This document shows positions 1-64,000 of a stretch of DNA of 64,000 nucleotides, piece by piece. The stretch spans positions 1,236,657 through 1,300,656 of the forward strand of contig NZ_VCNI01000001.1 of assembly GCF_005937185.1 (NCBI RefSeq), in the 5' to 3' direction. Numbering within the stretch: the stretch's first letter is position 1; each line of letters begins with the position of its first letter. This DNA is from Flagellimonas algicola (GTDB lineage Bacteria; Bacteroidota; Bacteroidia; Flavobacteriales; Flavobacteriaceae). The position numbers and the translations under genes were made by a program. Under the pieces are notes generated by a model. It saw nothing but the letters and a program-made list of their open reading frames with translations. It did not search any database and was not told the origin of the DNA.

Positions 1-2339
1 AAGGGTTCTTGCAACTGTTGTTGTGATACTTTGGTCGCATCAATTTTCGTGCGGTCCATTTCGGGAAGCGTGCTGAAAAATTCCCAATTTTCTCTCTCTT
101 TTTCCATTTTGGACGGGTTGGCATTCATAACCAAAGCCTTTACTGGACAAGCGTCCACACAATTATTGCAGGATGTGCATTGTTCAGGATTTACTTGAAC
201 CGTGTAATTGAGCAAATCCATTCCTTCCAGTTCCTCTAAAAATGGAATGGGCCTAAATCTTTGAGGTGCGTCTTTTAAATGGTCAACCTCATAAGCCTTT
301 ATCCGCATTGCTCCTTGCGGACAGGCCATGCTACACGCACCACATTGCGTGCAAAGGTCGGTATCCCATATGGGGATTCCCTCTTTGGGATTTCTAACAA
401 TATAGTTTGATGATCCACTTTCATAAGTCCCATCCACTGGCAGCATGCTTGTAGGAAGCTCGTTCCCGCGTCCCGCTAAAAGGCTACCTAAAAGTGTTTT
501 GGCAAATTCTTCGTCTTCCTGGATAAATGCATACGCTTCAGTCGTGTCTTCAGTGGTATCCACTTGTACAAGACTATCCTTCAGTTCCATTGAAAACAAG
601 CTGCTGGGAAAATCTTTTTTAATGGCAAGATGACACGCATGTAGCGCGGAGATTGTATATCCATTTACCATAAAGTTGGTAGGTAGTACTTTTAAATCAA
701 TCAAGTATACTGCTACATTCTTCTCTTGGATTCGATGTCGTAATTTTGAAGGAAGGTCCGCCCAAAAGGACTCTGGTGAAAGCTCTGAATTCACAAGCAA
801 GGTTCCTCCCCGGGCAATCCGCTGAAGTACATTATCTGACTTTAAAAATTGTATTGAATCGCAGGCAGCGAAGTCGGCATCCTGAATCAGGTAGGGAGCT
901 TTAATCCTATGTTCTGACATACGTAAATTGGAAACACTCCTAGAACTTGATTTTTTATAATCACATTCGGTGTATCCCTGAATATAAGCATCTGTGCAAC
1001 TGCCCAGCAGCCTCATAGTTGAATTAAAATACACGGGGGTATCTGCACTCTTAGTTTCGTAAAACAAGGCTTGATCATATTTTCCCCGGATTTGCATTTC
1101 TTCATTGATCACAAGACTTGTATGGGTAACATCATCGGTTATTCCGACGGTAAAATTGTTTTTTGGTTTCCCGCATTTTAAGTTATTCACTATGGCTTTG
1201 ACCATGGAGGGTGTAAATTCCTTGGAACTAAGACCATAACGTCCACCTACCACTTTTGGGATTGTATTAAATTTGGTTCCCAAGGATTGGACCACAGATT
1301 GAAGCACATCCAAATACAGGGGTTCCCCCGTTGCACCTGATTCCTTGGTGCGATCCAGAACAGCGATAGCTTTGCAACTATCAGGAAGGCTCTGGATCAA
1401 ATGTTTGGTGCTAAAAGGCCTAAAAAGGCGCACTTTTACCAATCCTATTTTTTCCCCTTGGGCATTTAATTGGTTAATGGTTTCCTCCAGGGTTTCCGCG
1501 GCTGAAGCCATGGCAACAACCACTTGTTCTGCTTCTGGATGGCTTACATAATCAAATAAGCGATAATGCCTTCCTGTTAGTTTTGCAAATTCGTCCATTT
1601 GATCCTGAACAATTTGGGGGCAAGCGTCGTAATAAGGGTTAACGGCTTCCCTACTTTGAAAGAAAACATCAGGCCCTTGTGAAGTTCCCCGCACAAATGG
1701 ATTGTTGGGGTTGAGCGCCCTTTTCTTATGGGCACCAATAAGTTTTTTATTAATCATGTTATGAATCACATGATCATTGATCTTTTCAATTCTGGAGGTT
1801 TCATGCGAGGTTCTAAACCCGTCAAAAAAGTGAACAAAAGGAATTCTTGAAGCCAAGGTTGCGGCTTGTGCAATCAGCGCAAAGTCCATGGCCTCCTGCA
1901 CGGATGCAGATCCTAAAAAGGCATAGCCCGTATTACGTGCCGCCATGATATCACTGTGGTCTCCAAAAACCGATAAAGCATGAGTAGCCACCGATCTCGT
2001 AGCCACATGGATGACATTGGGTGTCAATTCACCCGCAATTTTATACATATTGGGCATCATGAGTAGAAGACCCTGTGATGCCGTGAAAGTCGTGGATAGC
2101 GAACCAGTTTGTAATGCTCCGTGCATGGCTCCAGCAACTCCACCCTCACTTTGCATTTCAATGATGGAAGGAACACCTCCAAAAATATTCTCCTGACCAT
2201 CTGCACTCCAAGCTTCTAACAATTCGGACATTTCCGAAGCCGGAGTAATGGGATAAATGGCACAAACCTCATTAAGCCGATAAGCCACATGTGCTGTAGC
2301 TTGATTACCATTTACGATGATGTGTTGCTGTTCTTTCAT
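1..2339 (-). CDS. nifJ: Pyruvate:ferredoxin (flavodoxin) oxidoreductase, N-terminal 779 residues
   Basis: Translating the minus strand from ATG 2339-2337 gives an open frame to the window edge with no stop, so the gene is cut by the window. It begins with the 2-oxoacid oxidoreductase domain I (YPITPASEMSE, residues about 30-40), continues through domain II and the gamma domain, and near its visible end carries two ferredoxin-type 4Fe-4S motifs, CTQCGACSMACP and CTSCNNCVDACP. The C-terminal TPP domain is off the edge; the family is about 1150-1200 residues. It interconverts pyruvate plus CoA with acetyl-CoA, CO2 and reduced ferredoxin in the cytoplasm. It lies 79 bp downstream of osmC in the same direction, past a hairpin terminator. 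It could be another 2-oxoacid:acceptor oxidoreductase, but the single-chain order is that of NifJ. Confidence 0.93.
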   Translation of the reverse strand, partial: MKEQQHIIVNGNQATAHVAYRLNEVCAIYPITPASEMSELLEAWSADGQENIFGGVPSIIEMQSEGGVAGAMHGALQTGSLSTTFTASQGLLLMMPNMYKIAGELTPNVIHVATRSVATHALSVFGDHSDIMAARNTGYAFLGSASVQEAMDFALIAQAATLASRIPFVHFFDGFRTSHETSRIEKINDHVIHNMINKKLIGAHKKRALNPNNPFVRGTSQGPDVFFQSREAVNPYYDACPQIVQDQMDEFAKLTGRHYRLFDYVSHPEAEQVVVAMASAAETLEETINQLNAQGEKIGLVKVRLFRPFSTKHLIQSLPDSCKAIAVLDRTKESGATGEPLYLDVLQSVVQSLGTKFNTIPKVVGGRYGLSSKEFTPSMVKAIVNNLKCGKPKNNFTVGITDDVTHTSLVINEEMQIRGKYDQALFYETKSADTPVYFNSTMRLLGSCTDAYIQGYTECDYKKSSSRSVSNLRMSEHRIKAPYLIQDADFAACDSIQFLKSDNVLQRIARGGTLLVNSELSPESFWADLPSKLRHRIQEKNVAVYLIDLKVLPTNFMVNGYTISALHACHLAIKKDFPSSLFSMELKDSLVQVDTTEDTTEAYAFIQEDEEFAKTLLGSLLAGRGNELPTSMLPVDGTYESGSSNYIVRNPKEGIPIWDTDLCTQCGACSMACPQGAMRIKAYEVDHLKDAPQRFRPIPFLEELEGMDLLNYTVQVNPEQCTSCNNCVDACPVKALVMNANPSKMEKERENWEFFSTLPEMDRTKIDATKVSQQQLQEP

Positions 2340-2384
2340 GATGGAGAATACCTGTTTGAAGATTTTTGGCGGTGATAAAAATTG

Positions 2385-2411
2385 AACAAGCCGCCACAGG
2401 GGCGGCTTGTT
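2385..2411 (-). terminator. Rho-independent terminator after osmC
   Basis: Arms AACAAGCCGCC (2385-2395) and GGCGGCTTGTT (2401-2411) pair perfectly over 11 bp with a 5-nt loop. On the minus strand the stem is followed by CAATTTTT. It sits 6 bp past the osmC stop, so transcription of nifJ needs readthrough or a promoter of its own. Confidence 0.8.
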
Positions 2412-2417
2412 TCAGTC

Positions 2418-2969
2418 TTACTTTACGAACTCGATGGAAACTGGAGTTGGATTGCTGATGATGTCAAACACTGGAGAGAATTGGGCCAAGGCTCTCAATT
2501 GCTCTTCGGAAGCATCAGATTTCACTTTGAACTTAACGGTAATACCGTCATATCCTTTTCTAATTTCTGGATCTAATCCTAGAAATCCTTGCAAATCAAT
2601 TCCACCTTCCAAGGTAGATTCCATTCCCTCAATGTCAATGTCGTTTGCAGCGGCGTGATAAGTCATTGCAGCTGTTAAACAAGAACCTAGCGCATGAAGT
2701 ACCACTTCCACAGGGGTTGCAGCTTTGTCTTCACCTAAAAGAACACTTGGATGGTCGCATTCCATAGTAAAAGTCTCTTGTCTTGTAGTGTCTTCTTGTC
2801 CAACACCGTAAAATCCTTTTGCACTGGTTACACAATGTCCTCCTGTGATCCAATTGTTCTTGGCCCGAAACTCGAACTTGGCCAATTCAGGATTTCCTTG
2901 AACTGCATTGATAGTGTCTACCAATTGATCTACGTTTACTCCGTTTTTCATGTTTGCTGTTGTAATCAT
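2418..2969 (-). CDS. OsmC family peroxiredoxin-like protein
   Basis: 183 residues. The core HPSVLLGEDKAATPVE followed by ALGSCLT is the signature of the OsmC/Ohr fold. C71 (MECDHP) and C97 (GSCLT) are the likely peroxidatic/resolving thiol pair; C46 is an extra cysteine. The family reduces organic hydroperoxides in the cytoplasm using thiols. No signal peptide is seen. The start ATG at 2969 follows an A/T-rich leader. A sigma-54-type promoter and an inverted repeat lie directly upstream, and the next gene upstream encodes a sigma-54 activator, so this gene is its probable target. OsmC versus Ohr subfamily is not certain. Confidence 0.9.
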   Translation of the reverse strand: MITTANMKNGVNVDQLVDTINAVQGNPELAKFEFRAKNNWITGGHCVTSAKGFYGVGQEDTTRQETFTMECDHPSVLLGEDKAATPVEVVLHALGSCLTAAMTYHAAANDIDIEGMESTLEGGIDLQGFLGLDPEIRKGYDGITVKFKVKSDASEEQLRALAQFSPVFDIISNPTPVSIEFVK

Positions 2970-3012
2970 TTTTTTAAATTTTAAAGATTTCTAATTGTTT
3001 TGCCATTAGAGA

Positions 3013-3028
3013 TGCATTTGGCGTGCCA
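3013..3028 (-). promoter_or_regulatory. Sigma-54 (-24/-12) promoter of osmC
   Basis: The minus strand reads TGGCACGCCAAATGCA. The known sigma-54 consensus is TGGCACG-N4-TTGCA/T, so there is one mismatch. First G of GG to G of GC is 12 nt, the exact -24/-12 spacing. The predicted start of transcription is near 3002, giving a leader of about 30 nt before the osmC ATG. Confidence 0.78.
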
Positions 3029-3087
3029 AAAAATATAACTACCTTATTATCAATTGATTACAACAATTTATAAAGAATACACCTATC

Positions 3088-3117
3088 ACGATATTTCGCT
3101 TATTTACGAAATATCGT
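3088..3117. promoter_or_regulatory. Inverted repeat, probable upstream activating site of the sigma-54 activator
   Basis: ACGATATTTCG (3088-3098), an 8-nt spacer and CGAAATATCGT (3107-3117) form a perfect 11-bp inverted repeat. A further half-site like it, TGAAATCTCGT, lies at 3128-3138. The repeat sits 60-100 bp upstream of the -24/-12 promoter, where enhancer-binding proteins normally bind. Confidence 0.7.
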
Positions 3118-3143
3118 TAAGATAATTATGAAATCTCGTGAAT

Positions 3144-5000
3144 TTAGACGGGCCTAGTTATTCCTAGTGCCTTAATTTTGGAAGTAAGGGTTGTAGGGCG
3201 CAATCCCAACAACATAGCGGCACCTTTTTCTCCGGATATTTTCCAATTGGTTTTTCGCAAAGCCCTTAAAATATTTTCCTTTTCCATAGCAACCCACTCT
3301 TGAGAAGTAAATATGTAATCCACCTCCGTCTCTGAGTTTATGGATTGTTCCTTCGTTGGATTTGGAATGATACTCTCCCAGTCAACCTGACCATTTTGTG
3401 ACACAATTATGGCGCGCTCCACCAAGTTCTGTAATTCGCGGACATTTCCAGGCCAAACATAATCAAGAAAGAGCTTTTCTTGCTCTTTGGTAAGTAGGTC
3501 AATTTCCTTGTTCAATTTCGCACTGTATTGCCCCATAATCTGGTTAGCTATCAAACACACATCCGATCCCCGATCCCGTAAGGCCGGGACTTGGATAGGA
3601 AATACATTGAGCCGATAGAACAAATCCTCCCTAAATTTCCCTTCCATGGAGAATTTCAGTAAGTCCCTGTGTGTCGCGGCTATAATTCGTACATCCACCT
3701 TTACCGTATCCGAACTCCCTACTGGATCAAATTCACCTTCTTGAATTACTCTTAGCAATTTGGGCTGAAGCGCAAGTGGCAACTCCCCAATCTCATCCAA
3801 AAAGATTGTGCCTTTGTCCGCCAATAAGAATCGACCTTTCCTAGTTGCGGTGGCTCCAGTAAATGCGCCTTTTTCGTGACCAAAAAGTTCACTTTCTATG
3901 AGATTTTCAGGAATGGCTCCGCAATTGATCCGAATCAACGGTTTTTCATTACGGTCACTGGCCATATGAATGGCCCGAGCCACCAACTCTTTACCTGTTC
4001 CAGTCTCACCTTGGATCAAAACAGTGGCTCCCGTATGCGCCACTTGTTCTATCAAGTCCAACACTTTTTTCATGGACCTGTGCTTGGCTATAATGCCATA
4101 ACCACTGGTCAGTTCTTTTATCTCTTCCTGTAAATACTGCGTCTGGGTCGTCAGGGAATTAATTTTGCTTTCCGCTTGTAATCGCTCATCTATATTTCTA
4201 AGGATAAGGGTGTAGAACGATTTTTTTTCGTTGCCGTATCTACTTATGGTGCCTTCGTTAAGGGTTGCGGTTTCCTTAGAACCAATCACCTTGACCACCT
4301 TGGGCAGATAGGTGTTCATACTTTTCCCTTCACCATCCAAATCCTCAGTTACCAATCGTTCCAACAGATGTGCGCTTTCTTCATCCATAAAAAACAGGAT
4401 GTTCCGCTGGATGACATCTTCATTTTCCAATATTTCCTTGGCGGAGGCATTAGCCAGTAGTATCCTGAAATTACTATCGAACATGATTATGGCGTCCATG
4501 GCACCATTGATCAGGCCCAGCATTTTGGAATTAGCCAATTCCAAATCCCTTTTGGACACCGTCAACCGTTCCTGAATAATATCAAGTTCTCTATGCCTTT
4601 TGATCAAAACGGACAAAATCCCTTGGGCAAATCCTCTATCTGCTGTTATCAATTCCACAAAATGGGTGGTCCCAATCTTCAGCAAGGTGGTTTCTTCCAT
4701 TGCTGTAACCGAAGCGGAGCGGGGCTCATCATCTATTAGCGCATACTCACCAAAACAATCCGATTGTGACAGGGTAATATAAAGATGGTCTTTGTCGTGC
4801 ACTTTTACCTTCCCTTCACAAATGACATACATGGCATCCCCAACATCCCCTTTCTGGATAATGCAGTCATTTTTTTCATAATGTTCCTTTGTGAGATTTT
4901 TACAGAGCTGCAGCAATGAAGATTTACCAACTTCTGAAAAGAAAGTCACCTTTTTCAGGAAATCTACCCATTGCTGTTGATTTAGATTTGAATCGGTCAT
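3144..5000 (-). CDS. Sigma-54 dependent transcriptional activator with CNB, PAS, AAA+ and Fis domains
   Basis: 618 residues. A cyclic-nucleotide-binding/CRP-like effector domain covers about residues 15-125 (GDVGDAMYVI, FGEYALID). A PAS domain covers about 158-270, and a short coiled segment leads to the AAA+ module: Walker A GETGTGKE at 331, the sigma-54 contact loop GAFTGA at 378 and Walker B IFLDEIGE at 399. The C-terminus has a Fis-type helix-turn-helix. It should open sigma-54 promoters with ATP hydrolysis in response to a signal sensed by the CNB and/or PAS domain. There is no receiver domain. It lies in tandem upstream of osmC, whose promoter is of sigma-54 type. The ligand is unknown. 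Confidence 0.93.
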   Translation of the reverse strand: MTDSNLNQQQWVDFLKKVTFFSEVGKSSLLQLCKNLTKEHYEKNDCIIQKGDVGDAMYVICEGKVKVHDKDHLYITLSQSDCFGEYALIDDEPRSASVTAMEETTLLKIGTTHFVELITADRGFAQGILSVLIKRHRELDIIQERLTVSKRDLELANSKMLGLINGAMDAIIMFDSNFRILLANASAKEILENEDVIQRNILFFMDEESAHLLERLVTEDLDGEGKSMNTYLPKVVKVIGSKETATLNEGTISRYGNEKKSFYTLILRNIDERLQAESKINSLTTQTQYLQEEIKELTSGYGIIAKHRSMKKVLDLIEQVAHTGATVLIQGETGTGKELVARAIHMASDRNEKPLIRINCGAIPENLIESELFGHEKGAFTGATATRKGRFLLADKGTIFLDEIGELPLALQPKLLRVIQEGEFDPVGSSDTVKVDVRIIAATHRDLLKFSMEGKFREDLFYRLNVFPIQVPALRDRGSDVCLIANQIMGQYSAKLNKEIDLLTKEQEKLFLDYVWPGNVRELQNLVERAIIVSQNGQVDWESIIPNPTKEQSINSETEVDYIFTSQEWVAMEKENILRALRKTNWKISGEKGAAMLLGLRPTTLTSKIKALGITRPV

Positions 5001-5164
5001 GTTGCAAATAGCTGGTTAGGCATCAATTAAATATACGGTTTTGAATCTAAAGACAGACAATGCCCATGGTTCACAACTGAATTTGACCGAACCCCGATTT
5101 TCTAGTTTTATATTATAAGTATTACTGATGGTTTTTTATACATTTATATCTAAAATTTATACTG

Positions 5165-6103
5165 ATGACCATTACCCAATTGCAATATGTCCTAGCAGTT
5201 GCAGAGCACAAAAATTTCACCCTGGCCGCCGAAAAGAGTTATGTTACCCAACCTACTTTGAGCATGCAGGTCCAGAAATTGGAGGATGAGTTGGATATTT
5301 TGATTTTTGACCGAGGTAAAAAGCCTATAACCATCACCGAAGTGGGGCAAAAAATTGTGGCCCAAGCCAAAAACATTGTCGCTGAAGCCGAGCGCATCAA
5401 GGATATTGTAGATCAGGATAAGGGTTTTATAGGCGGGGATTATACCATAGGGATCATACCAACGGTAATGCCCACTTTGCTTCCCATGTTCCTGAATACT
5501 TTTATTAAAAAATACCCCAAAGTCAACTTGATCATAAAGGAGCAACCCACAGAGGCCTTGATTCGGAATATATTGGATGGCCATTTGGATGCGGGAATTG
5601 CGGCAACACCCCTTGAAATTGAATTTATCAAAGAACGTCCATTGTATTATGAACCTTTTGTAGGTTACGTCCCCAGTAATCACCGTTTGGCAGGTCACAA
5701 AGAATTGGGCACGGAGGATTTGGATGTCAACGATATACTACTCCTCCAGGATGGACACTGTTTTAGGGATGGAGTCATCAATTTATGTAAAACACCTAAA
5801 AACCTAGAGGACGAACATTTTAAAATTGAAAGTGGAAGTTTTGAAACACTGGTAAGTCTTTCGGATGAAGGTATGGGGATGACCTTGCTGCCTTACCTGA
5901 ATACGTTGGAACTTGATACAAAAAAGGTACAGCAGCTACGACCGTTCAAAAATCCTTCGCCAGCTAGGGAAATTAGTTTAATTTACCACAAAAGTGAATT
6001 GAAGATTCAAATAACGGAGGCTCTGAAAGAGGTAATCTCCAGTATTGTAAAAGGAGCAATCGCTTTTCAGGATGTAAAAATCATAAGTCCGTTGGCGAAG
6101 TAA
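5165..6103 (+). CDS. oxyR: Hydrogen-peroxide sensing LysR-type regulator OxyR
   Basis: 312 residues with an N-terminal LysR helix-turn-helix (about 1-60) and a LysR substrate-binding domain. The segment DGHCFRDGVINLC places cysteines at 199 and 208, the same numbers as the disulfide switch cysteines of E. coli OxyR. This makes the OxyR assignment firm rather than a generic LysR call. It is transcribed divergently from the sigma-54 activator across 164 bp. Known family members activate peroxide defence genes when oxidised; msrA, the OsmC genes and trxB in this window are plausible but unproven targets. A hairpin terminator follows the stop. Confidence 0.95.
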   Translation: MTITQLQYVLAVAEHKNFTLAAEKSYVTQPTLSMQVQKLEDELDILIFDRGKKPITITEVGQKIVAQAKNIVAEAERIKDIVDQDKGFIGGDYTIGIIPTVMPTLLPMFLNTFIKKYPKVNLIIKEQPTEALIRNILDGHLDAGIAATPLEIEFIKERPLYYEPFVGYVPSNHRLAGHKELGTEDLDVNDILLLQDGHCFRDGVINLCKTPKNLEDEHFKIESGSFETLVSLSDEGMGMTLLPYLNTLELDTKKVQQLRPFKNPSPAREISLIYHKSELKIQITEALKEVISSIVKGAIAFQDVKIISPLAK

Positions 6104-6140
6104 TAAACCCATCGGCCAAGTTGAAAGAAATCAGAAAAAA

Positions 6141-6170
6141 AAGAGCCGATTTTTTAAAAAATCGGCTCTT
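6141..6170. terminator. Bidirectional terminator between oxyR and the convergent small gene
   Basis: AAGAGCCGATTTTTT (6141-6155) pairs perfectly with AAAAAATCGGCTCTT (6156-6170), a 15-bp palindrome with T/A-rich flanks on both strands. It lies 38 bp past the oxyR stop and 6 bp past the stop of the minus-strand gene. Confidence 0.85.
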
Positions 6171-6175
6171 TCTTC

Positions 6176-6373
6176 CTACGCTTTAATCAAAAGTAGCGTG
6201 GGTTGCAATTCTGGTTTATCCAATATAAAATATTGTAACCAGATTTTAAGTTCTTCAATTTCACTAGGTAATAACCTTGAAACAGCTTTCTTGAGTTCTT
6301 TAGCGAATAGTTTAGCATCAAAACTAACCTTTTGCAGGACGGTTTTGGTGTAATCTAACATTGCTCTTGGCAT
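6176..6373 (-). CDS. Small conserved-type hypothetical protein (65 aa)
   Basis: I chose ATG 6373 (MPRAMLDYTKTVL) over a longer frame opening at 6436, because the extra 21 residues look like read-in from the intergenic region and the rest is compact and helical. The protein is cytoplasmic and charged, with LLPSEIEELKIWLQ and KPELQPTLL segments. I do not recognise a Pfam family. Small proteins of this style are common in flavobacterial genomes, but I recall no function. It is convergent with oxyR and shares its terminator. Confidence 0.6.
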   Translation of the reverse strand: MPRAMLDYTKTVLQKVSFDAKLFAKELKKAVSRLLPSEIEELKIWLQYFILDKPELQPTLLLIKA

Positions 6374-6489
6374 ATAACTATGATTTGGATTAAAAGGTTG
6401 TCCTCCTAAATTATGAAAAAACACAAAGCAAAGCATAAGCTCTGAGTTAAAAATTAAATAATTTCGTGTTAAAATCGATTAAACGTAAA

Positions 6490-7776
6490 ATGTATCATTC
6501 ATACAATCAAGGAGTTAAATATCTGGCAATCACAAGATTCGTAGTCTTTTTCTTGCTTGCAAGCTGCTCTTCTTCCCGTTTTGCCAGTTTTGAATCCAAA
6601 TTGGAATCTGCACCACTCAACCGCTCTTTCCACAGCTTGGTTGTTTTTAACATTGACAAACAAAAGGAAATTTACAACCACAATGGGGGTAGGTATTTTA
6701 CTCCAGCCAGCAACACCAAAATTGTAACCCTTTATACCGGCACCAAATTTTTACCGCAACAAGTCCCTGCATTGAAGTACATCTCCCAAAACGATACCAT
6801 TTATTTTGAAGGAACCGGAGACCCCAGCTTACTCCATCCCTATTTTAAGGACAGTACAGCCATCAGGTTCATTCAAAAGTACAATACCGTTTTTTGGCAT
6901 CCCTACAATTCTTCTGAAGATAGATATGGACCAGGTTGGGCCTGGGAAGACTTTGATACTTATTTTTCTCCGGAAAAAAGTGCGCTTCCACTATATGGCA
7001 ATGTGGTAACCCTATTTAATGTTCCAGAGTTAAAGGCGTCTCCTGAATTGTTTTCGGATAGTGTTCAAGTTAAAGAGGCAAAATTCCGAAGAGAGGAATT
7101 CCAGAATCAATTTTATCTGAATCCGAAGATAAAGGACACCATAGAAGTTCCATTTGTCACCGACATGGCCATCAGCCAGCGATTGTTGCGGGATGTTCTG
7201 GGGAAGGAAATTGCTGTGGTGGATGAATTTCCACAGGGACCCAAGGAAACCTTTCACGGCATTCCCATGGATTCCATTTATAAACGGATGATGCACAAAA
7301 GCGACAATTTTTTAGCGGAACAAATCCTGATGCTGGCCTCTTCTACCCTTTCAGATACCTTAAGTACCAAAACTGCCATAAATACAATGTTGGACAAACA
7401 CCTCAGTGACTTGCCCCAACAGCCACGGTGGGTTGATGGTTCCGGACTATCCCGCTATAACCTTTTTACTCCCAATTCTTTGGTGCATATTCTTAAAAAA
7501 TTACATAACGAAATCTCCCAAGAGCGTTTGTTCCAACTCTTTCCAATGTGGGATGCAACGGGTACTGTGGACACTTGGAATCATCCAGGATTTCAACCTT
7601 TCATTTTTGCAAAGTCTGGGTCATTCGGGAATCATTACAACCTTAGTGGGTATCTCATAACCAGATCGGGAAAAGTGTTCATTTTCAGTTTTATGAACAA
7701 CCATTTTAGGGTGCCATCGCATGAAATCCGAACGTATATCTTTGCGACCCTTAAGTCCATTCATGAGAGGTATTGA
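6490..7776 (+). CDS. D-alanyl-D-alanine carboxypeptidase/endopeptidase, PBP4 type (peptidase S13)
   Basis: About 428 residues from ATG 6490; a GTG eight codons earlier (6466) is also possible. The signal peptide ends in LLASC, a lipobox, so the enzyme is probably an anchored periplasmic lipoprotein. The three penicillin-binding motifs are present: SNTK after TPA (about residue 74 from the ATG), SDN in HKSDNFLAE, and KSG in AKSGSFG. Family members trim the terminal D-Ala of peptidoglycan stem peptides or cut DD-crosslinks. The chain is shorter than E. coli DacB (477 aa), so domains II/III appear reduced. Its last 26 bp overlap the convergent msrA gene. Confidence 0.88.
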   Translation: MYHSYNQGVKYLAITRFVVFFLLASCSSSRFASFESKLESAPLNRSFHSLVVFNIDKQKEIYNHNGGRYFTPASNTKIVTLYTGTKFLPQQVPALKYISQNDTIYFEGTGDPSLLHPYFKDSTAIRFIQKYNTVFWHPYNSSEDRYGPGWAWEDFDTYFSPEKSALPLYGNVVTLFNVPELKASPELFSDSVQVKEAKFRREEFQNQFYLNPKIKDTIEVPFVTDMAISQRLLRDVLGKEIAVVDEFPQGPKETFHGIPMDSIYKRMMHKSDNFLAEQILMLASSTLSDTLSTKTAINTMLDKHLSDLPQQPRWVDGSGLSRYNLFTPNSLVHILKKLHNEISQERLFQLFPMWDATGTVDTWNHPGFQPFIFAKSGSFGNHYNLSGYLITRSGKVFIFSFMNNHFRVPSHEIRTYIFATLKSIHERY

Positions 7777-8269
7777 CCTTTTCATGATTGACCCATCCAC
7801 CAAATTTTTGTATTAATAACCTCAGTTTTGGAGAAATATAGGTTTCGCAGAAAGGTTTGTTGGGGTTGTTGAAATAATAATCATGAAACTGAGCTTCCGA
7901 GGGTTTAAAATCTCCGAAGTGAAATACCTTGGTAATTAGTGCTTCTTCAAAATCCTTCTGCAGCTCTTCCAAGAAGGTTTTGGATTCGATTATTTCTTCT
8001 TCCGTAAAAGCATAAATGGCAGATCGGTACTTTTTCCGAAAGGAATGATCGCTTGTACTCTTATGCGTATGTAGGTGGATTGCTATCAAAGCTTTCAACG
8101 GAATCAAACCTGGATTGAAGTGGACAATCACCGCTTCAGAGAAAGCATTTAATTCGAGTTGTGGGGATACAAAACCTTGCTCCACCTTTTCCACACCCAA
8201 CAAGGATTGAAAAACGGCTTCCGTGCACCAGTGACATCCTCCTCCCAAGGCAATTTTCTTATTGTCCAT
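7751..8269 (-). CDS. msrA: Peptide-methionine (S)-S-oxide reductase MsrA
   Basis: 172 residues. The N-terminal GGGCHWCTEAVF carries the catalytic cysteine C12 in the MsrA GCFWCxE context. HLHTHKSTSDHSFRKKYRSAIY and FHDYYFNNP match other conserved MsrA blocks (the family's QFNRQGNDVGTQYRS and HQ.YL regions). The usual GYxGG after the first strand is replaced by GFVSPQ, so this is a divergent member. It reduces S-methionine sulfoxide in proteins, using thioredoxin. Its 3' end overlaps the convergent carboxypeptidase gene. A nudK-like gene lies 21 bp upstream in the same direction. Confidence 0.88.
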   Translation of the reverse strand: MDNKKIALGGGCHWCTEAVFQSLLGVEKVEQGFVSPQLELNAFSEAVIVHFNPGLIPLKALIAIHLHTHKSTSDHSFRKKYRSAIYAFTEEEIIESKTFLEELQKDFEEALITKVFHFGDFKPSEAQFHDYYFNNPNKPFCETYISPKLRLLIQKFGGWVNHEKVNTSHEWT

Positions 8270-8290
8270 GCCTTATTGGTCGTAAAACTG

Positions 8291-8881
8291 CTAATCGAAT
8301 AACTTATTTATTTGGGCATATTGCAGGAGCATAATGGTCTTGGCATCCCTAATTTCTCCCGTGCCCATCATATTAAGTGCCTGCTTAAATGGCATTTCCA
8401 ATACTTCGATGTTCTCGGTCTCATCTTCAGCGCCGCCACCCTGACCTACTTTCATTTCCTCATGGTATTGCCCAATAAAAAAGTATAGGATTTCCGTGAC
8501 CGAACCTGGGGACATATAAGACTCAAATACCTTTTCAATTGTATCAATCTTGTAGCCTGTTTCTTCCTCCACTTCCATTCGGATGGTCTGTTCTGCATTG
8601 CCCTTTTCCAAAATACCGGCACAGGCTTCAATCATCATCCCATCGGTATTACCATTCAAATAGGTAGGCATTCGGAATTGGCGCGTCAATACCACCGATT
8701 TCTTTTCCTTATTATATAATAATATTACGGCCCCATTGCCACGATCATAGGCCTCCCTAATCTGGGTTTCCCATTCGCCATCTTCCCTATGGTATTCAAA
8801 AGTGACCTTGTTAAGGGTATACCAATTGTCCGAGAGCAACTCTTTGCTTATGTTTCTGACGGTTCCATTTTTCATGGGCAT
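8291..8881 (-). CDS. Nudix hydrolase, NudK-like (GDP-mannose/ADP-sugar pyrophosphatase type)
   Basis: 196 residues with a Nudix box in the form AGILEKGNAEQTIRMEVEEETGY (about 91-113; given here as AGILEKG and RMEVEEETGY). The spacing and the R-x-E substitution match NudK rather than MutT. Upstream VVLTRQFRMPTYLNG is typical of the ADP-sugar/GDP-mannose subgroup. It would hydrolyse a nucleotide sugar to NMP plus sugar phosphate using Mg2+. Two in-frame ATGs (8881 and 8875) are equally plausible. A G-rich tandem repeat lies just upstream of the start. Confidence 0.85.
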   Translation of the reverse strand: MPMKNGTVRNISKELLSDNWYTLNKVTFEYHREDGEWETQIREAYDRGNGAVILLYNKEKKSVVLTRQFRMPTYLNGNTDGMMIEACAGILEKGNAEQTIRMEVEEETGYKIDTIEKVFESYMSPGSVTEILYFFIGQYHEEMKVGQGGGAEDETENIEVLEMPFKQALNMMGTGEIRDAKTIMLLQYAQINKLFD

Positions 8882-8901
8882 GGGTTATGGGTTAGGAGTT
8901 G

Positions 8902-8943
8902 CGGGTTGCGGGTTTCGGGTTTCGGGTTTCGGGTTTCGGGTTT
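8902..8943. repeat. Heptanucleotide tandem repeat CGGGTTT
   Basis: Five perfect CGGGTTT units occupy 8909-8943, preceded by one degenerate unit (CGGGTTG, 8902-8908) and more decayed GGGTT units back to about 8882. The plus strand therefore has six or more GGG tracts separated by 4-nt loops. It lies between the nudK-like start and the DUF2461 stop. Confidence 0.9.
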
Positions 8944-8963
8944 CGCGGAAGTAAAATATCATA

Positions 8964-9617
8964 CTAAACGGATGCGGCATTGTTCAAATATCGGCGAAAG
9001 GGGAGCATCTCCAAATAAACTAGTTTAATTTTCTCCTTAAAATCGTTCCGTAAAACCTCTTCCCTCTTCATGTCATGCACCACAGCAAAGGTTTTGTTTC
9101 GTAGTAGTTGGATATGCGGATGATCATTTGAAAATCCTTTGGGGGCATTAGTCAATTTTTCATCCTTGTATAAACTCCCAAATAGCTCCTTAAACATTGA
9201 TCCGTCCAAAATCTTTTGTAGCTCCTCTCCGTTGTAATCGATCCCATCCCGGATGCTGCGAAGGGTCTTGGGGTCTGGACGCCAAAATCCCCCGGCCAAC
9301 AAACATTGTTTTACCCCAATCTCAATATAAAAATCCGCAGTGTTGGGTGCTTTGTCCAAACCTGCCCCAAAGTGATCTTTATAAATGGGTTTATGCGGGT
9401 GGAACATTAAGTTGTTGTTGATTCGGTTAATGCCTTTTTTACCTGGGGTGGGGTAATAATCATCATGTAAGTGTGACATGGTCAAATCCAAATCATCCAA
9501 CCATGCCACAAAGTTGGTCCGCAAAGCACGGTACCACTTTCGGTTGGCATCCATCCATTCTTTGGAGTTGTTTTTTTGAAGTTGAGTCAGGAAGTCGAAT
9601 AGTTCTGAAAAGTCCAT
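8964..9617 (-). CDS. DUF2461 family protein (TIGR02453)
   Basis: 217 residues. The N-terminal LFDFLTQLQKNNSKEWMDANRKWY and the middle INRINNNLMFHPHKPIYKDHFG and GVKQCLLAGGFWRPDP regions are the conserved blocks of the DUF2461 family. No signal peptide or membrane segment is visible. The family has no established biochemical function. It is on the same strand as nudK but separated from it by the G-rich repeat. Confidence 0.85.
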   Translation of the reverse strand: MDFSELFDFLTQLQKNNSKEWMDANRKWYRALRTNFVAWLDDLDLTMSHLHDDYYPTPGKKGINRINNNLMFHPHKPIYKDHFGAGLDKAPNTADFYIEIGVKQCLLAGGFWRPDPKTLRSIRDGIDYNGEELQKILDGSMFKELFGSLYKDEKLTNAPKGFSNDHPHIQLLRNKTFAVVHDMKREEVLRNDFKEKIKLVYLEMLPFRRYLNNAASV

Positions 9618-9688
9618 CCACGGTTTTTGAAGGACTAAAATAAAACTATTTTACGCTTGTCTAATGTCTTTTGTCTTGCGTCTACTGT

Positions 9689-10486
9689 CTAGAACCGATT
9701 ATCCCCCATCACAATATCACCGAGACCACCCAAAATGCTTCCTTCTCCTTTGTCTTTTCCTCCACGAGGAATTGAAGCCAACACTCGTCCGGCCAATCTG
9801 CTAAAGGGTAGGGATTGGACATAGACGGTTCCAGGACCCCGCAAGGTGGCAAAGAAAAGTCCCTCTCCCCCAAATACGGTATTCTTAATCCCACCTACAA
9901 ACTCAATATTGTAATCAACGGTGTGGGAGAAGCCCACAATACATCCAGTATCCACTTTTAGTACCTCCCCGGGAGCTAGTTCTTTTTTGGCCATGGTTCC
10001 ACCTGCATGTACAAAGGCCAATCCATCACCTTCCAATTTTTGCATGATAAAACCTTCACCGCCAAATAAACCTCGTCCCAGACGTTTGGAAAACTCTATT
10101 CCTACGGACACCCCCTTGGCAGCACATAAAAGGGCGTCTTTCTGACAAATAAACTTGCCTCCTTTTTCAGATAAGTCTATGGGCAAAATTTTTCCTGGAT
10201 AGGGAGAAGCAAAGCTTACCTTCTTCTTGCCTTGTCCAATGTTCAAAAATGCCGTCATAAACAAACTTTCGCCTGTCAATAACCTTTTCCCTGCGGAGAA
10301 AAGTTTCCCCAATACTCCAGAATCCTGACCTGAGCCATCTCCAAAAATGGTATCCATTTTAATGTCAGTATCCATCATCATAAAGCTGCCAGCCTCTGCT
10401 ACTACTGCCTCTTGGGGGTCAAGCTCTATCTCTACATATTGCATTTCCTCCCCGTAAATGTCATAATCTATTTCGTGTGCGTTCAT
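9689..10486 (-). CDS. AIM24 / TIGR00266 family protein
   Basis: 265 residues, rich in glycine and beta-strands, with MQYVEIELDPQEAVVAEAGSF at the start and FGGEGFIMQKLEGDGLAFVHAGG and YVQSLPFSRLA later. These are features of the tryptophan-RNA-binding attenuator-like AIM24 fold (TIGR00266). No catalytic residues are known. No signal peptide or membrane segment is seen, so it is probably cytoplasmic. Bacterial homologues have no settled role. It appears monocistronic; about 120 bp upstream separates it from the TonB operon end. Confidence 0.85.
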   Translation of the reverse strand: MNAHEIDYDIYGEEMQYVEIELDPQEAVVAEAGSFMMMDTDIKMDTIFGDGSGQDSGVLGKLFSAGKRLLTGESLFMTAFLNIGQGKKKVSFASPYPGKILPIDLSEKGGKFICQKDALLCAAKGVSVGIEFSKRLGRGLFGGEGFIMQKLEGDGLAFVHAGGTMAKKELAPGEVLKVDTGCIVGFSHTVDYNIEFVGGIKNTVFGGEGLFFATLRGPGTVYVQSLPFSRLAGRVLASIPRGGKDKGEGSILGGLGDIVMGDNRF

Positions 10487-10608
10487 TTTTATCGTTTTAG
10501 GTTGACATTAGTTAGTTGCTGATTTACTGAATTTGTTACAAAGGAAGTAAACAATTCATCATACCCAATTTGAATGCTCTATAAGGAGTTAAATCACATC
10601 TGTTTATA

Positions 10609-12198
10609 TCATTCCTCACCTATGCAAATCAAGTGTTTGAGGGTTCTATGATACAATTTCCCGTTTGCATATGAAGGTGTATTAACGGACCATGTCTTTC
10701 CCCTTGGACCCAAATCGTTTAGGCTGATCAAGGCACTCTCATCAAAGATATCTGTTGTTGTATCTATGCAATACACTACCCCCAACATCGTTGTGAAGTA
10801 AACCTTCCCGTTCACCACGATAGGGTTGCCATTAAAATTCCAATGCCAACCATCCCTTCGGGATCTTTTGTCATTGGAAACGTCCAAGCCTCTGCTATTT
10901 ATGGTTTCCGTGGTAAGTTCCTGGTTCCATATATAGGATTTAGTTCCATCTTTATACGTTACTTGCACTGGGACCTGTAAATATTCAACCTTCCCAGACT
11001 TTAAATCTGCCCTGGCAATTGTATAATCCGGACCAATGTTGTTGCGGTAATTTCCCGATTTGAAACAAAGAAAATAAAGTCTGTCGTCCACTATGATGTT
11101 TGTAAACCATGCCGGGAACACATTGATTCCCAAATCTTTTTGGAGATCCACATTTTTCTGAAGTGAATAAGAGCCTTGAGCGGCATCATAGATTCTAACA
11201 TCGGCATTAGCCGTCAGTGATACTTTTCGTTGAAGTTTCCCGGTTTTGGAGTCCACCAAATGGGCCACACATTCCTTTTCAGTATACCAGACCGCGTAAT
11301 CTTCATTCCAAGTGGCATTGTACAAGGCCAGCCCTTCATCTGTATCATATTTCCATATCCGATTTCCATTTTCCAGGTCAATTAGGGAATACCCAACAGG
11401 GGTTTCTGGAACATCATGGTGCCCGCCCCTACCAATCAAAGCTGCTGACCTTCCTTTAACGGTTTTGGACATAACTGGTGTATTGTAATGCGTCAGCCCA
11501 TCTTCCGATATCCATCGCTGTTCACCAGTTTCTTTGTCTATACCGTACAGGTAGTTCCAACCATAAACCCGCTTCCCATTCTTTTTCCAATGGGTCTCCA
11601 TGTTTATCACCAGGTCCCCCGTTAAAAAGGGTTCAAACTGCTTATTAAATGGAAAATGCACCCCATCCAACTCCTCTACCGGATTCCAAGTTCTTTCCCA
11701 AATTCGATTGCCCTTAAAATCAAAACAGCTTAAGTTGCCACTTGCGTTGTAGAACCAAACATGTTTCCCGTCCGTAACCGGTCCGGGAGTAGAGGAATCG
11801 CTAAAACCATACATATATTCACTTTGGGCACTCCCTTTTAGCTCCCTTTCCCAAATGATCTGTCCATTTTTGGCATCTAGGCATAAGGCCAAGATATTCG
11901 CTCCTTTTATGGGTTGTCCCTCTTTTACCTCATAAATGGGGCTCATGACCGACAAGAAAATGGTATCGTCCCAAATGGTAATACCGCTTTGGCCACCTTC
12001 CGGTAATTCTGCAATCCAAAGAATATTTTTACCGGTGGTTACACTGAATTCTGTAGGCACTTTGCCATCTGTTTTTACTGCCCAGTTACCGTTAGGCCCT
12101 GCTGGTTGCGGCCAATTATTGTTTTTTTGGGCCTGCAAAGTCACTTCGCATACTAAGGAAAATGCAAGGGTTATGGTTATGGTTATGGTTTTGATCAT
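10609..12198 (-). CDS. Exported PQQ-like beta-propeller protein
   Basis: About 529 residues from ATG 12198 (ATG 12210 is the alternative). The longer frame to 12309 overlaps the preceding gene and lacks a signal sequence, so I rejected it. The signal peptide is MIKTITITITLAFSLVCEV. The body repeats propeller blades with ALCLDAKNGQIIWE, LSCFDFKGNRIWE, GIDKETGEQRW and LENGNRIWKYD, the tryptophan-docking motif of quinoprotein-like propellers. No PQQ dehydrogenase active-site pattern could be assigned. It is the last gene of the TonB/DUF4249 operon. It may be a sugar- or surface-binding scaffold rather than a dehydrogenase. Confidence 0.8.
   Translation of the reverse strand: MIKTITITITLAFSLVCEVTLQAQKNNNWPQPAGPNGNWAVKTDGKVPTEFSVTTGKNILWIAELPEGGQSGITIWDDTIFLSVMSPIYEVKEGQPIKGANILALCLDAKNGQIIWERELKGSAQSEYMYGFSDSSTPGPVTDGKHVWFYNASGNLSCFDFKGNRIWERTWNPVEELDGVHFPFNKQFEPFLTGDLVINMETHWKKNGKRVYGWNYLYGIDKETGEQRWISEDGLTHYNTPVMSKTVKGRSAALIGRGGHHDVPETPVGYSLIDLENGNRIWKYDTDEGLALYNATWNEDYAVWYTEKECVAHLVDSKTGKLQRKVSLTANADVRIYDAAQGSYSLQKNVDLQKDLGINVFPAWFTNIIVDDRLYFLCFKSGNYRNNIGPDYTIARADLKSGKVEYLQVPVQVTYKDGTKSYIWNQELTTETINSRGLDVSNDKRSRRDGWHWNFNGNPIVVNGKVYFTTMLGVVYCIDTTTDIFDESALISLNDLGPRGKTWSVNTPSYANGKLYHRTLKHLICIGEE
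12169..12192. repeat. In-frame hexanucleotide repeat GGTTAT in a signal-peptide codon run
   Basis: Three GGTTAT units (12169-12186) are followed by GGTTTT. On the coding strand they encode alternating Thr-Ile in the hydrophobic core of the propeller protein's signal peptide. Copy changes would keep the frame. Confidence 0.8.
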
Positions 12199-12220
12199 GC
12201 AACAAGTCATTGAGGATTTT

Positions 12221-14023
12221 TTAGTTGACCACGAAGGTTTCTTTCCAGGAGACCGGGTTCCCTTGTGCAGTAAACCCTTCAAAAGAAACTTCATATGCAC
12301 CCAACACATCAGAGGTGTAGAATTCTAGTTGGGAGGTATCCGAGTCCAAAACCACTTGGGGCTGCCATAGCAACTGTTCCCTAAAATCGGGGATTTGGTC
12401 TGTATTCGGTTTTGTAGCTTGATGGTATTTCTGATTGAAATACTTTTGCATTGGTAGCGGGGAAAATAAATCCACTCGGTTGATATAATCTCTGCTGAAT
12501 TCCTCCTGAAAATTGCCTTCTATGGTTTCCATGGCTATGATTCCATTGTAAATAATGGAATTTATCACACATTTTTCCCTTGAGATATTGATTCGCTTAA
12601 GCTTTTTGGCATCATAATCAATAATATCAGAATGCTTTTGTATCAGCAGCCCATCCATCAGGACCAATGGCAAAAGATTTGAGGCTACACCTTCTTCCTC
12701 CTGTCTAACTTTGAGGACTTCTTCTCCATCTTTTCGTTTTAACACCCACACATGCTCCAAGACTTCAGATGCTGTCTCCCTAACCGTTGAAAATCGTGTA
12801 TAGTCGTCCAGATCATATTTTATGGAGAAGTTTCTATAGATGGGCAATGTCTGAGCTATGGGCATGACAGTGTCTTGCTTTAATTCGATAAAAGCATTTT
12901 CCACTTGATTATGAACACTTCGTTTCAATATCAAATCCGTCATTTCAGGTGAAATATGAAGCTTGTTGAATTGTAGAGCTCCATAATCCAAAGAAGGTTG
13001 TTCATTGATTTGAAGTTGGTATTTATTCCAGTTCTTACCTAATATTTGGACATTGGCCTTGCTGTTCAAATACTCTTGGTTTAGATTAAAATAGAATTCC
13101 CCAGCCCAATTGGTCCTCGTTAGTTTAAGTACAAACTGCTTACCTGGAATGGATAATGCTACCTCCTCTTCTTCCAACACAAAATCGAGATCCTTGGGTG
13201 TGATTGTTCCAGAAATCAATTCTCCCCTCAGTTCCGGCAAATAACTCGGGCTTTCCAAACTTGCATTCCCTTCGGACTGCGAATGATGCTTTTTTACATA
13301 GGATTGGGCTGAAAACAGAGGTGGACCTCCCAAGGAATCTATTTTGCGGATGGAAACCGAGTAACTCCCCCTGGGAATTCCTTTTTGGAGGGACCTCACA
13401 GTCAAATGTCCTCGCTCCCGAGTAGTGAACTCTTTTTTGCTTAATTCAAATGAGAAGAATGGGTTGGAATCTACAGTCTCCTTTAAACCCGTCTGTTCAA
13501 TTACCTTTATGGATGGTGGAATGGAATCCTCGGCTTTTTGCACAATGGCCTGCTGATTGCTTTGGAATGGATTGATCAGACCAATGTCACTTTTATAGAA
13601 GTGGTTCAATCCAAAATTTTTCATCCATTGTGTGTATCCAACAAGTTTATAATTACCAGATGGAACCGTAACCGGAATAAAAAACTCTCCCTGACCCACA
13701 CCATTGTTTAATCTAATTTTATGCCGAAAAATTACATCTCTCTCTTCCCCAATCAACTCCACATAAGCCATTTTGCTAAAAGAACTAAGCGTTTTGGATT
13801 CAGATTTTAGGGCATATACTTTATAGTACAGTTGTTCCCCTGCAAATAATAAGGATTTGTTGTGGTGCAGATACACCATTTCTTGGTGCTTGTACTGAGA
13901 CACCAAATTATTGCCGGCTTCATTGGATGTAGTGGCTTGACCACTGGTGATGATGGGAATCATTAGTATAAAGCCTGCGATATAGCTTTTAAAAATTTCC
14001 CTTATGACATACATTCCATTCAT
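12221..14023 (-). CDS. Large exported protein with macroglobulin-like (MG2-type) N-terminus
   Basis: About 600 residues from ATG 14023, 5 bp past the stop of the DUF4249 gene; a TTG at 14041 is the longer alternative. A signal peptide (FILMIPIITSGQA) is followed by VYLHHNKSLLFAGEQLYYKVYAL, which resembles the MG2 strand pattern of alpha-2-macroglobulin-like proteins in Bacteroidota. Later segments look like beta-sandwich and plug-like modules (PLVLMDGLLI, INISREKCVIN). No protease, thioester or catalytic motif is seen. Proteins of this type are usually encoded beside a TonB receptor and DUF4249 lipoprotein, as here. It probably forms part of an outer-membrane or periplasmic complex with them. 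Confidence 0.7.
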   Translation of the reverse strand: MNGMYVIREIFKSYIAGFILMIPIITSGQATTSNEAGNNLVSQYKHQEMVYLHHNKSLLFAGEQLYYKVYALKSESKTLSSFSKMAYVELIGEERDVIFRHKIRLNNGVGQGEFFIPVTVPSGNYKLVGYTQWMKNFGLNHFYKSDIGLINPFQSNQQAIVQKAEDSIPPSIKVIEQTGLKETVDSNPFFSFELSKKEFTTRERGHLTVRSLQKGIPRGSYSVSIRKIDSLGGPPLFSAQSYVKKHHSQSEGNASLESPSYLPELRGELISGTITPKDLDFVLEEEEVALSIPGKQFVLKLTRTNWAGEFYFNLNQEYLNSKANVQILGKNWNKYQLQINEQPSLDYGALQFNKLHISPEMTDLILKRSVHNQVENAFIELKQDTVMPIAQTLPIYRNFSIKYDLDDYTRFSTVRETASEVLEHVWVLKRKDGEEVLKVRQEEEGVASNLLPLVLMDGLLIQKHSDIIDYDAKKLKRINISREKCVINSIIYNGIIAMETIEGNFQEEFSRDYINRVDLFSPLPMQKYFNQKYHQATKPNTDQIPDFREQLLWQPQVVLDSDTSQLEFYTSDVLGAYEVSFEGFTAQGNPVSWKETFVVN

Positions 14024-14028
14024 ACTTG

Positions 14029-15210
14029 TTATTCTTCCCAAAAATCAGGTATAGTTGTATCCCACATCACAGAACAATCCGCACAAACTGTTGAAACCAC
14101 GGCAATATCTCCGGTTGGGGTGGTGCTGTGATATCGTACAACATCATCACCCAAAAGATCAAAAATGTCCGGGGATCCGTCATGGGTTACCAAAGGAGCA
14201 ACAAAAGGCAAACAGGCATCTACGTAGGGCGGTAACTCCTCATCCGGAAAATAATCGTTGTAATTGAAAAAGATCCTTTGGGATGTTACGGTTGCCACAT
14301 GAAAGAAGCCAAGCACTTTTTCATCATCATTACTAGTTGAGCGGACGTTCCCGCTAAAAAAGCCAGGCTGACTTGGAGAAAACAAGTCGTCTTCAGCTGT
14401 CGATTCCTCCAAAGTCTCCAAGTAGCGGTATGATTCCTGTGAGATGACCAACTGTTTGACAAGAATGCTATAGCGATGGGATAATATAAAATTATTTCTA
14501 TCGATAAATCGCACTGAAAATCTTTGCACCTCACCGGAGTTGGACTCCTGAGGCCTGTTCAAGATGATATCATTGGATATATCGGTATTGTAGCAAGTAC
14601 GCCCAACACTGCCGTATATTGGCCATGGCACTAGCTCGCCTCCTAGGAGCCTTAATGTTTGTCCGCTCCAAGACGGAGCAACAATCTTGTATGTTTCTTC
14701 GTATTTATATCGCAAGTACTTTGAGAGTTGGGAGTTATCGTATTCCACTGATATTTCCATGCCCTCCGTACCATCATTGGTTATTCTGGAGGCCGTTAAA
14801 TTGTTCATGGGGGTGGGTTCCAATCCTAGAACAGGGTCGGATTCATAGGTTCGCCCATCATTGGTGGTCACAAAAAGTTGATAGGTTCTACCAGGCACAA
14901 TTCCAAATTGGGTTACGGATCCATATCTTCCTGGGTTTATTTCTTGAAAGTTGTATTGGTTATCTAGGTCATCCACAACGGTCACGCTGGCATTTACCTC
15001 CGGGGTTGAGACCAATTCTTCCAATGGAAAAGCCCTACTCAGTATTACTTCTTGTTGCTGCACTTCATTGGTTATGGTTGTTTCAATGACCAAGGCATCC
15101 TCAAAAGTCTCTGTTTCTGGTTCAAAGGACTCAATGCAGCCATAGACCATTACTCCCAACAACATTAAAAATGCGATGCGAAGTATGCCAATTTGTGCCT
15201 TAAATATCAT
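14029..15210 (-). CDS. DUF4249 lipoprotein
   Basis: About 393 residues from ATG 15210; a TTG at 15225 that overlaps the upstream stop is also possible. The signal peptide ends LLGVMVYGC, a lipobox, so it is a lipoprotein. The start of the mature chain, LVIETTITNEVQQQEVILSRAFPLEE, and the next SVTVVDDLDNQYNF strands are typical of DUF4249. This family is almost always next to a TonB-dependent receptor in Bacteroidota and is thought, by position, to act like a surface partner of the receptor. The ligand is unknown. Confidence 0.86.
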   Translation of the reverse strand: MIFKAQIGILRIAFLMLLGVMVYGCIESFEPETETFEDALVIETTITNEVQQQEVILSRAFPLEELVSTPEVNASVTVVDDLDNQYNFQEINPGRYGSVTQFGIVPGRTYQLFVTTNDGRTYESDPVLGLEPTPMNNLTASRITNDGTEGMEISVEYDNSQLSKYLRYKYEETYKIVAPSWSGQTLRLLGGELVPWPIYGSVGRTCYNTDISNDIILNRPQESNSGEVQRFSVRFIDRNNFILSHRYSILVKQLVISQESYRYLETLEESTAEDDLFSPSQPGFFSGNVRSTSNDDEKVLGFFHVATVTSQRIFFNYNDYFPDEELPPYVDACLPFVAPLVTHDGSPDIFDLLGDDVVRYHSTTPTGDIAVVSTVCADCSVMWDTTIPDFWEE

Positions 15211-15221
15211 CCTTATTTGCT

Positions 15222-17999
15222 TCAAAACTTAAAATTATAGGTGATGGTTGGTATTGGAATGGAAAAAATGGAGCTTTTATAGGCCTTTATCTGTCCTTCT
15301 TCCGTTACAAAGAATACAGAAAAAGGATTGTTTCTTCCCAACACATTATACACTGAAATATTCCAAAAACTATGGGCAAATTTCTTGATTTTGTGGTTCC
15401 CTTCAATATTGAAACTAACATCCAATCTATAGTAATCCGGAATCCGGAATTTGTTGCGATCACTGTAAAATGTGTACTCTCTACCTTCATACACATAATT
15501 CCCTACCGGATAGGTCACAGGTCTACCTGTCTGAAATACAAAATTGGCAGAGAGGCTAAAACGTCGGTTAAATTTATAGTTGGTCACCAAACTAAGATCA
15601 TGGGGTTTATCAAAGTTGGAAGAAAAGTACTCTCCTCCATTAATCCGTTCTTCTTCCAAGTTTCCATCAAATTTAATCAAGGAACGTGCGTAGGTGTAAC
15701 CTAGCCATCCATTGATTTTGCCTTGGTTCTTTTTTATCAACAATTCAACTCCATAGGACTTTCCATCCCCTTGAAGCACATTGGTTTCCACCGCCTCATT
15801 CAACAAAAGATTGGCGCCTGTCTTATAGTCCAATATGTTGGAGAACTTTTTATAATAGCTTTCAATACTTAATTCGTACTCGTTGTCATTGATGTTTTTA
15901 TGAAGTCCCAAGGCAAATTGATCGGCCCTTTGGGGTTCAATGTTGATATCGGAAAGTTTCCAAGTATCCGTGGGAGAAGCGGTTGTGCTATTGGACAAGG
16001 TATGCACATATTGGAAAGTATTGTTATAGCTTGCCTTGGCCGAAAGACTTGGGGTTAAAAAATAACGGGCAGACAAACGGGCTTCAAGTCCACCATAGGT
16101 CTCAATGACTTCGTTGTTATCAAACGATTGGGTCTCAATAAGTGTTTCTTCACTTTTGGGTTGACCTGCTTCATAGATTCGTTGTTCAGATTCTCCCAAT
16201 GCAGCATACCAGGAATACCTTAATCCGGCATGAATGGATAATTTCTCATTTATCTTAAAATCATCGGATATAAAAGCAGCGGCCTCCAATCCTTTTTCCT
16301 TTGGAAGAAAAACAGGGTCTACAATGGATTCTCCTTGCAAAGGTTCTATACTTCCGGGGTTTACATTATAAAGTTTCCCAGAAATTCCATAGTCAAAATT
16401 ATGGGAAGTATTATATAAATACTTCATTTTAAGCTTTAACAAGGTTTCTTCTATATCGTACTTCAAATCAAAGTCGCTCACCGAATTGGCGTCAAAATTT
16501 ATATCAAACTTGTATTGGCTATTTGTAAAAATGAGATCTCCCTTGCTCTTTTCACTAAACTTATGGTTCCACTGGAGTGATACTGAACGATTGCTATAGG
16601 TTTGCAAGGAATCCCTGGTCACATTAAAGGCATCCCTGCTATAATATCCCATCACTTTCACATCGTTGTTCTTGTTGATCTTATAGTTGTACTTGGCAAT
16701 AACATCAAAAAAAGAGGCTTCACTGTTTTTTAGGGTCTCGTCTTTCAGAGAACGTAAAATCCAATTGGAATAGGTAGCCCTACCTCCCACCAAAAGCGAT
16801 GATTTGTCCTTGATTAGCGGTGTTTCCAAGGTCAAGTTACCAGTCACCGGTCCAATTGAGGCCTCTCCAGAGAATTTTTGGTCGTTGCCATCCTTGGTAT
16901 GAATGTCGAACACAGAAGACAATCGGCCCCCGTGTTCGGCCGGAATATTCCCTTTGTAGATGTCCACATTGTTGGAGGTAAATGGATTGATTGCAGAAAA
17001 AAGACCAAAGAAATGGGAAGGGTTATAAATGACAGCATGATCTAACAGGATCAGATTCTGATCCGTTTTTCCCCCTCGTACATTGAATCCAGCTGCTCCT
17101 TCCCCGGCAGTGGTGACCCCAGGTAAGGTTGTAGCTACTTTGAAGATATCCCGTTCTCCCAGTACCAAAGGTATATTTTTGATTTCTTTGATTTCAATTT
17201 GCAGAACCCCTCCAATAGTTTCTTCAATATTCCTGTTCCTATCTCCTTCCACTACCACTTCATCCAGTACTTCAAAACTCTCGGTAAGGTCAAAATTCAA
17301 TTGTCCATCGCCGTAGACAATCAAGGCTCTTTGCTCTCCCCTATAACCCAATGCGCTTACCTCAATCTGTTGTCTGCCCACAGGTAAACGGATGCTATAA
17401 AACCCTTGGGCATTTGTGGTTGTACCTTGTCCGCTTCCCTTGACCACAAGGGCCAAACCAGGAATAGGTTGCTGGGTCACCGAATTAATGGCATACCCGC
17501 TAAGGGTGGCAAATCGATTTGGGCTGTTTCTATCTTCCTTCCCAATTTTGACGATTTCCCCTGTATTCCGAATCGCTCCTTGGCTCGCTCCTTGCAGGAT
17601 GGGTATCATATCCCTGGCATCTATGCTTTCCACGACCACGGAATCCATAGTTTGTTCCTGCGAGCTTGGAAAGAAATTTTCAGGAAGTTCGTTATAAATA
17701 ACACTCCCCTTGGTAAGCACTACCCTTTTACCATCCATAATATGATAGTTAAGGTTGGTGTCAGCAAAAAGGTCGTTTAGAATTTCATTGATGGACATGC
17801 CATCATAATTTTTGGAAATTGAACGGGAGTCCAACCAATCATCCACATAATAAAAAGTATAGTCCGAGCTTTCATGGAGTAGAACTATCGCCTCCTTCAT
17901 GGACAGATTTTCAAATGACAAACTTACCTGCTCGTCCATTTCCTGGGCAAGTCCGCTGTAAAAACCCAATACCAATAAAGAACTTAGTATATATTTCAT
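15222..17999 (-). CDS. TonB-dependent receptor with STN and carboxypeptidase-like regulatory domains
   Basis: About 925 residues from ATG 17999, which overlaps the upstream TGA (ATGA). A signal peptide is followed by an STN-like secretin/TonB N-terminal domain (VSLSFENLSMKEAIVLL), a carboxypeptidase-regulatory-like domain (AINSVTQQPIPG to FYSIRLPVG), a plug (TTLPGVTTAGEGAAGFNVRGG) and a beta-barrel ending in ITYNFKF, the usual aromatic C-terminus. It should import a large or scarce ligand across the outer membrane using TonB energy. It is not a SusC, since it lacks a SusD partner and is paired with DUF4249. The FecA-like STN domain hints at signalling, but no sigma/FecR pair is adjacent. Confidence 0.92.
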   Translation of the reverse strand: MKYILSSLLVLGFYSGLAQEMDEQVSLSFENLSMKEAIVLLHESSDYTFYYVDDWLDSRSISKNYDGMSINEILNDLFADTNLNYHIMDGKRVVLTKGSVIYNELPENFFPSSQEQTMDSVVVESIDARDMIPILQGASQGAIRNTGEIVKIGKEDRNSPNRFATLSGYAINSVTQQPIPGLALVVKGSGQGTTTNAQGFYSIRLPVGRQQIEVSALGYRGEQRALIVYGDGQLNFDLTESFEVLDEVVVEGDRNRNIEETIGGVLQIEIKEIKNIPLVLGERDIFKVATTLPGVTTAGEGAAGFNVRGGKTDQNLILLDHAVIYNPSHFFGLFSAINPFTSNNVDIYKGNIPAEHGGRLSSVFDIHTKDGNDQKFSGEASIGPVTGNLTLETPLIKDKSSLLVGGRATYSNWILRSLKDETLKNSEASFFDVIAKYNYKINKNNDVKVMGYYSRDAFNVTRDSLQTYSNRSVSLQWNHKFSEKSKGDLIFTNSQYKFDINFDANSVSDFDLKYDIEETLLKLKMKYLYNTSHNFDYGISGKLYNVNPGSIEPLQGESIVDPVFLPKEKGLEAAAFISDDFKINEKLSIHAGLRYSWYAALGESEQRIYEAGQPKSEETLIETQSFDNNEVIETYGGLEARLSARYFLTPSLSAKASYNNTFQYVHTLSNSTTASPTDTWKLSDINIEPQRADQFALGLHKNINDNEYELSIESYYKKFSNILDYKTGANLLLNEAVETNVLQGDGKSYGVELLIKKNQGKINGWLGYTYARSLIKFDGNLEEERINGGEYFSSNFDKPHDLSLVTNYKFNRRFSLSANFVFQTGRPVTYPVGNYVYEGREYTFYSDRNKFRIPDYYRLDVSFNIEGNHKIKKFAHSFWNISVYNVLGRNNPFSVFFVTEEGQIKAYKSSIFSIPIPTITYNFKF

Positions 18000-18742
18000 T
18001 CCACTACTGCTCTTTTGTTGGATACCCAATGTTGATGAATCACTTCCATCATATTAAGGAAATACTCGTCCCTATTAGTTTTTTTCAGATGGTCAAAAGA
18101 TCGTTTGTTAAACGAGCTCTTAGCTTCTGGGAAAATTCGAAGTATATCTTTTTTGTTTTTGATTTCGGTAAAGTCGCCTCCATGATTTATATAATAGGTA
18201 TCCTTGCTCACGAATTTATACCGGACAAGATTCTTTTTGTAATTGGAAAAGCCGACCTTTTTATGTTTCTTCAGGAGTGTAAACAAAGCCGTTTCAGACA
18301 ACACCTCATAAAAGGAAGTCACCTTGGCTTGTCCATCTCCCTGATGAACAACTGGAATAAATCTGTGTCCATCGATAACAAATTCAGAAATTCTCTCCTT
18401 GATTAACTTTACTAACCTTACCTGGGTATCGCTTCGCAGAGGGAGCAACAATTCATCTTCATAAAGGTCATATTTCATATCAACATCAAAATAGGTCTCC
18501 CCATCAAAAACGATATGCCCATTTAGATAATCATTGGATGTATAAAATTTATGGGTACCATCAACGGACCCATATTTTTCAACAGTCAATGTGCCTTCCA
18601 GAAGGTTGGTATTCTCAATCCCTGTAGTTTTGTCAAACCAATTATAGTGGTCTTTTTCCTGAACGGATGTTTGCCCCAAAGCCCATCCAAAATAGAAAAG
18701 GAACACTATGCATGTTAGTGGAATTGACCTAGTTTTCTTCAT
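17996..18742 (-). CDS. Secreted protein of unknown function, first gene of the TonB/DUF4249 operon
   Basis: 248 residues with a clear signal peptide (LTCIVFLFYFGWALGQ). The mature part has DHYNWFDKTTGIENTNLLEGT, then GSVDGTHKFY, and a C-terminal half rich in Lys and aromatic residues. I recognise no domain. Its stop codon overlaps the TonB receptor start by 4 bp (ATGA), so the two are translationally coupled and probably work together. Confidence 0.75.
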   Translation of the reverse strand: MKKTRSIPLTCIVFLFYFGWALGQTSVQEKDHYNWFDKTTGIENTNLLEGTLTVEKYGSVDGTHKFYTSNDYLNGHIVFDGETYFDVDMKYDLYEDELLLPLRSDTQVRLVKLIKERISEFVIDGHRFIPVVHQGDGQAKVTSFYEVLSETALFTLLKKHKKVGFSNYKKNLVRYKFVSKDTYYINHGGDFTEIKNKKDILRIFPEAKSSFNKRSFDHLKKTNRDEYFLNMMEVIHQHWVSNKRAVVE

Positions 18743-18975
18743 GACATTTTTTTGATAAAACAGCTACAATAGCCAAATGCAAGCCTTTGGCAAGACAGGA
18801 AGATGAGGTGAAAATCATGACCGTTTTTCGATTACCCTAATGTAACCTTTAAAGCCGTGCGAGGAAAATAGTTTAGACGAATAACGTTTTATCCCACTAA
18901 ACCAGCATATTTGGAACAACTATGGTCCATTCCAATCTTATAAGGTCAACAAACAGAAAAACTATGTAAGGGGGA

Positions 18976-19431
18976 CTAACCTTTGATTTTTACAGTCCAC
19001 TCAAAATGGAAAGTGGAGACCTCTACCCCATCTTGGTTAACTCCCACTGATTTCATCCAAAAGGTCTGCCCTTCTCCTGTCTCGATTGTTTTTTGAAGGG
19101 CAGCTTCTATTAAATGACCATCCTCGCAGGTAAAGGTTATTCTTCCTGTGGCCTTTTTGGTAAAAGTGGCTTTGTTATTGGCTACCAACATGGAAACATT
19201 CTTACCACTTTTCTGAATTTGACGGATGACCATAGCACCGGTACTTAACTCTGCGGCCATGCCCTGAACTGCCCAAAACATGGATTTAAAAGGATTCTGA
19301 TTGAACCATCGATGCTTTACACTGGTTACTGCTTTTTGATCATCAATATAGGTAAGGCGTACACCGCACCACCAAGCAGCTGGCAGTTTAAAAAAAGTGA
19401 ATGTATTGAATTTACTGGGACTAAGAGCCAT
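18976..19431 (-). CDS. DUF4442 hotdog-fold protein (putative thioesterase)
   Basis: 151 residues. FFKLPAAWWCGVRLTYIDDQKAVTSVKHRWFNQNPF and SMFWAVQGMAAELSTGAMV match the DUF4442 family, a 4-hydroxybenzoyl-CoA thioesterase-like hotdog fold. No signal peptide is present. The substrate is not known; acyl-CoA thioesterase activity is an inference from fold. It is divergent from the DUF4870 gene. Confidence 0.82.
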   Translation of the reverse strand: MALSPSKFNTFTFFKLPAAWWCGVRLTYIDDQKAVTSVKHRWFNQNPFKSMFWAVQGMAAELSTGAMVIRQIQKSGKNVSMLVANNKATFTKKATGRITFTCEDGHLIEAALQKTIETGEGQTFWMKSVGVNQDGVEVSTFHFEWTVKIKG

Positions 19432-19513
19432 GACTTCTGTTTTGGTTGGTTAAAAATAACCAAATTAATCGTTAGTCCTATTTGTTAAATATATGTTAAT
19501 TTATAGTACTTTG

Positions 19514-19547
19514 TTTTGCATAGTACCATCTTTTAGACATATATTTG
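19514..19547 (+). promoter_or_regulatory. Bacteroidota-type promoter of the DUF4870 gene
   Basis: A TTTTG element (19514-19518) and a perfect TAnnTTTG -7 element, TATATTTG (19540-19547), are separated by 21 bp. This is the known arrangement for the Bacteroidota primary sigma factor. The gene starts 53 bp downstream. Confidence 0.65.
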
Positions 19548-19600
19548 CATTGTAAGCTAATAGGTAAACTATTATTGCTATCAAAAATCATCAATTAAAA

Positions 19601-20083
19601 ATGGCGACAACATTGACCAAACACGAACGAAATTTATCCGCAATCATACATGCGTCCACTTTTTCGAAGTATTTTATTCCTTTCGGGAATTTTATTCTGC
19701 CACTTATTTTGTGGACGGCCAACAAAAAAGAATATGCATTTGTGGATTACAATGGTAAACAAGCTCTTAATTTTCAAATAAGTATGTTATTGTATTCCAT
19801 TGTAGCAGGATTGGTAAGCATTCCATTTTTTATCGGGTTTTTACCTGATCTATTTGACTGGAACTTTTTAGGCTTTCACCGGTTAAGCGACCTGAACAAT
19901 TTGAACATCCATTTTGATAGCGACGATTTTCGGTTCGGTCGCTTCTTTTGGCCGGTGGGTATCACGGGGCTGCTTCAAGCGGCCCTAGTTGTGATCAATG
20001 TGGTTTACACCATTTTGGCCACCATCAGGACAAACGACGGGGAAACTTTTAAATACCCCATAACCATAAAATTTATCAAGTAA
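19601..20083 (+). CDS. DUF4870 membrane protein
   Basis: 160 residues with three hydrophobic segments (about 25-45, 55-85 and 115-145). KYFIPFGNFILPLILWTANKKEYAFVDYNGKQALNFQISM is the DUF4870 signature, which includes the conserved Asp-x-x-Gly-Lys-Gln-Ala loop. It is an inner-membrane protein of unknown function. It precedes the PadR/PspC operon but is separated from it by a 210-bp repeat-rich spacer. Confidence 0.85.
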   Translation: MATTLTKHERNLSAIIHASTFSKYFIPFGNFILPLILWTANKKEYAFVDYNGKQALNFQISMLLYSIVAGLVSIPFFIGFLPDLFDWNFLGFHRLSDLNNLNIHFDSDDFRFGRFFWPVGITGLLQAALVVINVVYTILATIRTNDGETFKYPITIKFIK

Positions 20084-20116
20084 AATCACATCAATCAAAA
20101 TATTAGGAGTTTAATC

Positions 20117-20272
20117 ATCAATCAAAAAACGAAAAACATCAATCAAACACCTGCCCTGAGCGAAGTCGAAGGGTCAATCAATCAAAAAACGTTTCCGCTC
20201 CCTCTTCTCATCAAAGAGGGACTGGGCGGAAGCAAAAAACGAACAGTTAAACAGATCCCGAACCTAGTTCGG
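20117..20272. repeat. Repeat cluster: direct repeats and three palindromes between DUF4870 and padR
   Basis: The 15-mer ATCAATCAAAAAACG occurs at 20117-20131 and again at 20177-20191. Between them lies CCCTGAGCGAAGTCGAAGGG (20154-20173), a REP-like sequence I recognise as widely dispersed in bacteria. Next come a hairpin with arms TCCCTCTT and AAGAGGGA inside outer TTCCGC/GCGGAA arms (about 20193-20233), and a small hairpin CCGAAC-CTA-GTTCGG (20258-20272). Confidence 0.8.
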
Positions 20273-20293
20273 CAAAATTAGAACCATGAAGTT

Positions 20294-20623
20294 ATGAACA
20301 TAGAAAACACAAAAGCACAAATGCGCAAAGGGGTTCTGGAGTATTGCATTCTGTCCATCCTAAATGATAAGGACAAGTATGCATCAGAAATACTCGGAGC
20401 TTTAAAAGACGCTAAGATGCTGGTGGTGGAAGGCACTATATATCCTCTGTTAACGAGGCTGAAAAACGCTGGATTGCTCAACTATCGTTGGGAAGAATCC
20501 ACCTCTGGCCCACCGCGAAAATACTACGCCCTTACCGAAACAGGAAGGTTGTTTCTCAACGAATTAAACGGTACCTGGGATGAACTAAGAAATGCAGTTA
20601 ATCTGGTAACCAACACAAAATAA
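20294..20623 (+). CDS. PadR-family transcriptional regulator
   Basis: 109 residues made almost entirely of the PadR winged helix: GVLEYCILSILNDKDKYASEILGAL, then VVEGTIYPLLTRLKNAGLL and SGPPRKYYALTETG. Start ATG 20294. It lies 9 bp before the PspC-domain gene, in one operon. PadR proteins usually repress their own operon, so control of the downstream envelope genes is likely. The inducer is unknown. Confidence 0.93.
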   Translation: MNIENTKAQMRKGVLEYCILSILNDKDKYASEILGALKDAKMLVVEGTIYPLLTRLKNAGLLNYRWEESTSGPPRKYYALTETGRLFLNELNGTWDELRNAVNLVTNTK

Positions 20624-20632
20624 GAATCTAAA

Positions 20633-22366
20633 ATGAACAAGACAGTAAATATAAATCTAGCCAATACCCTCTTCCACATAGATGATGAGGCGTTTAACAA
20701 ACTTAGGCGGTATTTGGAATCCATAAAACGTTCCTTCTCCGGAACGGCTGGAAGCGATGAGATCATTGCGGATATTGAGGCAAGGGTCGCTGAACTCTTC
20801 TTGGAAAAAATGGAAAACGAAAGGCAGGTCATTACCCAAAAGGAAGTGGACGAGGTCATCAATATAATGGGACAACCCGAAGATTATATGGTGGATGAGG
20901 ACATTTTTGAGGACGAACCAAGAAAAAGCCATACCCAAAGCACACGAAGAACCAAAAAACTGTACAGGGACATTGACCAAAAATACATTGGTGGTGTATG
21001 TTCCGGTCTAGAACATTATTTAGGCATAGATGCCCTTTGGGTGCGCTTACTCTTTATCATTTTGACGGTTTTCAGTGGTTTTGGACTGGTAGCCTATATC
21101 CTTCTTTGGATTTTGGTACCAGAAGCGGCCACCACCTCCCAAAAACTGGATATGTCGGGAGAGCCCATCAACATCAGCAATATAGAACGCAAAGTAAAAG
21201 AGGGGTTTGATGATGTTGCAGACAAGGTAAAAAGTGTTGACTACGAACAAGTAGGCAACAAGGTCAAGAGCGGCTCCAAGACCTTTTTTGATACTATCGG
21301 CGATATTATCATGTTCCTGTTCAAAATCTTTGGTAAGTTCATTGGAATATTGCTGATCATCATAGGGGCGTCCAGCCTAGTAGGATTGTTCATCGCCATG
21401 TTTACCGTGGGTATGTCCAATGCCGTGCATATTCCAGGAGTGGATTTCTATGAAATCGTGAATACCACTGGAGCACCCGTATGGCTCATGTCCATTCTGA
21501 TATTTTTCGCTATTGGCATTCCCTTTTTCTTCTTGCTCTATTTGGGATTAAAGATTTTGGTGAACAATTTGAAATCCATAGGTAACATAGCCAAATTCTC
21601 CTTACTTGGACTTTGGTTGATATCCATAGGAACCATTTTTGCCCTAGGTGTTCGTCAAGCAGCGGAATTTGCCAATGTGGGTAGCGTGAACATCAAAGAT
21701 CAGATGTATGTGGAAAATCCGGAGGATACTCTAGTCATTAAAATGAGGGATTCGGAATTGGAATTCAATATGGATGATGTTCACTTTGGACGTATGCGTT
21801 TTACTTATGATGAGAATGACAAGCGGATTTTGATCTCGGACGATGTGAACTTCAAGTTAAGAAAATCCAAGGATGACCAAATTTCAATCAATGTGAGAAA
21901 GGATTCCCATGGAAGTTCCACACCCGCGGCAAGGGAAAGGGCCAAGCAAATTAATTATGGCTATGAGGTACAGGAAAACGAAATAATCCTTGATGATTAT
22001 TTGACCACTGCAACATCCAATAAAGCCAGAAATCAAGAAGTAACCTCAACCATATTTATTCCTGAAGGTAAGTTTGTACGGTTTGAGGAATCTACCAGGG
22101 GGCATGTAGGGCGAGGTATTAAAAATGACAGGGATTACTATAGGAGCAATATGATCGGCCACATATGGGCCATGGGAGAAGATGGAGAGCTTAAGTGCCA
22201 AGATTGCCCTGAAGAATTGGAATCTGAAGAAGAAGAAGAAGGTGGTCGGATCATTTTGGACGAAAACGGAATCGATATCAATGTAAAAGACCGTAACGAT
22301 CAATTTAAAATGAAGATTGATGAAGACGGTATAGAAATCAAAACAGGAGATCAATCAAACAATTGA
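20633..22366 (+). CDS. PspC-domain membrane protein with C-terminal DUF4097-like tail
   Basis: 577 residues. The N-terminal part (1-85) is a regulator-like helical domain seen in flavobacterial PspC fusions. The PspC domain (RDIDQKYIGGVCSGLEHYLGIDALWVRLLFIILTVFSG, about 111-165) has the usual amphipathic and membrane parts. Three to four further hydrophobic segments follow (about 200-345). The C-terminal 220 residues are a charged, soluble domain with SELEFNMDDVHFG and repeated acidic stretches. PspC belongs to envelope-stress systems. The padR/pspC/head-GIN order is conserved in flavobacteria. Confidence 0.87.
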   Translation: MNKTVNINLANTLFHIDDEAFNKLRRYLESIKRSFSGTAGSDEIIADIEARVAELFLEKMENERQVITQKEVDEVINIMGQPEDYMVDEDIFEDEPRKSHTQSTRRTKKLYRDIDQKYIGGVCSGLEHYLGIDALWVRLLFIILTVFSGFGLVAYILLWILVPEAATTSQKLDMSGEPINISNIERKVKEGFDDVADKVKSVDYEQVGNKVKSGSKTFFDTIGDIIMFLFKIFGKFIGILLIIIGASSLVGLFIAMFTVGMSNAVHIPGVDFYEIVNTTGAPVWLMSILIFFAIGIPFFFLLYLGLKILVNNLKSIGNIAKFSLLGLWLISIGTIFALGVRQAAEFANVGSVNIKDQMYVENPEDTLVIKMRDSELEFNMDDVHFGRMRFTYDENDKRILISDDVNFKLRKSKDDQISINVRKDSHGSSTPAARERAKQINYGYEVQENEIILDDYLTTATSNKARNQEVTSTIFIPEGKFVRFEESTRGHVGRGIKNDRDYYRSNMIGHIWAMGEDGELKCQDCPEELESEEEEEGGRIILDENGIDINVKDRNDQFKMKIDEDGIEIKTGDQSNN

Positions 22367-22521
22367 ACATACATTTTCAACAGTTGGGAAACCTTTAATA
22401 GAAAATAACAATCATAAACACGAATTTCATACTGAATTAAATTCAGTATCATTTGAACACTTCATAAAATCAATCAATTAATAACAAATGCCCAGCCAAG
22501 CTGAGCATAAAAAGAACAATC

Positions 22522-23244
22522 ATGACAACACTAGCTAGAATCGCAATCGCAGTATTATTGGCCCTTTTTGCCTCCTCCTGTGTGATGGACATCAACTTTG
22601 GGAATGGCAAGAAAGGTAACGGACAAGTAGTTGAAGAAACCAGAAAGGTGACCGAGGAATTTACCGTTGTATCCGCCTCCGAAGGTCTGGATGTATTTGT
22701 TACCCAAGACCAAGACTTCAAAATTGAGGTTGAGGCAGATGAAAACATCATCGACCTTATCGGTACAGATATCAGGGATGGAAAACTTAGGATCCATGCC
22801 ATTGAGAACATAGGGAGAGCCACAAAGAAAGTTTATGTTTCGCTTCCAGAGATCACAGGACTAAAAAGTTCGAGTGGTGCAGATCTCATTGCACAGAATG
22901 TCATCGAATCTGAGAAATTGGATTTGGATGCAAGCAGTGGGTCCGACCTTCATATAGAGCTTGTGGCCGTAGAAGTTTCTGCAGATGCTAGCAGCGGTGC
23001 AGACATTAAAGTATCTGGCAAAGTGGATGTATTATATGCTGATGCCAGCAGTGGCGCAGATATAAGAGGACGGGATTTATTGGCCAAAACCTGCAACGCA
23101 GATGCGAGCAGTGGCGCAGGAATCTCTATAAACGTTTCGGAATCCCTAACGGCGGATGCCAGCAGTGGAGCTGACATTTCCTATACCGGTGATGCCAAAG
23201 TGCACACAAAAAAATCAGTCTCCGGTAGCGTCCATAAATACTAA
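22522..23244 (+). CDS. Head-GIN domain (DUF2807) lipoprotein with DASSGAD repeats
   Basis: 240 residues. The signal peptide LLALFASSC ends in a lipobox. The GIN-type beta-helix body carries repeats of DASSGAD or near-identical forms about every 15-22 residues from residue 115 on, each forming one beta-helix turn. DUF2807 proteins are surface or periplasmic and are often encoded with PspC proteins; adhesin-like roles are suggested but not shown. A strong terminator follows. Confidence 0.87.
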   Translation: MTTLARIAIAVLLALFASSCVMDINFGNGKKGNGQVVEETRKVTEEFTVVSASEGLDVFVTQDQDFKIEVEADENIIDLIGTDIRDGKLRIHAIENIGRATKKVYVSLPEITGLKSSSGADLIAQNVIESEKLDLDASSGSDLHIELVAVEVSADASSGADIKVSGKVDVLYADASSGADIRGRDLLAKTCNADASSGAGISINVSESLTADASSGADISYTGDAKVHTKKSVSGSVHKY

Positions 23245-23268
23245 TTGAACCAAACCATCCAAAACTTG

Positions 23269-23298
23269 AAAAACCCGTTGAAATTTCAACGGGTTTTT
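23269..23298 (+). terminator. Terminator of the padR-pspC-DUF2807 operon
   Basis: AAAAACCCGTTGAAA (23269-23283) pairs perfectly over 15 bp with TTTCAACGGGTTTTT (23284-23298), ending in a T run. Confidence 0.88.
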
Positions 23299-23351
23299 AC
23301 TTTTCCAATCTCCCTTGTGGCTATCTTAGTACGTTCAAAACAGAGGAATGT

Positions 23352-24362
23352 ATGCGCATTGAAATTAGGAAGTACGAGTTACAGCTGCAACACCCTTTTG
23401 GCATATCAAGGGAAACCCACGTAACCCAGGATACCATGATTGTTAGTCTTTCACACAAGGGAAAAACAGGATATGGTGAATCCACTTCCAATCCATATTA
23501 CCACATTACCGTGGAAAGCATGAAGGCTGAGATAGCGGCAGTGCAAAACCAAATTGAAGCCTATGAATTTGACACCCCAGAACGCTTCCACAGTCATCTG
23601 GAAAATTTGGGACTGCAGAACTTTACGCTTTGCGCATTAGATCTGGCGGCCCATGACCTTTATGGTAAGTTATTGGACAAACCGCTTTATAAAATTTGGG
23701 AAACAGACTCTTCAAAATACCCTATCACCAACTACACTATTGGAATTGATACGATTGAAAAAATGGTTGAAAAATTGAAGGAAAAGCCATGGCCAGTTTA
23801 CAAAATAAAGTTGGGAACAACGGATGATGTAGTCATTGTGCGGGAACTCCGTAAACACACCAATAGTGTTTTCCGTATTGATGCAAATTGCGCCTGGACC
23901 GCTGAGCAGACCGTAGCCAATGCCCCACAGCTAAAAGAATTGGGGGTGGAATTTTTGGAACAACCGCTTAAAGCTGATGATTGGGAAGGAATGGAAAGGG
24001 TAAAAATGGAAAGTGTGCTTCCGGTAATAGCAGATGAAAGTTGTATCGAAGAAGGTGATGTTGAAAAATGTAGTGGCTACTTTAACGGCATCAACATTAA
24101 ATTGACCAAGTGCGGGGGACTTACCCCTGCCCTTCGTATGATCAAGAAAGCTAAAGAACTGGGCTTGAAAGTCATGGTGGGTTGTATGACAGAATCCACA
24201 GTGGGGATTTCCGCTATTGCCCAACTACTTCCCCAATTGGATTATGTAGATATGGATGGGTCCATGTTGCTCAAGGAGGACATTGCCAAAGGAGTAACAA
24301 TTAAAAGCAATGGAGAAATTGTGTTCCCAATCTTAGCAGGTAGTGGCGTAACCCTAAAGTAG
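23352..24362 (+). CDS. Dipeptide epimerase (L-Ala-D/L-Glu type, enolase superfamily)
   Basis: 336 residues. KIKLG (K151, K153), D177 in IDANCAW, E203 in FLEQP, D228 in IADES and K253 in LTKCGG are the catalytic lysines and metal ligands of muconate-lactonizing-type epimerases. MTES occurs at the C-terminal end of the barrel. Family members epimerise L-Ala-D-Glu from murein to L-Ala-L-Glu in the cytoplasm. The neighbouring NlpC/P60 gene supports a murein-peptide role. The TAG stop abuts the next gene. Substrate specificity for another dipeptide cannot be excluded. Confidence 0.9.
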   Translation: MRIEIRKYELQLQHPFGISRETHVTQDTMIVSLSHKGKTGYGESTSNPYYHITVESMKAEIAAVQNQIEAYEFDTPERFHSHLENLGLQNFTLCALDLAAHDLYGKLLDKPLYKIWETDSSKYPITNYTIGIDTIEKMVEKLKEKPWPVYKIKLGTTDDVVIVRELRKHTNSVFRIDANCAWTAEQTVANAPQLKELGVEFLEQPLKADDWEGMERVKMESVLPVIADESCIEEGDVEKCSGYFNGINIKLTKCGGLTPALRMIKKAKELGLKVMVGCMTESTVGISAIAQLLPQLDYVDMDGSMLLKEDIAKGVTIKSNGEIVFPILAGSGVTLK

Positions 24363-24367
24363 TGGCA

Positions 24368-25411
24368 ATGATCATTGATTCTTACCCTGGGCGAACGATT
24401 TACAAAAACTGGAAGGAATATCTCTATTTTGGGGGCACGAGCTATTTAGGGCTTCAATTGGATAAGGAGTTTCAAGACCTGTATATCAAAAACCTAAGGA
24501 AGTATGGCACCAATTATGGAGCTTCCCGAAAATCCAACATTCAACTTAAAATCTTTGAAGAAGCAGAGACCCATTTGGCCAAATTGGCAGGCAGCGAATC
24601 TTGTATCACTCTTTCATCTGGATATTTGGCCGCACAATTGGTAGTTCAAGCCCTTGTGAAGCAAGGACACCCTGCCATAGCGGTTCCCAATGCCCACATA
24701 GCCCTTTCAACCGATAACGTGATCCAGACGGCCAGCCCTAAAGAATTTCATACAAAGCTTAGCGAAATCTTGAATTTGGACAAAAACATTGTCCCGGTTA
24801 TCCTTTTCGACACTATAGATTTTTCCAAAGGACAATATCCAGACTTTGAGCTTTTGCGGCAATTACCCTTGGACAAAATTATTCTGGTGGGAGACGATTC
24901 GCACGGAATTGGTATTGTTGGAACACAAGGGAATGGTTGCTACAGTATGTTAAAGCAATTAGAGCCCGTGCAATTGATTGTTTGTTCCTCGCTCGGAAAA
25001 GGGTTGGGTATTCAGGCCGGAGCCGTATTTGGTGACAAAGCCGCTGTGGCTATGCTTAGGGACACCTCTTTTTTTGGTGGAGCAAGTCCTGCATCGCCTG
25101 CTTTCTTAAGCACACTTTTAAATGCTGGGGATATCTACAATAAAAGGAGGGGCATATTAATGAAACATCTTGAATTCATGGAGGGCATACCCCATTTTAA
25201 ACAACTCTTCACACATATCACTGGACATCCCACATTTGAGTTCTGTAACCCAGAATTAGCTAAATTCTTAGAGCAAAATGGGTTTATTTTCACCAATTTT
25301 AACTATCCTGATGACAATGGGCCTATCGTTAGCAGAATTGTCCTTAGCGCCTATCATAAAAAAGAGGATATTCATAAACTAGCGGATTGCTTACATAATT
25401 TTATCCCATGA
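24368..25411 (+). CDS. AONS-like PLP-dependent aminotransferase-family enzyme
   Basis: 347 residues from ATG 24368 (a GTG at 24362 overlaps the upstream stop). NYLGL-like YFGGTSYLGL, GTNYGASR, GSESCITLSSGYLA and a PLP-lysine segment SSLGKGLGIQAG place it in the 8-amino-7-oxononanoate synthase/KBL (alpha-oxoamine synthase) fold. The family's DEAHS(x)G reads DDSHGIG, and the chain is about 40 residues shorter than BioF. It lies in the operon between a dipeptide epimerase and an NlpC/P60 protein, not among biotin genes. It may act on an amino acid from murein peptides; the reaction is not known. Confidence 0.8.
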   Translation: MIIDSYPGRTIYKNWKEYLYFGGTSYLGLQLDKEFQDLYIKNLRKYGTNYGASRKSNIQLKIFEEAETHLAKLAGSESCITLSSGYLAAQLVVQALVKQGHPAIAVPNAHIALSTDNVIQTASPKEFHTKLSEILNLDKNIVPVILFDTIDFSKGQYPDFELLRQLPLDKIILVGDDSHGIGIVGTQGNGCYSMLKQLEPVQLIVCSSLGKGLGIQAGAVFGDKAAVAMLRDTSFFGGASPASPAFLSTLLNAGDIYNKRRGILMKHLEFMEGIPHFKQLFTHITGHPTFEFCNPELAKFLEQNGFIFTNFNYPDDNGPIVSRIVLSAYHKKEDIHKLADCLHNFIP

Positions 25412-25475
25412 AAAATGAGTTGTGCCAATTGTGTACCTTGTACATATCCGCTGAACCAAAATTTAAACTGAACTT

Positions 25476-26678
25476 ATGAAGTATCATTTCGTCAGGAAAA
25501 TAAGATTATCTCTTTTAGTTGTCCTAACCTTATTTGGCGTCTCTTGTGAGACCGATTCGTCTTCAAAACACAATGCGGTTGAGATGGTTATAGACTCGGT
25601 AAAAGGGGCGCATGTACCCGATAAGCGCATCGCCATCTTTGAAATAGATGCTGAACCGACTAATGATGGCTACATAGTAAAAGGCGTCACGAATATTCCT
25701 GAAGCACTGGAAGCCTTACAATCGGAGTTAAAAAAACAACAAATTAAATATATAGATAGTACTGAAGTTCTTCCGTCCCAAGCACTTGAAGGTAAGGTAC
25801 ATGGAGTCATCAAAGTTTCAGTCGCCAACCTGAGGGGGCGTCCTGCCCATTCTGCTGAAATGGTTACTCAGGCGATTATGGGAACCCCTATAAAAATCTT
25901 CCAAAAACAAGGAAGTTGGTACCGCATACAAACACCCGACCAATACTTGGGTTGGGTGGACAGTGGAGGTCTTGCTTTAATGAACCAAATTCAATTTGAT
26001 GAGTGGCAAGATTCTAATAAATTGATCTATACCAAAACCTTTGGAAATTCCTTTGAGGAAGCGGATAGGGCTTCCCAAATGGTATCCGATTTGGTTTTTG
26101 GAAACATTTTGCGATTAACCTCGGAGAAAAATGATTTTTTTGAAGTTAACTATGCTGATGGGAAAAAAGCTTACGTCTCCAAATCCGAAGCAGCGCCTTA
26201 CCAGGCATGGAAAACACAACTCCCGTATAGCAAAGAAGCCTTGGTAGCTACCTCCAAAAAAATGCTCGGGGTACCTTACCTCTGGGGAGGAACTTCTGCC
26301 AAGGGGGTAGATTGCAGTGGCTTTACTAAAACCGTATATTTTATGAACGGGATGATTATTCCCAGAGATGCCTCCCAACAAGTCCATGAAGGGGTTTTGG
26401 TTGATGTTGATGGAGATTTCAGCAAACTGGTTCCTGGGGATTTACTCTTTTTTGGGAGAAAGGCTACAGATTCAACCCAAGAAAAAGCCACCCACGTGGG
26501 CATGTGGATAGGAAATAACGAATTTATACACTCGGCCGGGGATGTGCACATCAGTAGTATGGCACCGAATGCTGAAAACTTTGATGAATTCAACCGCAAC
26601 AGATATCTACGAAGCAAGCGTCTCTTAAATCAAAAAGACAAAGGCATTCTTTATTTAAAAGAGCACGAGGTGTTCTGA
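25476..26678 (+). CDS. NlpC/P60 peptidoglycan endopeptidase lipoprotein with SH3 domains
   Basis: 400 residues. The signal peptide ends LTLFGVSC (C24), a lipobox. One or two bacterial SH3 domains occupy about residues 110-240 (VSVANLRGRP, GSWYRI, YLGWVD). The NlpC/P60 catalytic domain starts at about 255: C280 in VDCSGFTK, H340 in ATHVGMW and H352 in FIHSAGD form the likely Cys-His-His triad. It should cut gamma-D-Glu-DAP bonds in murein peptides in the periplasm. Its partner upstream, the dipeptide epimerase, handles L-Ala-D-Glu, which fits a murein recycling operon. Confidence 0.91.
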   Translation: MKYHFVRKIRLSLLVVLTLFGVSCETDSSSKHNAVEMVIDSVKGAHVPDKRIAIFEIDAEPTNDGYIVKGVTNIPEALEALQSELKKQQIKYIDSTEVLPSQALEGKVHGVIKVSVANLRGRPAHSAEMVTQAIMGTPIKIFQKQGSWYRIQTPDQYLGWVDSGGLALMNQIQFDEWQDSNKLIYTKTFGNSFEEADRASQMVSDLVFGNILRLTSEKNDFFEVNYADGKKAYVSKSEAAPYQAWKTQLPYSKEALVATSKKMLGVPYLWGGTSAKGVDCSGFTKTVYFMNGMIIPRDASQQVHEGVLVDVDGDFSKLVPGDLLFFGRKATDSTQEKATHVGMWIGNNEFIHSAGDVHISSMAPNAENFDEFNRNRYLRSKRLLNQKDKGILYLKEHEVF

Positions 26679-26843
26679 TTTTTGGCATTGGCCAACATCT
26701 AAAAAGAGCTTAGTCTTTTTTCTGTCCATCCGCTCCATAGCTGTATTTTCATATTATCAATTTTAGAGCGCATTTATTGACTATTTGTTAAAAATATTAT
26801 ATCTTATATGTGAAAATGGAATTCTAACACTAAACACAATGCC

Positions 26844-27293
26844 ATGAAAAAAATATTCGGATTGGCCCTGTTGATGTTTTTTCTGGTATCTGCCACAGAA
26901 TTTGCTTCCCCGCAGCCAGAAGCTATGCACTCAATTGAAGGGACTTGGGAGCTACAGAGCTTTTATAATTACGATGATGGCATCAATATTTCAGATACAG
27001 TCCCTACAGCTGAGGGGTACCGTCAGGTTAAAATGTACTACAACGGAAAAGTAATGTGGAGCAGGCATGCACCCCAGGACCCAAGGGAGTGGTTTGGGTA
27101 TGGCACCTACAAAATAACCGCAGATTCGCTTATAGAAAAATTGGAATTTGGTTCGGCTCCCATGATGTCAGCACTGGACACACTTCGCGTTTTCAGATTT
27201 GAACTGGAAATGACCGATGACACCTATAGTCAAATCAGTTTTGATGAAGAAGGTCACCGTACGTTTTCAGAAAACTATAAGCGCATTGATTAA
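26844..27293 (+). CDS. Secreted lipocalin-like protein
   Basis: 149 residues. A signal peptide (FGLALLMFFLVSATEFA) precedes IEGTWELQSFYNYDDG, the start typical of small lipocalin-like proteins, followed by KMYYNGKVMWSRHAP, WFGYGTYKI and a C-terminal beta strand set. No catalytic residues are apparent. It follows the NlpC/P60 gene but has its own 165-bp upstream gap. A terminator follows 18 bp after the stop. Confidence 0.72.
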   Translation: MKKIFGLALLMFFLVSATEFASPQPEAMHSIEGTWELQSFYNYDDGINISDTVPTAEGYRQVKMYYNGKVMWSRHAPQDPREWFGYGTYKITADSLIEKLEFGSAPMMSALDTLRVFRFELEMTDDTYSQISFDEEGHRTFSENYKRID

Positions 27294-27311
27294 TTGAATT
27301 AGCGCTCCACT

Positions 27312-27345
27312 AAAAAAGGCACCGCTTGTTTGTGGTGCCTTTTTT
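27312..27345. terminator. Terminator between the lipocalin-like gene and trxB (convergent)
   Basis: AAAAAAGGCACC (27312-27323) pairs perfectly with GGTGCCTTTTTT (27334-27345) around a 10-nt loop. A/T tails on both sides let it serve both strands. Confidence 0.85.
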
Positions 27346-27375
27346 ATTATGAAAAATCAATTTGGATATCGATCC

Positions 27376-28344
27376 TTAAGACACTACGGCCTCTTTGCTC
27401 TCCACAGCTGCTAAATAACGTTCAGCGTCCAAGGCAGCCATACAACCAGTGCCGGCCGCGGTTACTGCCTGACGATATTCCTTATCCTGAACATCTCCAC
27501 TGGCAAAAACACCTGGCTTATTGGTCTTAGTAGACTTACCTTCAGTTATAATGTATCCGGTTTCATCCATATCCAACTGACCTTTGAAAATATCGGTGTT
27601 CGGTTTGTGACCAATGGCAATGAACAGTCCAGTAATCGCGATTTCCTCTTTCTCCCCGGTTTGGTTATTCACCATACGAAGTCCTTCAACCACTTGATCG
27701 CCCAAAACCTCATCAACTTCCGTACTGTATTTGATTTCGATATTGTCCAGGCTATTTACCCTATGTTGCATGGCCTTGGACGCTCTCATATAGTCCTTGC
27801 GCACCAACATGGTCACCTTTTTACAGATATTGGCCAAGTAAGAAGCTTCTTCTGCAGCAGTATCACCTGCCCCAACAATGGCTACTTCCTGGTCCTTATA
27901 AAAGAATCCGTCACAAACAGCACAGGCCGATACACCTCCGCCTCTTAGACGTTGTTCGCTTGGAATATTCAAGTATTTCGCTGTTGCCCCGGTTGAAATG
28001 ATAACGGTTTCAGCCTCAATTTGCTTACTGTCATCCACGGTAACTTTATGAATACCTCCTGGTTCGTCGCTAAACTCAACCGCAGTTACCATCCCAATGC
28101 GCACCTCAGTTCCAAATCGCTCAGCCTGCTGCTGCAATTGAACCATCATTGTAGGACCATCAACTCCTTCTGGATATCCTGGAAAGTTATCTACCTCCGT
28201 GGTTGTGGTTAGCTGACCCCCTGGCTCCATCCCCGTATACATAACCGGTTTCAAATCCGCTCTTGAAGCGTAAATGGCTGCAGTATAACCAGCAGGACCA
28301 GAGCCTATAATCAATGTTTTTAATCTTTCTGTTTGTTCTGACAT
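27376..28344 (-). CDS. trxB: Thioredoxin-disulfide reductase
   Basis: 322 residues. GSGPAGYTAAIYASRA is the FAD-binding motif, CAVCDG gives the redox cysteines C141 and C144, VGAGDTAAEEA is the NADPH site, and GVFASGDVQDKEYRQAVTAAGTGCMAALDAERYL is the conserved C-terminal FAD block. It reduces thioredoxin in the cytoplasm using NADPH. A TAnnTTTG promoter element lies 29 bp upstream of the start. The thioredoxin it reduces would serve MsrA. Confidence 0.97.
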   Translation of the reverse strand: MSEQTERLKTLIIGSGPAGYTAAIYASRADLKPVMYTGMEPGGQLTTTTEVDNFPGYPEGVDGPTMMVQLQQQAERFGTEVRIGMVTAVEFSDEPGGIHKVTVDDSKQIEAETVIISTGATAKYLNIPSEQRLRGGGVSACAVCDGFFYKDQEVAIVGAGDTAAEEASYLANICKKVTMLVRKDYMRASKAMQHRVNSLDNIEIKYSTEVDEVLGDQVVEGLRMVNNQTGEKEEIAITGLFIAIGHKPNTDIFKGQLDMDETGYIITEGKSTKTNKPGVFASGDVQDKEYRQAVTAAGTGCMAALDAERYLAAVESKEAVVS

Positions 28345-28372
28345 AACAAAAATTCTCCTAAAATTTGTTCTA

Positions 28373-28380
28373 CAAAAGTA
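28373..28380 (-). promoter_or_regulatory. -7 element of the trxB promoter
   Basis: On the minus strand the sequence reads TACTTTTG, a perfect match to TAnnTTTG. No clear -33 TTTG was found at the expected distance. Confidence 0.55.
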
Positions 28381-28477
28381 GGTTTTTTGTGCAGAAACTT
28401 ACATTTCACTATAGATTGAATTGGAATAGTTGTACACAAATTTGTTGGAAAAATGTTGATGTCGGATAATGGATACA

Positions 28478-28509
28478 AAAAAGGAAAAGAGTCCGGGTCT
28501 CGACTCTTT
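28478..28509 (-). terminator. Terminator-like hairpin upstream of trxB
   Basis: Arms AAAGAGTC (28486-28493) and GACTCTTT (28502-28509) pair over 8 bp. On the minus strand the stem is followed by TTCCTTTTTT. It would stop a transcript coming from 28.5-28.9 kb before the trxB promoter. No protein gene lies there. Confidence 0.45.
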
Positions 28510-28908
28510 GTCCAAACATGCAGGTTAAGTGAATGAAGATATATTGTATGCTGATTCAAAACCGTCGGCCAAGGGGCTCAACCTCAAAACCCCTCAGCAC
28601 AACGGAAACCTCGTAGTAGCCAGAATTAGGTAAGGAACGCTTGAAAAGTGTTCTCAAAATACTTTGTATCTGACTGTTCGGAGGTTTGAATCAAAATGTT
28701 TATGACCGTTCATTAATTCTTGAGCAAACATAATACGCCCGTTCATGAAAAAGGGCTCCCAATGGACGAATGCCCCTTCTGCGTTCACGGATGACCGTTC
28801 TGGATCAATATTTACAAAATTGATAGTGGTATCTTTATCTTAAAATTGGGAAAATCCACCTGAGTGATTTCAAAATAAATGTGGAAAAAACAGATCGTAT
28901 CATAATTC
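28510..28908. other. Gene-free gap of about 400 bp, possible small RNA
   Basis: No convincing ORF is present on either strand. The minus strand has a G/C-rich run with complementary blocks GAGGGG and CCCCT near 28580, ending at the terminator-like hairpin to its left. The 10-mer ATGACCGTTC occurs at 28702-28711 and 28791-28800, with two more CGTTCA-type half-repeats at about 28740 and 28782. They could be regulatory sites for the osmC-like gene that starts at 28909. Confidence 0.4.
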
Positions 28909-29388
28909 ATGAAGGAACATAACTACCAAATTGACTTAAAATGGACTGGGAGTGAAGGAGTGGGAACCAAAAACTACAGTTCGTATAGTCGCGACTTTGA
29001 AGTGATCGCCCCTTTTAAAAACCATCTGATCCAAGGATCTTCGGATCCAAGTTTTAAGGGTGATAGAACCAGGTATAATCCAGAGGAAGTTTTTCTATCG
29101 TCCATTGCATCTTGTCATATGCTCTGGTTCCTGCATTTATGCAGCACAAAAAAAATTGTGGTATTGGAATACCAAGATCAGGCAATTGGTACCATGACCG
29201 AGGAAAAAGACGGTAGTGGTAGGTTTAAGGAAGTGACCCTACATCCAGAAATTGTTGTTGCAGCATCCGTGGAATTGGAACTTGTGGAACAACTGCATAA
29301 AAAGGCCAACGAAATGTGTTTTATTGCCAACTCCTGCAATTTCCCAATTGGACATAAACCCAAAGTTAGGGTTCAAGGGCAGGTTTGA
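28909..29388 (+). CDS. OsmC family protein (second copy)
   Basis: 159 residues. SRDFEVIAPFKN, RYNPEEVFLSSIASCHMLWFLHLC and C-terminal CNFPIGHKPKV fit the OsmC/YhfA-like subgroup. C69 and C137 are candidate thiol pair positions, with additional C78 and C143. It differs clearly from the OsmC at 2.4-3.0 kb, so the two are not recent duplicates. No sigma-54 promoter was found upstream. It should reduce organic hydroperoxides or act in redox homeostasis. It is convergent with the KduD-like gene, with 24 bp between stops. Confidence 0.85.
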   Translation: MKEHNYQIDLKWTGSEGVGTKNYSSYSRDFEVIAPFKNHLIQGSSDPSFKGDRTRYNPEEVFLSSIASCHMLWFLHLCSTKKIVVLEYQDQAIGTMTEEKDGSGRFKEVTLHPEIVVAASVELELVEQLHKKANEMCFIANSCNFPIGHKPKVRVQGQV

Positions 29389-29412
29389 ACTAATTGGGAT
29401 CGTGTACTCCGC

Positions 29413-30183
29413 TTATCTGCCCATCCAGCCACCGTCTACCACAATAATGCTCCCATTCATGTAAGCTGCTGCTTCAGATGAAAGAAATAATACAGGGCCT
29501 GCAAAATCCTCGGGTTTTCCCCATCGTTCCGCAGGAATTCTTGCCATAATGGCCTTTGACCTCTCCGAGTTTTCCCGTAGATCCTCGGTAATATCAGTAC
29601 TGATATATCCTGGTGCTATGGCATTTACATTTACTCCATGTTTGGCCCATTCATTGGCAAAAGCCATGGTAAGCTGACCAATGGCTCCCTTACTGGCCGC
29701 GTACCCAGGAACGGTAATGCCCCCTTGAAAAGTCAAGAGCGAAGCCGTAAACACAATTTTACCAGCTCCCCTTGTTACCATCTCCTTTCCTATTTCGCGA
29801 GTTAAAATAAATTGGGCATTCTGATTGACTTCAATCACTTCATCCCAAAGGGCATCCGAGTGCTCCGCAACAGGAGCCCGTTTTATCGTTCCTGCATTGT
29901 TTATTAGAATGTCGATAACGGGAAAATCCGATTTTACTTTATTTATAAAGTTGTAGAGGGAATCCCGCTGGCCAAAATCACAACTGTAGGCTTTAAATTT
30001 TCTTCCAAGAGCCTGTACTTCTTGCTCAACGCCACTTCCCGAGGCTTCCAGTGTAGCGCTGACCCCAATAATGTCAGCTCCTGCTTCGGCCAAACCTAAG
30101 GCCATAGCCTTTCCAATACCTCGTTTACACCCCGTTACCAATGCTACTTTGCCTTCTAAGCTAAACTTATCCAATACACCCAT
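29413..30183 (-). CDS. SDR-family dehydrogenase, KduD-like
   Basis: 256 residues. The Rossmann motif TGCKRGIGKAM, NNAGTIKRAPVAEH and the catalytic YAASKGA, with serine in FTASLLTFQGG, are classical short-chain dehydrogenase features. The pattern RGIGKAM and TIKRAP closely recalls KduD, 2-dehydro-3-deoxy-D-gluconate 5-dehydrogenase (uronate catabolism); DEH reductases of alginate catabolism are close relatives. NAD(P)H preference is not clear from the sequence. It is divergent from the TRAP transporter genes across 320 bp, which is consistent with a uronate theme. Confidence 0.85.
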   Translation of the reverse strand: MGVLDKFSLEGKVALVTGCKRGIGKAMALGLAEAGADIIGVSATLEASGSGVEQEVQALGRKFKAYSCDFGQRDSLYNFINKVKSDFPVIDILINNAGTIKRAPVAEHSDALWDEVIEVNQNAQFILTREIGKEMVTRGAGKIVFTASLLTFQGGITVPGYAASKGAIGQLTMAFANEWAKHGVNVNAIAPGYISTDITEDLRENSERSKAIMARIPAERWGKPEDFAGPVLFLSSEAAAYMNGSIIVVDGGWMGR

Positions 30184-30503
30184 ACACTGTTTTGAAATTC
30201 AAGATTGAATCCGATTCGTCTTAATTCCTACCAAAGAAACCCAAAAAAGTCCATCTGCAGAAAATTTATGGTCTCATTCCATAGCTCATGATAGTCCGAA
30301 GCTCGAAAATAAGCTGATTTTCAGCATTTAAAAATTTCACATTGGACGAATCCCATGTATCCAACCTAAATGGAACACAAAACTAAGAGCATGTTATAAT
30401 CGGAACATCTTCCCAAACAACTTTTATAATTGTCAAGAATGGGAAATTAGCGCATTGTTTTTTGTAAATTGGATTCCAACCAAACAAACAACCCATTCTT
30501 CGA
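30184..30503. other. Divergent promoter region between the KduD-like gene and dctP (320 bp)
   Basis: No gene is present. The region is A/T-rich and should hold promoters for both directions. I see a near-palindrome TTGAAATTCAA at about 30191-30201 and no copy of the LacI-type operator found at 35.0, 36.9 and 55.9 kb. No strict TAnnTTTG element was found. Confidence 0.5.
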
Positions 30504-31490
30504 ATGAAAAAAAACCTCAACCTAATTTTAGGATTGGCATTCCTTTTATTGCTGGTTGGATGCAAGCCCAAACAAAATCAACCTGAATTCTTGCTAAGAG
30601 CCAGTCACTTGGTAGGCGAAGACCATACCTGGTACAAAGCTTTCCAATATTTTGGGGAAATCCTGGAAGAACGTTCCAACGGGCGGATTGTTTTGCAAAA
30701 CTACCATTCGGAACAGTTGGCCAAAGAGGTGGAGGCCATTCGAATGATTCAGGCTGAGGTCATAGACATGACCATTACCAGCGCCATGTTGAGCAGCTGG
30801 GTGGAGGTTATGGTTTTTTGTGAAATGCCTTTCATGCTCCAGAATCCTGAAGATGTTGACAAATTGGTCAACGGCCCGCTAGGGGAACGTATTGAACAAG
30901 AAATGATTGCCAAGGCAGGACTGCGACCCGTAGGGTATTTTCGTATGGGTACGCGCCACTTAACATCCAATAGACCCATAAAGCATCCAGATGACCTCAA
31001 GGGTCTGATCATAAGAGTGCCGAATGTTCCAGCTTTTGTAAAGGCATGGGAGGCTTTAGGGGCAAAGGCCACCCCTATGGCATTTTCAGAAGTGTTCACC
31101 TCCTTACAGCAAGGGACCATTGAAGCCCAGGAAAATCCCTTCGCCCAAATCAAGGTTTCGGGTTTTTATGAAGTACAGGATTATTTGAACCTAACTGGGC
31201 ATGTGGTCAGTTGGGTCTATCCACTGATCGGAGAAAAACAGTTTCAAAAATTTCCAGATGACCTCAAAGAGATTTTTCTTCAGGCAGCTGAGGATATGCA
31301 GGCCTATGAAAAAAAGATCTTTATGGAATATGAGGAAAACGCCAGGCAAGAACTTGAAGCGCTGGGGATGACCTTTGTGGAGGTAGACAACAAGGCCTTT
31401 ATAGACAAATGTGGAGATGCTATTTTCGATACCCTGTCACCTGAAATGCAGGAAATCTACACCAAACTAAGAAACGATTTAAAACAATGA
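30504..31490 (+). CDS. dctP: TRAP transporter substrate-binding lipoprotein (DctP)
   Basis: 328 residues. A signal peptide ending LLVGC gives a lipobox, so the binding protein is membrane-tethered rather than free. RASHLVGEDHTWYKAFQYF, ITSAMLSSW, MGTRHLTSNRPIKHPDDLKGLIIRVPNVP and TPMAFSEVFTSLQQGTIEAQENP are the core of the DctP family, including the Arg in IRVPN that normally contacts the substrate carboxylate. The ligand is therefore an organic or sugar acid. It overlaps dctQ by 4 bp (ATGA). Confidence 0.94.
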   Translation: MKKNLNLILGLAFLLLLVGCKPKQNQPEFLLRASHLVGEDHTWYKAFQYFGEILEERSNGRIVLQNYHSEQLAKEVEAIRMIQAEVIDMTITSAMLSSWVEVMVFCEMPFMLQNPEDVDKLVNGPLGERIEQEMIAKAGLRPVGYFRMGTRHLTSNRPIKHPDDLKGLIIRVPNVPAFVKAWEALGAKATPMAFSEVFTSLQQGTIEAQENPFAQIKVSGFYEVQDYLNLTGHVVSWVYPLIGEKQFQKFPDDLKEIFLQAAEDMQAYEKKIFMEYEENARQELEALGMTFVEVDNKAFIDKCGDAIFDTLSPEMQEIYTKLRNDLKQ

Positions 31491-31948
31491 AAACATTGCA
31501 ACGACAGCTTGGAAAATTGTTGAAGTGGGGTACGCTTCTGAGCACGCTTGGCTTTGTGGCCTCTACGCTTATACAAATCTATGCCCGCTTTTTTATGGCC
31601 AAAGCCCCTTCCTGGACAGAGGAAGCCGCTCGCCTCTTCTTCATTTTTGCCATTGGTTGTGCTTCAGGTTTGGCTATGCGGGGCAGTTATTATGTCCATT
31701 TTGATTTCTTGTACGAAAAGCTCCCATCAAAACTAAAATCGTTGATCATGAAGGCCATTTATGTATTGATTGTGCTTCTCTTCGTGATTTTCACCTATCA
31801 CAGTCTTCAATTTGTAATGGATGGTTGGATTGAGAAATCGCCAAGTCTAAGATTTCCTATGGCCGTTGCTTTTATTGGGGTTACCATCATGGGGCTGGCC
31901 ATCTCCTATTATGCCATAACTAAATTGATTTCCCTCTTCAAAAAATAA
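31487..31948 (+). CDS. dctQ: TRAP transporter small permease (DctQ)
   Basis: 153 residues with four predicted membrane segments; SWTEEAARLFFIFAIGCASGLAMRGSYYVHFDFL is the DctQ signature. It forms the inner-membrane complex with DctM. It starts inside the dctP stop codon (ATGA overlap) and ends 3 bp before dctM. Confidence 0.92.
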   Translation: MKTLQRQLGKLLKWGTLLSTLGFVASTLIQIYARFFMAKAPSWTEEAARLFFIFAIGCASGLAMRGSYYVHFDFLYEKLPSKLKSLIMKAIYVLIVLLFVIFTYHSLQFVMDGWIEKSPSLRFPMAVAFIGVTIMGLAISYYAITKLISLFKK

Positions 31949-31951
31949 AAA

Positions 31952-33226
31952 ATGATCTGGATTCTTCTCGCTGTTTTTATTATTTGTCTTTTATTGCGAT
32001 TTCCCATTGCATTTTGTCTAGGACTCTCTTGCTTGGTATTTCTGGTACTAAAAGGTATCCCTCTTATTGTAATGCCCATGAAAATGTACTCAGGTATTGA
32101 CGTTTTTGTGCTTTTGAGTATTCCAGGTTTTATCATAGCGGGAAATTTGATGAACCATGGAGGGTTGACGGAAAAAATCATAGGTTTTTGTAACCATCTG
32201 ATTGGACATGTTCGCGGCGGTCTTGCGTTGGGAAATATTGGAGCGTCGATGCTTTTTGCCGGAATTTCAGGAACAGCAATTTCTGATACGGCCAGTATCG
32301 GTTCGGTTATGATACCTGCCATGAAAAAGGAAGGTTATGACGCTGCCTTTTCTGCCGCCGTCACTGCATCTTCCTCTACTGTAGGACCGATTATACCTCC
32401 CAGTGTTCCCATGATCATCGCCGCAACCTTAAGCGGACTTTCCGTTGGAAAATTGTTTTTGGCAGGTGCCTTGCCAGGTTTCTTATTGGGATTTAGCTTA
32501 ATGGTGCTCACCTATTTCATCGCCAAAAAAAGAAATTATCCCAAATTGGAACGGAGTACGGCCAAGCAAATATTGAAAGGATTTGTTGAAACTTTTTGGT
32601 CGCTGTTAATGACCTTCATTATTCTTTTTGGAATTATTGGCGGGGTATTTACCCCAACAGAAGCTTCAATAATTGCTGTGATCTACGCATTTTTGGTGGG
32701 TAGTTTGGTGTACAAAAAGCTCACCTTTAAAACGACCATGGTCGTGATCTTGGATTCCATGAAAACTTCCGCTTCGTTGATGGTGCTCATAGGTTTTGCC
32801 AATCTGTTTGGTTGGATTTTGATTACGGAACAATTACCTCAATTGATCTCTTCGGAAATCATCAATTTTTCGGAAAATAAATATGTGGTCCTACTGCTGA
32901 TCAATCTCTTACTTATTTTTGTGGGTACATTTATGGAAACTATTGCTGCGCTTTTAATCCTGTTTCCCATTCTACTGAAAGTTGCCACAGCTGTGGATGT
33001 GGATCCTATTCATTTTGCCGTGATAGCTCTGCTCAACCTTATGATCGGTCTAACCACTCCTCCTTTAGGGGTGTGTCTTTTTGTATCTTCAAGTATTGGC
33101 AAGGTTTCCATTGGAAAAGTGAGTAAAGCTGGTTTTCCCTTCTTGCTGGTAAGTCTATTGATCTTGACTTTGGTAACCCTTTTCCCGGATCTATCCTTAT
33201 ATCTCCCTAGATTATTTATGGATTAG
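31952..33226 (+). CDS. dctM: TRAP transporter large permease (DctM)
   Basis: 424 residues with about 11-12 hydrophobic segments. GTAISDTASIGSVMIPAMKKEGYDAAFSAAVTASSSTVGPIIPPSVPMI is the DctM core. TPTEASIIAVIYAF and MIGLTTPPLGVCLFVSSSI follow. It is the secondary, Na+-driven membrane part of the TRAP carrier. Ends 30 bp before the convergent GH123-like gene. Confidence 0.94.
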   Translation: MIWILLAVFIICLLLRFPIAFCLGLSCLVFLVLKGIPLIVMPMKMYSGIDVFVLLSIPGFIIAGNLMNHGGLTEKIIGFCNHLIGHVRGGLALGNIGASMLFAGISGTAISDTASIGSVMIPAMKKEGYDAAFSAAVTASSSTVGPIIPPSVPMIIAATLSGLSVGKLFLAGALPGFLLGFSLMVLTYFIAKKRNYPKLERSTAKQILKGFVETFWSLLMTFIILFGIIGGVFTPTEASIIAVIYAFLVGSLVYKKLTFKTTMVVILDSMKTSASLMVLIGFANLFGWILITEQLPQLISSEIINFSENKYVVLLLINLLLIFVGTFMETIAALLILFPILLKVATAVDVDPIHFAVIALLNLMIGLTTPPLGVCLFVSSSIGKVSIGKVSKAGFPFLLVSLLILTLVTLFPDLSLYLPRLFMD

Positions 33227-33255
33227 TCACCACAGGATACAAACAGAACCGCCCG

Positions 33256-35022
33256 TTACTTCTCAGACAAAGTATTAATTTGATGCTTAGCGTCGCGAAG
33301 CATTTGCTCCAAGTTCTCTGGTTTCTCCGTTATATTGAATTGATTGACAAGCGTATTCAGGGCCGCCAACTCTTCCTGCATATTTCTACTGCTGAAATCC
33401 TCTCTTAAAACCCGAACTTTCTCAGCATCTTGAATGCCCTCCCGTAGTGTCTCAAAACGAATGGAGCTTCTATTGCCCGGATAAACCAGGTACGTATCAC
33501 CTGCTGGCCAAGTCCTGAAGCGCGAATCCTGAAGTGGGTTTTCCACCCAGCTGTTGTATGACCAGTGCAAGAAACCATCAAATTCGGCAGCTATGCTGTA
33601 CCAACCTATGAACACTCCTTCCGATGGGTCGGAAAAGGTAAACACATTGGGGAATTTGTCTGCACAGCAAACATAATGTGTGCTTATATATCCTCTTTGC
33701 TTACGGAGCGATAAATCTTCTGCGTCCACAGTGGCGCCAAAAGCCACGGAAAGATCTTTCATCTGATCTGGATAGAGCTTATAGCTTTTGTGATTGTCCG
33801 CTAGCGAGAAACCAAGTTCTGGTGCATGGTCCTCCAAAATCCCCAACATGGCTTTCATTTCTTCAGGCCCTCGTTCATCCATGGCCATTCGAGTAATACC
33901 ATACCATCCTTTTTCTTCCAGATGCAATTTGAACTGTTTTAAAAATGGAACCCAGAGATCTTCGTAAATCTTTGTGCCAGGAGCTGCCTTAACCTTGATT
34001 TCTTTGTTTTCCTTTTCATCAAAGTAGTAAATCTCATTGCCCCAAGGCACCATGGAATAGCAGTTGATCTGTTGTTTGATACCTAAATCCATCATAAACT
34101 GCACCCAGTTATCAAATACCGTATAATCATAATGCCAAGTACCGTCAGCTTTTTTTTGCCAATCGATCATCGCTCCAAAAGGATCAAATGTTTGTCCGCC
34201 CCAAGGTCTTTTGTTCAAAGAAACCGTAATTACCTTTTGCCCCGCATTTGCCAATCGTTCCATCCCCGGTTTCACCAATTCCCAGTGTTCATTGGACCAT
34301 GCCTCAACGCCGAAGTATCTAGCCACTGCGTATGGGTTTTGCCATAAATCCAAATGAAACTTCCACTCTTCAGGTTTGGGTAAAACCCGATCTTGAACAT
34401 TCAACTCTAGTGTAAAGTTTTTATCCTTCTCTCCTTCTACTTCCAACGCCAAGGTACTTTTATAAAGTCCAGGTTTCGCATCGGATGGTACGTCAATGGT
34501 CAACCAGAGCGGTCGTGTTTCGCTAGCCTTTACTGCATATGAAGCAACCCTATCAAGGGCATCCGCCGCCAACGAAGCATCAAAATCTTCTGGTTTTCTG
34601 TAGCCACATCCATCGGCAAATTCATCGGTAATCACGTATTTCACAAAACGAGCTTTGGTGGATTCAACACCTAGATTATCACCTGACCCAGATTCAAATC
34701 CGGACACCTTTGCCCTTACCTTGGAAATAGAATCGTTGGACCACAACACCAACTGGGCAGACACTCTTTCTCCCCTCCAAGCTGTGGCCTCCCAGGTATT
34801 CTTGGGGGTTACATTGGGCATTTTACTTTTCACGAAACGAATTCCATTGGATGCAAAACTTGCATTTAATCCTTCAGGTGCCCTAGACCAATCCGAAGCA
34901 GTATCGGGTGATGGATCTACTGGCTCCTCATAAGTGGAAGCCACCACAATTTTCGTCTGCTGTTCACAGGCAGTAAAACCAATTAGAAAAATTGAAAAAA
35001 CTGAAAATATTAAAATCCTCAT
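33256..35022 (-). CDS. DUF4091 / GH123-like glycosidase lipoprotein
   Basis: 588 residues. The signal peptide ends IGFTAC (C19), a lipobox. An N-terminal beta-sandwich (60-215) is followed by a TIM-barrel DUF4091 domain. MDERGPEE at about 381-388 holds an Asp-Glu pair (D382-E383) that matches the catalytic pair of GH123 beta-N-acetylgalactosaminidases, which use neighbouring-group participation. Activity on beta-GalNAc is inferred, not shown. It is convergent with dctM and divergent from the CBM9-like gene. An operator-like sequence lies in its promoter. Confidence 0.83.
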   Translation of the reverse strand: MRILIFSVFSIFLIGFTACEQQTKIVVASTYEEPVDPSPDTASDWSRAPEGLNASFASNGIRFVKSKMPNVTPKNTWEATAWRGERVSAQLVLWSNDSISKVRAKVSGFESGSGDNLGVESTKARFVKYVITDEFADGCGYRKPEDFDASLAADALDRVASYAVKASETRPLWLTIDVPSDAKPGLYKSTLALEVEGEKDKNFTLELNVQDRVLPKPEEWKFHLDLWQNPYAVARYFGVEAWSNEHWELVKPGMERLANAGQKVITVSLNKRPWGGQTFDPFGAMIDWQKKADGTWHYDYTVFDNWVQFMMDLGIKQQINCYSMVPWGNEIYYFDEKENKEIKVKAAPGTKIYEDLWVPFLKQFKLHLEEKGWYGITRMAMDERGPEEMKAMLGILEDHAPELGFSLADNHKSYKLYPDQMKDLSVAFGATVDAEDLSLRKQRGYISTHYVCCADKFPNVFTFSDPSEGVFIGWYSIAAEFDGFLHWSYNSWVENPLQDSRFRTWPAGDTYLVYPGNRSSIRFETLREGIQDAEKVRVLREDFSSRNMQEELAALNTLVNQFNITEKPENLEQMLRDAKHQINTLSEK

Positions 35023-35040
35023 TATGAGATAATTATAATT

Positions 35041-35056
35041 TGTGTTAACGTTACCA
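35041..35056 (-). promoter_or_regulatory. LacI-type operator in front of the GH123-like gene
   Basis: The minus strand reads TGGTAACGTTAACACA; 13 of 16 bases match the site at 55922-55937. It overlaps the expected transcription start, since a -7-like CATCTTTG (one mismatch to TAnnTTTG) lies at 35058-35065. A second palindrome, ATGGTAA-A-TTACCAT, is at 35063-35077. Confidence 0.62.
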
Positions 35057-35192
35057 CCAAAGATGGTAAATTACCATTACTTCTGCAATTTTCGGATGAA
35101 AAAAATGAGTGATTAAGGGCACTTTTTTCCTAGTTCTGAACCCAGGTATTTAAATTTGGAAGGTTGCTATTTAATTTTGTAACCTTTGCAGC

Positions 35193-35843
35193 ATGCAGCA
35201 AACAGGAGTTTATTCCGTAAGAAAAATCAATGTTGGTGAACCGTCAACAGCATTCCCTAACAACTACGTATGGGAATCTGCGGAAAGATTACAAAACTTT
35301 CATCAACCCTGGGGACAAGAAGAATGTCCAGAAATCTTGTTCAAAGCGCTGCATGACGATAGATTCCTGTATTTAAGATATAAAGTTCAAGATGCCAACC
35401 CACTCCTATTTGAGGGGGGTAACGGAAAAATGGATGTTACCCAATCCGATCGCGTTGAGATTTTCCTTAGCACAGACCCACAATTACGGACTTATTATTG
35501 TCTGGAAATTGATCCTTCGGGAAGAATTCTGGATTATTCGGCCTCATACCATAGGATATTTAATTACCAATGGACTTGGCCGGATGGACATATTTTTGTT
35601 ATTACAGATATTGGTTCAACCGATTATCAGGTGGACATCCGCATCAGCAAACAATCCCTCAACCAACTCGGTTTGATCAATAACAATACGCTATGTGCAG
35701 GTATCTATCTAGGTCATTGTGCAGCCCTTCCAGAAGAAGGAAAGCAAAATGCAAGATTAAATTGGCTTAGCTGGATCGACCCATTGTTGGAAAATCCAGA
35801 TTTTCATGTGCCCCCAACCTTTGGAACCTTGAAACTCGCTTAA
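35193..35843 (+). CDS. CBM9-like sugar-binding protein (carbohydrate-binding family 9 fold)
   Basis: 216 residues without a signal peptide. LFKALHDDRFLYLRYKVQDANP, MDVTQSDRVEIFLSTDP and YYCLEIDPSGRILDYSASY match the CBM9/DOMON-type beta-sandwich, whose aromatic residues bind sugar ends. The lack of a signal peptide is odd for a family normally found in secreted enzymes. It lies divergent from the GH123-like gene, but its own promoter elements are not clear. It is convergent with the LacI gene. Confidence 0.72.
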   Translation: MQQTGVYSVRKINVGEPSTAFPNNYVWESAERLQNFHQPWGQEECPEILFKALHDDRFLYLRYKVQDANPLLFEGGNGKMDVTQSDRVEIFLSTDPQLRTYYCLEIDPSGRILDYSASYHRIFNYQWTWPDGHIFVITDIGSTDYQVDIRISKQSLNQLGLINNNTLCAGIYLGHCAALPEEGKQNARLNWLSWIDPLLENPDFHVPPTFGTLKLA

Positions 35844-35855
35844 CGGAATCCCGCC

Positions 35856-36887
35856 TTACAAGTAACTTTTTACGTTCTCGGAATTTATGATGTCAATGGG
35901 TAAAAGCTCAACCTTGGCCAGTTCCTTATTGAATAAAAGTTTCTCCACAAGACTACGAAGGCCCAAGTAAGCCTGTTGTCTTGGAGCTTGATGAATTAAA
36001 AACTGAACCTTATCATTGTGCAAACAAACCACATTTTCAGGCAGAAGGTCATACCCGATGACCGGCTTTTTTATTCCTAGTTTATGTATGGCGTTGGCCA
36101 CCTCGTATGTCCTTGACGTGGTAATAAAATAAGCTTCAATATGCGGGTGCTTCTTGACAGTTGCATCAAAGTTGTTTCTAATTTCCTTGGAACCTAAAAT
36201 AAGGGTCAAAATCTTGAAATCCGTATGTTGCTCTTCGAAATATGATCTAAACCCATTTTCCTTTTCCTGCATATGGGCCGCGTTGTTGTAGGCTTCCTCC
36301 ACATGAATAATGGCTATTTCACAAGGTTTGTCAATAAGATTGGATACCAATTTAGCGCCTACCCGTCCACTCAAAAACAAGTCCTGACCTACATGATGGT
36401 GAACGTGCTCCCATACGGGGCTGTTGAAGGTCGTAGACAAAATGTTTCTATCGTTTAGCTCTTTCTGAAGCTGGGTACTTTCCTTGCCAAACAGGGGAAC
36501 AAACAGCAGCGCATCAGGATCTTCTCCGAGGATTTTGTTTCCTGCGCCTAAAAAAGATTTTGGTTTGGAAGGATCAAAAGTGTGGAGGGAAAAATTCAGG
36601 TCAAAAGCCGCAAATTCATCCATGAGTTCGGAAACCCCTTTCATGCATGGTTCCCAATAAGGATCCTGTTTGGCATCGGGGATGAGTATATGGATGGTAT
36701 ACACCACATTGTTCCTTAAAGATCGGGCAATGGGGTTAGGGGTATATTCCAATTCCTTAAGTGCCTGGTTAACCTTGTCCAAAGCTTTTTTTGAAACCCT
36801 ACCCCTATTGTGCAACACACGATCCACGGTGCCAATAGAGACCCCAGCCAGCTTGGCAATATCCTTGATTGTCGTGTTTTTTTTCAT
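35856..36887 (-). CDS. LacI-family transcriptional regulator
   Basis: 343 residues from ATG 36887; a TTG at 36908 is possible but less likely because the helix-turn-helix starts at residue 5 of the ATG form. TIKDIAKLAGVSIGTVDRVLHNRGRVSK is the LacI DNA-binding motif, followed by the hinge LRNN and a periplasmic-binding-protein-like core. A perfect -7 element TATATTTG (36896-36903, minus strand) puts the start of transcription at about 36889, so the message would be nearly leaderless. Operator-like sites lie upstream, so it probably represses itself, the kinase genes and the two distant targets. Confidence 0.92.
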   Translation of the reverse strand: MKKNTTIKDIAKLAGVSIGTVDRVLHNRGRVSKKALDKVNQALKELEYTPNPIARSLRNNVVYTIHILIPDAKQDPYWEPCMKGVSELMDEFAAFDLNFSLHTFDPSKPKSFLGAGNKILGEDPDALLFVPLFGKESTQLQKELNDRNILSTTFNSPVWEHVHHHVGQDLFLSGRVGAKLVSNLIDKPCEIAIIHVEEAYNNAAHMQEKENGFRSYFEEQHTDFKILTLILGSKEIRNNFDATVKKHPHIEAYFITTSRTYEVANAIHKLGIKKPVIGYDLLPENVVCLHNDKVQFLIHQAPRQQAYLGLRSLVEKLLFNKELAKVELLPIDIINSENVKSYL

Positions 36888-36925
36888 CCGTATCACAAAT
36901 ATATCCAAAAAAGAAACCGATGTAA

Positions 36926-36962
36926 TGTGTACCTTAACAGTAAAATTATGTTAACGTACACA
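36926..36962. promoter_or_regulatory. Paired operator in the lacI/kinase divergent promoter
   Basis: TGTGTACCTTAACA (36926-36939) and TGTTAACGTACACA (36949-36962) are inverted copies (13 of 14) separated by 9 bp. The first lies about 23-36 nt upstream of the lacI -7 element, in the -33 zone. The same core occurs at 35041-35056 and 55922-55937. Confidence 0.72.
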
Positions 36963-37053
36963 TTTTTTCTATCTTGCCTCCAAATTGAGCGTGTAAGTCC
37001 CATTTTTTGCCAAAAAGTAGCACCATAAAGAATCAGTATTTGAACCATTGCGA

Positions 37054-38154
37054 ATGAAGGAAAAAATCATTGCTATAGCACCCGGAAGAACATGTTTGTT
37101 TGGAGACCATCAAGATTATTTGGGACTCCCTGTAATAGCCTGTGCTTTTGACCGGCATATTAGATTGGAAGCCTGTAAGAATAGTACGGATAAATTAGTC
37201 CTCAACATGCCTGATATTGGAAAACAGCGTATCCTTGAATTGGATGTTCAAGACAAGGTTGTTTCCAAAGGAGACCATCTATTGGCCACCTTAAAAATCC
37301 TAAAAAATTATGGCTGTGTTCCAAACTCTGGCTATGATCTAACCATTTCCGGAAACGTTGCCATCAATGCGGGCACTTCCAGTTCCAGTGCCCTTATCCT
37401 TACATGGGCCCTATTTTTGGTGAATGCCTATGGTTGCAATGTCCCAATAACCAAAGAATTTATCTCGCAAGTTGCTTATGAGGCAGAGGTGACATTCCAT
37501 GGCGCTCCAGGAGGTAAAATGGACCAGTTTAGCATTGGCTTGGGAGGAATTATTTATTTGGAAACCGGTGATACCTTGGAATATGAGGTGTTTCACAAAC
37601 CACTGTCAGGTTTAATTGTGGCCGAGTCCGGAATTCCTAAAGACACGACCGGCGTCCTAGGGGAACTAAAGGAAAAAGCTTTGCTTGCCATTAACAAAGT
37701 GAAGGAAAAATTACCTTCGTTTGACGTTAGCAAAATTTCTAAGGACAATCTTCCCAAATACCGAAACTACGTCCCCGATGACCTTAAAATATACTTGGAC
37801 GCCGCCATATTAAACCATGATGTTACTCAGCAGGCCTTGATAGAATTTCAACTTCAGGAGTTGGATCCAGTTAAAATTGGGAAGCTCATGAGCCAGCACC
37901 ATAATATTTTAAGGGATTATTTGAATATCACTGTTCCCCGCATCGATGCCATGATCGAGGGGGCTTTGGGTGTAGGTGCACTTGGAGCCAAGATTGTAGG
38001 TTCGGGCAGAGGAGGCAGTATTGTGGTTTTGGCCAAAGATGGGGAACAAGACAAGGTCATCAAAGCCCTAATGGAATCAGGGGCCAAAGACGCATATGCT
38101 GTAGCGGTAGATGAAGGGGCAAGAATTTTAGAACCTCAAACCAAAACATTGTAA
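37054..38154 (+). CDS. GHMP-family sugar kinase
   Basis: 366 residues from ATG 37054. IAPGRTCLFGDHQDYLGLPV is the first GHMP motif in a galactokinase-like form, NAGTSSSSAL is the phosphate-binding GLSSSA motif, and GAKIVGSGRGGS is the third motif. It should phosphorylate a sugar at C1 (galactokinase family chemistry) in the cytoplasm. I cannot name the sugar; GalNAc, galactose or a uronic acid are candidates. The next gene, 3 bp on, is a sugar nucleotidyltransferase, so kinase product to nucleotide sugar is the likely sequence. It is divergent from the LacI gene. Confidence 0.87.
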   Translation: MKEKIIAIAPGRTCLFGDHQDYLGLPVIACAFDRHIRLEACKNSTDKLVLNMPDIGKQRILELDVQDKVVSKGDHLLATLKILKNYGCVPNSGYDLTISGNVAINAGTSSSSALILTWALFLVNAYGCNVPITKEFISQVAYEAEVTFHGAPGGKMDQFSIGLGGIIYLETGDTLEYEVFHKPLSGLIVAESGIPKDTTGVLGELKEKALLAINKVKEKLPSFDVSKISKDNLPKYRNYVPDDLKIYLDAAILNHDVTQQALIEFQLQELDPVKIGKLMSQHHNILRDYLNITVPRIDAMIEGALGVGALGAKIVGSGRGGSIVVLAKDGEQDKVIKALMESGAKDAYAVAVDEGARILEPQTKTL

Positions 38155-38157
38155 TTG

Positions 38158-39045
38158 ATGAAAGAACACTCAAATCTTATTGTATTGGCGGGCGGGGCAT
38201 CTTCCAGAATGAAGAAACAGGTCTCTCCGGAAAAAGGACTTAGTGCCGAAGACATTAAACAGGCCAACGAACGTAGCAAAGGCCTTATTGCTGTGGGCAA
38301 TGAAGGTAGACCCATGATGGATTATGTCCTATACAACGCTAAATTGTCAGGATACACCCATATCTATATTGTAATTGGGGAGCAGGGCGATCTCTTTAGG
38401 AAATTTTATGGCAACAAGGATAGAGACAATGAATTCCATGGGCTCAAAATTTCGTTTGCAATTCAATATATCCCAGAAGGAAGGGTGAAACCCTTTGGTA
38501 CTGCAGATGCAGTTTTTCAGGCTTTAGAGCAATTTCCAGAGTTGAACAGCGCCTCCTATACGGTTTGTAATAGTGATAATCTCTATTCTGTGGAAGCATT
38601 GACCGCGCTTAGAAAGACGCACAGTCCCAATGCTTTTATTGGCTACGATAGGGATGCCATGCTATTTCCCATGGAACGCATTTCACGTTTTGCCCTGGCC
38701 AAACTGGATACCGACGGCCATCTATTGGATATCATTGAGAAGCCCTCCGAAAATGAGGTAGAACGATATCGGGATGCTTCGGGTAAACTTCGGGTGAGCA
38801 TGAATGCCTTTACGTTTGACGGTGCAATGATGTATCCTTATATCAAGAATTGCCCCGTTCATCCGGAAAGAAACGAAAAGGAACTTCCCACTGCCCTATT
38901 GAATATGCTGAAGGATCATCCCGGTTCGGCCATCGGGATTCCTTTTTCGGAACATGTCCCTGACCTTACCGCCAAGGAAGATATTCTCGAGGTCAAGGAG
39001 TATTTAAGAAAGAACTATCCAAAGTTGGATTGGGAGTCAGCATAG
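38158..39045 (+). CDS. Sugar-phosphate nucleotidyltransferase
   Basis: 295 residues from ATG 38158, directly after the kinase stop. IVLAGGASSRMKK is the nucleotide-binding signature of the NTP_transferase family; KGLIAVGNEGRPMMDYVL, PFGTADAV, NSDNLY and IEKPSE are further active-site blocks. The insert EKGLSAEDIKQANERSKG between the signature and the usual lysine is unusual. It joins an NTP to a sugar-1-phosphate. Base and sugar preference are not visible. Coupling with the GHMP kinase makes a two-step salvage pathway. Confidence 0.86.
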   Translation: MKEHSNLIVLAGGASSRMKKQVSPEKGLSAEDIKQANERSKGLIAVGNEGRPMMDYVLYNAKLSGYTHIYIVIGEQGDLFRKFYGNKDRDNEFHGLKISFAIQYIPEGRVKPFGTADAVFQALEQFPELNSASYTVCNSDNLYSVEALTALRKTHSPNAFIGYDRDAMLFPMERISRFALAKLDTDGHLLDIIEKPSENEVERYRDASGKLRVSMNAFTFDGAMMYPYIKNCPVHPERNEKELPTALLNMLKDHPGSAIGIPFSEHVPDLTAKEDILEVKEYLRKNYPKLDWESA

Positions 39046-39147
39046 AGATACGAATATAAATTTTCCAAAAGGAATTGAAAAAAAGAACACAAAATGCACG
39101 GTTTAACCAACAAAAAGACATTTGACAACAAGCAGCTTACTGCTCCC

Positions 39148-39711
39148 ATGGCCAATCTAAAAGATTTGGCCAGAATATCCGGATTTTCCATTTCTACCGT
39201 ATCCAAGGCACTAAACAACAGTGATGAAATCAGTTCACTTACCAAGAAGAAATTGCGGAAACTTGCAACCGATCACAATTATATTCCAAACAAAACAGCT
39301 TGCGCCTTAAGAAAGCAAAAAACGGACATCCTTATGATATGCCTGCCCAAGCAACAGTTGTGCAAGTATTCGGCTGTTATTGAAGGAATTATTGATAAAT
39401 CACAAAGCCTTGGTTATCAAACCCTGATCCATCAATTTGATCTTAAAACATTACCCCAAGCACTTAAGCAATTGGAACCCCAAAGAACCGTGGACGGATT
39501 GGTATTTCTTCTAGAACGGACGGATCCAGCCACCGAAAACATGTTCGAGCAGCATGCGAAGGAAGGTTTGGTATTAATTAAACACACTAAACCCATAGCT
39601 CCTAATTGCGATACAAAAAAGCAACGGGGTATTGGCAGGAAACTTGGCAAGGCATTAATAGAACGAATTGACTGGAAAACCAACGCACCAGAACAGTTCT
39701 CCAAAATTTAG
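39148..39711 (+). CDS. C-terminally truncated LacI-family regulator
   Basis: 187 residues from ATG 39148; a longer frame from 39094 adds 18 residues before the helix-turn-helix. The DNA-binding domain is intact (MANLKDLARISGFSISTVSKALNNS). The effector core stops after its first half, near RGIGRKLGKALIERID, where full LacI proteins continue for about 140 more residues. Only 36 bp separate its stop from the next convergent gene, so no remnant follows. It may dimerise differently or work without a sugar ligand. It could also be a decayed gene, but the reading frame is clean. Confidence 0.75.
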   Translation: MANLKDLARISGFSISTVSKALNNSDEISSLTKKKLRKLATDHNYIPNKTACALRKQKTDILMICLPKQQLCKYSAVIEGIIDKSQSLGYQTLIHQFDLKTLPQALKQLEPQRTVDGLVFLLERTDPATENMFEQHAKEGLVLIKHTKPIAPNCDTKKQRGIGRKLGKALIERIDWKTNAPEQFSKI

Positions 39712-39747
39712 GAAAAATTCATAAACTGCAGGCTCAGGATTTAGCAT

Positions 39748-42700
39748 TTACTGCTGTTTCGCCACATATTTCAGTATGTCCAAGAATCTATTGTCCCAAT
39801 TCAAAGATTCATTTAAATCTTTTATCTTCTCCCCATCTTGAACATGCAATGCCAACAACATGGCAGCGGTTTGGTTGTCTTCAGATTCCTTTTGGATTTG
39901 CGAAAGTAGCTTTTCCCTAGCGGCATCATTACCCAGTTTTCCATGGGACATTAGCTTGAACAAGCTGTTTCTAACCACATTCGAGTCGGAATGCCTTCTG
40001 TATTTGGCAACCTGTTCAAAAAAGCCACCTGCTTTATCAGCATTTTGAAGCTTTTCATGACAAAGGCCCAAAAGATAGTCAGCCATACGGGTATCTGGAT
40101 TAAAAGGAGTACCCACGCCCAAGTTTTCAGGCCACTTTTTTGAGGCTTCCAAAAGCGCGGTGGCCTTGCTAAACTGTCCTTTGTCCATAAACTTTTTGGC
40201 TCGATAGATATGTGCCTGATCATAGATTTTTTTGCTCTCGGAAGCATGTTCAAAGGGCAATATATTCAGGCTTCCCAAAACACCTATTGCTTTGGCATAA
40301 TTTCCAGTGGACACCAAGGCCTTTGCGTAGCTCAATCCAACATTATAATTGTTTGGGAATTTTTTGAAACCCTTTTTGGCAAGCGCTACAGCTTCATCAT
40401 TTTTATCATGATCCAAGTAAAACAGAATGAAATCATCCCACCGTTTCCAATTGCTTTTGTTCAAGGCAAGGGAAGTTTCAAAATCTTTATGGGTATCTCC
40501 GTAAGGAGCATCGTCGTCCATAATCTTGGCCCTGAAGCTGTAAAAGGTATCGTTGTCTGGTACATCCTTGCATTGCTTCAATAAATCAATGGCCTTATCA
40601 TTTAGTCCTACTGCCAAATAGTTTTGTGCCAAATAATATTTAAACTTCCAATGATCATGGGTGGAAACTGCCCATTCCAGTACCGGAATCATCTCCCGTC
40701 TATATGGAAAGACAAAATCAGGAGAACTGCTAGCCAATCCCGAAAGCAACTCCTTCCCCTTTTCTGAATTTTTGGAAGCATAGGCCAAATAAAGGTTGGA
40801 CTTTAAATCTTTGGAATTTAAGTTCAATAAATGTTCTGCCATCTTACCCTGTCCCAAATTCAGGTATTCCAACGCAAGTTCCAATAAGGTCTCGTTGCGG
40901 AATTCATTCTGTATACTCTCTATGATAGAAGCTGAAGCCTCCTTTTGGAAAAGAATTTCTTCAAAAGCCGCAAAATGGTTTATTGGGCTGATTTTAAATA
41001 CTTTTTTGAGCTGTTTTTTAAACGCGTCGGCATTGATGTACTTTCGATACACCACCAATAAAACCTGTCTAGCATTTAGGTTATAGGCGTTGAATGCCAA
41101 GGCTTTTTTAGCATAACGTTCCGCTTTATCCAATTCGTTCCTGTACAGATGTATTTCTGCCATTAGGGCAAAGGATACCGAGCGAAATTGTATGGATCTT
41201 GCCGCCCAACCAAAAGATTCCAAAGCGTTAAGTGCATCTTTTTGGGCCCAATAGGCAATTCCTGCCAGGTAATTGGCTTCAGGATTGTAGGTGTCCAACT
41301 GTAAGGCTGTATTGGCAAGTTCCAAGGCTTTGTCATATCTGGTTTTTCTATATTCTGCCTCTGCTGCCAAAATCAGAGCATTGTGGTGGGTTGCATCCAG
41401 CGCAAACAATTCGGTCAATTTTTCGTCCGCCAATGCGTATTCCCGGTACTTCATCGCTTCTGAAGCTTCATGATATAACTGCTCTACCCTGGAAGGCTTT
41501 ATTTCTGGCTTGTAAACAAAATCTCTTTTAAGCAAAGTTTTGCTGACCGATGTGTATTCCAATTTATCGGCCCCAACAGAAATGTCCAGGGTATCTGTAT
41601 CCTTGCATGGGAAGGTTTTGGTAAAAATCTGCATGGGTTGCATCTCTAGAGACTCTCTAAAAACCTCCTTCTTGTTGACAAAAATTTGAAGAGGTTCCTT
41701 AAATCCTTGAAGCGCATTAATTCCTAAAGTAGCTGTCTCTCCACTCCGTTCCACGTTTAATACGCCATATTCTGAAGCGGCCTCCATCCCTCCTATCTCC
41801 TTGATTGGAAACCAGAGTTCCTGCCAAGAATCCATGACATAGGGGTCAAAGTTGGCTTGGGAAACCGGGTTTTCAGCTCCTGGAAAGTACTGATTGAACA
41901 ATCTACCTGCCTGAAATTCAATATACTGGCCATCAGTATCCGTCAAAAGGTCTTCCCAAATACCGCCTGATCTTGATAGTGCCCATAACCATAGTTTTTG
42001 TCCGGGCATTTCCTCATAGGGAGATAAGTGACCAAAACCAACATTTCGATCATGATAATAGCCTCCAAAATAATTTTTATAATCCCCTACAATATGATAG
42101 GACTTGGATGGACCAAAATTGTTGTTTTTGTACATGGCCAGATTCCTGTCCTTATCATCAATAGGCCATTTTCTCCAGGTGCCATCATGCTCCAGATATC
42201 CATTGCCTGGAATAAAGAATTCCAAATCATTGGTCGCAGGCGCCGCCCCAGTCATCCAGTTATAATAGGATTGATTTAATGGGGTTCCATTGTACCAAGA
42301 GGCATTGGTCTCAAAATAAGCTTTGTCTTTGTCCAGTTTAATTTCCACCTGCCAATACGTTCCTGATGGCAAGTCCATATTTCCAACAAAACAACTTACA
42401 CTTCCGTCTTCGTTGGTTGCTGTTTTATAATCCACAGCAGTTGCTGTACCAGGATGATGTCCTATAATCCCAAAATTAAACTCAATTCCGCCAGAGGTCC
42501 AAGGGCCCCTCATGGCAATGTTCCGGAACTTGACCACCTCGTTCCGATATAAAAACTCATTGCCCGTACTCTTTTCAATAGCTCCCCATACTTTGCCCCC
42601 TATTTCCGGTAACACATAGACCTCTATATATTCGTTTTCGAGTTTGACCACTTTCCATCCCTTTTTTTGCGATGTATGATCATACTCCTCAAACTTAAAA

Positions 42701-42855
42701 TAGGGGAATATTTTAGGGTTTTCGGTCAAAATGGGCACTGGGTTTGGTGCTCCAAATCCGTAGGTATCCAATTGTCTTACCTCTTCACTTATCTTGGCGT
42801 TTTGTGCCATTGTGCTCAGAGAGACAATCCATAAAAGTGCAGTTATTTTTTTCAA
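39748..42855 (-). CDS. DUF5107-TPR protein, exported
   Basis: 1035 residues. A short signal peptide (ITALLWIVSLSTMAQN) is followed by a DUF5107 domain (about 40-320; WKVVKLENEYIEVYVLPEIGGKVWGAIEKSTGNEFLY), which has a galactose-mutarotase-like beta-sandwich. A C-terminal array of tetratricopeptide repeats covers about 460-1010. The aldose-epimerase-like fold suggests it handles or recognises a carbohydrate. It starts 16 bp after the VCBS gene and shares its operon. The role is unproven; it recurs near sugar kinases and SusC/D genes in Bacteroidota. Confidence 0.83.
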   Translation of the reverse strand: MKKITALLWIVSLSTMAQNAKISEEVRQLDTYGFGAPNPVPILTENPKIFPYFKFEEYDHTSQKKGWKVVKLENEYIEVYVLPEIGGKVWGAIEKSTGNEFLYRNEVVKFRNIAMRGPWTSGGIEFNFGIIGHHPGTATAVDYKTATNEDGSVSCFVGNMDLPSGTYWQVEIKLDKDKAYFETNASWYNGTPLNQSYYNWMTGAAPATNDLEFFIPGNGYLEHDGTWRKWPIDDKDRNLAMYKNNNFGPSKSYHIVGDYKNYFGGYYHDRNVGFGHLSPYEEMPGQKLWLWALSRSGGIWEDLLTDTDGQYIEFQAGRLFNQYFPGAENPVSQANFDPYVMDSWQELWFPIKEIGGMEAASEYGVLNVERSGETATLGINALQGFKEPLQIFVNKKEVFRESLEMQPMQIFTKTFPCKDTDTLDISVGADKLEYTSVSKTLLKRDFVYKPEIKPSRVEQLYHEASEAMKYREYALADEKLTELFALDATHHNALILAAEAEYRKTRYDKALELANTALQLDTYNPEANYLAGIAYWAQKDALNALESFGWAARSIQFRSVSFALMAEIHLYRNELDKAERYAKKALAFNAYNLNARQVLLVVYRKYINADAFKKQLKKVFKISPINHFAAFEEILFQKEASASIIESIQNEFRNETLLELALEYLNLGQGKMAEHLLNLNSKDLKSNLYLAYASKNSEKGKELLSGLASSSPDFVFPYRREMIPVLEWAVSTHDHWKFKYYLAQNYLAVGLNDKAIDLLKQCKDVPDNDTFYSFRAKIMDDDAPYGDTHKDFETSLALNKSNWKRWDDFILFYLDHDKNDEAVALAKKGFKKFPNNYNVGLSYAKALVSTGNYAKAIGVLGSLNILPFEHASESKKIYDQAHIYRAKKFMDKGQFSKATALLEASKKWPENLGVGTPFNPDTRMADYLLGLCHEKLQNADKAGGFFEQVAKYRRHSDSNVVRNSLFKLMSHGKLGNDAAREKLLSQIQKESEDNQTAAMLLALHVQDGEKIKDLNESLNWDNRFLDILKYVAKQQ

Positions 42856-42871
42856 AACTCTAGTTTTAGTG

Positions 42872-45800
42872 CTAGTCTTCAGCGGTTAAACTGTACACCT
42901 GCACAGGTTGATTGTTTCTTGCAAATAGTAGTAGAGGAGCTTCTGAATTGCCATTGATTATTACCAAATCACGGACTTCACCATCTACATTAAGACCGCT
43001 TTCCAAATCTGCAACAGTTTGAAAGTCTCCTTGGCCATTACCCAACAACAAAAGTCCATTGTTGGCATCATAACGGCCATATTTAACCCTAGTTCCGTAG
43101 AAATTCCCGGCCAAAACCAAATCCAGATTTCCATCTTTGTTAATGTCCTTTGCTAGAATTGCATAGACGGGTGAAAATTGTGTTTGGATAGGAAGGGGGG
43201 TCAGGTTGAACGTGCCATCACCAAGGTTTTCCATATAGCTCGTAGAAAAATTATTGGCTTCCAAAAGATAGGCTCCCTCCAACTCTTCTGGTGAAAAAAT
43301 ATCTGTTATTTTTTGGGTGGCATAGTCTGAATAGTTGACGTATCTGGCTTTAAGCCCGTTCAATTGTTCCACCAAATCGTCTTTTGAGAATACCGGATAG
43401 CTCTCACCCATGAGGTAGGAACATAAAATAGGGTCAATTGCTCCATTATCATCAAAATCCTTGGCATACAATTGAACTGGTTCATCGGAGGAAGCCTTTA
43501 ATTGTGAATTCCAACCAAAATTGCCAATCACGTAATCTTGATCTCCATCATTATCAAAATCGCCTTCAACAATCCGGTTCCACCAGCCTTTGGATTTTTG
43601 AGTATCGACGGCATTGTTTTCCTCTATTAATTTGCTTTTCTCATTCCTAAAAAAGCGAATGGACATAAATTCGCCCACCAAAATCAAATCTTTAAGCCCA
43701 TCTCCATTAAAATCAGTCCATAAGGCATCGGTTACCATACCGATCTGGGATATATCCTTGTTAAGCTCATTGGTACTATCCTTAAAGTTACCATTCCCAT
43801 CGTTCTTCAAAATATAACTTCTGGCAGCCCTGGGATATTGGCCAGGCACTGATCTGCCACCCACAAACAAATCTTGATCACCGTCTTGGTCGTAATCGTA
43901 TGCTCTTACACAGGATCCATTGGTCAGCATCTTGGGTAAGGCAGATGCTTTTTTGGTAAAGTTTCCGTTGTTGTTTATGTACAGTCTGTCCTGAAGTTCA
44001 GGAGCTTCCTCTTCAAATTCGTGGCTTCCACTAACTATATAGAGATCCATATCCTGATCGTTGTCCGCATCAAAAAACAATGCGCCAACATCTTCGGATT
44101 GTTCATCCTCTTTGAATGAAACGATGTTAGCTTCAGCAAAATTCCCAGTTCTTCGCTGTACCAAAATTTTTCCAGCAGTACCTTTTGCCCCACCAATAAA
44201 AATATCCTCTAAGCCATCATTGTTGACGTCCGATTTGGCCATTTTTGGCCCCTGGGTGGAAAGTTGGTGAGGAATTAGCGATTCCCTCTTGAAGTCCACA
44301 AACATATTTTCAATATGGTTGTAAACCAATAAACTATCGGAAGTAATATCCGAAAAGTATTGCTGCTGTGGTATACTTTCAGCTACATCCGCTATTGTCG
44401 CTTCGGCCTGTGTGAACCTTAATGTTTGGTTGGCCTCAATGTTATTCTTTGTAGAGACCGTCCCATCAGGCCATATCACCTCTAGGTTATCGACACTCTG
44501 TAAGGTCCCCAAACCAAAAATAAGAGAAGGGTCAACGGACGATTGAAATCCCCTTGCAGGATACAACTCCTGGTGCAGCAGCAAGGTATCTGATTTAAGA
44601 ATCACTTTGGCTCCCACCGCCAAGGTATTCCCTTCCTTGCCTTGTAGCTGTATCTTTAAATAGTTGTTGTTCCCCAGTAACTCACTGTTGTTGCGGTAAA
44701 TAAAAGCCTCGTCGTCCGTATTGTTGACCACCAAATCATAATCCCCATCATTGTCTAGATCCACGTAGGCAGCGCCATTGGAAAGGGATTTCCCATCAAG
44801 GCCCCAATCTGCAGTTACTTTTCCAAAAGTTAGATCCCCTTTGTTCCGATACGCGTAATTTTCTTCAATGGTGGAAGGAATATTTTCCAATAAATCCTTG
44901 ATCGCGGTTTCCACTCCGGAATCCATTTCTTCCAAGCGCTTTTGAACCGCAAAATTCATGAAATCCATATTGGTATAGTCCCGCTTAACACCGTTGGTCA
45001 CAAATAAATCCTTGTAACCGTCGTTGTCAAAATCGGCAAAGAGCGGTGCCCAGCTCCAATCGGTAGCATGTATTCCTGCCAATTGTCCAATTTCCGCAAA
45101 GGAATTCCCTTGATTCAAATGCAGCATGTTTCGCATGTACTGATGATGAAAATCAGAATCCACAAGAAATTGGTGCTTGTCATAGTTATCCGGGCCAGAG
45201 ATCATTTTTTGTCTAAAGTTCCCTTCCGGGAGCATATCCAAGGTTACAATATCCGGCCTGCCATCATTGTTGATATCTGAAATGTCCGATCCCATGGAAA
45301 AATGGGAGGTGTGCCCAATAAAATCCTTTAGACTTTCGGTGAAAGTGCCATCACCATTGTTCAGGTACAAAAAGTCGTGTTCGTGAAAATCATTGGAGAT
45401 ATAAATATCCGGCCAAGCATCATCATTGATATCACTGATGGAAACACTTAATCCAAATCCCAATACACTGGACATGATTCCGGCTTCTTGGCTGACATCC
45501 ACAAATTTTCCATTGTCATTTCGGTACAAACGATCCGCATAATCCGGGAACGATTTTTTTCTTAGGTTCTTGGAGGCATTTTTAAGACTTGAATACGGTT
45601 GAACCGAATGATTAAGTACAAAAACATCCATGTCTCCGTCCCTGTCATAATCGAAAAAATTTCCCTGTGTGGAATATCCAAAGTCATCCAAGCCATATTC
45701 TGCTGACTTTTCTGTAAAGGTTAAATCCCCATTGTTAATAAAGAGCAGGTTTCGCCTTTTTTCCTTGTCTTTAGCTGCCGATCGACAGACATAAATATCC

Positions 45801-46177
45801 AAAAGACCATCCCCATTCACATCTGCCATTGAAGTTCCGGTATTCCAAAGCCCTTCTGCAAATACGCCTGCTTTTTGGGCAATTTCCTCAAACTTAAAAT
45901 CTCCTTTGTTCAGATAAAGACGGCTGCCAACCATACTTCCTGTAAAGTATAGGTCTTGTAACCCATCATTGTTGATATCGCCAACGGCCACTCCTCCCCC
46001 ATTGTAAATATTGCCGTAGGTAAGAATGTTGAACTCATCAGTTTCGTTGACCAGATTTTTAAATTTAATGCCTGTATGGCTGGAAGGCATTTTTGAAAAC
46101 AACTTGCTGGAATCTATTTTTTTGCATGAAACAAGAATAGAGAATAGCAGCAGTAACGCTTTGTAATAGGAACTCAT
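42872..46177 (-). CDS. VCBS/FG-GAP repeat lipoprotein with ASPIC/UnbV (CRTAC1) domain
   Basis: 1101 residues. The signal peptide ends LVSC, a lipobox. The body is a series of FG-GAP/VCBS calcium-binding repeats with DINNDGLQDLYF, DVNGDGLLDIYV, DYDRDGDMDVFV, DINNDGRPDI, DLDNDGDYDL and many more, forming one or two beta-propellers. Near residue 560, RGFQSSVDPSLIFGLG then LEVIWPDGT is the ASPIC/UnbV domain. Such proteins are surface or periplasmic and usually belong to PUL-like loci. It begins the operon that continues into the DUF5107-TPR gene. A strong terminator separates it from susD. Confidence 0.88.
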   Translation of the reverse strand: MSSYYKALLLLFSILVSCKKIDSSKLFSKMPSSHTGIKFKNLVNETDEFNILTYGNIYNGGGVAVGDINNDGLQDLYFTGSMVGSRLYLNKGDFKFEEIAQKAGVFAEGLWNTGTSMADVNGDGLLDIYVCRSAAKDKEKRRNLLFINNGDLTFTEKSAEYGLDDFGYSTQGNFFDYDRDGDMDVFVLNHSVQPYSSLKNASKNLRKKSFPDYADRLYRNDNGKFVDVSQEAGIMSSVLGFGLSVSISDINDDAWPDIYISNDFHEHDFLYLNNGDGTFTESLKDFIGHTSHFSMGSDISDINNDGRPDIVTLDMLPEGNFRQKMISGPDNYDKHQFLVDSDFHHQYMRNMLHLNQGNSFAEIGQLAGIHATDWSWAPLFADFDNDGYKDLFVTNGVKRDYTNMDFMNFAVQKRLEEMDSGVETAIKDLLENIPSTIEENYAYRNKGDLTFGKVTADWGLDGKSLSNGAAYVDLDNDGDYDLVVNNTDDEAFIYRNNSELLGNNNYLKIQLQGKEGNTLAVGAKVILKSDTLLLHQELYPARGFQSSVDPSLIFGLGTLQSVDNLEVIWPDGTVSTKNNIEANQTLRFTQAEATIADVAESIPQQQYFSDITSDSLLVYNHIENMFVDFKRESLIPHQLSTQGPKMAKSDVNNDGLEDIFIGGAKGTAGKILVQRRTGNFAEANIVSFKEDEQSEDVGALFFDADNDQDMDLYIVSGSHEFEEEAPELQDRLYINNNGNFTKKASALPKMLTNGSCVRAYDYDQDGDQDLFVGGRSVPGQYPRAARSYILKNDGNGNFKDSTNELNKDISQIGMVTDALWTDFNGDGLKDLILVGEFMSIRFFRNEKSKLIEENNAVDTQKSKGWWNRIVEGDFDNDGDQDYVIGNFGWNSQLKASSDEPVQLYAKDFDDNGAIDPILCSYLMGESYPVFSKDDLVEQLNGLKARYVNYSDYATQKITDIFSPEELEGAYLLEANNFSTSYMENLGDGTFNLTPLPIQTQFSPVYAILAKDINKDGNLDLVLAGNFYGTRVKYGRYDANNGLLLLGNGQGDFQTVADLESGLNVDGEVRDLVIINGNSEAPLLLFARNNQPVQVYSLTAED

Positions 46178-46216
46178 AGATTTTGGATTGGTTTGCGTCT
46201 TTTAAGATAGTACAAT

Positions 46217-46247
46217 AAAAAACCTGTGGGGTCGCCACAGGTTTTTT
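46217..46247 (-). terminator. Terminator after susD
   Basis: AAAAAACCTGTGG (46217-46229) and CCACAGGTTTTTT (46235-46247) pair over 13 bp with a 5-nt loop. It lies 11 bp past the susD stop, on the minus-strand side, and separates susCD from the VCBS-DUF5107 operon. Confidence 0.85.
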
Positions 46248-46258
46248 TTCTCCCCTTT

Positions 46259-47845
46259 TTAGAAATTAGGTCCTCCGGTATCCCACCAGAGTCGCGTTCC
46301 TATTTCATCGGGGCCACCTAACTTAGCAGTTGCATCAGCAACACCTTCGGGATTGTTTTCCCGCTCGCTGTTGATAAATGTCATTCTTCTTAAGAAATCA
46401 TCGTCTGCGATAACCCCCCAATCCGAGTTACTATCGTTCTGATAGTTAAACGGAAGTTTAGGATAATCGGTTCTACGATGATCTACCCAAGGTTCCATGG
46501 AGTCTGTATAAGCAGCAATCCACTTTTGAGTAATGATTTTCTCCAATTTAGTTTCATTATCAGCAGCTTCATCCCAAGCTATCGTATTGGTTATTCTATT
46601 CGTAAAGGCATTAACACCTGCATCTGCTTTGGGGTCCGTATAGTCCCATGGAATGTTGGTATTATCAGCCAGATAGTCATCAACTCCACCAACGCCCCAA
46701 AGATCAAATGAGGTACGGACTCCCATTTCATAATTTGTCCCGGCATCTCCAGCCCCAGCCCAACCACGTAATGCAGCTTCTGCCATTAGGAAATATACTT
46801 CATCAGCGCTAAACATTTTACGTTCAGTTACATCTCCGGGATCATTAAATGAAAGATCAATGGTGGAATAACTCAAGCGGTCATCCTTGGCCACCAGGCT
46901 AGCTCCATTGCGGATTCCCTTGTATGGGAAATCTGGGTGATCCGCCACAACAGCGGGATCGGTTGCCTCATCAAAGAAGGCAGAAACCCTCGGGTCTGCG
47001 TATCCACCTAAAATGGATTCCATACTTGCACTCATACGGGTATCGTTCCACTCGAAGCAGATAACCGCTGGGTGGTACTTTCTTCCATAGTTGGAGATAT
47101 TAAAGTTTTCCGCATTGGTCATAATAAGCCCTGCAGAATCTGCCAAAGCTTTTTCTCCCTCAGCTTGTGCCTTGGCTGGATCTACTTTGGAAATCCTGAT
47201 GGCCAGGCGAAGTCTTAAAGAGTTTGCCAATTTGGCCCACAGTTCAGTACTACCGCCATAACTGGCATCAAAGGAAGCAAAACCTCCAAACTCGGGATTG
47301 GCTTTCAGCACCCCTATGATGCGATCCAAATCCGAAAAGAAGGCATTATAAAGTACCTGCTCGCTGTCATACTCCCCAGTTTTTCCCAAACCAAATTCCG
47401 TATAGATAATTGGTCCTTGATATACTGTCAAACGGTGCATAGAAAGAATTTTGATCAAATTGGCCAATTCAACAAACACTTCATTGCCTTCCCCTTGATT
47501 GGCAATATCGATTACCTGGTTGGCAGGGGCCATTACGTTGTTGTATTGTACGGTCCAGTACCTATTCCAACGTAAATAATAGGTGGTATTGTTTACTCCA
47601 CCAACGAAAGGGGTAGGCGTTGCCAAATGCCTGGCATAGGAATCATTGGTCAAATTATGGTCTATCTGAATACCATAAAGATTTGACAGCAAGCTCGGGA
47701 AGAAGGCACCAATACTGTTAAAATCCTGCGTCAATGACTCGTCGGAAATTTGGTATGGATTGGTATTGGTCTCTTCAAAGTCACTGGTACAGGCACCTAG
47801 TGCCACTACCATTGATAATATATATATATACTTCTTCATATCCAT
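46259..47845 (-). CDS. susD: SusD/RagB-family outer-membrane glycan-binding lipoprotein
   Basis: 528 residues. The signal peptide ends VALGAC, a lipobox. NTNPYQ, WTVQYNNVMAPANQVID and NSLRLRLAIRISKVDPAKAQA are typical SusD/RagB helices, and DEVYFLMAEAALRGW is the conserved TPR-like C-terminal helix. SusD binds glycan at the cell surface and hands it to SusC. It follows susC by 3 bp (stop to ATG). Two ATGs (47845, 47839) are possible. Confidence 0.93.
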   Translation of the reverse strand: MDMKKYIYILSMVVALGACTSDFEETNTNPYQISDESLTQDFNSIGAFFPSLLSNLYGIQIDHNLTNDSYARHLATPTPFVGGVNNTTYYLRWNRYWTVQYNNVMAPANQVIDIANQGEGNEVFVELANLIKILSMHRLTVYQGPIIYTEFGLGKTGEYDSEQVLYNAFFSDLDRIIGVLKANPEFGGFASFDASYGGSTELWAKLANSLRLRLAIRISKVDPAKAQAEGEKALADSAGLIMTNAENFNISNYGRKYHPAVICFEWNDTRMSASMESILGGYADPRVSAFFDEATDPAVVADHPDFPYKGIRNGASLVAKDDRLSYSTIDLSFNDPGDVTERKMFSADEVYFLMAEAALRGWAGAGDAGTNYEMGVRTSFDLWGVGGVDDYLADNTNIPWDYTDPKADAGVNAFTNRITNTIAWDEAADNETKLEKIITQKWIAAYTDSMEPWVDHRRTDYPKLPFNYQNDSNSDWGVIADDDFLRRMTFINSERENNPEGVADATAKLGGPDEIGTRLWWDTGGPNF

Positions 47846-47848
47846 TTT

Positions 47849-50800
47849 TTAAAAAGTTACTTTAAGGTTCAGTCCATAATTCCTTGTGGAAGGTAGATTG
47901 AAGTTATCGAGGCCTACAGAATTTCTATTGGTACTCATGGCCAATTCTGGATCAAAGGGTGCTTCCTTCTTCAAGAAGAACAAGTTATTGCCAATAAAGG
48001 ATATGGAGGCTGATTGTATGAAGGGCATATTCAGTTTTTTCAAATCAATATCATACCCCAAAGACATCTGTGCCAATCTAATATTGGTCCTGTCGTACAC
48101 ATATGCTTCACCAACACCATTACGATCACCAAGGAAACGGAACCAGGACTCTGGATTCACACTGGTGACTGGTTCTCCTGAAGATTCACGTACTCCATTT
48201 ACCGCCACACTTCCTGCATCACGGGCGTCTGCTGTACGCTGGGAAACCCCTGCTCCGTCCAGCATGGATTCGGTCTGGCTAAATACTTTGCCTCCAAACA
48301 CTCCGTTAATCAAGGCGCTGGCATTCCATCTTCCAAAGGATACCGTATTGTTCCAACCCAAGGTAAAGTCTGGATCCAAATTACCAATAAGTTCCTGATC
48401 CTGGGTTCTTAAAGGTTCGGGGTCTGTTACATCATCATCAAAAAGTATTCTTCCTTGATCGTCCCTACGGAATTTCAAGACATAAATATCATTGAATCGC
48501 CCTCCCTCAACTAATCGAGAACTATAGCCTTCAGATGATCCAAGATTCACCACCCTTGAATCATCTGGTCCAATATCCACAATCTCACTTCTATTTCTTG
48601 TAAAGTTAAATGCCGTATTCCACTCCAAGTTGTCATTGCGTATGGGCGACCCATTCAGGGAAATCTCAACACCTTTGTTTACAATTTCACCAGCATTAAT
48701 GAACTTTCTTGTATATCTACCTTCTGATTCTGGGTCTGAAGCATCCAATGGAACAGGAACAAATTGATCTGTACTCTTGATATGGTAATAGGTAAAGTCA
48801 ATTCCCAATCTGTTGCTAAAAAAGCGCCAGTCAGCTCCAATTTCAGTACTGGTAATGATTTCAGGTTTGGCATCGAGAAAAGGCTTGTCCGTATTTCGTT
48901 GTAAAGTTCCATTAGCATCTACAATGCTGCTGCGTGGACTGATTCGGTTGAAAGGTACCTCATTGGCTACCTGGGTTCTGGAAACTCTAAACTTGGCAAA
49001 ACTAATAGCCTCTGGCATTTCAAACATTTCACTAACAATAGCAGTTAAACCTACGGATGGATAGAAGTAGGAATCATTTCCTGTAAGGGCCAAGGTAGAG
49101 GCCCAATCGTTTCTTCCACCCAAATCCAAGAACAGCATTTCTTTATAACCCAAAGTAGCATTGGCAAACAATCCCTGCTTTTTAATGACCCCATTGGTAA
49201 CGGATTCAACTGGTCTTTGTGTCAACTCTAAATTCTGAAAATTGAACTCATTTGGATAAATGAGACCATTACCACTACTTGGGGTAACTCGTACTCCATC
49301 GCCATAATCCGTTTCCGTGTAACTACCTCCCACAAGTGCCGTTAGACTAAAGTCTTCCGACAGGTCGGAATCATAGGTTAAAATAGCATCGGTATAGATC
49401 AAACGATCTTCGTATTTATGGTAATCCCAAGTACCATTTCTATTTACATTAGTAGTGTTGGAAGTAGCTGCATGGCGTTGCTCACGTCTAACATTGGCAT
49501 AATCGTAATTACCCCTAACCTGAAGATTAAGTGCATCCATAATTTGATAGTTCAATGTCAAATTAGCAATTACCCTTCTATTGTTCTGTTCCCTGGGTTG
49601 GTTGTTAATAATCCAATAGGGATTGGATTGGTGGTGATCTTCAACAAACCAATTCATTGTGTAAAGATTTCGTCCAACATCAAATATTTGATAATTAACT
49701 CGGGTATCCTCAAAATCACGTTCACGAGGAAAGAAATAAAGTCCAGTCAACGGATTTAGGTAATATCCTGAAGGCAATCTATTCTCCGAATTCTCTATGG
49801 ACAAGATGATATTTGAACTTACAGTCAATTTATCATCCAATAGTTTGGTAGACTGCTTAAAGGACATGTTGTTTCTAGAATACGTATTATCAGGAGTAAT
49901 TCCAGTGGCCGTGGTGTTGGAATACGAGAAATAAGCCGTAGTCTTGTCGTTTCCACCACTTATGGAAAGTGAATTAATAAAGTTGGCACCGGTGGAAAAG
50001 AAATCATCCACATAGTTACTGGCATAATTACCGGGCGTGGTGCTCCAGCTTTCTTTGGCTCCATCAACTGCTCCATACTTAAATTGTAAATCTGGTGTCT
50101 CAATAACACTTTCAAAAGTAACACCAGAGTTAAGGGATACCGTAGTTTTTCCAGCCTGTCCTTCTTTAGTGGTAATCAATACAACCCCATTAGCACCAGC
50201 ACTTCCGTAAAGTAGGGCCGCGTTGGCACCTCTTAGGATACTGATACTTGCAATATCATCTGGGTTTAAAGCTGATATCCCGTCCCCGGAATCAGTTCCA
50301 CCCCACATTCCTGGCTGATTGCCCCGGTTGTTGGCCAATGGAATACCATCGATTACGAATAAAGGAGTACTATCACCTTCAAGTGATTTGTTACCTCTCA
50401 GTACAATTTTGGTGGATCCACCTGCACCTGAGCTACTTTTCTTGATTTCCACACCAGCGGTTTTACCGTTGATACTATTAAGGAAGTTAACGTCTCTTGT
50501 TTTTGTAATTTCATCGGCGCTTACAGTTTGTTGGGCATAGGTCAGGGTTTTTTCTTCCCTTTTGATACCCAAAGCGGTTACCACCACTTCTCCTAATTGC
50601 TCTGCGTCCTCACCCATTGATACATTAATGGTTGATTGCCCGCCTACAGCAACTTCTTGAGCTGTGAAACCTAAAGAAGTAAACACTAGTACTGCACCAC
50701 TTGAAACCGAAATGGTATAGTTTCCATCAAAATCGGTAGATGTACCGTTTGAAGTTCCCTTTTCTACAACGTTTACCCCGGGTAAAGGTGATCCCGCGTC

Positions 50801-51214
50801 ATCCGTAACATTTCCTGTCACGGTTTGTTGAACAACTTTTTCAATAATTTCGGGAGTTGCTTCTTCGAGTCTTGGCGTCACAGCAATGGTGCTGTTCATC
50901 CTTCTAAAATTCAAAGATGCTTCTTTACTTATCTGCTCCAATAAATCATAAACTGAATGTGTTCCCAGGGCAATTTGGAACTTGGTCCTCCTGTTCACGT
51001 CATTCTCATCATAATTGAATTTGAAAGCAGATTGGTTCTCGATTTCCTCAAAGACATCCAATACCTTCACCTGTCGGTCTGAGTTCCACTCAAGGTAGGT
51101 GTCTTTCATACTTTGCGTATACCCCTCATTGGCCATTGCAAAATAGCAGAACACCATTTGCAAAATAAATATCCTAGAGAGCATAGCGACTGTTTTAGAT
51201 AGTTTAAATTTCAT
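47849..51214 (-). CDS. susC: SusC/RagA-family TonB-linked outer-membrane protein
   Basis: 1121 residues. A signal peptide leads to an STN domain (about 40-112; VKVLDVFEEIENQSAFKFNYDEND), a carboxypeptidase-like domain (TGNVTDDAGSPLPGVNVVEKG), a plug with LRGNKSLEGDSTPLFVIDGIPL, and a beta-barrel ending NLKVTF. The STN domain usually signals to a FecR/ECF pair, and one is encoded just upstream. It transports oligosaccharides across the outer membrane together with SusD. Confidence 0.95.
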   Translation of the reverse strand: MKFKLSKTVAMLSRIFILQMVFCYFAMANEGYTQSMKDTYLEWNSDRQVKVLDVFEEIENQSAFKFNYDENDVNRRTKFQIALGTHSVYDLLEQISKEASLNFRRMNSTIAVTPRLEEATPEIIEKVVQQTVTGNVTDDAGSPLPGVNVVEKGTSNGTSTDFDGNYTISVSSGAVLVFTSLGFTAQEVAVGGQSTINVSMGEDAEQLGEVVVTALGIKREEKTLTYAQQTVSADEITKTRDVNFLNSINGKTAGVEIKKSSSGAGGSTKIVLRGNKSLEGDSTPLFVIDGIPLANNRGNQPGMWGGTDSGDGISALNPDDIASISILRGANAALLYGSAGANGVVLITTKEGQAGKTTVSLNSGVTFESVIETPDLQFKYGAVDGAKESWSTTPGNYASNYVDDFFSTGANFINSLSISGGNDKTTAYFSYSNTTATGITPDNTYSRNNMSFKQSTKLLDDKLTVSSNIILSIENSENRLPSGYYLNPLTGLYFFPRERDFEDTRVNYQIFDVGRNLYTMNWFVEDHHQSNPYWIINNQPREQNNRRVIANLTLNYQIMDALNLQVRGNYDYANVRREQRHAATSNTTNVNRNGTWDYHKYEDRLIYTDAILTYDSDLSEDFSLTALVGGSYTETDYGDGVRVTPSSGNGLIYPNEFNFQNLELTQRPVESVTNGVIKKQGLFANATLGYKEMLFLDLGGRNDWASTLALTGNDSYFYPSVGLTAIVSEMFEMPEAISFAKFRVSRTQVANEVPFNRISPRSSIVDANGTLQRNTDKPFLDAKPEIITSTEIGADWRFFSNRLGIDFTYYHIKSTDQFVPVPLDASDPESEGRYTRKFINAGEIVNKGVEISLNGSPIRNDNLEWNTAFNFTRNRSEIVDIGPDDSRVVNLGSSEGYSSRLVEGGRFNDIYVLKFRRDDQGRILFDDDVTDPEPLRTQDQELIGNLDPDFTLGWNNTVSFGRWNASALINGVFGGKVFSQTESMLDGAGVSQRTADARDAGSVAVNGVRESSGEPVTSVNPESWFRFLGDRNGVGEAYVYDRTNIRLAQMSLGYDIDLKKLNMPFIQSASISFIGNNLFFLKKEAPFDPELAMSTNRNSVGLDNFNLPSTRNYGLNLKVTF

Positions 51215-51260
51215 ACTTTTACATCGGTTTAGTTGATATACTTTAATTGAACTTTTGATG

Positions 51261-51308
51261 ATAAGTTTGTCTCCATCGAAAGTGCCATTTTCTTTGGAGC
51301 AAACTTAT
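51261..51308. repeat. Inverted repeat in the susC upstream leader
   Basis: ATAAGTTTGTCTCC (51261-51274) and GGAGCAAACTTAT (51296-51308) pair with one unpaired base, with a 21-nt loop. The left arm's outer part reads TAAGTTTG, and the right arm's minus strand reads the same, a match to the -7 element TAnnTTTG. The second copy (51300-51307, minus) is placed well to drive susC. Confidence 0.65.
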
Positions 51309-51387
51309 TTTTTACGGGTAGCATTTCATTTTCATACGTTTAAGTTTTAGTGGTTATTATTTCAAATTGTTTAAGTTCTAATTTTCA

Positions 51388-52419
51388 CTATTTAAAATAG
51401 ATCGTTATCTCTCTTTCATTTTCCTCATTTATCCTAAATGAAAATTTTTCAACGAAAGCGATTCTCTCCAACACGTTTTCCAAACTTTCGCTGGGAAATT
51501 CACCAGTATAGGTGACACGTCTGTTCAGATTGCGTACTGTAATGTCAACGTCGTACCAGTTTTCCAAGGTCTCCTCAATTTCATCAAAACCAGCAGCTTT
51601 AAAGACCAGAGTTCGCTTGGTCCATTTATAAAAGTCCATGTCGGCATAGGCCGAAAAATTCAATTCCCCATCATCTGAGGTAAAAGTGGCCTTCCCTCCT
51701 GGGCTGTCAATGATTCCAACTTTCTTGTCTTCAAGTACAGGGGCTACTGAGATTTTACCTTCCACCAATCCAACTTCCACTTTCTTTCCCTTATGCGCTT
51801 TAACATTAAAAGCTGTACCCAAAGCCCTGGTCACCAATCCGTTGGATTTAACCAAAAAAGGTTTGGCAGGATCCTTTTCCACCTCAAAGTAGGCCTCGCC
51901 CTCCAAATAAACTTGTCTTTCATTGACAAATCTGGAGGCATATTTAATCCTACTATTATTATTAAGGTATACGGTTGTACCATCGGGCAGAGTAATTCTG
52001 GACTTTTTTCCCCTTAGGTTTTCCTTTTCCAAATAGGAAATGGACTGGGTGGTCGGCATCAGCTCAGTTGTTGCGGACATCCGCATTCCTATGACTAAGC
52101 CGAAGAACAACAATCCACATGCTACCAAAGGAAGTATGAAGGCCATTAGGTTATTCCCATTGTTTTTTGGAATGAGATTTCTTTTGCCCAAAATGGACGT
52201 CAAAAGTTCTTCCCTTGCCTTGTCATCCAAATCATTGTCCAGATGAAAGCTAAGGGAAAGAAGAATCTCCTTGGCTGCCAAAACTATTTCCCTTTTTGAA
52301 GGGTTTGCAGCCAACCAGTTTTTCCAGAAAAAATGCGAAGATCTATTTGGTTTAATTACCCAATCCCTAAATTCGGAATTAGCTAAAAAATCCTCAAGTT
52401 CATACTCGTGATAGTCCAT
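51388..52419 (-). CDS. FecR-family anti-sigma factor
   Basis: 343 residues from ATG 52419; I rejected the 24-residue N-terminal extension because its start lies in the promoter-like region. An N-terminal helical region (sigma-binding), one membrane segment (LMAFILPLVACGLLFFGLVIG, about 98-118), a FecR domain (RITLPDGTTVYLNNNSRIKYASRF) and a C-terminal DUF4974 domain are seen. The protein takes the signal from the susC STN domain in the periplasm and controls the sigma factor. It ends about 170 bp before susC. Confidence 0.92.
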   Translation of the reverse strand: MDYHEYELEDFLANSEFRDWVIKPNRSSHFFWKNWLAANPSKREIVLAAKEILLSLSFHLDNDLDDKAREELLTSILGKRNLIPKNNGNNLMAFILPLVACGLLFFGLVIGMRMSATTELMPTTQSISYLEKENLRGKKSRITLPDGTTVYLNNNSRIKYASRFVNERQVYLEGEAYFEVEKDPAKPFLVKSNGLVTRALGTAFNVKAHKGKKVEVGLVEGKISVAPVLEDKKVGIIDSPGGKATFTSDDGELNFSAYADMDFYKWTKRTLVFKAAGFDEIEETLENWYDVDITVRNLNRRVTYTGEFPSESLENVLERIAFVEKFSFRINEENEREITIYFK

Positions 52420-52622
52420 TTGGTGTTCTCCTGTATTATAAAGACTTAAGAAAAGGTTAAATGACATCAAAAAAAATTGCCTTTTTTGCAAAAATTTAAG
52501 ATTTATGTTGTCATTTTATATGTTTCCTTAATGTTAACTATTGATTATTAAGCAACTACGATTTTTTATGGGAAATAAAAAAAGTTGCTAGAAATTTGAA
52601 TTAAACAGCACTGAACAGCGCT

Positions 52623-53273
52623 TTACCCTATTTTTTTAGGTTCCCCCAAAATTTCAACCTGTTTTTTTAACTCTGTCAAGGATCTATAAATTAAGTTTCG
52701 GGCCGCCCTTACACTGGAAAAACCCATTACATCCTTTATTTGGGAATATGTGAGCCCATTATAATAAAGGTAATATATCGCCTCTCTTTGCCGTCGGGTT
52801 AGTTTGTTCAGGGAATCTTGAATCAATTTGATTTGATCTGCCTCAAAGCGCCTATTGATCAGGACACTTTCATGTGACGGGGTCAAATGGAACGCGTAGG
52901 GTGTTGCTGAAAAATTCAAGGTCATATTCTTTTTCCGCTTCTTCTGTTCGGATAGAATGTTGTTCCTATAGCATTTGATCAGAAATGCCTTTGCAGAAAC
53001 CACTTTATGAAGTTTGCTCCTTTTTTCCCTGATCGTGATAAACGTTTCCTGCAGTACATCCTTCAATAATTCAGTATCTCCAGAGAATTGTCTACCTAGA
53101 TTGTAGAGCATATGGAAATAGTGATTGTAGATTTTTACGAATGCAGCTTCGCTACCGTCACAAAACAATTTCCATTCCTTGGTCGCATCAAAGTTACAGG
53201 TATCCGATTTTACTTTCGAATTGCCGGTTATCCGATGAATTTTTGCAGCTGCACTAAAGTTAGGTGAAGCCAT
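52623..53273 (-). CDS. ECF RNA polymerase sigma factor (Bacteroidota sigma-70 type)
   Basis: 216 residues. Region 2 (AFVKIYNHYFHMLYNLGRQFSGDTELLKDVLQETF) and region 4 (LNKLTRRQREAIYYLYYNGLTYSQIKDVMGFSSVRAARNLIYRSLTELK) are clear. It lies 204 bp before the FecR start and should drive susCD when released. A TTAG tetranucleotide run sits in its leader (53277-53290). Confidence 0.93.
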   Translation of the reverse strand: MASPNFSAAAKIHRITGNSKVKSDTCNFDATKEWKLFCDGSEAAFVKIYNHYFHMLYNLGRQFSGDTELLKDVLQETFITIREKRSKLHKVVSAKAFLIKCYRNNILSEQKKRKKNMTLNFSATPYAFHLTPSHESVLINRRFEADQIKLIQDSLNKLTRRQREAIYYLYYNGLTYSQIKDVMGFSSVRAARNLIYRSLTELKKQVEILGEPKKIG

Positions 53274-53395
53274 GTTAAGTTAGTTAGTTAGTTGTAGTTG
53301 TTCAGTTTGTTGCCTAAAGTCTTCCTCTATTTTTTATGGGATACTTTATTGACGACCTGAATTGTACACATATAAGGTACTCAAAAAAAAGGTCA

Positions 53396-54856
53396 TCAAA
53401 GATCAATTTTGCTATTAGTTTTATTATTTATGTTTTCTGTTGGGGCTTTTGCACCCAATTTTGCTTTCACTTTTTCCATTTCTTTCATTAGCTCTCCAAG
53501 CTTTTCAGGATGTGCTTCTGCCAAGTCGTTCTGCTCCCCGATATCCTCTTTTAGGTTGTACAGTTCTGCTTTATTCCCCTCATAGAATTGAATCACTTTC
53601 CAATCTCCTTTTCTAAGGGCACATCCAGGAGTCCATGCACTACCATGATAGTGTGGGAAATCCCAAAAAAGCACATCATGAACCTCTTCTACCCCATTCT
53701 CCCATAACCCACTAAGGTCCACTCCGTCCTGATGCTGTTCCGGTCTTGCCTCCAACTTCAATGTATTAAGGACTGTGGGGTACAGATCCATACTATTTAC
53801 CGGAGCTTCTATAACCAATCCCTTGTCGGCACCAGGCTTTTTGATGATCAACGGGATTCGAATGCCTCCTTCATAGGCCCATCCTTTACCGGCACGCAAG
53901 GGCAGAACATCCGTGGGTGCTACCCTATTTGCATTGGCCACGGTTGACAAGCCTCCGTTGTCCGAGGTAAAAACCAGTAGCGTGTTGTCCATCAAATCCA
54001 GTTCTTGCAATCGGTCCAATATCCTTCCAACATTTTCGTCCATGGCATAAACCATGGAAGCATATTCCGCATTGGTTTGACCTTGTGTGGTGTAGCCCTG
54101 TCCTTCACTGGCAATGTGTGGAATGGAATCGGCAAGCGTTTGTCGTTTTATCCTGAACTTTTCCAAATGCCTTTTACTGGCTTGAATTGGAGTGTGGACG
54201 GTATAAAAGGATAAGTACAATAGAAACGGGTTCTCTTGATTGGCTTCCATGAATTCTAAGGATTCGCCCACCAATCTATCCGTTAAGTACTCCCCTTCCG
54301 GACCATCTGAAAGTCTTGGATTTTTATAGGGTGAGTAATAGCCTCCCGGAGGTTGCCCCATATGGTGCCCTCCTTTGTTTATATCAAATCCCTGGTCTTC
54401 CGGAAAAAACCCTTCATCCCCCAAATGCCACTTCCCGGCAAAAAAGGTCTGGTATCCTTTTTGCTTCAGGGCCTCGGCCCAAGTTGTTTCTTCCAAGGGT
54501 AATTGATGCAAATCATTGGGTCCCAAAAGCGTCCGGTCTTTAGGGTCAAATCCTGGAATCCAATCCGTTATTCCAACTCGCGTAGGATGTTTACCTGTCA
54601 AAATTGCGGCCCGAGTTGGGGAACAAACCGGACTTGCGGCATAGGCGTTTGTAAAAACGGCACTTTTTTGGGCTAGTTTGTCAATGTTGGGAGTCTCGTA
54701 AAATGTGCTGCCATAACAGCCCAAATCTTTCCACCCTAAATCATCCACCAAAATAAACACAACATTCGTCCTTTTGGCCATTGTTTTTTGGTCCGATTTG
54801 CACCCGACCAACAATGCCGTAAGACATATTGTTATTTTGATGGATTTTATTATCAT
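53396..54856 (-). CDS. Sulfatase (family S1), lipoprotein
   Basis: 486 residues. The signal peptide ends LLVGC. VCSPTRAAILTGKHPTR gives the formylglycine site C78-S-P-T-R, the Cys type that needs an FGE/anSME maturase, and LVDDLGW and FTSDNGG hold metal-binding Asp/Asn residues. It removes a sulfate ester from a sugar; subfamily and position are not readable. It follows the EEP hydrolase (60 bp gap) and shares its operator-bearing promoter region. A sulfated glycan substrate for the region is indicated. Confidence 0.93.
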   Translation of the reverse strand: MIIKSIKITICLTALLVGCKSDQKTMAKRTNVVFILVDDLGWKDLGCYGSTFYETPNIDKLAQKSAVFTNAYAASPVCSPTRAAILTGKHPTRVGITDWIPGFDPKDRTLLGPNDLHQLPLEETTWAEALKQKGYQTFFAGKWHLGDEGFFPEDQGFDINKGGHHMGQPPGGYYSPYKNPRLSDGPEGEYLTDRLVGESLEFMEANQENPFLLYLSFYTVHTPIQASKRHLEKFRIKRQTLADSIPHIASEGQGYTTQGQTNAEYASMVYAMDENVGRILDRLQELDLMDNTLLVFTSDNGGLSTVANANRVAPTDVLPLRAGKGWAYEGGIRIPLIIKKPGADKGLVIEAPVNSMDLYPTVLNTLKLEARPEQHQDGVDLSGLWENGVEEVHDVLFWDFPHYHGSAWTPGCALRKGDWKVIQFYEGNKAELYNLKEDIGEQNDLAEAHPEKLGELMKEMEKVKAKLGAKAPTENINNKTNSKIDL

Positions 54857-54916
54857 TTTCTCGTTTTGTTCTCTTTAGTCTATTTCTACCAATACCAACC
54901 TACAGTCTTGGTCAAA

Positions 54917-55708
54917 TCAATCTAAAAGCTCCAAGGTCACTAAATATGCACAGTGGTCGGAAGCATAGGTGTCCACAATAATTTCTTTGTCCACTACCCT
55001 CCATTTATTTTTAGGGTAAAACATGATATAATCAATTTTTGATTTGGGATCATGTGAAGGGGACGTAGGTTCTGGATTCTCCCTGTTATAGGTCGGTTCC
55101 CAAAACTCCTCCAAAGTTGTAATGGTTTTGCTTCCTGGTCTTGCATTTAGATCACCGGCCAAAATGGTCGGGTATTTATTTTTAGTAAAAATTTCATTTA
55201 ACGCCTTGGCCTGAAGCTCCCTTCCGGCCGGTCCTTCATGTGCAAAATGAGTGCCCACAAAGGCTATGGTATCCCTTGATGGCAGCTCAACAACCACTTC
55301 CAATGCTGTGCGAGGCTCCTGTCCTTCAATATTTGGAAGCGGAACGCTTCGAGTTGTCAAAAACGAATATCTTGACAATACGCCCTCTCCATACTCTCCT
55401 CCATCATAATACATGGCCCGAGCAAAGATGGGTATAAGCTTGGTTCGCCAGCCCAACTCGGTAGCCAAATCCACTTTTCTAGATCGGTTAACATTATAAT
55501 CCACCTCCTGTAAGGCCACCAAATCTGGATTCACGTCCCGAATTACCTTGGCCACAACTTCAAAATTCAAATCCCCTTTTGTGGTTCTCCCGCCAAAGAC
55601 GTTGAACGAAAGCACTTTGACAGTTTTTGAAGCATTGGTCTTGGTTTGTGCAGAAAGCGGTAAGGTTACCGAAATTGCCGCTATAAACAAGAGGATTCTA
55701 TAACCCAT
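54917..55708 (-). CDS. Exported endonuclease/exonuclease/phosphatase-family hydrolase
   Basis: About 263 residues from ATG 55708 (another ATG at 55723). Signal peptide LLFIAAISVTLPLSAQ. LSFNVFGG, LQEVD, GDLNARPGS and SDHCAYL are the metal-binding and catalytic motifs of the EEP (DNase I/sphingomyelinase-like) fold. Secreted EEP proteins cleave phosphodiesters. In this context the substrate could be a phosphorylated sugar or lipid; this is not known. The sulfatase follows in the same operon. Confidence 0.85.
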   Translation of the reverse strand: MGYRILLFIAAISVTLPLSAQTKTNASKTVKVLSFNVFGGRTTKGDLNFEVVAKVIRDVNPDLVALQEVDYNVNRSRKVDLATELGWRTKLIPIFARAMYYDGGEYGEGVLSRYSFLTTRSVPLPNIEGQEPRTALEVVVELPSRDTIAFVGTHFAHEGPAGRELQAKALNEIFTKNKYPTILAGDLNARPGSKTITTLEEFWEPTYNRENPEPTSPSHDPKSKIDYIMFYPKNKWRVVDKEIIVDTYASDHCAYLVTLELLD

Positions 55709-55723
55709 ATTTCCTATTTCCAT

Positions 55724-56128
55724 TTAAAATTTAAATAATTGATAAAAGAAGACGGAAATAATTAGACCGAAGGCACTAATGGGGACATCAATAACAACTG
55801 TGGAGCTATTGTTGTTCCCAATTTCCATCAATTAACTTCTGGAATACGTTTCTTTTCTTGGTTGATTTAGTGCAAAAATTCATGCCCAAAAGTCAAGGTT
55901 TGTATGCAATATAAGAAAAAATGTGTACGTTAACACAAATTACATGTTAAACAGTATCAGAGTCCTAGGTAAAGTGGCTTCAAGACCCTAATTCAACTAG
56001 CTTCAGTTCCAAAAAAGGAATTTTGGGGCTGATAGAAAAAGTAAGAAAAATCCAATATTCAGGACCGTTGGCTATACGTCCTACAATTGTAAATGAAACT
56101 TAACTTACTTTGTCCATACCTGCAGCGA
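55724..56128. other. Gap of 405 bp upstream of the EEP/sulfatase operon
   Basis: No gene is present. It holds the LacI-type operator listed separately and a further half-site TGTTAA at 55945-55950. The rest is A/T-rich without repeats that I could see. Confidence 0.6.
55922..55937. promoter_or_regulatory. LacI-type operator upstream of the EEP/sulfatase operon
   Basis: TGTGTACGTTAACACA. Its first 14 bases equal the minus strand of 36949-36962, and it resembles 36926-36939 and 35041-35056. It lies about 200 bp upstream of the hydrolase start. Confidence 0.65.
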
Positions 56129-57013
56129 CTAGAATTTTAATTTTTCATCTTTGTCCCACAAGCCCCAATAGGCGCCAACATCTCCCTCGGCCCCTACCTT
56201 CCATGACTCGTCAAAAGACGAAAAATAGAATATTTCAATATCTTCTTCCATGGACCATTTTTGAGTGTTCATAAAGTACTTTAGGGCATTCTCGTAGGAC
56301 GGAAAAGCTCCTTCCAGATTGGTGCCCTGACTAGGCCAACCTGTTTCTGATATAATCACTTTTTTACCATTTCCTGCCCTTAGTGCTCGCTGATACATAT
56401 CCTTCATGTACAACAGGGAATAATCCAGATCGCACCCTTCCCAAAATGGGTAACAATTGGCCAATATCACGTCACACGCATCTGTAATTCTAGGGTGATC
56501 TGTAAATTCATAATAGGCATCCACATAGCCAACGGTCACATTTGGAATGGCATCTTTAACCAGATAAATAAAATCTAATAATTGCTCTTCCGTTAAGTCT
56601 CCCCGGTACATCACTTCATTTCCAACCGCAGCAATATCAACATAACCTTCGTTGGCCAATTTGATGAGCCCTGCGATTTCCTTTTCGTTGATTTCTGGGT
56701 TATCGCCCAACCATGCACCTACCATAGTCTTTATACCATATTCTTTTGCAATTCTTGGTATTGCCTCATTGCCGTCTGTACAAGAGAAAGACCTAATCCA
56801 CTTGGTATACGGCTTAATAATTTTCATGCGACGATGGATCTGCTCTTCAGAAATCTGATCTCCAGGTTGCTGATTTTCCAAATACGGACTAAAACAAAGA
56901 CCATGCATACCTTCTTTTAAAATTTCCCTACACAGTAGCTTTAGTTCCTTTTCACTTTTCCCAGCATAATCCAATGAAGCTAGATTAAGAAATCGTTCTG
57001 CTTTATACGACAT
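56129..57013 (-). CDS. GH17 beta-1,3-glucanase, cytoplasmic form
   Basis: 294 residues. The acid/base glutamate is E133 in VGNEVMY and the nucleophile is E223 in ISETGWPS; both fit GH17. WLGDN and YPFWEGCDLDYSL are further family features. There is no signal peptide, so the enzyme should be intracellular and act on imported short beta-1,3-glucans. Most bacterial GH17 of laminarin loci are exported, so this location is of note. It is last in the beta-glucan operon, 108 bp after the small membrane protein. Confidence 0.88.
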   Translation of the reverse strand: MSYKAERFLNLASLDYAGKSEKELKLLCREILKEGMHGLCFSPYLENQQPGDQISEEQIHRRMKIIKPYTKWIRSFSCTDGNEAIPRIAKEYGIKTMVGAWLGDNPEINEKEIAGLIKLANEGYVDIAAVGNEVMYRGDLTEEQLLDFIYLVKDAIPNVTVGYVDAYYEFTDHPRITDACDVILANCYPFWEGCDLDYSLLYMKDMYQRALRAGNGKKVIISETGWPSQGTNLEGAFPSYENALKYFMNTQKWSMEEDIEIFYFSSFDESWKVGAEGDVGAYWGLWDKDEKLKF

Positions 57014-57121
57014 AGTGGTCTTCGATTTTGTTTCGTATTCCTTAGTTAGTTTTGCTTCCTTTTAACTGATGGGCTCATCCTTTTTCCTTCGGATCCCATT
57101 CTAACCGTAATTAAACAGTAA

Positions 57122-57757
57122 TTAAAAAACACCTCTACAGTTTTTACTGGTGTAAATCACAAGACGCTCCAGTTCTTTCGCTCCAGCCGGCATTTCTTCC
57201 AATTGTAAGCCGGGGTATTCATCCTTTTCCTTCCAATTGGCTATGGTGGTACTGAAAAATGAGGAAGCCGCAGCATTTGCTTCATATATGATCAAATCAT
57301 ACGCTTCTCCCTTGTCCCCTCCAAATCGGGTAACAACCTGCCATTCCCCATCTCTTTTGTATGATGTATTGGTGTGATCGGATTGTGGATAATACCGGTC
57401 ATCGGTGGGTCTGATGACGACCCAAATATCTTTGGTATGACCCTTGGGGTAGACACCCATGGTCAAAATGCGACAATCCACAGAATCTTGCGCGATTGGC
57501 GACACCACCTTTACCACATCAACGGGACCGCTTACCTTTAATTTATTACCAATGGAAACTTGCTCCATTTGCGTATTAAAGTTTACAAGTTCCGACGAAT
57601 AACTACCGTACATAACCATCAAAACTCCAATGATTCCGAAGAACATTACCAGCTTGCTCCCGAGAAATCCCTTATCCGAGCTTCCTGTTCTATTGCCAAG
57701 AATGGCAATGACCACAAGCAAAATCCCTACTGATATAATTATTAATTTCGTTGACAT
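57122..57757 (-). CDS. Small membrane protein of unknown function in the beta-glucan locus
   Basis: 211 residues. Two N-terminal hydrophobic segments (about 4-20 and 32-52) are followed by a soluble part of about 155 residues with VSIGNKLKVSGPVDVVKV and a Trp/Tyr-rich stretch (WVVIRPTDDRYYPQSD). I recognise no domain. It sits 37 bp after the sugar symporter and 108 bp before GH17, and is probably co-transcribed with them. Possible roles are transport accessory or envelope sensing, but nothing in the sequence decides. Confidence 0.65.
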   Translation of the reverse strand: MSTKLIIISVGILLVVIAILGNRTGSSDKGFLGSKLVMFFGIIGVLMVMYGSYSSELVNFNTQMEQVSIGNKLKVSGPVDVVKVVSPIAQDSVDCRILTMGVYPKGHTKDIWVVIRPTDDRYYPQSDHTNTSYKRDGEWQVVTRFGGDKGEAYDLIIYEANAAASSFFSTTIANWKEKDEYPGLQLEEMPAGAKELERLVIYTSKNCRGVF

Positions 57758-57794
57758 CTTATTGTTTTTTTCTATTAATCAATCTTCCAAAACC

Positions 57795-59225
57795 TTATAA
57801 AACTCCTCTTCTTTCTTCCAATTGTGCTTTAATATCTTTTGCTCTTTCTTCAGACAAGCTGTATTTCCACATCACCCAGATAGCCAAACCGGCGGTAACT
57901 ACAGGAATAATAATATCTGCTATTCTTAATTTGGTCAAGGTTTCTACCGTTTGGGTGGCCGCGTTCCCATCAAACCCAATAACCTTTAAAACCAAACCTC
58001 CCAAAACCAGCGCCAAGCCCTGACCGAGTTTCACAACCCACCAATACAATGCGCCAAACGTCCCTTCTTTTCGAGGCATGCCATTTCTAAGTTCGTCCAA
58101 ATCACACACGTCAGCCGTCATACTCATCATTAATGTAAACAAACTTCCCAAACCAAATGACATCAATGGAATAGGAATGAAAGATAGCCAAATGTTATCT
58201 GGGGTGAATGCCCACCATTTCATGAGATATCCAACAATGGACAAGGCCGTTGAAATAATAAAAGCCTTCTTTTTACCCCATTTGGTTGCCATTGCAGATA
58301 CAATCGGAATCACTAAAAATGCCGATACCAATGCACCGATGGAGCTAAACCAAGCTGGCCATGTGGCAGTGGCTTCGTAGCTTCCATTAAAAATGTAAAA
58401 AACGAAGATGAAAAAACTAAAGGATGCCACAATTTGATACCCATTGAATACTAAAAAAGTAGCGCCACACAATTTCATAAAGGGCCTATTCTTTACAGCT
58501 TCTTTTATGCTGACAAACAAGTCTTTTAAATTACTAAATATGGAGGTAAAGGTTAGCTTTTTCCTGTTTCCCATATGGGATGCATCCATACCCCTACAAA
58601 AAATGGCCGGCAATAGTCCAAGTAGCAAACATGCCGCCCCTACATATATGGCCATTGTTCGTACCCCTTCAGCTTGATTACTAAAAACATCAGGGTCTGC
58701 AATGATTACCCAAAACCAAGGAACAATAACCCAGGCCAATAACCCCACGGTTTGCGAAAATGCCATTAAACGTGTCCGCTCGTTATAATCAGAAGTCATT
58801 TCGTAACCCAAACCTACCAATGGGGTGGCAAACATGGTATTTCCAATTAGAAAAACCATCGACATGATAAGGAAGTACCAAAAATTATAGTCTGAGGAAT
58901 TGCCTTCATCAAGTTGCCAAAGCAACACAAATGTAATGGCACTTAGAATCCCCCCAACAAAGATATAAGGTCTCCTTCTACCCCATTTTGAGCTTGTGTT
59001 GTCTGAAATAAACCCCATAATTGGATCGGTGATGGCATCAAAAAATCGAGGTAATCCCCCTAAAAGTCCTGCCAAAAATGGATCCATGCCAAATGCAGTC
59101 AATAGAAAGAACATAAAGAATCCCAAAGCACCGGGATATAAGTTCAAAACCAAATGCCCTGCTCCAAAAGCGGCTTTTTGTCCCAAGGGGACCCTATCTG
59201 TTTTGATGGTCTTTACGTTTGACAT
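57795..59225 (-). CDS. GPH/MFS-type sugar:cation symporter
   Basis: 476 residues with about 12 hydrophobic segments. DAITDPIMGFISDNTSSKWGRRRPYIF is the signature of the glycoside-pentoside-hexuronide symporter family. LFTLMMSMTADVCDLDELRNGMPRKEGTFGA is the matching second conserved block. It should bring small beta-glucans or glucose-type sugars through the inner membrane. It starts 30 bp after the GH30 stop. Confidence 0.88.
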   Translation of the reverse strand: MSNVKTIKTDRVPLGQKAAFGAGHLVLNLYPGALGFFMFFLLTAFGMDPFLAGLLGGLPRFFDAITDPIMGFISDNTSSKWGRRRPYIFVGGILSAITFVLLWQLDEGNSSDYNFWYFLIMSMVFLIGNTMFATPLVGLGYEMTSDYNERTRLMAFSQTVGLLAWVIVPWFWVIIADPDVFSNQAEGVRTMAIYVGAACLLLGLLPAIFCRGMDASHMGNRKKLTFTSIFSNLKDLFVSIKEAVKNRPFMKLCGATFLVFNGYQIVASFSFFIFVFYIFNGSYEATATWPAWFSSIGALVSAFLVIPIVSAMATKWGKKKAFIISTALSIVGYLMKWWAFTPDNIWLSFIPIPLMSFGLGSLFTLMMSMTADVCDLDELRNGMPRKEGTFGALYWWVVKLGQGLALVLGGLVLKVIGFDGNAATQTVETLTKLRIADIIIPVVTAGLAIWVMWKYSLSEERAKDIKAQLEERRGVL

Positions 59226-59254
59226 AATTGTTGTTTTAGTTAGTATTAGCTGGT

Positions 59255-60757
59255 TTAACCTTTATCAGATTCGTTAGGAATAACGATAGTTTGCAAGGAT
59301 TTACCATGTATCTTGATTGGTATTGTATTTTCATCCAAAACCAATGAAAAAATTTTAGCTTCCGAATGTTCGTTTAAAATAATGACTGCAATGTTGCCAT
59401 CAGGATTCTTTACCGCAGTGACCTGTAAATCACGATTTGAATTTTCAAATCCAATCCGTATGGCGCCGGGGCGTATATACCTACTGAAGTGGATCATTGT
59501 ATAATACAAGGGGGTAAAATAAACCTCGTCCTTGGTTGGATCAACTATAACTGGCGCTACACACCAATTTTTGAACCAATTGGGGCCGCCCTGCCTGTCC
59601 AAAACCATGTTCCAATCAATCCAGCCGTCCACCCAGTTGTTCAAACATCCAATAATATCCCGGGCATATCTGAAGACCGGCACATATTTGGGATGCATGT
59701 GCTTGTCTTTCTCCGGTGCCCAGTCCCATCCCCAATCCGTTGCTTCTTTGGACCAATACCAGGTATCATCCTTCCACTTGGGTATCTGAGCATCCACGCA
59801 GGCCTCCGATTGAATTAGGTGCTTGTTTGGAGCTTTGTTATGGGCATACCGCAAGGCATCTGGGAATACTTCAAAAGTACTGGCGTACCAATGAATGGCA
59901 GTACCGTCATAGTACTTGGAACTTTCCTCAGATTGGAACATTTCATCCACCCAATCCTTCAAATGTTCCCGGTTTTGGTCGTATCCCAGTATTTTGATGT
60001 GGCTCTTGCCCTCTGCCTCTAATTTTGGGCCTAAAAAGTGCTGTACAAAATGAGTCATTTCAGCAGGCGAAAAGTGCATACTTTCCCAATTATTATCGTT
60101 GCCCAAAGGTTCATTCTCCACGGTAAAACCCCAGATATCGATACCTTCAGCTTTGTATGCATCCACATATTTGGAAAAAAAGAGCGCCCAGGTATCGTAA
60201 TAATCTGGCAAAAGCTTGCCTCCCCGCCAATCTTTATTGTCTTTCATCCATGGCGGAGCAGTCCAAGGGGAGGACAATATTTTAAATCCATCCTTAGACG
60301 CCATCATGGCTTTTTTGATCATGGGGATAATATCGTCCTTGTCCGCTTCGATGGTAAAATGTTCGAGTTGCACATCTCCTTCCACCGGTGCGTAGGAATA
60401 GTTACTCAAAGAAAAATCGCAGGAATTCATATGAGTCCGGGTCAGCGAATATTGCGCTCCATCGGGTCCAAAGTAAGCGTCAATGATTTTTCTTCGATTT
60501 TCCTCACCCATTTGATTAAGCAAAGAAGCTGAAGATTCAGTAAATGAACCCCCAAAACCGGTAATTGTTTGGTATTGATTATCTGGTAAAAGTATGATTT
60601 TGGTACCATCCCCAACTTTATTAATTGGTAGGACTGGAGACAATTTATGACCTTCTTCAGAAGTCTCATAAATCTCCACCTCCAAGTGTTTTGTATTACA
60701 TGATATTGCCATTACCAATACTATGGTTAACATTAAAATTTTACCAAATAGCCTCAT
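59255..60757 (-). CDS. GH30 beta-glucanase/glucosidase lipoprotein
   Basis: 500 residues. The signal peptide ends VMAISC (C20), a lipobox. The TIM-barrel is followed by a short beta-domain; E216 in VENEP is the acid/base and E318 in IQSEAC the nucleophile of GH30. TGFGGSFTESSA and SSPWTAPPWMKDN are classic family blocks. GH30 of laminarin loci cut beta-1,6-branches (GH30_1/_3), so debranching fits here, but the subfamily is not readable. Anchored at the cell surface or in the periplasm. Confidence 0.92.
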   Translation of the reverse strand: MRLFGKILMLTIVLVMAISCNTKHLEVEIYETSEEGHKLSPVLPINKVGDGTKIILLPDNQYQTITGFGGSFTESSASLLNQMGEENRRKIIDAYFGPDGAQYSLTRTHMNSCDFSLSNYSYAPVEGDVQLEHFTIEADKDDIIPMIKKAMMASKDGFKILSSPWTAPPWMKDNKDWRGGKLLPDYYDTWALFFSKYVDAYKAEGIDIWGFTVENEPLGNDNNWESMHFSPAEMTHFVQHFLGPKLEAEGKSHIKILGYDQNREHLKDWVDEMFQSEESSKYYDGTAIHWYASTFEVFPDALRYAHNKAPNKHLIQSEACVDAQIPKWKDDTWYWSKEATDWGWDWAPEKDKHMHPKYVPVFRYARDIIGCLNNWVDGWIDWNMVLDRQGGPNWFKNWCVAPVIVDPTKDEVYFTPLYYTMIHFSRYIRPGAIRIGFENSNRDLQVTAVKNPDGNIAVIILNEHSEAKIFSLVLDENTIPIKIHGKSLQTIVIPNESDKG

Positions 60758-60781
60758 TGCGTCAAGTTTCTTTGTTCAAGT

Positions 60782-62074
60782 CTATTGGGCTACCGTCTGT
60801 TCTCGTTTCAGCGGGGGAACAAGTACATCCGTCATAAGGGCTTCCAAATTTCCATTATACGTCTTGGTTATTGGATTTCCGTTGCGGGTCAACCCATCAA
60901 ATACCCCTTGATCCACTAAATCCCAAAGGGCATATTTGGCTTGACCTTCCAGGGTAAAGAGACCAAAATGGTTTTCTGAGCCTTGTTTGTTATGGGCATC
61001 TTTCCATTTTTCATTGAATGCTTCAAAATAGAAACAGGAAATTCCAGCCTTATTGGTCCATTCGCGCATATGTTTATGATACAAAGCCTCTTTAAACTCA
61101 TCAGTGGCCTTGGAACCCTTGGGTCCATATTGTCCGTTGGAAACTGTGGCCCATCCTGTTTCACCAATGTGAACCGGTTTATCAACACCCAAACTTTTCA
61201 TGTGCTTGGTCACAGCTTCGTACTGAGACATTGCAAATGATTTTGCCCTTAGCATCGCGCCTTCAATTTTGGCTATATCAACTAGCTTTTCCTCATCTTC
61301 AGGAACGCCCCAGAATGCCGGATTATAGTGCGTATTGTGATACGCATATGTGTGCATGGAAATATAGTCCACCGCCTTGATCAGTTCTTCCAAATCCTTG
61401 GTATGGTACTCCGGGTCTCCCCCACCCCAAGAAGCAAAATCATCCGAGCTGGTAATCCATAAATTTTTAGGAAGCTTTCCTTCTTTCTTAAGCGCTTGCA
61501 AATGGTTCACCCATTTTAGTATAACACTCGGCTGCACATAATAACTTGTGGCCCATTTCACCATGGCCTCATTGCCCACTGCAACTATTTTTACAATGTC
61601 CGGGTATGCATTGGCCAATGCCACCGCCCTGCCAATTTCTGCTTCGTTCTGCTCACTTTCCACAAGGTGATCCGGCTCCTTGTCCGTCCATGCATTTTTA
61701 CAGTCTATCCATGCTCCCAGCATCACATACATTTCAAAGCTGGAATCCTCCTCCTTCATTTCCCGAATGGCCTTCAATAAGTTGGAAGCCTGTTGTAACT
61801 GCACGTTATAGGTACGCACAATTTTAATGCCCATGGCCGATAACAATCGCATGTCTTCCTTAAGTTCCTCCAAGGTTGGTTGAACATCTCTGGAAATTGC
61901 CCTGTATCCGCCGTAGGATATGGCCGTAAATTCTGGATTGCCTAAAATATCTTTCGCTGTCACTTCTTGAGGTGTTTGGGATTGATGATCTTCTGTACTA
62001 TTTTTTTTCTCCTTGCAAGCGTGGGTCACCAAGATGACCAGAAATACAAGAAACAATTTTATTGCTGACTTCAT
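60782..62074 (-). CDS. GH17 beta-1,3-glucanase, lipoprotein form
   Basis: 430 residues. Signal peptide ending LVTHAC (C20), a lipobox. E169 in VAVGNEAM is the likely acid/base and E305 in GETGW the nucleophile. The chain is longer than the cytoplasmic GH17 at 56.1-57.0 kb and quite different, so not a recent duplicate. It should cut beta-1,3-glucan outside the cytoplasm. It lies 24 bp before GH30. Confidence 0.9.
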   Translation of the reverse strand: MKSAIKLFLVFLVILVTHACKEKKNSTEDHQSQTPQEVTAKDILGNPEFTAISYGGYRAISRDVQPTLEELKEDMRLLSAMGIKIVRTYNVQLQQASNLLKAIREMKEEDSSFEMYVMLGAWIDCKNAWTDKEPDHLVESEQNEAEIGRAVALANAYPDIVKIVAVGNEAMVKWATSYYVQPSVILKWVNHLQALKKEGKLPKNLWITSSDDFASWGGGDPEYHTKDLEELIKAVDYISMHTYAYHNTHYNPAFWGVPEDEEKLVDIAKIEGAMLRAKSFAMSQYEAVTKHMKSLGVDKPVHIGETGWATVSNGQYGPKGSKATDEFKEALYHKHMREWTNKAGISCFYFEAFNEKWKDAHNKQGSENHFGLFTLEGQAKYALWDLVDQGVFDGLTRNGNPITKTYNGNLEALMTDVLVPPLKREQTVAQ

Positions 62075-62090
62075 AATACGATTTTTTCAT

Positions 62091-64000
62091 TCATCTTAAT
62101 CGATCCTGTTTAAGGTTAACAATGATGCACCTGATCTCATCGCATCTGTTAAACAGCTCCTTACTATGCTTTAAGTCAAGACTTAGTGAATCAAAACTAG
62201 TTTTGCTGTTGTTTTTATCCAGTACAACCACGGTTTCTTCATCCGAAATATTATAAATGATAGGAACCTGGCAATACGTAAAGCATAGGGCATCCTTTTC
62301 TATCTGTATTTCCCTTAGCTGGGCATTCACATCCACAAAACGGAAGCTAGCGGGTGATTCCAAAAACTCGCTCTTTCTAAGCAATACCGGGTCAAATTTG
62401 AGTTTCCCTCCATCTACAAAAACTCCCAATTCGCCAAACCTGCTCAAAATATCCTCCTTTACCTGCCCTGTCATTCCTGGTTGCTGAGCTCCTTTGCCCG
62501 CAGGAGTATGGGAATACGGATCGGTGGGAAATGCACCATACAGCTCTGGGGATTTGTGTACCCCGATTCCTTCATTGATTTCATAAAAATGTTCCAGTAA
62601 TTTACCAACAACAATATCGTTGGCACTTTGTTTTATGGCTTCCACTGAACATTCCATGACGGCCAACAGTAATTTGGACACCATATGCCAATAAATGGAG
62701 CCTAGGCCCTCGTATCCGTAAAATGTACCAGATCTTCCGGTGAATGCCTTGTGGTTAAATACCTCTTCAAAAATTTGGTGCAGTAGTTCAGAATCTTTTT
62801 CCGCGAGTTTGGCATAAGTCGTATCCGACAAAGTCTGTAACGCTTCTTCCAAGTCTGCAGCATTTTTAAAATCTCCATTAAAATGATAGGCCCCATTGAT
62901 ATCTTTTTCAATAATTTTTAGATTGTCGTCATGTACCAATGCTGACAGCAATTCTGAGGTTTTGACCTGCCCATCTGGAATGGTGTTTTTATCCATGAAT
63001 GAAGGCAAATCTTTGTTCGGATACAGTAAATAACTATACTGGTCCGGTCTGAACAGTTTGCTCTTTTTTAGTCCATCCAATACCTCCAAGTATTGTTCTG
63101 GTGTTAGGTAACCAGAACTTAACACTGCAACCTGTCCTTCCAGCATTTCGCTCAAATAGGAAATGGAAGCGGTATCATTTTCATTTATTGTCATCAAGTT
63201 ATAGGCATGGTACATGCCATCCTGTCGTTTATTGGCAATGATGGAATGTTCCAAAAATTCCAAGGCAACCGATACAGTATGTTTTAGGTCATTCAACGAG
63301 AGCACGGATTTTTGTCCCGAAAATGAATTTTCGTAAATGTTTGATCGGAACAAGCTTCCAGCCTGACCCAATTGTGCTACAATTAGGTATCGCTCCTTGT
63401 CTTCTATACTTTCTGAAAGTAAATGGCGAAAATCATCCAGGCATTTGGCAATATTTACAAAAAACTCGCCTACCTCATTCGAAATAAGGATTTCCTTGAC
63501 TTCAGACCCGTCAAGCAATTCTTCGAAGAACTTTAGAAACCTCCTCAAATAATACAAGGTAACCATGGACACCCCGTTGCCGACAAGGGCGTTGTTCGCA
63601 TCATTCCATTCAGGGCGTTGGGTATTCATCCATATCCCACCTTCTGGTACTAGGTTGGACAATTTGGACAGTACCGTTGCCAATATTTTTTCCAAGAAAT
63701 TGGCTCGATGTATGGTAAGGTTGCCGGTCGTCAGCAAAGCTCCATCCGCCCCCAGTTTGGCTCTTCTGTTGCGAATGCTCTTATCCAGCTCGTCATCAAA
63801 CTCAATAGTATCCTTTGGATTCTTTACAATATCTTCAAAACTCTTGATTTTGTAAGGCACATTGGCATATACAAAGAGATCCTTATCAAAATAACGCTCT
63901 AATTTACCCGGATAATGATCTTGAACAAACTCCAAGAATTTCAGCAAATAAATGATTTGATGATCCCCCCAATACCCAATATATGACCATGGATCATCCG
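62091..64000 (-). CDS. Large phosphorylase-like enzyme of the beta-glucan locus (partial)
   Basis: The frame is open to the right edge (about 635 residues visible; the N-terminus is outside). The TTG at 63947 sits in the middle of the reading frame; in-frame codons before it read WSYIGYWGDHQIIYLL, so it is not the start. The body is helical with FYGYEGLGSIYWHM, PTDPYSHTPAGKGAQQPGMTG and RFGELGVFVDGG, resembling the (alpha/alpha)6 COG3459/GH94-GH149 type glucan phosphorylases. Beside GH17 and GH30 genes a beta-1,3-glucan phosphorylase (GH149) is my best guess, not certain. No signal peptide can be judged. Confidence 0.6.
   Translation of the reverse strand, partial: DDPWSYIGYWGDHQIIYLLKFLEFVQDHYPGKLERYFDKDLFVYANVPYKIKSFEDIVKNPKDTIEFDDELDKSIRNRRAKLGADGALLTTGNLTIHRANFLEKILATVLSKLSNLVPEGGIWMNTQRPEWNDANNALVGNGVSMVTLYYLRRFLKFFEELLDGSEVKEILISNEVGEFFVNIAKCLDDFRHLLSESIEDKERYLIVAQLGQAGSLFRSNIYENSFSGQKSVLSLNDLKHTVSVALEFLEHSIIANKRQDGMYHAYNLMTINENDTASISYLSEMLEGQVAVLSSGYLTPEQYLEVLDGLKKSKLFRPDQYSYLLYPNKDLPSFMDKNTIPDGQVKTSELLSALVHDDNLKIIEKDINGAYHFNGDFKNAADLEEALQTLSDTTYAKLAEKDSELLHQIFEEVFNHKAFTGRSGTFYGYEGLGSIYWHMVSKLLLAVMECSVEAIKQSANDIVVGKLLEHFYEINEGIGVHKSPELYGAFPTDPYSHTPAGKGAQQPGMTGQVKEDILSRFGELGVFVDGGKLKFDPVLLRKSEFLESPASFRFVDVNAQLREIQIEKDALCFTYCQVPIIYNISDEETVVVLDKNNSKTSFDSLSLDLKHSKELFNRCDEIRCIIVNLKQDRLR

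Follow-up and report, generated by a model that had tools for sequence, protein, structure and literature searches.

In Escherichia coli, the three enhancer sites through which NorR acts on norVW are essential and scaffold the activator hexamer (PMC2941729). The table of a 2020 review sorts the sensors of sigma-54 activators (bEBPs) into RR/PRD, PAS/V4R/ACT and GAF types, or none, and includes no CNB domain (PMC7175178). Within the Flavobacteriaceae, the passages on motif SM4 in a study of Flavobacterium psychrophilum give experimental support for -24/-12 promoters (PMC9723704).

Here, these systems are compared with a locus of Flagellimonas algicola, a member of the same family, in a stretch of 64,000 nucleotides (the window). 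An earlier note, made from the sequence alone, had placed a sigma-54 promoter and a palindromic enhancer in front of osmC, next to their activator, and proposed a self-contained peroxide/redox switch that might extend to nifJ. The element at osmC is confirmed as real, and is stronger than first described. Judged from sequence, positions 3013-3139 are likely to form the regulatory region of a sigma-54 switch that is gated by a cyclic nucleotide, drives osmC and is attenuated into nifJ. The features of the locus are:

1-2339, minus strand: nifJ, pyruvate:ferredoxin (flavodoxin) oxidoreductase; the 5' 779 of 1153 codons, continuing left of the window
2386-2410, minus strand: terminator-like hairpin in the osmC-nifJ gap; 25-nt stem-loop with a T-run shortly after
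2418-2969, minus strand: osmC, 183-aa OsmC-family protein; C46 and C97 invariant, S165 at the resolving-Cys position
3013-3028, minus strand: sigma-54 -24/-12 promoter TGGCACG-N4-ATGCA; pattern and profile match, predicted start near 3002
3048-3060: IHF-like box between enhancer and promoter; perfect WATCAANNNNTTR on the window's plus strand
3088-3099, minus strand: putative activator site C, GCGAAATATCGT
3106-3117, minus strand: putative activator site B, ACGATATTTCGT
3128-3139, minus strand: putative activator site A, the distal dyad, ACGAGATTTCAT
3144-5000, minus strand: sigma-54 activator, 618 aa; CNB 39-119, PAS about 163-220, AAA+ with GAFTGA 303-470, Fis HTH 572-611
5165-6103, plus strand: OxyR-like LysR regulator, transcribed divergently from the activator gene; a neighbour, at most a candidate member of the circuit

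Architecture of the osmC control region

A sigma-54 promoter was defined by GG and GC doublets spaced by 10 nt in TGGCAYR-N4-TTGCW. At 3028-3013, the minus strand has TGGCACG-CCAA-ATGCA, with the canonical 10-nt gap from GG to GC, so the exact spacing reported in the earlier note holds. Between this site and the osmC ATG (2969-2967) lie 43 nt. The GG and GC are invariant across 15 aligned modules, and rpoN, whose presence had been named as a check on the proposal, is encoded in the genome (PF04552, E 2e-51).

Elsewhere in the genome (C8:224526-224597, minus strand; L219), a sigma-54-like promoter with an AT-rich upstream box, but without dyads, precedes an OmpH/Skp-like gene and lies downstream of a BamA-like gene. 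This promoter is probably served by a different activator (envelope stress).

Upstream of the osmC promoter, the perfect 11-bp inverted repeat with its 8-nt spacer (3088-3098 and 3107-3117) and the third half-site (3130-3141; 12 nt, 92%) are all located where the earlier note had them. The letters stand; the unit does not. The reading as an 11-bp half-site palindrome with a stray half-site was rejected in favor of three tandem copies of a 12-bp dyad, ACGANATNTCGT, because relatives keep three 12-bp dyads at fixed steps. The inverted repeat equals sites B and C, and the third half-site corresponds to site A. Start to start, the steps are 22 bp from A to B and 18 bp from B to C, and 59 nt separate the enhancer from the promoter downstream of it. 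The three dyads, the 22/18-bp steps and the 59 nt from C to TGGC recur almost without exception in 13 further genomes, with activators of 64-69% identity to the window's. The position of site A is kept in 14 of 15 aligned modules and is displaced by a few bases in the remaining one (L132). As dyads upstream of the promoter, the three are putative binding sites of the kind expected of a bEBP enhancer.

The box between enhancer and promoter was scored against the E. coli IHF consensus. Relatives carry an IHF-like box at a fixed -20 from TGG (6 perfect and 5 one-mismatch copies among 15 aligned modules), on the strand opposite to that of the window's own perfect match. IHF or HU protein may bind at 3048-3060.

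Distribution of the control module

Two profiles of the module were used: R1, covering the whole 134-bp element, and R2, from which both own-genome sequences were left out. With R1, the genome contains two full modules only, the osmC site and C1:727510-727640; R2 still recovers both (E 8.4e-24 for the window, 1.6e-19 for the second). The second module (L102 1500-1630, minus strand; L183) has all three dyads at the same spacing as at osmC. It precedes the gene for a protein of 409 aa whose start resembles a signal peptide and for which neither a family nor a structure match was found. That the activator regulates itself through the module was rejected, as the genome contains only these two full modules.

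The intergenic region is short and AT-rich, a setting in which a palindrome and a -24/-12 match might coincide by chance. The genome-wide motif search proposed in the earlier note bears on this: the pattern TGGCACGNNNNWTGCW has a single exact match in the 4.54-Mb genome, the osmC site at 3013-3028 (TGGCACGCCAAATGCA), and the palindrome, allowing up to 3 mismatches, occurs in two places only. The three-site score sum is 25/27, against a best of 16-19 in each of 20 Markov-simulated 64-kb windows. Together with the R2 score and the spacing conserved in relatives, this rarity rules out a chance match, the probability of which is negligible.

At a threshold of E < 1e-11, a full module is present in 28 of 249 family genomes. 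All 28 have one copy before osmC, and nifJ is the next gene after osmC in 27. The motifs and their exact spacing are thus kept in relatives with the same gene order, where their loss would have spoken against the earlier proposal.

The dyads could serve another regulator, such as a different sigma-54 activator, the OxyR-like LysR protein or a repressor, with the adjacency of the CNB activator incidental. The genome does encode five strong sigma-54 activators, one adjoining the osmC promoter and four elsewhere. Against this, the activator, the osmC-type OsmC and the module are found in an identical set of 16 among 149 family genomes sampled alike, unlinked loci included (hypergeometric P about 8e-22, assuming independent genomes; such co-occurrence probabilities overstate independence because the genomes are related, and this one, which ignores kinship, is a guide only). 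No genome was found to retain this OsmC without the activator, which limits the comparison. The module remains with osmC even when the activator lies apart from it or on a different contig (G011, G222, G059). The geometry of the dyads is also rigid relative to the sigma-54 promoter. A different regulator is therefore very unlikely. Conservation and exact co-occurrence instead support the earlier proposal that the adjacent CNB-PAS-AAA-Fis activator uses the sigma-54 promoter and its enhancer, here with three sites, and this is very likely.

In one of the unlinked cases (G011; L186, end of contig C25), the activator is separated from osmC and followed by a module copy. Beyond this copy, close to where the contig stops, are a tiny ORF and transposase-like sequence; osmC, with a module of its own, begins another contig. 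Among 296 genomes sampled across the phylum, the full-length activator was found in Flavobacteriaceae only.

The activator and its sensor domains

The activator gene ends just upstream of the enhancer, and the CNB-PAS-AAA-Fis order described in the earlier note was matched domain by domain. The AAA+ domain (PF00158, E 6e-73) has GETGTGKE and GAFTGA invariant across 16 activators. The Fis-type HTH falls at the edge of detection (HTH_8, E 1.5e-4; 21.9 bits against a cut-off of 22) and is seen in all 16 relatives. The PAS domain is weak, with a PAS_9 match in 15 of 16 activators (best 2e-5).

The CNB domain (PF00027, E 1e-19) was examined for a phosphate-binding cassette of the form FGE..AL-x-RxAS/T. 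In the cassette, FGEYALIDDEPRSAS, residues G84, E85, R94, S95, A96 and S97 are invariant in 16/16 activators (FGEYA ... RSAS). The closest solved CNB structures are PKG and PKA chains (cGMP- and cAMP-dependent kinases). Neither the AAA+ relatives obtained from public genomes nor the genome's other activators have a CNB domain; a search of public genome contigs with the whole activator returned AAA+-domain relatives only, most of them from other phyla and all lacking CNB. A literature search for CNB together with the sigma-54 interaction domain found nothing relevant.

Linked cyclases and the input signal

Just beyond the left edge of the window, nifJ is followed, after a gap of 32 nt, by a gene on its own strand for a 496-aa membrane-type class III cyclase (C1:1234012-1235502; PF00211, E 2.7e-25). 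Its metal-binding Asp motifs are FTDLVGFT and GDALAVMF. Of the base-specificity residues, the Lys is present in SKIVGD, and the second position is a non-canonical Arg (YRALGD). Adjoining this gene, and convergent with the osmC-nifJ-cyclase cluster, is one for a TPR-histidine kinase-receiver-class III cyclase (L184 1950-5000). This fusion is kept in many relatives and is a possible phosphorelay-to-cyclic-nucleotide converter.

In 26 of the 28 module genomes, a PF00211 gene and the module are no more than 6.5 kb apart, where about 0.3 would be expected by chance (these genomes have a mean of 3.6 PF00211 cyclases), and the additional modules of G154 and G240 are likewise near a cyclase. Activator genomes all contain a cyclase (16/16), as compared to 73/133 of the others (P 1.4e-4). 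The nearest cyclases show three architectures, so the linked cyclase is not a single orthologue: a 677-aa TPR type, usually divergent from the activator, and, after nifJ, a convergent kinase-receiver type and the membrane type. A literature search on cAMP signalling in Bacteroidetes found nothing relevant.

Given the linkage and the presence of cyclases in activator genomes, cyclic-nucleotide control is the best-supported candidate input; a cyclic nucleotide is probably what the activator senses. This probable input, with its cyclase, was overlooked in the earlier note.

Alternatively, the PAS domain (binding a redox, flavin, heme or small-ligand signal) or a partner protein could be the sensor, and the CNB domain could be structural or bind otherwise. 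The promoter, enhancer and activator would then be unchanged, and the cyclases linked for another reason. Cyclic-nucleotide binding can be lost from CNB domains, or replaced by the sensing of something else. The PAS_9 match recurs in nearly all of the activators, and G145 and G148 have no cyclase within 6.5 kb although the activator is present. In G425, from another family of the class, a PAS-AAA-Fis relative (L250 8562-10469) has a GAF-type-looking N-terminus replacing CNB, so a PAS-AAA-Fis protein can work with another sensor. About 3 kb away is a similar operator-like stretch (L250 5471-5572) with two dyad-like copies, an IHF-like box and TGGCATG. Comparison of the G425 and flavobacterial proteins suggests sensor exchange on a common PAS-AAA-Fis body. 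Sensing through PAS or a partner is nevertheless rather unlikely, as the phosphate-binding cassette is invariant and the cyclase linkage far exceeds expectation; gating by a cyclic nucleotide is the preferred reading. The G425 operator-like site lies between sulfur amino-acid lyase-like and decarboxylase-like genes.

Outputs of the switch

The osmC product belongs to the OsmC fold family (PF02566, E 8e-13; 2OPL, E 8e-45). Its cysteines were compared with the classical pair of E. coli OsmC. The peroxidatic position is kept (C97), the resolving position is Ser (S165) in 28/28, and an additional cysteine, C46, within GGHC, is invariant. Since the protein lacks the peroxidatic-resolving pair, classical two-Cys peroxidase chemistry is not to be assumed. 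C46 could have a new role, in resolving or in carrying sulfur.

Readthrough into nifJ, raised as a possibility in the earlier note, would have to cross the hairpin, which 25 of 26 osmC-nifJ gaps in relatives contain, usually along with a T-run. The main product should therefore be osmC, and nifJ should need readthrough or its own start.

Among the targets and neighbours of the module in relatives, an AhpC/TSA lipoprotein occurs together with a DsbD_N-like protein (G154, G219, G240), and a TauE/SafE exporter is found in G169 and G219. In G148, a gene for an ArsM-like methyltransferase precedes those for a DsbD_N-like protein, homocysteine methyltransferase and DsrE. Genes after nifJ encode a SoxA/TsdA-type cytochrome, a weakly TetH-like protein and DsrE. 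These genes suggest a shared thiol/sulfur redox theme.

The self-contained, peroxide-responsive switch for osmC of the earlier note has to be weighed here. Membership of the OsmC family and the AhpC/TSA-family lipoprotein among the targets are in its favor, and the main hint of peroxide is the OxyR-like gene divergent from the activator, present in 7 genomes (the window's and 6 others), with a Dps-like gene in 5. Set against these are the Ser at the resolving position of OsmC and the DsbD_N, TauE, DsrE and SoxA/TsdA-type targets and neighbours, which point to thiol/sulfur redox and leave peroxide unproven. Nor is the switch self-contained: a second full target exists in the genome and others in relatives, and the likely input, the neighbouring cyclase, is outside the window. 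The switch as first drawn is thus distinctly improbable, and peroxide is an unlikely candidate for the primary signal. A cyclic-nucleotide-gated switch with a thiol/sulfur theme is preferred.

Proposed mechanism

Sequence and comparison establish the predicted promoter, the three sites and their spacing, their conservation, the activator domains, the cyclase linkage and the terminator. The proposed sequence of events is as follows. Dimers of the CNB-PAS-AAA-Fis activator would occupy dyads A, B and C, and the array, by analogy with NorR, would scaffold the activator hexamer. A bend of the IHF/HU type near 3048-3060 could bring the hexamer to Esigma54 at 3013-3028. The class III cyclase of the same locus would supply the ligand, cAMP or cGMP, and the CNB domain, perhaps with PAS, would release the AAA+ ring, if the effect is positive. 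The resulting open complex would lead to strong osmC transcription and, through the terminator, to weaker transcription of nifJ and, in this genome, of the cyclase 32 nt beyond.

A broader proposal is evenly balanced between right and wrong: that these proteins form an uncatalogued class of cyclic-mononucleotide-gated sigma-54 activators, cyclase-wired and acting from three dyads, for an OsmC/PFOR thiol-sulfur response in Flavobacteriaceae, in which the nifJ-following cyclase may be co-transcribed and provide positive feedback.

Comparison with described systems

Targets or signals are known for few sigma-54 activators of Bacteroidota, and the papers found do not describe a role for class III cyclases in flavobacteria. 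The locus brings together a defined promoter and operator array, a named activator and a candidate enzyme for the second messenger, making both questions testable in one tractable strain. If the proposal is true, cyclic-nucleotide control joins the ways of switching sigma-54 activators.

Proteins of the CRP type operate at sigma-70-type promoters, with no AAA+ ring involved. The system resembles CyaC-Clr of S. meliloti (CRP/Clr with a class III adenylate cyclase; PMC10463352) in that a cyclase's nucleotide would act on a CNB-domain regulator, and differs in that CNB is here fused to a sigma-54 activator. With DmpR, XylR, NifA and FhlA (groups 2/3; PMC7175178) it shares an N-terminal ligand sensor that would control a clade-6 AAA+ ring; the sensors tabulated there do not include the CNB of the osmC activator.

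The F. psychrophilum study describes -24/-12 promoters in the same family, with activators predicted from PF00158, whereas its passages searched contain no enhancer sites, CNB activator or osmC (PMC9723704). For the OsmC protein, the nearest solved relative is 2OPL, deposited as a hypothetical protein, which aligns with residues 6-179 and keeps the C97 position, but is without the C46 that is invariant in the flavobacterial group.

The likeness to NorR extends to the AAA+ domain with GAFTGA, the Fis-type HTH, three upstream sites per sigma-54 promoter and an activator gene beside its target. In contrast, NorR senses NO by GAF, and the osmC activator carries CNB-PAS; the osmC system also has its own site sequence, its own 22/18-bp steps and a linked cyclase. 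New relative to known bEBPs are the sensor, the cyclase linkage and the fixed three-site array.

Follow-up and report, generated by a model that had tools for sequence, protein, structure and literature searches.

The locus described here lies at the end of the window, a stretch of 64,000 nucleotides of Flagellimonas algicola DNA, and continues past it. It comprises 12 co-directional genes on the minus strand, separated by gaps of 4-217 bp in an operon-like arrangement that extends 13 kb beyond the GH149 gene and outside the window, adding five further locus genes and a regulator; coordinates above 64000 are extended window coordinates taken from the whole genome. Genes within the window encode a GH17 protein without signal peptide (56129..57013; PF00332, 51.8 bits), a protein of 211 aa whose N-terminus includes hydrophobic stretches (57122..57757), a GPH-type sugar symporter of the MFS_2 group (57795..59225; PF13347, 219.5 bits), a GH30 lipoprotein (59255..60757; PF02055, 237.8 bits, and PF17189, 49.5 bits; lipobox MAISC), a GH17 lipoprotein in the MlGH17A position (60782..62074; PF00332, 34.6 bits; lipobox VTHAC), and a GH149 beta-1,3-glucan phosphorylase (62091..64000, the gene running on to 65567). 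Beyond the window end follow a sugar porter (65572-67113), a PKD lipoprotein (67258-70173), a GH16 protein (70190-71038), a surface-type lipoprotein, lipo468 (71071-72477), an enzyme-barrel fusion (72490-75762), and the regulator (75980-78793). The Pfam matches and lipoboxes bear out the two lipoproteins, the symporter and the signal-less GH17 that the initial annotation had recognized. No SusC-SusD pair was identified in the 22.8 kb upstream of the GH149 gene, a range over which the description of the locus as lacking SusCD holds, and the cluster is without the susC-susD pair of a polysaccharide utilisation locus (PUL) in the strict sense. The operon is one for laminarin (beta-1,3/1,6-glucan) utilisation in a Muricauda/Flagellimonas-like flavobacterium, with a gene content mostly of the published type.

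The large enzyme, which had been read as a COG3459-type phosphorylase-like protein and for which a full-length sequence and family assignment had been suggested as a check, is 1158 aa in length with a TTG start when taken from the whole genome (62091-65567). By sequence it is a GH149 beta-1,3-glucan phosphorylase, matching the NF058639 equivalog at 1785.8 bits over residues 21-1152 (cut-off 1150) and the solved beta-1,3-oligosaccharide phosphorylase 6HQ6 at 1605.5 bits; these scores rule out a COG3459/GH94 cellobiose phosphorylase. Together with the inner-membrane sugar transporters, this phosphorylase would let the cell break down some of the sugar by phosphorolysis, as had been proposed, and supports a beta-1,3-glucan (laminarin-type) locus.

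The GH17 protein encoded at 56129..57013, for which inspection of the translated N-terminus by eye gave no export signal, had been taken for a plain hydrolase. Its best solved relative is instead the beta-1,3-glucanosyltransferase 4WTP (E 1.5e-34), and residues E133, Y136, R137, W191, E192 and E223 are found at MlGH17B numbering. MlGH17B is a characterised beta-1,3-glucanosyltransglycosylase whose catalytic Glu pair and Tyr/Trp/Glu residues are described in the text as needed for transglycosylation (PMC11005184). Since these residues (E133, E223, Y136, W191 and E192) are retained, the cytoplasmic GH17 is probably a glucanosyltransglycosylase of the MlGH17B type rather than a plain hydrolase.

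The symporter scores 204.5 bits against TIGR00792, below the cut-off of 231.35. The 211 aa protein has no Pfam family above cut-off and no NCBIfam family, and is also located between MFS and GH17 genes in four comparison loci (G006, G034, G044 and G050b). The GH30 protein is assigned to its family by PF02055; its match to NF053856, the BT3312-type endo-1,6-beta-glucanase model, is 242.5 bits, short of the cut-off of 700. An acidic run after the lipidated Cys is present in the GH16, PKD and lipo468 proteins and absent from the GH30 and GH17 lipoproteins, suggesting that the latter two are more likely periplasmic. The debranching outside the cell that was initially envisaged is therefore doubtful.

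Of particular interest is the fusion gene, the counterpart of the gene labelled GH2 in published Muricauda clusters. Its N-terminal domain is an exported clan GH-A enzyme (signal peptide judged by eye) with a TIM barrel that begins shortly behind the signal peptide. GH2 enzymes carry sugar-binding and Ig-like domains ahead of the TIM barrel; the fusion protein has no Pfam match to such domains, and its match to the GH2 TIM barrel (PF02836) is 26.5 bits against a cut-off of 21. GH158 enzymes occupy ranks 1-6 of the Foldseek search and give a VIA Z of 26.4, with GH5, GH157 and GH2 enzymes lying within about one Z unit, and profile matches to GH158 structures are weak (6PAL, E 2.5e-6; 9ORO, E 2.1e-4; identity 13-15%). 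The fold of BuGH158 and its catalytic Asn-Glu and Glu, as located in the text of PMC7157763, are found in the domain, and these residues do not vary across either of two sequence sets, of 49 and 19 members. The domain is thus predicted to be a clan GH-A glucanase-like enzyme with a fold close to that of the GH158 endo-laminarinases. A stand-alone homologue of 333-349 aa, mostly lipoprotein-like and 25-32% identical, is encoded in 12 of 40 loci, never beside the fusion (0/40), and may be a related enzyme made as a separate protein.

The C-terminal half of the fusion is well supported by modelling as a plug-less outer-membrane beta-barrel of about 24 strands. Folded alone, the C-terminal 640 residues reach a pTM of 0.72, and all 50 of the Foldseek matches listed are outer-membrane barrels, with low TM-scores to solved barrels (0.24-0.40); against ushers and porins, VIA Z values rise to 13.7. 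Modelling of the full-length protein gave a poor result (pLDDT 68.5, pTM 0.46). Strand amphipathicity is 2.51 compared with 1.49 +/- 0.21 for shuffled sequences, none of 2000 reaching the observed value. A signal peptide (by eye), long amphipathic antiparallel strands and a barrel fold are all predicted. The plug domain of a TonB-dependent transporter is missing: PF07715 has no match in the fusion up to E 1, whereas the SusC within the window is matched at 4.6e-17, and the TonB-receptor profile scores 14.7 bits on the barrel part, far below its cut-off of 323.75. No solved structure is related to the barrel by sequence at E up to 1. Barrel identity is 54-63% across families, and all barrel matches of at least 590 residues in 395 genomes fall within frames of at least 1028 aa, with no stand-alone barrel in the 36 matched genomes. 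No description of such a fusion was found in the mostly non-subscription literature, screened largely at the level of titles and abstract openings, which is weak evidence of absence; the fusion looks to be the new element of the locus.

The fusion occupies the position held by SusC-SusD in sister loci. Among 35 loci, this slot contains the fusion only in 13, both in 6, SusC only in 12 and neither in 4; five of the 40 regions, with less than 10 kb upstream, were left out of this count (G047, G057, G062, G082 and G103). The two systems are not mutually exclusive, as the 6/35 loci with both and the presence of SusC upstream in 20 of 66 named loci indicate. Linkage of the fusion to GH149 is well supported, the latter being present in 33 of the 34 strong fusion genomes among the 395 surveyed, and lipo468 is encoded directly behind the fusion in 77/77 loci. 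In distant Bacteroidota loci, lipo468 adjoins the fusion in 19/20, and SusC is absent from all 20. The family and phylum genome samples were one draw each, and as the SusD seed from the window matched only itself, SusD was instead sought with a profile made from the reading frames that follow SusC genes. Laminarin-type SusC proteins were marked at an identity of at least 45%, a value chosen after slot SusC proteins were seen to be mostly at least 43% alike and imperfect in that the slot SusC of G032 and of G034 fall outside the group. Among at most 21 candidates scored per genome, no such SusC was found in the F. algicola genome or in 20/20 distant fusion genomes, and one was found in 6/6 control genomes; G002 and G019 encode a laminarin-type SusC elsewhere in the genome.

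These observations favour, at a probability of roughly 55%, a reading in which the outer-membrane step of this laminarin operon, which lacks SusCD, falls to the enzyme-barrel fusion, partnered by the surface lipoprotein lipo468; we infer the transport of sugar through the barrel, and the substrate of the enzyme is putative. Laminarin would be cut by the surface GH16 protein, and the pieces would be held by the PKD lipoprotein and lipo468 and cross through the barrel of the fusion. Because the fused enzyme precedes a barrel with an even number of strands, it should lie on the periplasmic side, where it would trim the pieces on arrival. Still in the periplasm, the GH30 and GH17 lipoproteins would then remove their branches and shorten them, and the two MFS transporters would bring them inside, where GH149 would phosphorolyse them to glucose 1-phosphate and the cytoplasmic GH17 would rearrange chains and release laminaribiose.

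It is possible, if doubtful, that the barrel conducts little and only anchors or displays the glucanase at the outer membrane, oligosaccharides entering via general porins. Membrane-anchored glycosidases are common in such loci, the N-terminal domain appears catalytically competent, and the stand-alone homologue in SusCD-type loci (10/35) suggests that the enzyme can work without a barrel. However, a conserved barrel of about 24 strands that is never seen apart from its enzyme would be costly where a lipid anchor suffices, and it takes the position of SusC in loci otherwise without an outer-membrane transporter. Uptake by an ordinary SusC-SusD pair, with the fusion as an accessory enzyme, is unlikely. 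Such a pair, which the initial annotation did not mention, shares the strand of the operon and is encoded 5 kb downstream of it (46259-51214), however it has an ECF sigma gene of its own, adjoins a sulfatase gene and a likely anti-sigma gene, and looks to belong to a different locus. Five SusC proteins with 33-36% identity to a laminarin-locus SusC are encoded in the F. algicola genome and could still serve, although laminarin-locus SusC proteins are mostly more alike than this (the slot SusC of G032 and G034 being the exceptions). One of the five (G000:C7:984456) adjoins one of the three GH16 genes of the genome, but its grouping with GH26, GH43 and a beta-helix protein suggests that the pair serves another substrate; around this GH16 gene, which also has a sugar porter gene nearby, the GH16-GH3-GH16 layout of a second laminarin PUL was not seen. 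It is very improbable that the locus is instead set apart by a soluble GH17 hydrolase beside a phosphorylase, the uncommon design proposed in the initial annotation. The genes are present as described, but the combination recurs in most comparison loci, the GH17 resembles a transglycosylase, and the arrangement is published and conserved in the cluster descriptions of PMC13188888 and PMC5827456. In the former, all Muricauda clusters examined keep a GH17A lipoprotein, GH30, MFS transporter and GH17B without signal peptide in this order, most with GH149, and the latter (2018) describes type II clusters in which GH149 occurs with an MFS transporter (pfam13347) and a "cytoplasmic GH17 (COG5309)".

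Laminarin is among the largest marine carbon flows, and its uptake in Bacteroidota is thought of as the work of SusC/SusD. In the passages of PMC6298971 on this point, SusC/D expression serves as a field marker for laminarin uptake. The fusion may stand in for the usual import proteins, which the cluster lacks. Should some members of the phylum rely on it, counts based on SusC/D miss such cells, the GH2 annotation conceals a transporter, and the joined enzyme and channel offer a simple means of testing whether sugar entry without TonB can be driven or gated by hydrolysis. More tentatively, a TonB-independent outer-membrane route for beta-1,3-glucan may exist throughout Bacteroidota, in which one polypeptide would provide both channel and periplasmic-side glucanase, cutting of the emerging sugar would pull entry, lipo468 would be SusD-like, and SusCD would have been added or swapped in within Flavobacteriaceae.

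Pairs of a periplasmic glycosidase and an outer-membrane porin in synthase-dependent export, such as PelA and PelB, likewise place a glycosidase under an outer-membrane barrel, however the two proteins are separate and export a polymer that the cell itself makes, while the fusion is one protein in a degradation operon. Close relatives include the Muricauda laminarin PULs with MlGH17A and MlGH17B, whose main-text descriptions list a matching set of genes (LuxR regulator, GH2, GH16, PKD, GH149, GH17 lipoprotein, GH30, MFS and signal-less GH17; PMC13188888, PMC11005184), the last four in the order seen here (PMC13188888). That main text calls the GH2 gene a GH2 beta-glycosidase and mentions no barrel or transport role, and reports GH30 without a signal peptide, unlike the lipobox-bearing GH30 here. 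PULs and CAZyme clusters with GH149 share GH16, GH17, GH30 and transporters, and clusters without susCD are already listed (PMC5827456), with no outer-membrane route offered for them in the sections describing them (PMC5827456, PMC6484121). The Formosa laminarin PULs agree in substrate and enzyme families, and their FbGH17B is described as an MFS-GH17 fusion of the inner membrane, whereas the fusion reported here joins an outer-membrane barrel to another enzyme family, and the Formosa loci have TonB receptors and SusD (PMC6246565). The BuGH158 endo-laminarinase (6PAL), also from a beta-1,3-glucan locus, shares the clan GH-A TIM barrel and catalytic residues, however, as described in PMC7157763, it carries an Ig-like domain where the fusion has its barrel and works beside SusCD.

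The genes described in the initial annotation (GH30, a GH17 lipoprotein, a symporter, a GH17 without signal peptide and a large enzyme) are all present on the minus strand with the features attributed to them. The large-enzyme gene runs past the end of the window and ends at 65567 (positions above 64000 carry the window numbering into the flanking genome), the whole genome giving a complete protein of 1158 aa. Its proposed identity as a phosphorylase was borne out by the full-length sequence, which by homology is a GH149 1,3-beta-glucan phosphorylase: the full protein scores 1785.8 bits against NF058639 (cut-off 1150), and residues 21-1157 score 1605.5 bits against the beta-1,3-oligosaccharide phosphorylase 6HQ6. 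The operon consists of 12 co-directional genes on the minus strand with intergenic gaps of 4-217 bp, encoding in order a propeller/LuxR regulator (75980-78793), an enzyme-barrel fusion (72490-75762), a lipoprotein termed lipo468 (71071-72477), GH16 (70190-71038), a PKD lipoprotein (67258-70173), a sugar porter (65572-67113), GH149, the GH17 lipoprotein, GH30, a GPH symporter, a small protein and the GH17 without signal peptide.

The small protein (211 aa; window 57122-57757, minus strand), located between the MFS transporter and the cytoplasmic GH17, has hydrophobic N-terminal stretches and no family match in Pfam or NCBIfam; it is found at the same place in genomes G006, G034, G044 and G050b. 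Elsewhere the MFS_2 ORF is enlarged to 781-815 aa from the usual ~476 (loci L051-L052 of genome G025, L106-L107 of G026, L078-L079 of G069 and L082-L083 of G102), possibly representing MFS-enzyme fusions resembling FbGH17B. An ORF of 576-607 aa at the usual place of GH149 in loci L121, L122, L129, L132, L147, L162 and L168 is perhaps a candidate GH3, which replaces GH149 in some Muricauda clusters according to the accessible text of PMC13188888.

The fusion gene occupies the position of the Muricauda gene published as 'GH2' (PMC13188888, accessible text). Its product is 1090 aa counted from the first ATG, with a probable start at Met30 and a signal-like N-terminus, and its closest named relatives among the matches listed are from Allomuricauda/Flagellimonas (best 96% identity). 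Pfam matches it solely to the GH2 TIM barrel (26.5 bits), the plug domain going undetected in a search that did pick one up in the SusC of the window; NCBIfam gave weak GH2 matches, and 14.7 bits for the C-terminal part against a TonB-receptor model. The full-length model of a 96% identical homolog, L119 (49 relatives; mean pLDDT 68.5, pTM 0.46), has long antiparallel strands behind a TIM barrel, the placement of the halves relative to each other being unreliable, while the C-terminal 640 residues modelled alone (80 relatives; pLDDT 72.2, pTM 0.72) form about 24 membrane-length strands, counted by eye. All 50 Foldseek matches listed for this part are outer-membrane barrels, including BtuB3, chitoporin, MOMP, ZnuD, AlgE, maltoporin and ushers. 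VIA aligned it with the PapC usher (Z 13.7, rmsd 5.0, 371 residues aligned), with OccK, AlgE and MtrB scoring near and mitochondrial VDAC also among the 50 matches listed. Because the Foldseek TM-scores, normalised by query length, stay low at 0.24-0.40, no single relative is named. Across 26 strands read from the full-length L119 model, alternate-residue hydrophobicity in the barrel was 2.51 versus 1.49 +/- 0.21 in shuffles (reached by 0 of 2000), and 1.15 in the enzyme-domain strands. For the enzyme part, GH158 fills Foldseek ranks 1-6, and VIA scores for GH5 mannanase (Z 26.6), GH158 (26.4), GH157 (25.4) and human beta-glucuronidase (25.4) differ by about 1 unit at most; its Asn-Glu and second Glu are invariant in 49 sequences and in 19 diverse ones. 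On the folds, the strand hydrophobicity and these invariant residues, the fusion joins a clan GH-A enzyme, exported and probably active, to a predicted outer-membrane barrel. The fusion in locus L064 (G061:C1:1624682-1627854) is broken into ORFs of 296 aa and 754 aa, attributed to a frameshift or sequencing error.

Since no plug domain was found, transport through the barrel would be TonB-independent. Outer-membrane barrels with an even strand number have both ends on the periplasmic side, so the fused enzyme would most likely lie below the pore, cutting whatever emerges. Acidic residues behind the lipid Cys mark lipoproteins for surface export in this phylum; the Cys of lipo468 is followed mostly by Glu-Arg and next by Ser with acidic residues. 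In the F. algicola locus, GH16 and PKD are likewise acidic there, fitting surface export of all three, while GH30 and the GH17 lipoprotein are without such marking. Lipo468 is thus probably the surface partner of the fusion.

In a single family-level draw of 120 genomes, GH149 was present in 39 and the fusion in 22 (at least 67% identity, fragments included, counted from the table), 21 of which also carry GH149, the exception (G048) being a fragment. A single phylum-level draw of 395 genomes contained GH149 in 70 and the barrel part in 36, with 34 strong matches (E <1e-90) and two weak (G237, G378). GH149 occurs in 33 of the 34 strong genomes (the exception, G351, is a fragment) and in 37 of the remaining 361; the fusion or its tail shares a contig with GH149 in 32 of the 34, and in G421 the two lie on separate contigs, the fusion at a contig end. 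Among the best 80 of at least 553 relatives in named genomes, nearly all titled as Flavobacteriaceae genera, lipo468 lies directly behind the fusion in 77/77 loci that leave space for it, GH16 no farther than 5 kb away in 69/69 and GH149 no farther than 10 kb in 53/61; where 9 kb upstream is available, the regulator directly precedes the fusion in 44/66 loci and a same-strand SusC is present in 20/66. In 20 loci from other families, read to ~8-9 kb on both flanks of the fusion, lipo468 adjoins it in 19, GH16 is present in all and GH149 in 17, lying ~11-15 kb away on the same contig in the other three. The SusC profile had no match in these 20 stretches; as this profile was derived from Flavobacteriaceae, Pfam was run as a check on ten large ORFs from the 20 loci and found no SusC among them.

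Forty loci with GH149 (39 from the family draw plus that of F. algicola) were compared, 35 having at least 10 kb upstream: 13 carry the fusion without SusC, six SusCD then the fusion, 12 SusC without the fusion and four neither. The same place is filled by regulator-SusC-SusD-PKD-GH16 or by regulator-fusion-lipo468-GH16-PKD, and a stand-alone homolog of the enzyme part occurs in 10/35 loci (12/40), never together with the fusion. When 38 whole genomes were searched with a SusC taken from a laminarin locus, a match at or above the mark of 45% identity was obtained in 6/6 SusCD-type controls (48-62%), in 2/12 fusion-only family genomes (G002, 58%; G019, 68%) and in 0/20 distant fusion genomes (best 40%). 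The best match in F. algicola is 36% identical. Of the SusCD loci in this genome, that at window 46259-54856 (minus strand), with the SusC/SusD pair at 46259-51214 behind genes for an ECF sigma factor, a likely anti-sigma factor and a sulfatase, probably stands apart from the laminarin operon and serves a sulfated substrate. Another (L231:2117-15503, minus strand), in which SusC adjoins a GH16 and has GH26, GH43 and a beta-helix protein as neighbors, may perhaps target a xylan.

The inner GH17, taken initially as a hydrolase, is better named a probable glucanosyltransglycosylase with laminaribiose as its released product: its residues E133, Y136, R137, W191, E192 and E223 agree in numbering with MlGH17B (PMC11005184, accessible text), and it matches the transferase 4WTP (E 1.5e-34). 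Its combination with a phosphorylase had been considered an uncommon design and is already published (PMC13188888, PMC5827456). As far as the accessible texts go, the Muricauda cluster comprises LuxR, GH2, GH16, PKD, GH149, a GH17A lipoprotein, GH30_1, MFS and GH17B without signal peptide (PMC13188888); Bacteroidetes GH149 occurs in PULs and also in CAZyme clusters without susCD, and proteobacterial type II GH149 clusters include a cytoplasmic GH17 and an MFS transporter (PMC5827456), the GH149 context being given again in PMC6484121. Because this cluster type is described there, a laminarin-type locus without SusCD that combines a cytoplasmic GH17 with a phosphorylase-like enzyme is already known. 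No description of the conserved fusion was found in the accessible portions of the literature searched, whose supplements or subscription papers may contain one; within this known cluster type, the conserved enzyme-barrel fusion may be the piece that enables operation 'without SusCD'.
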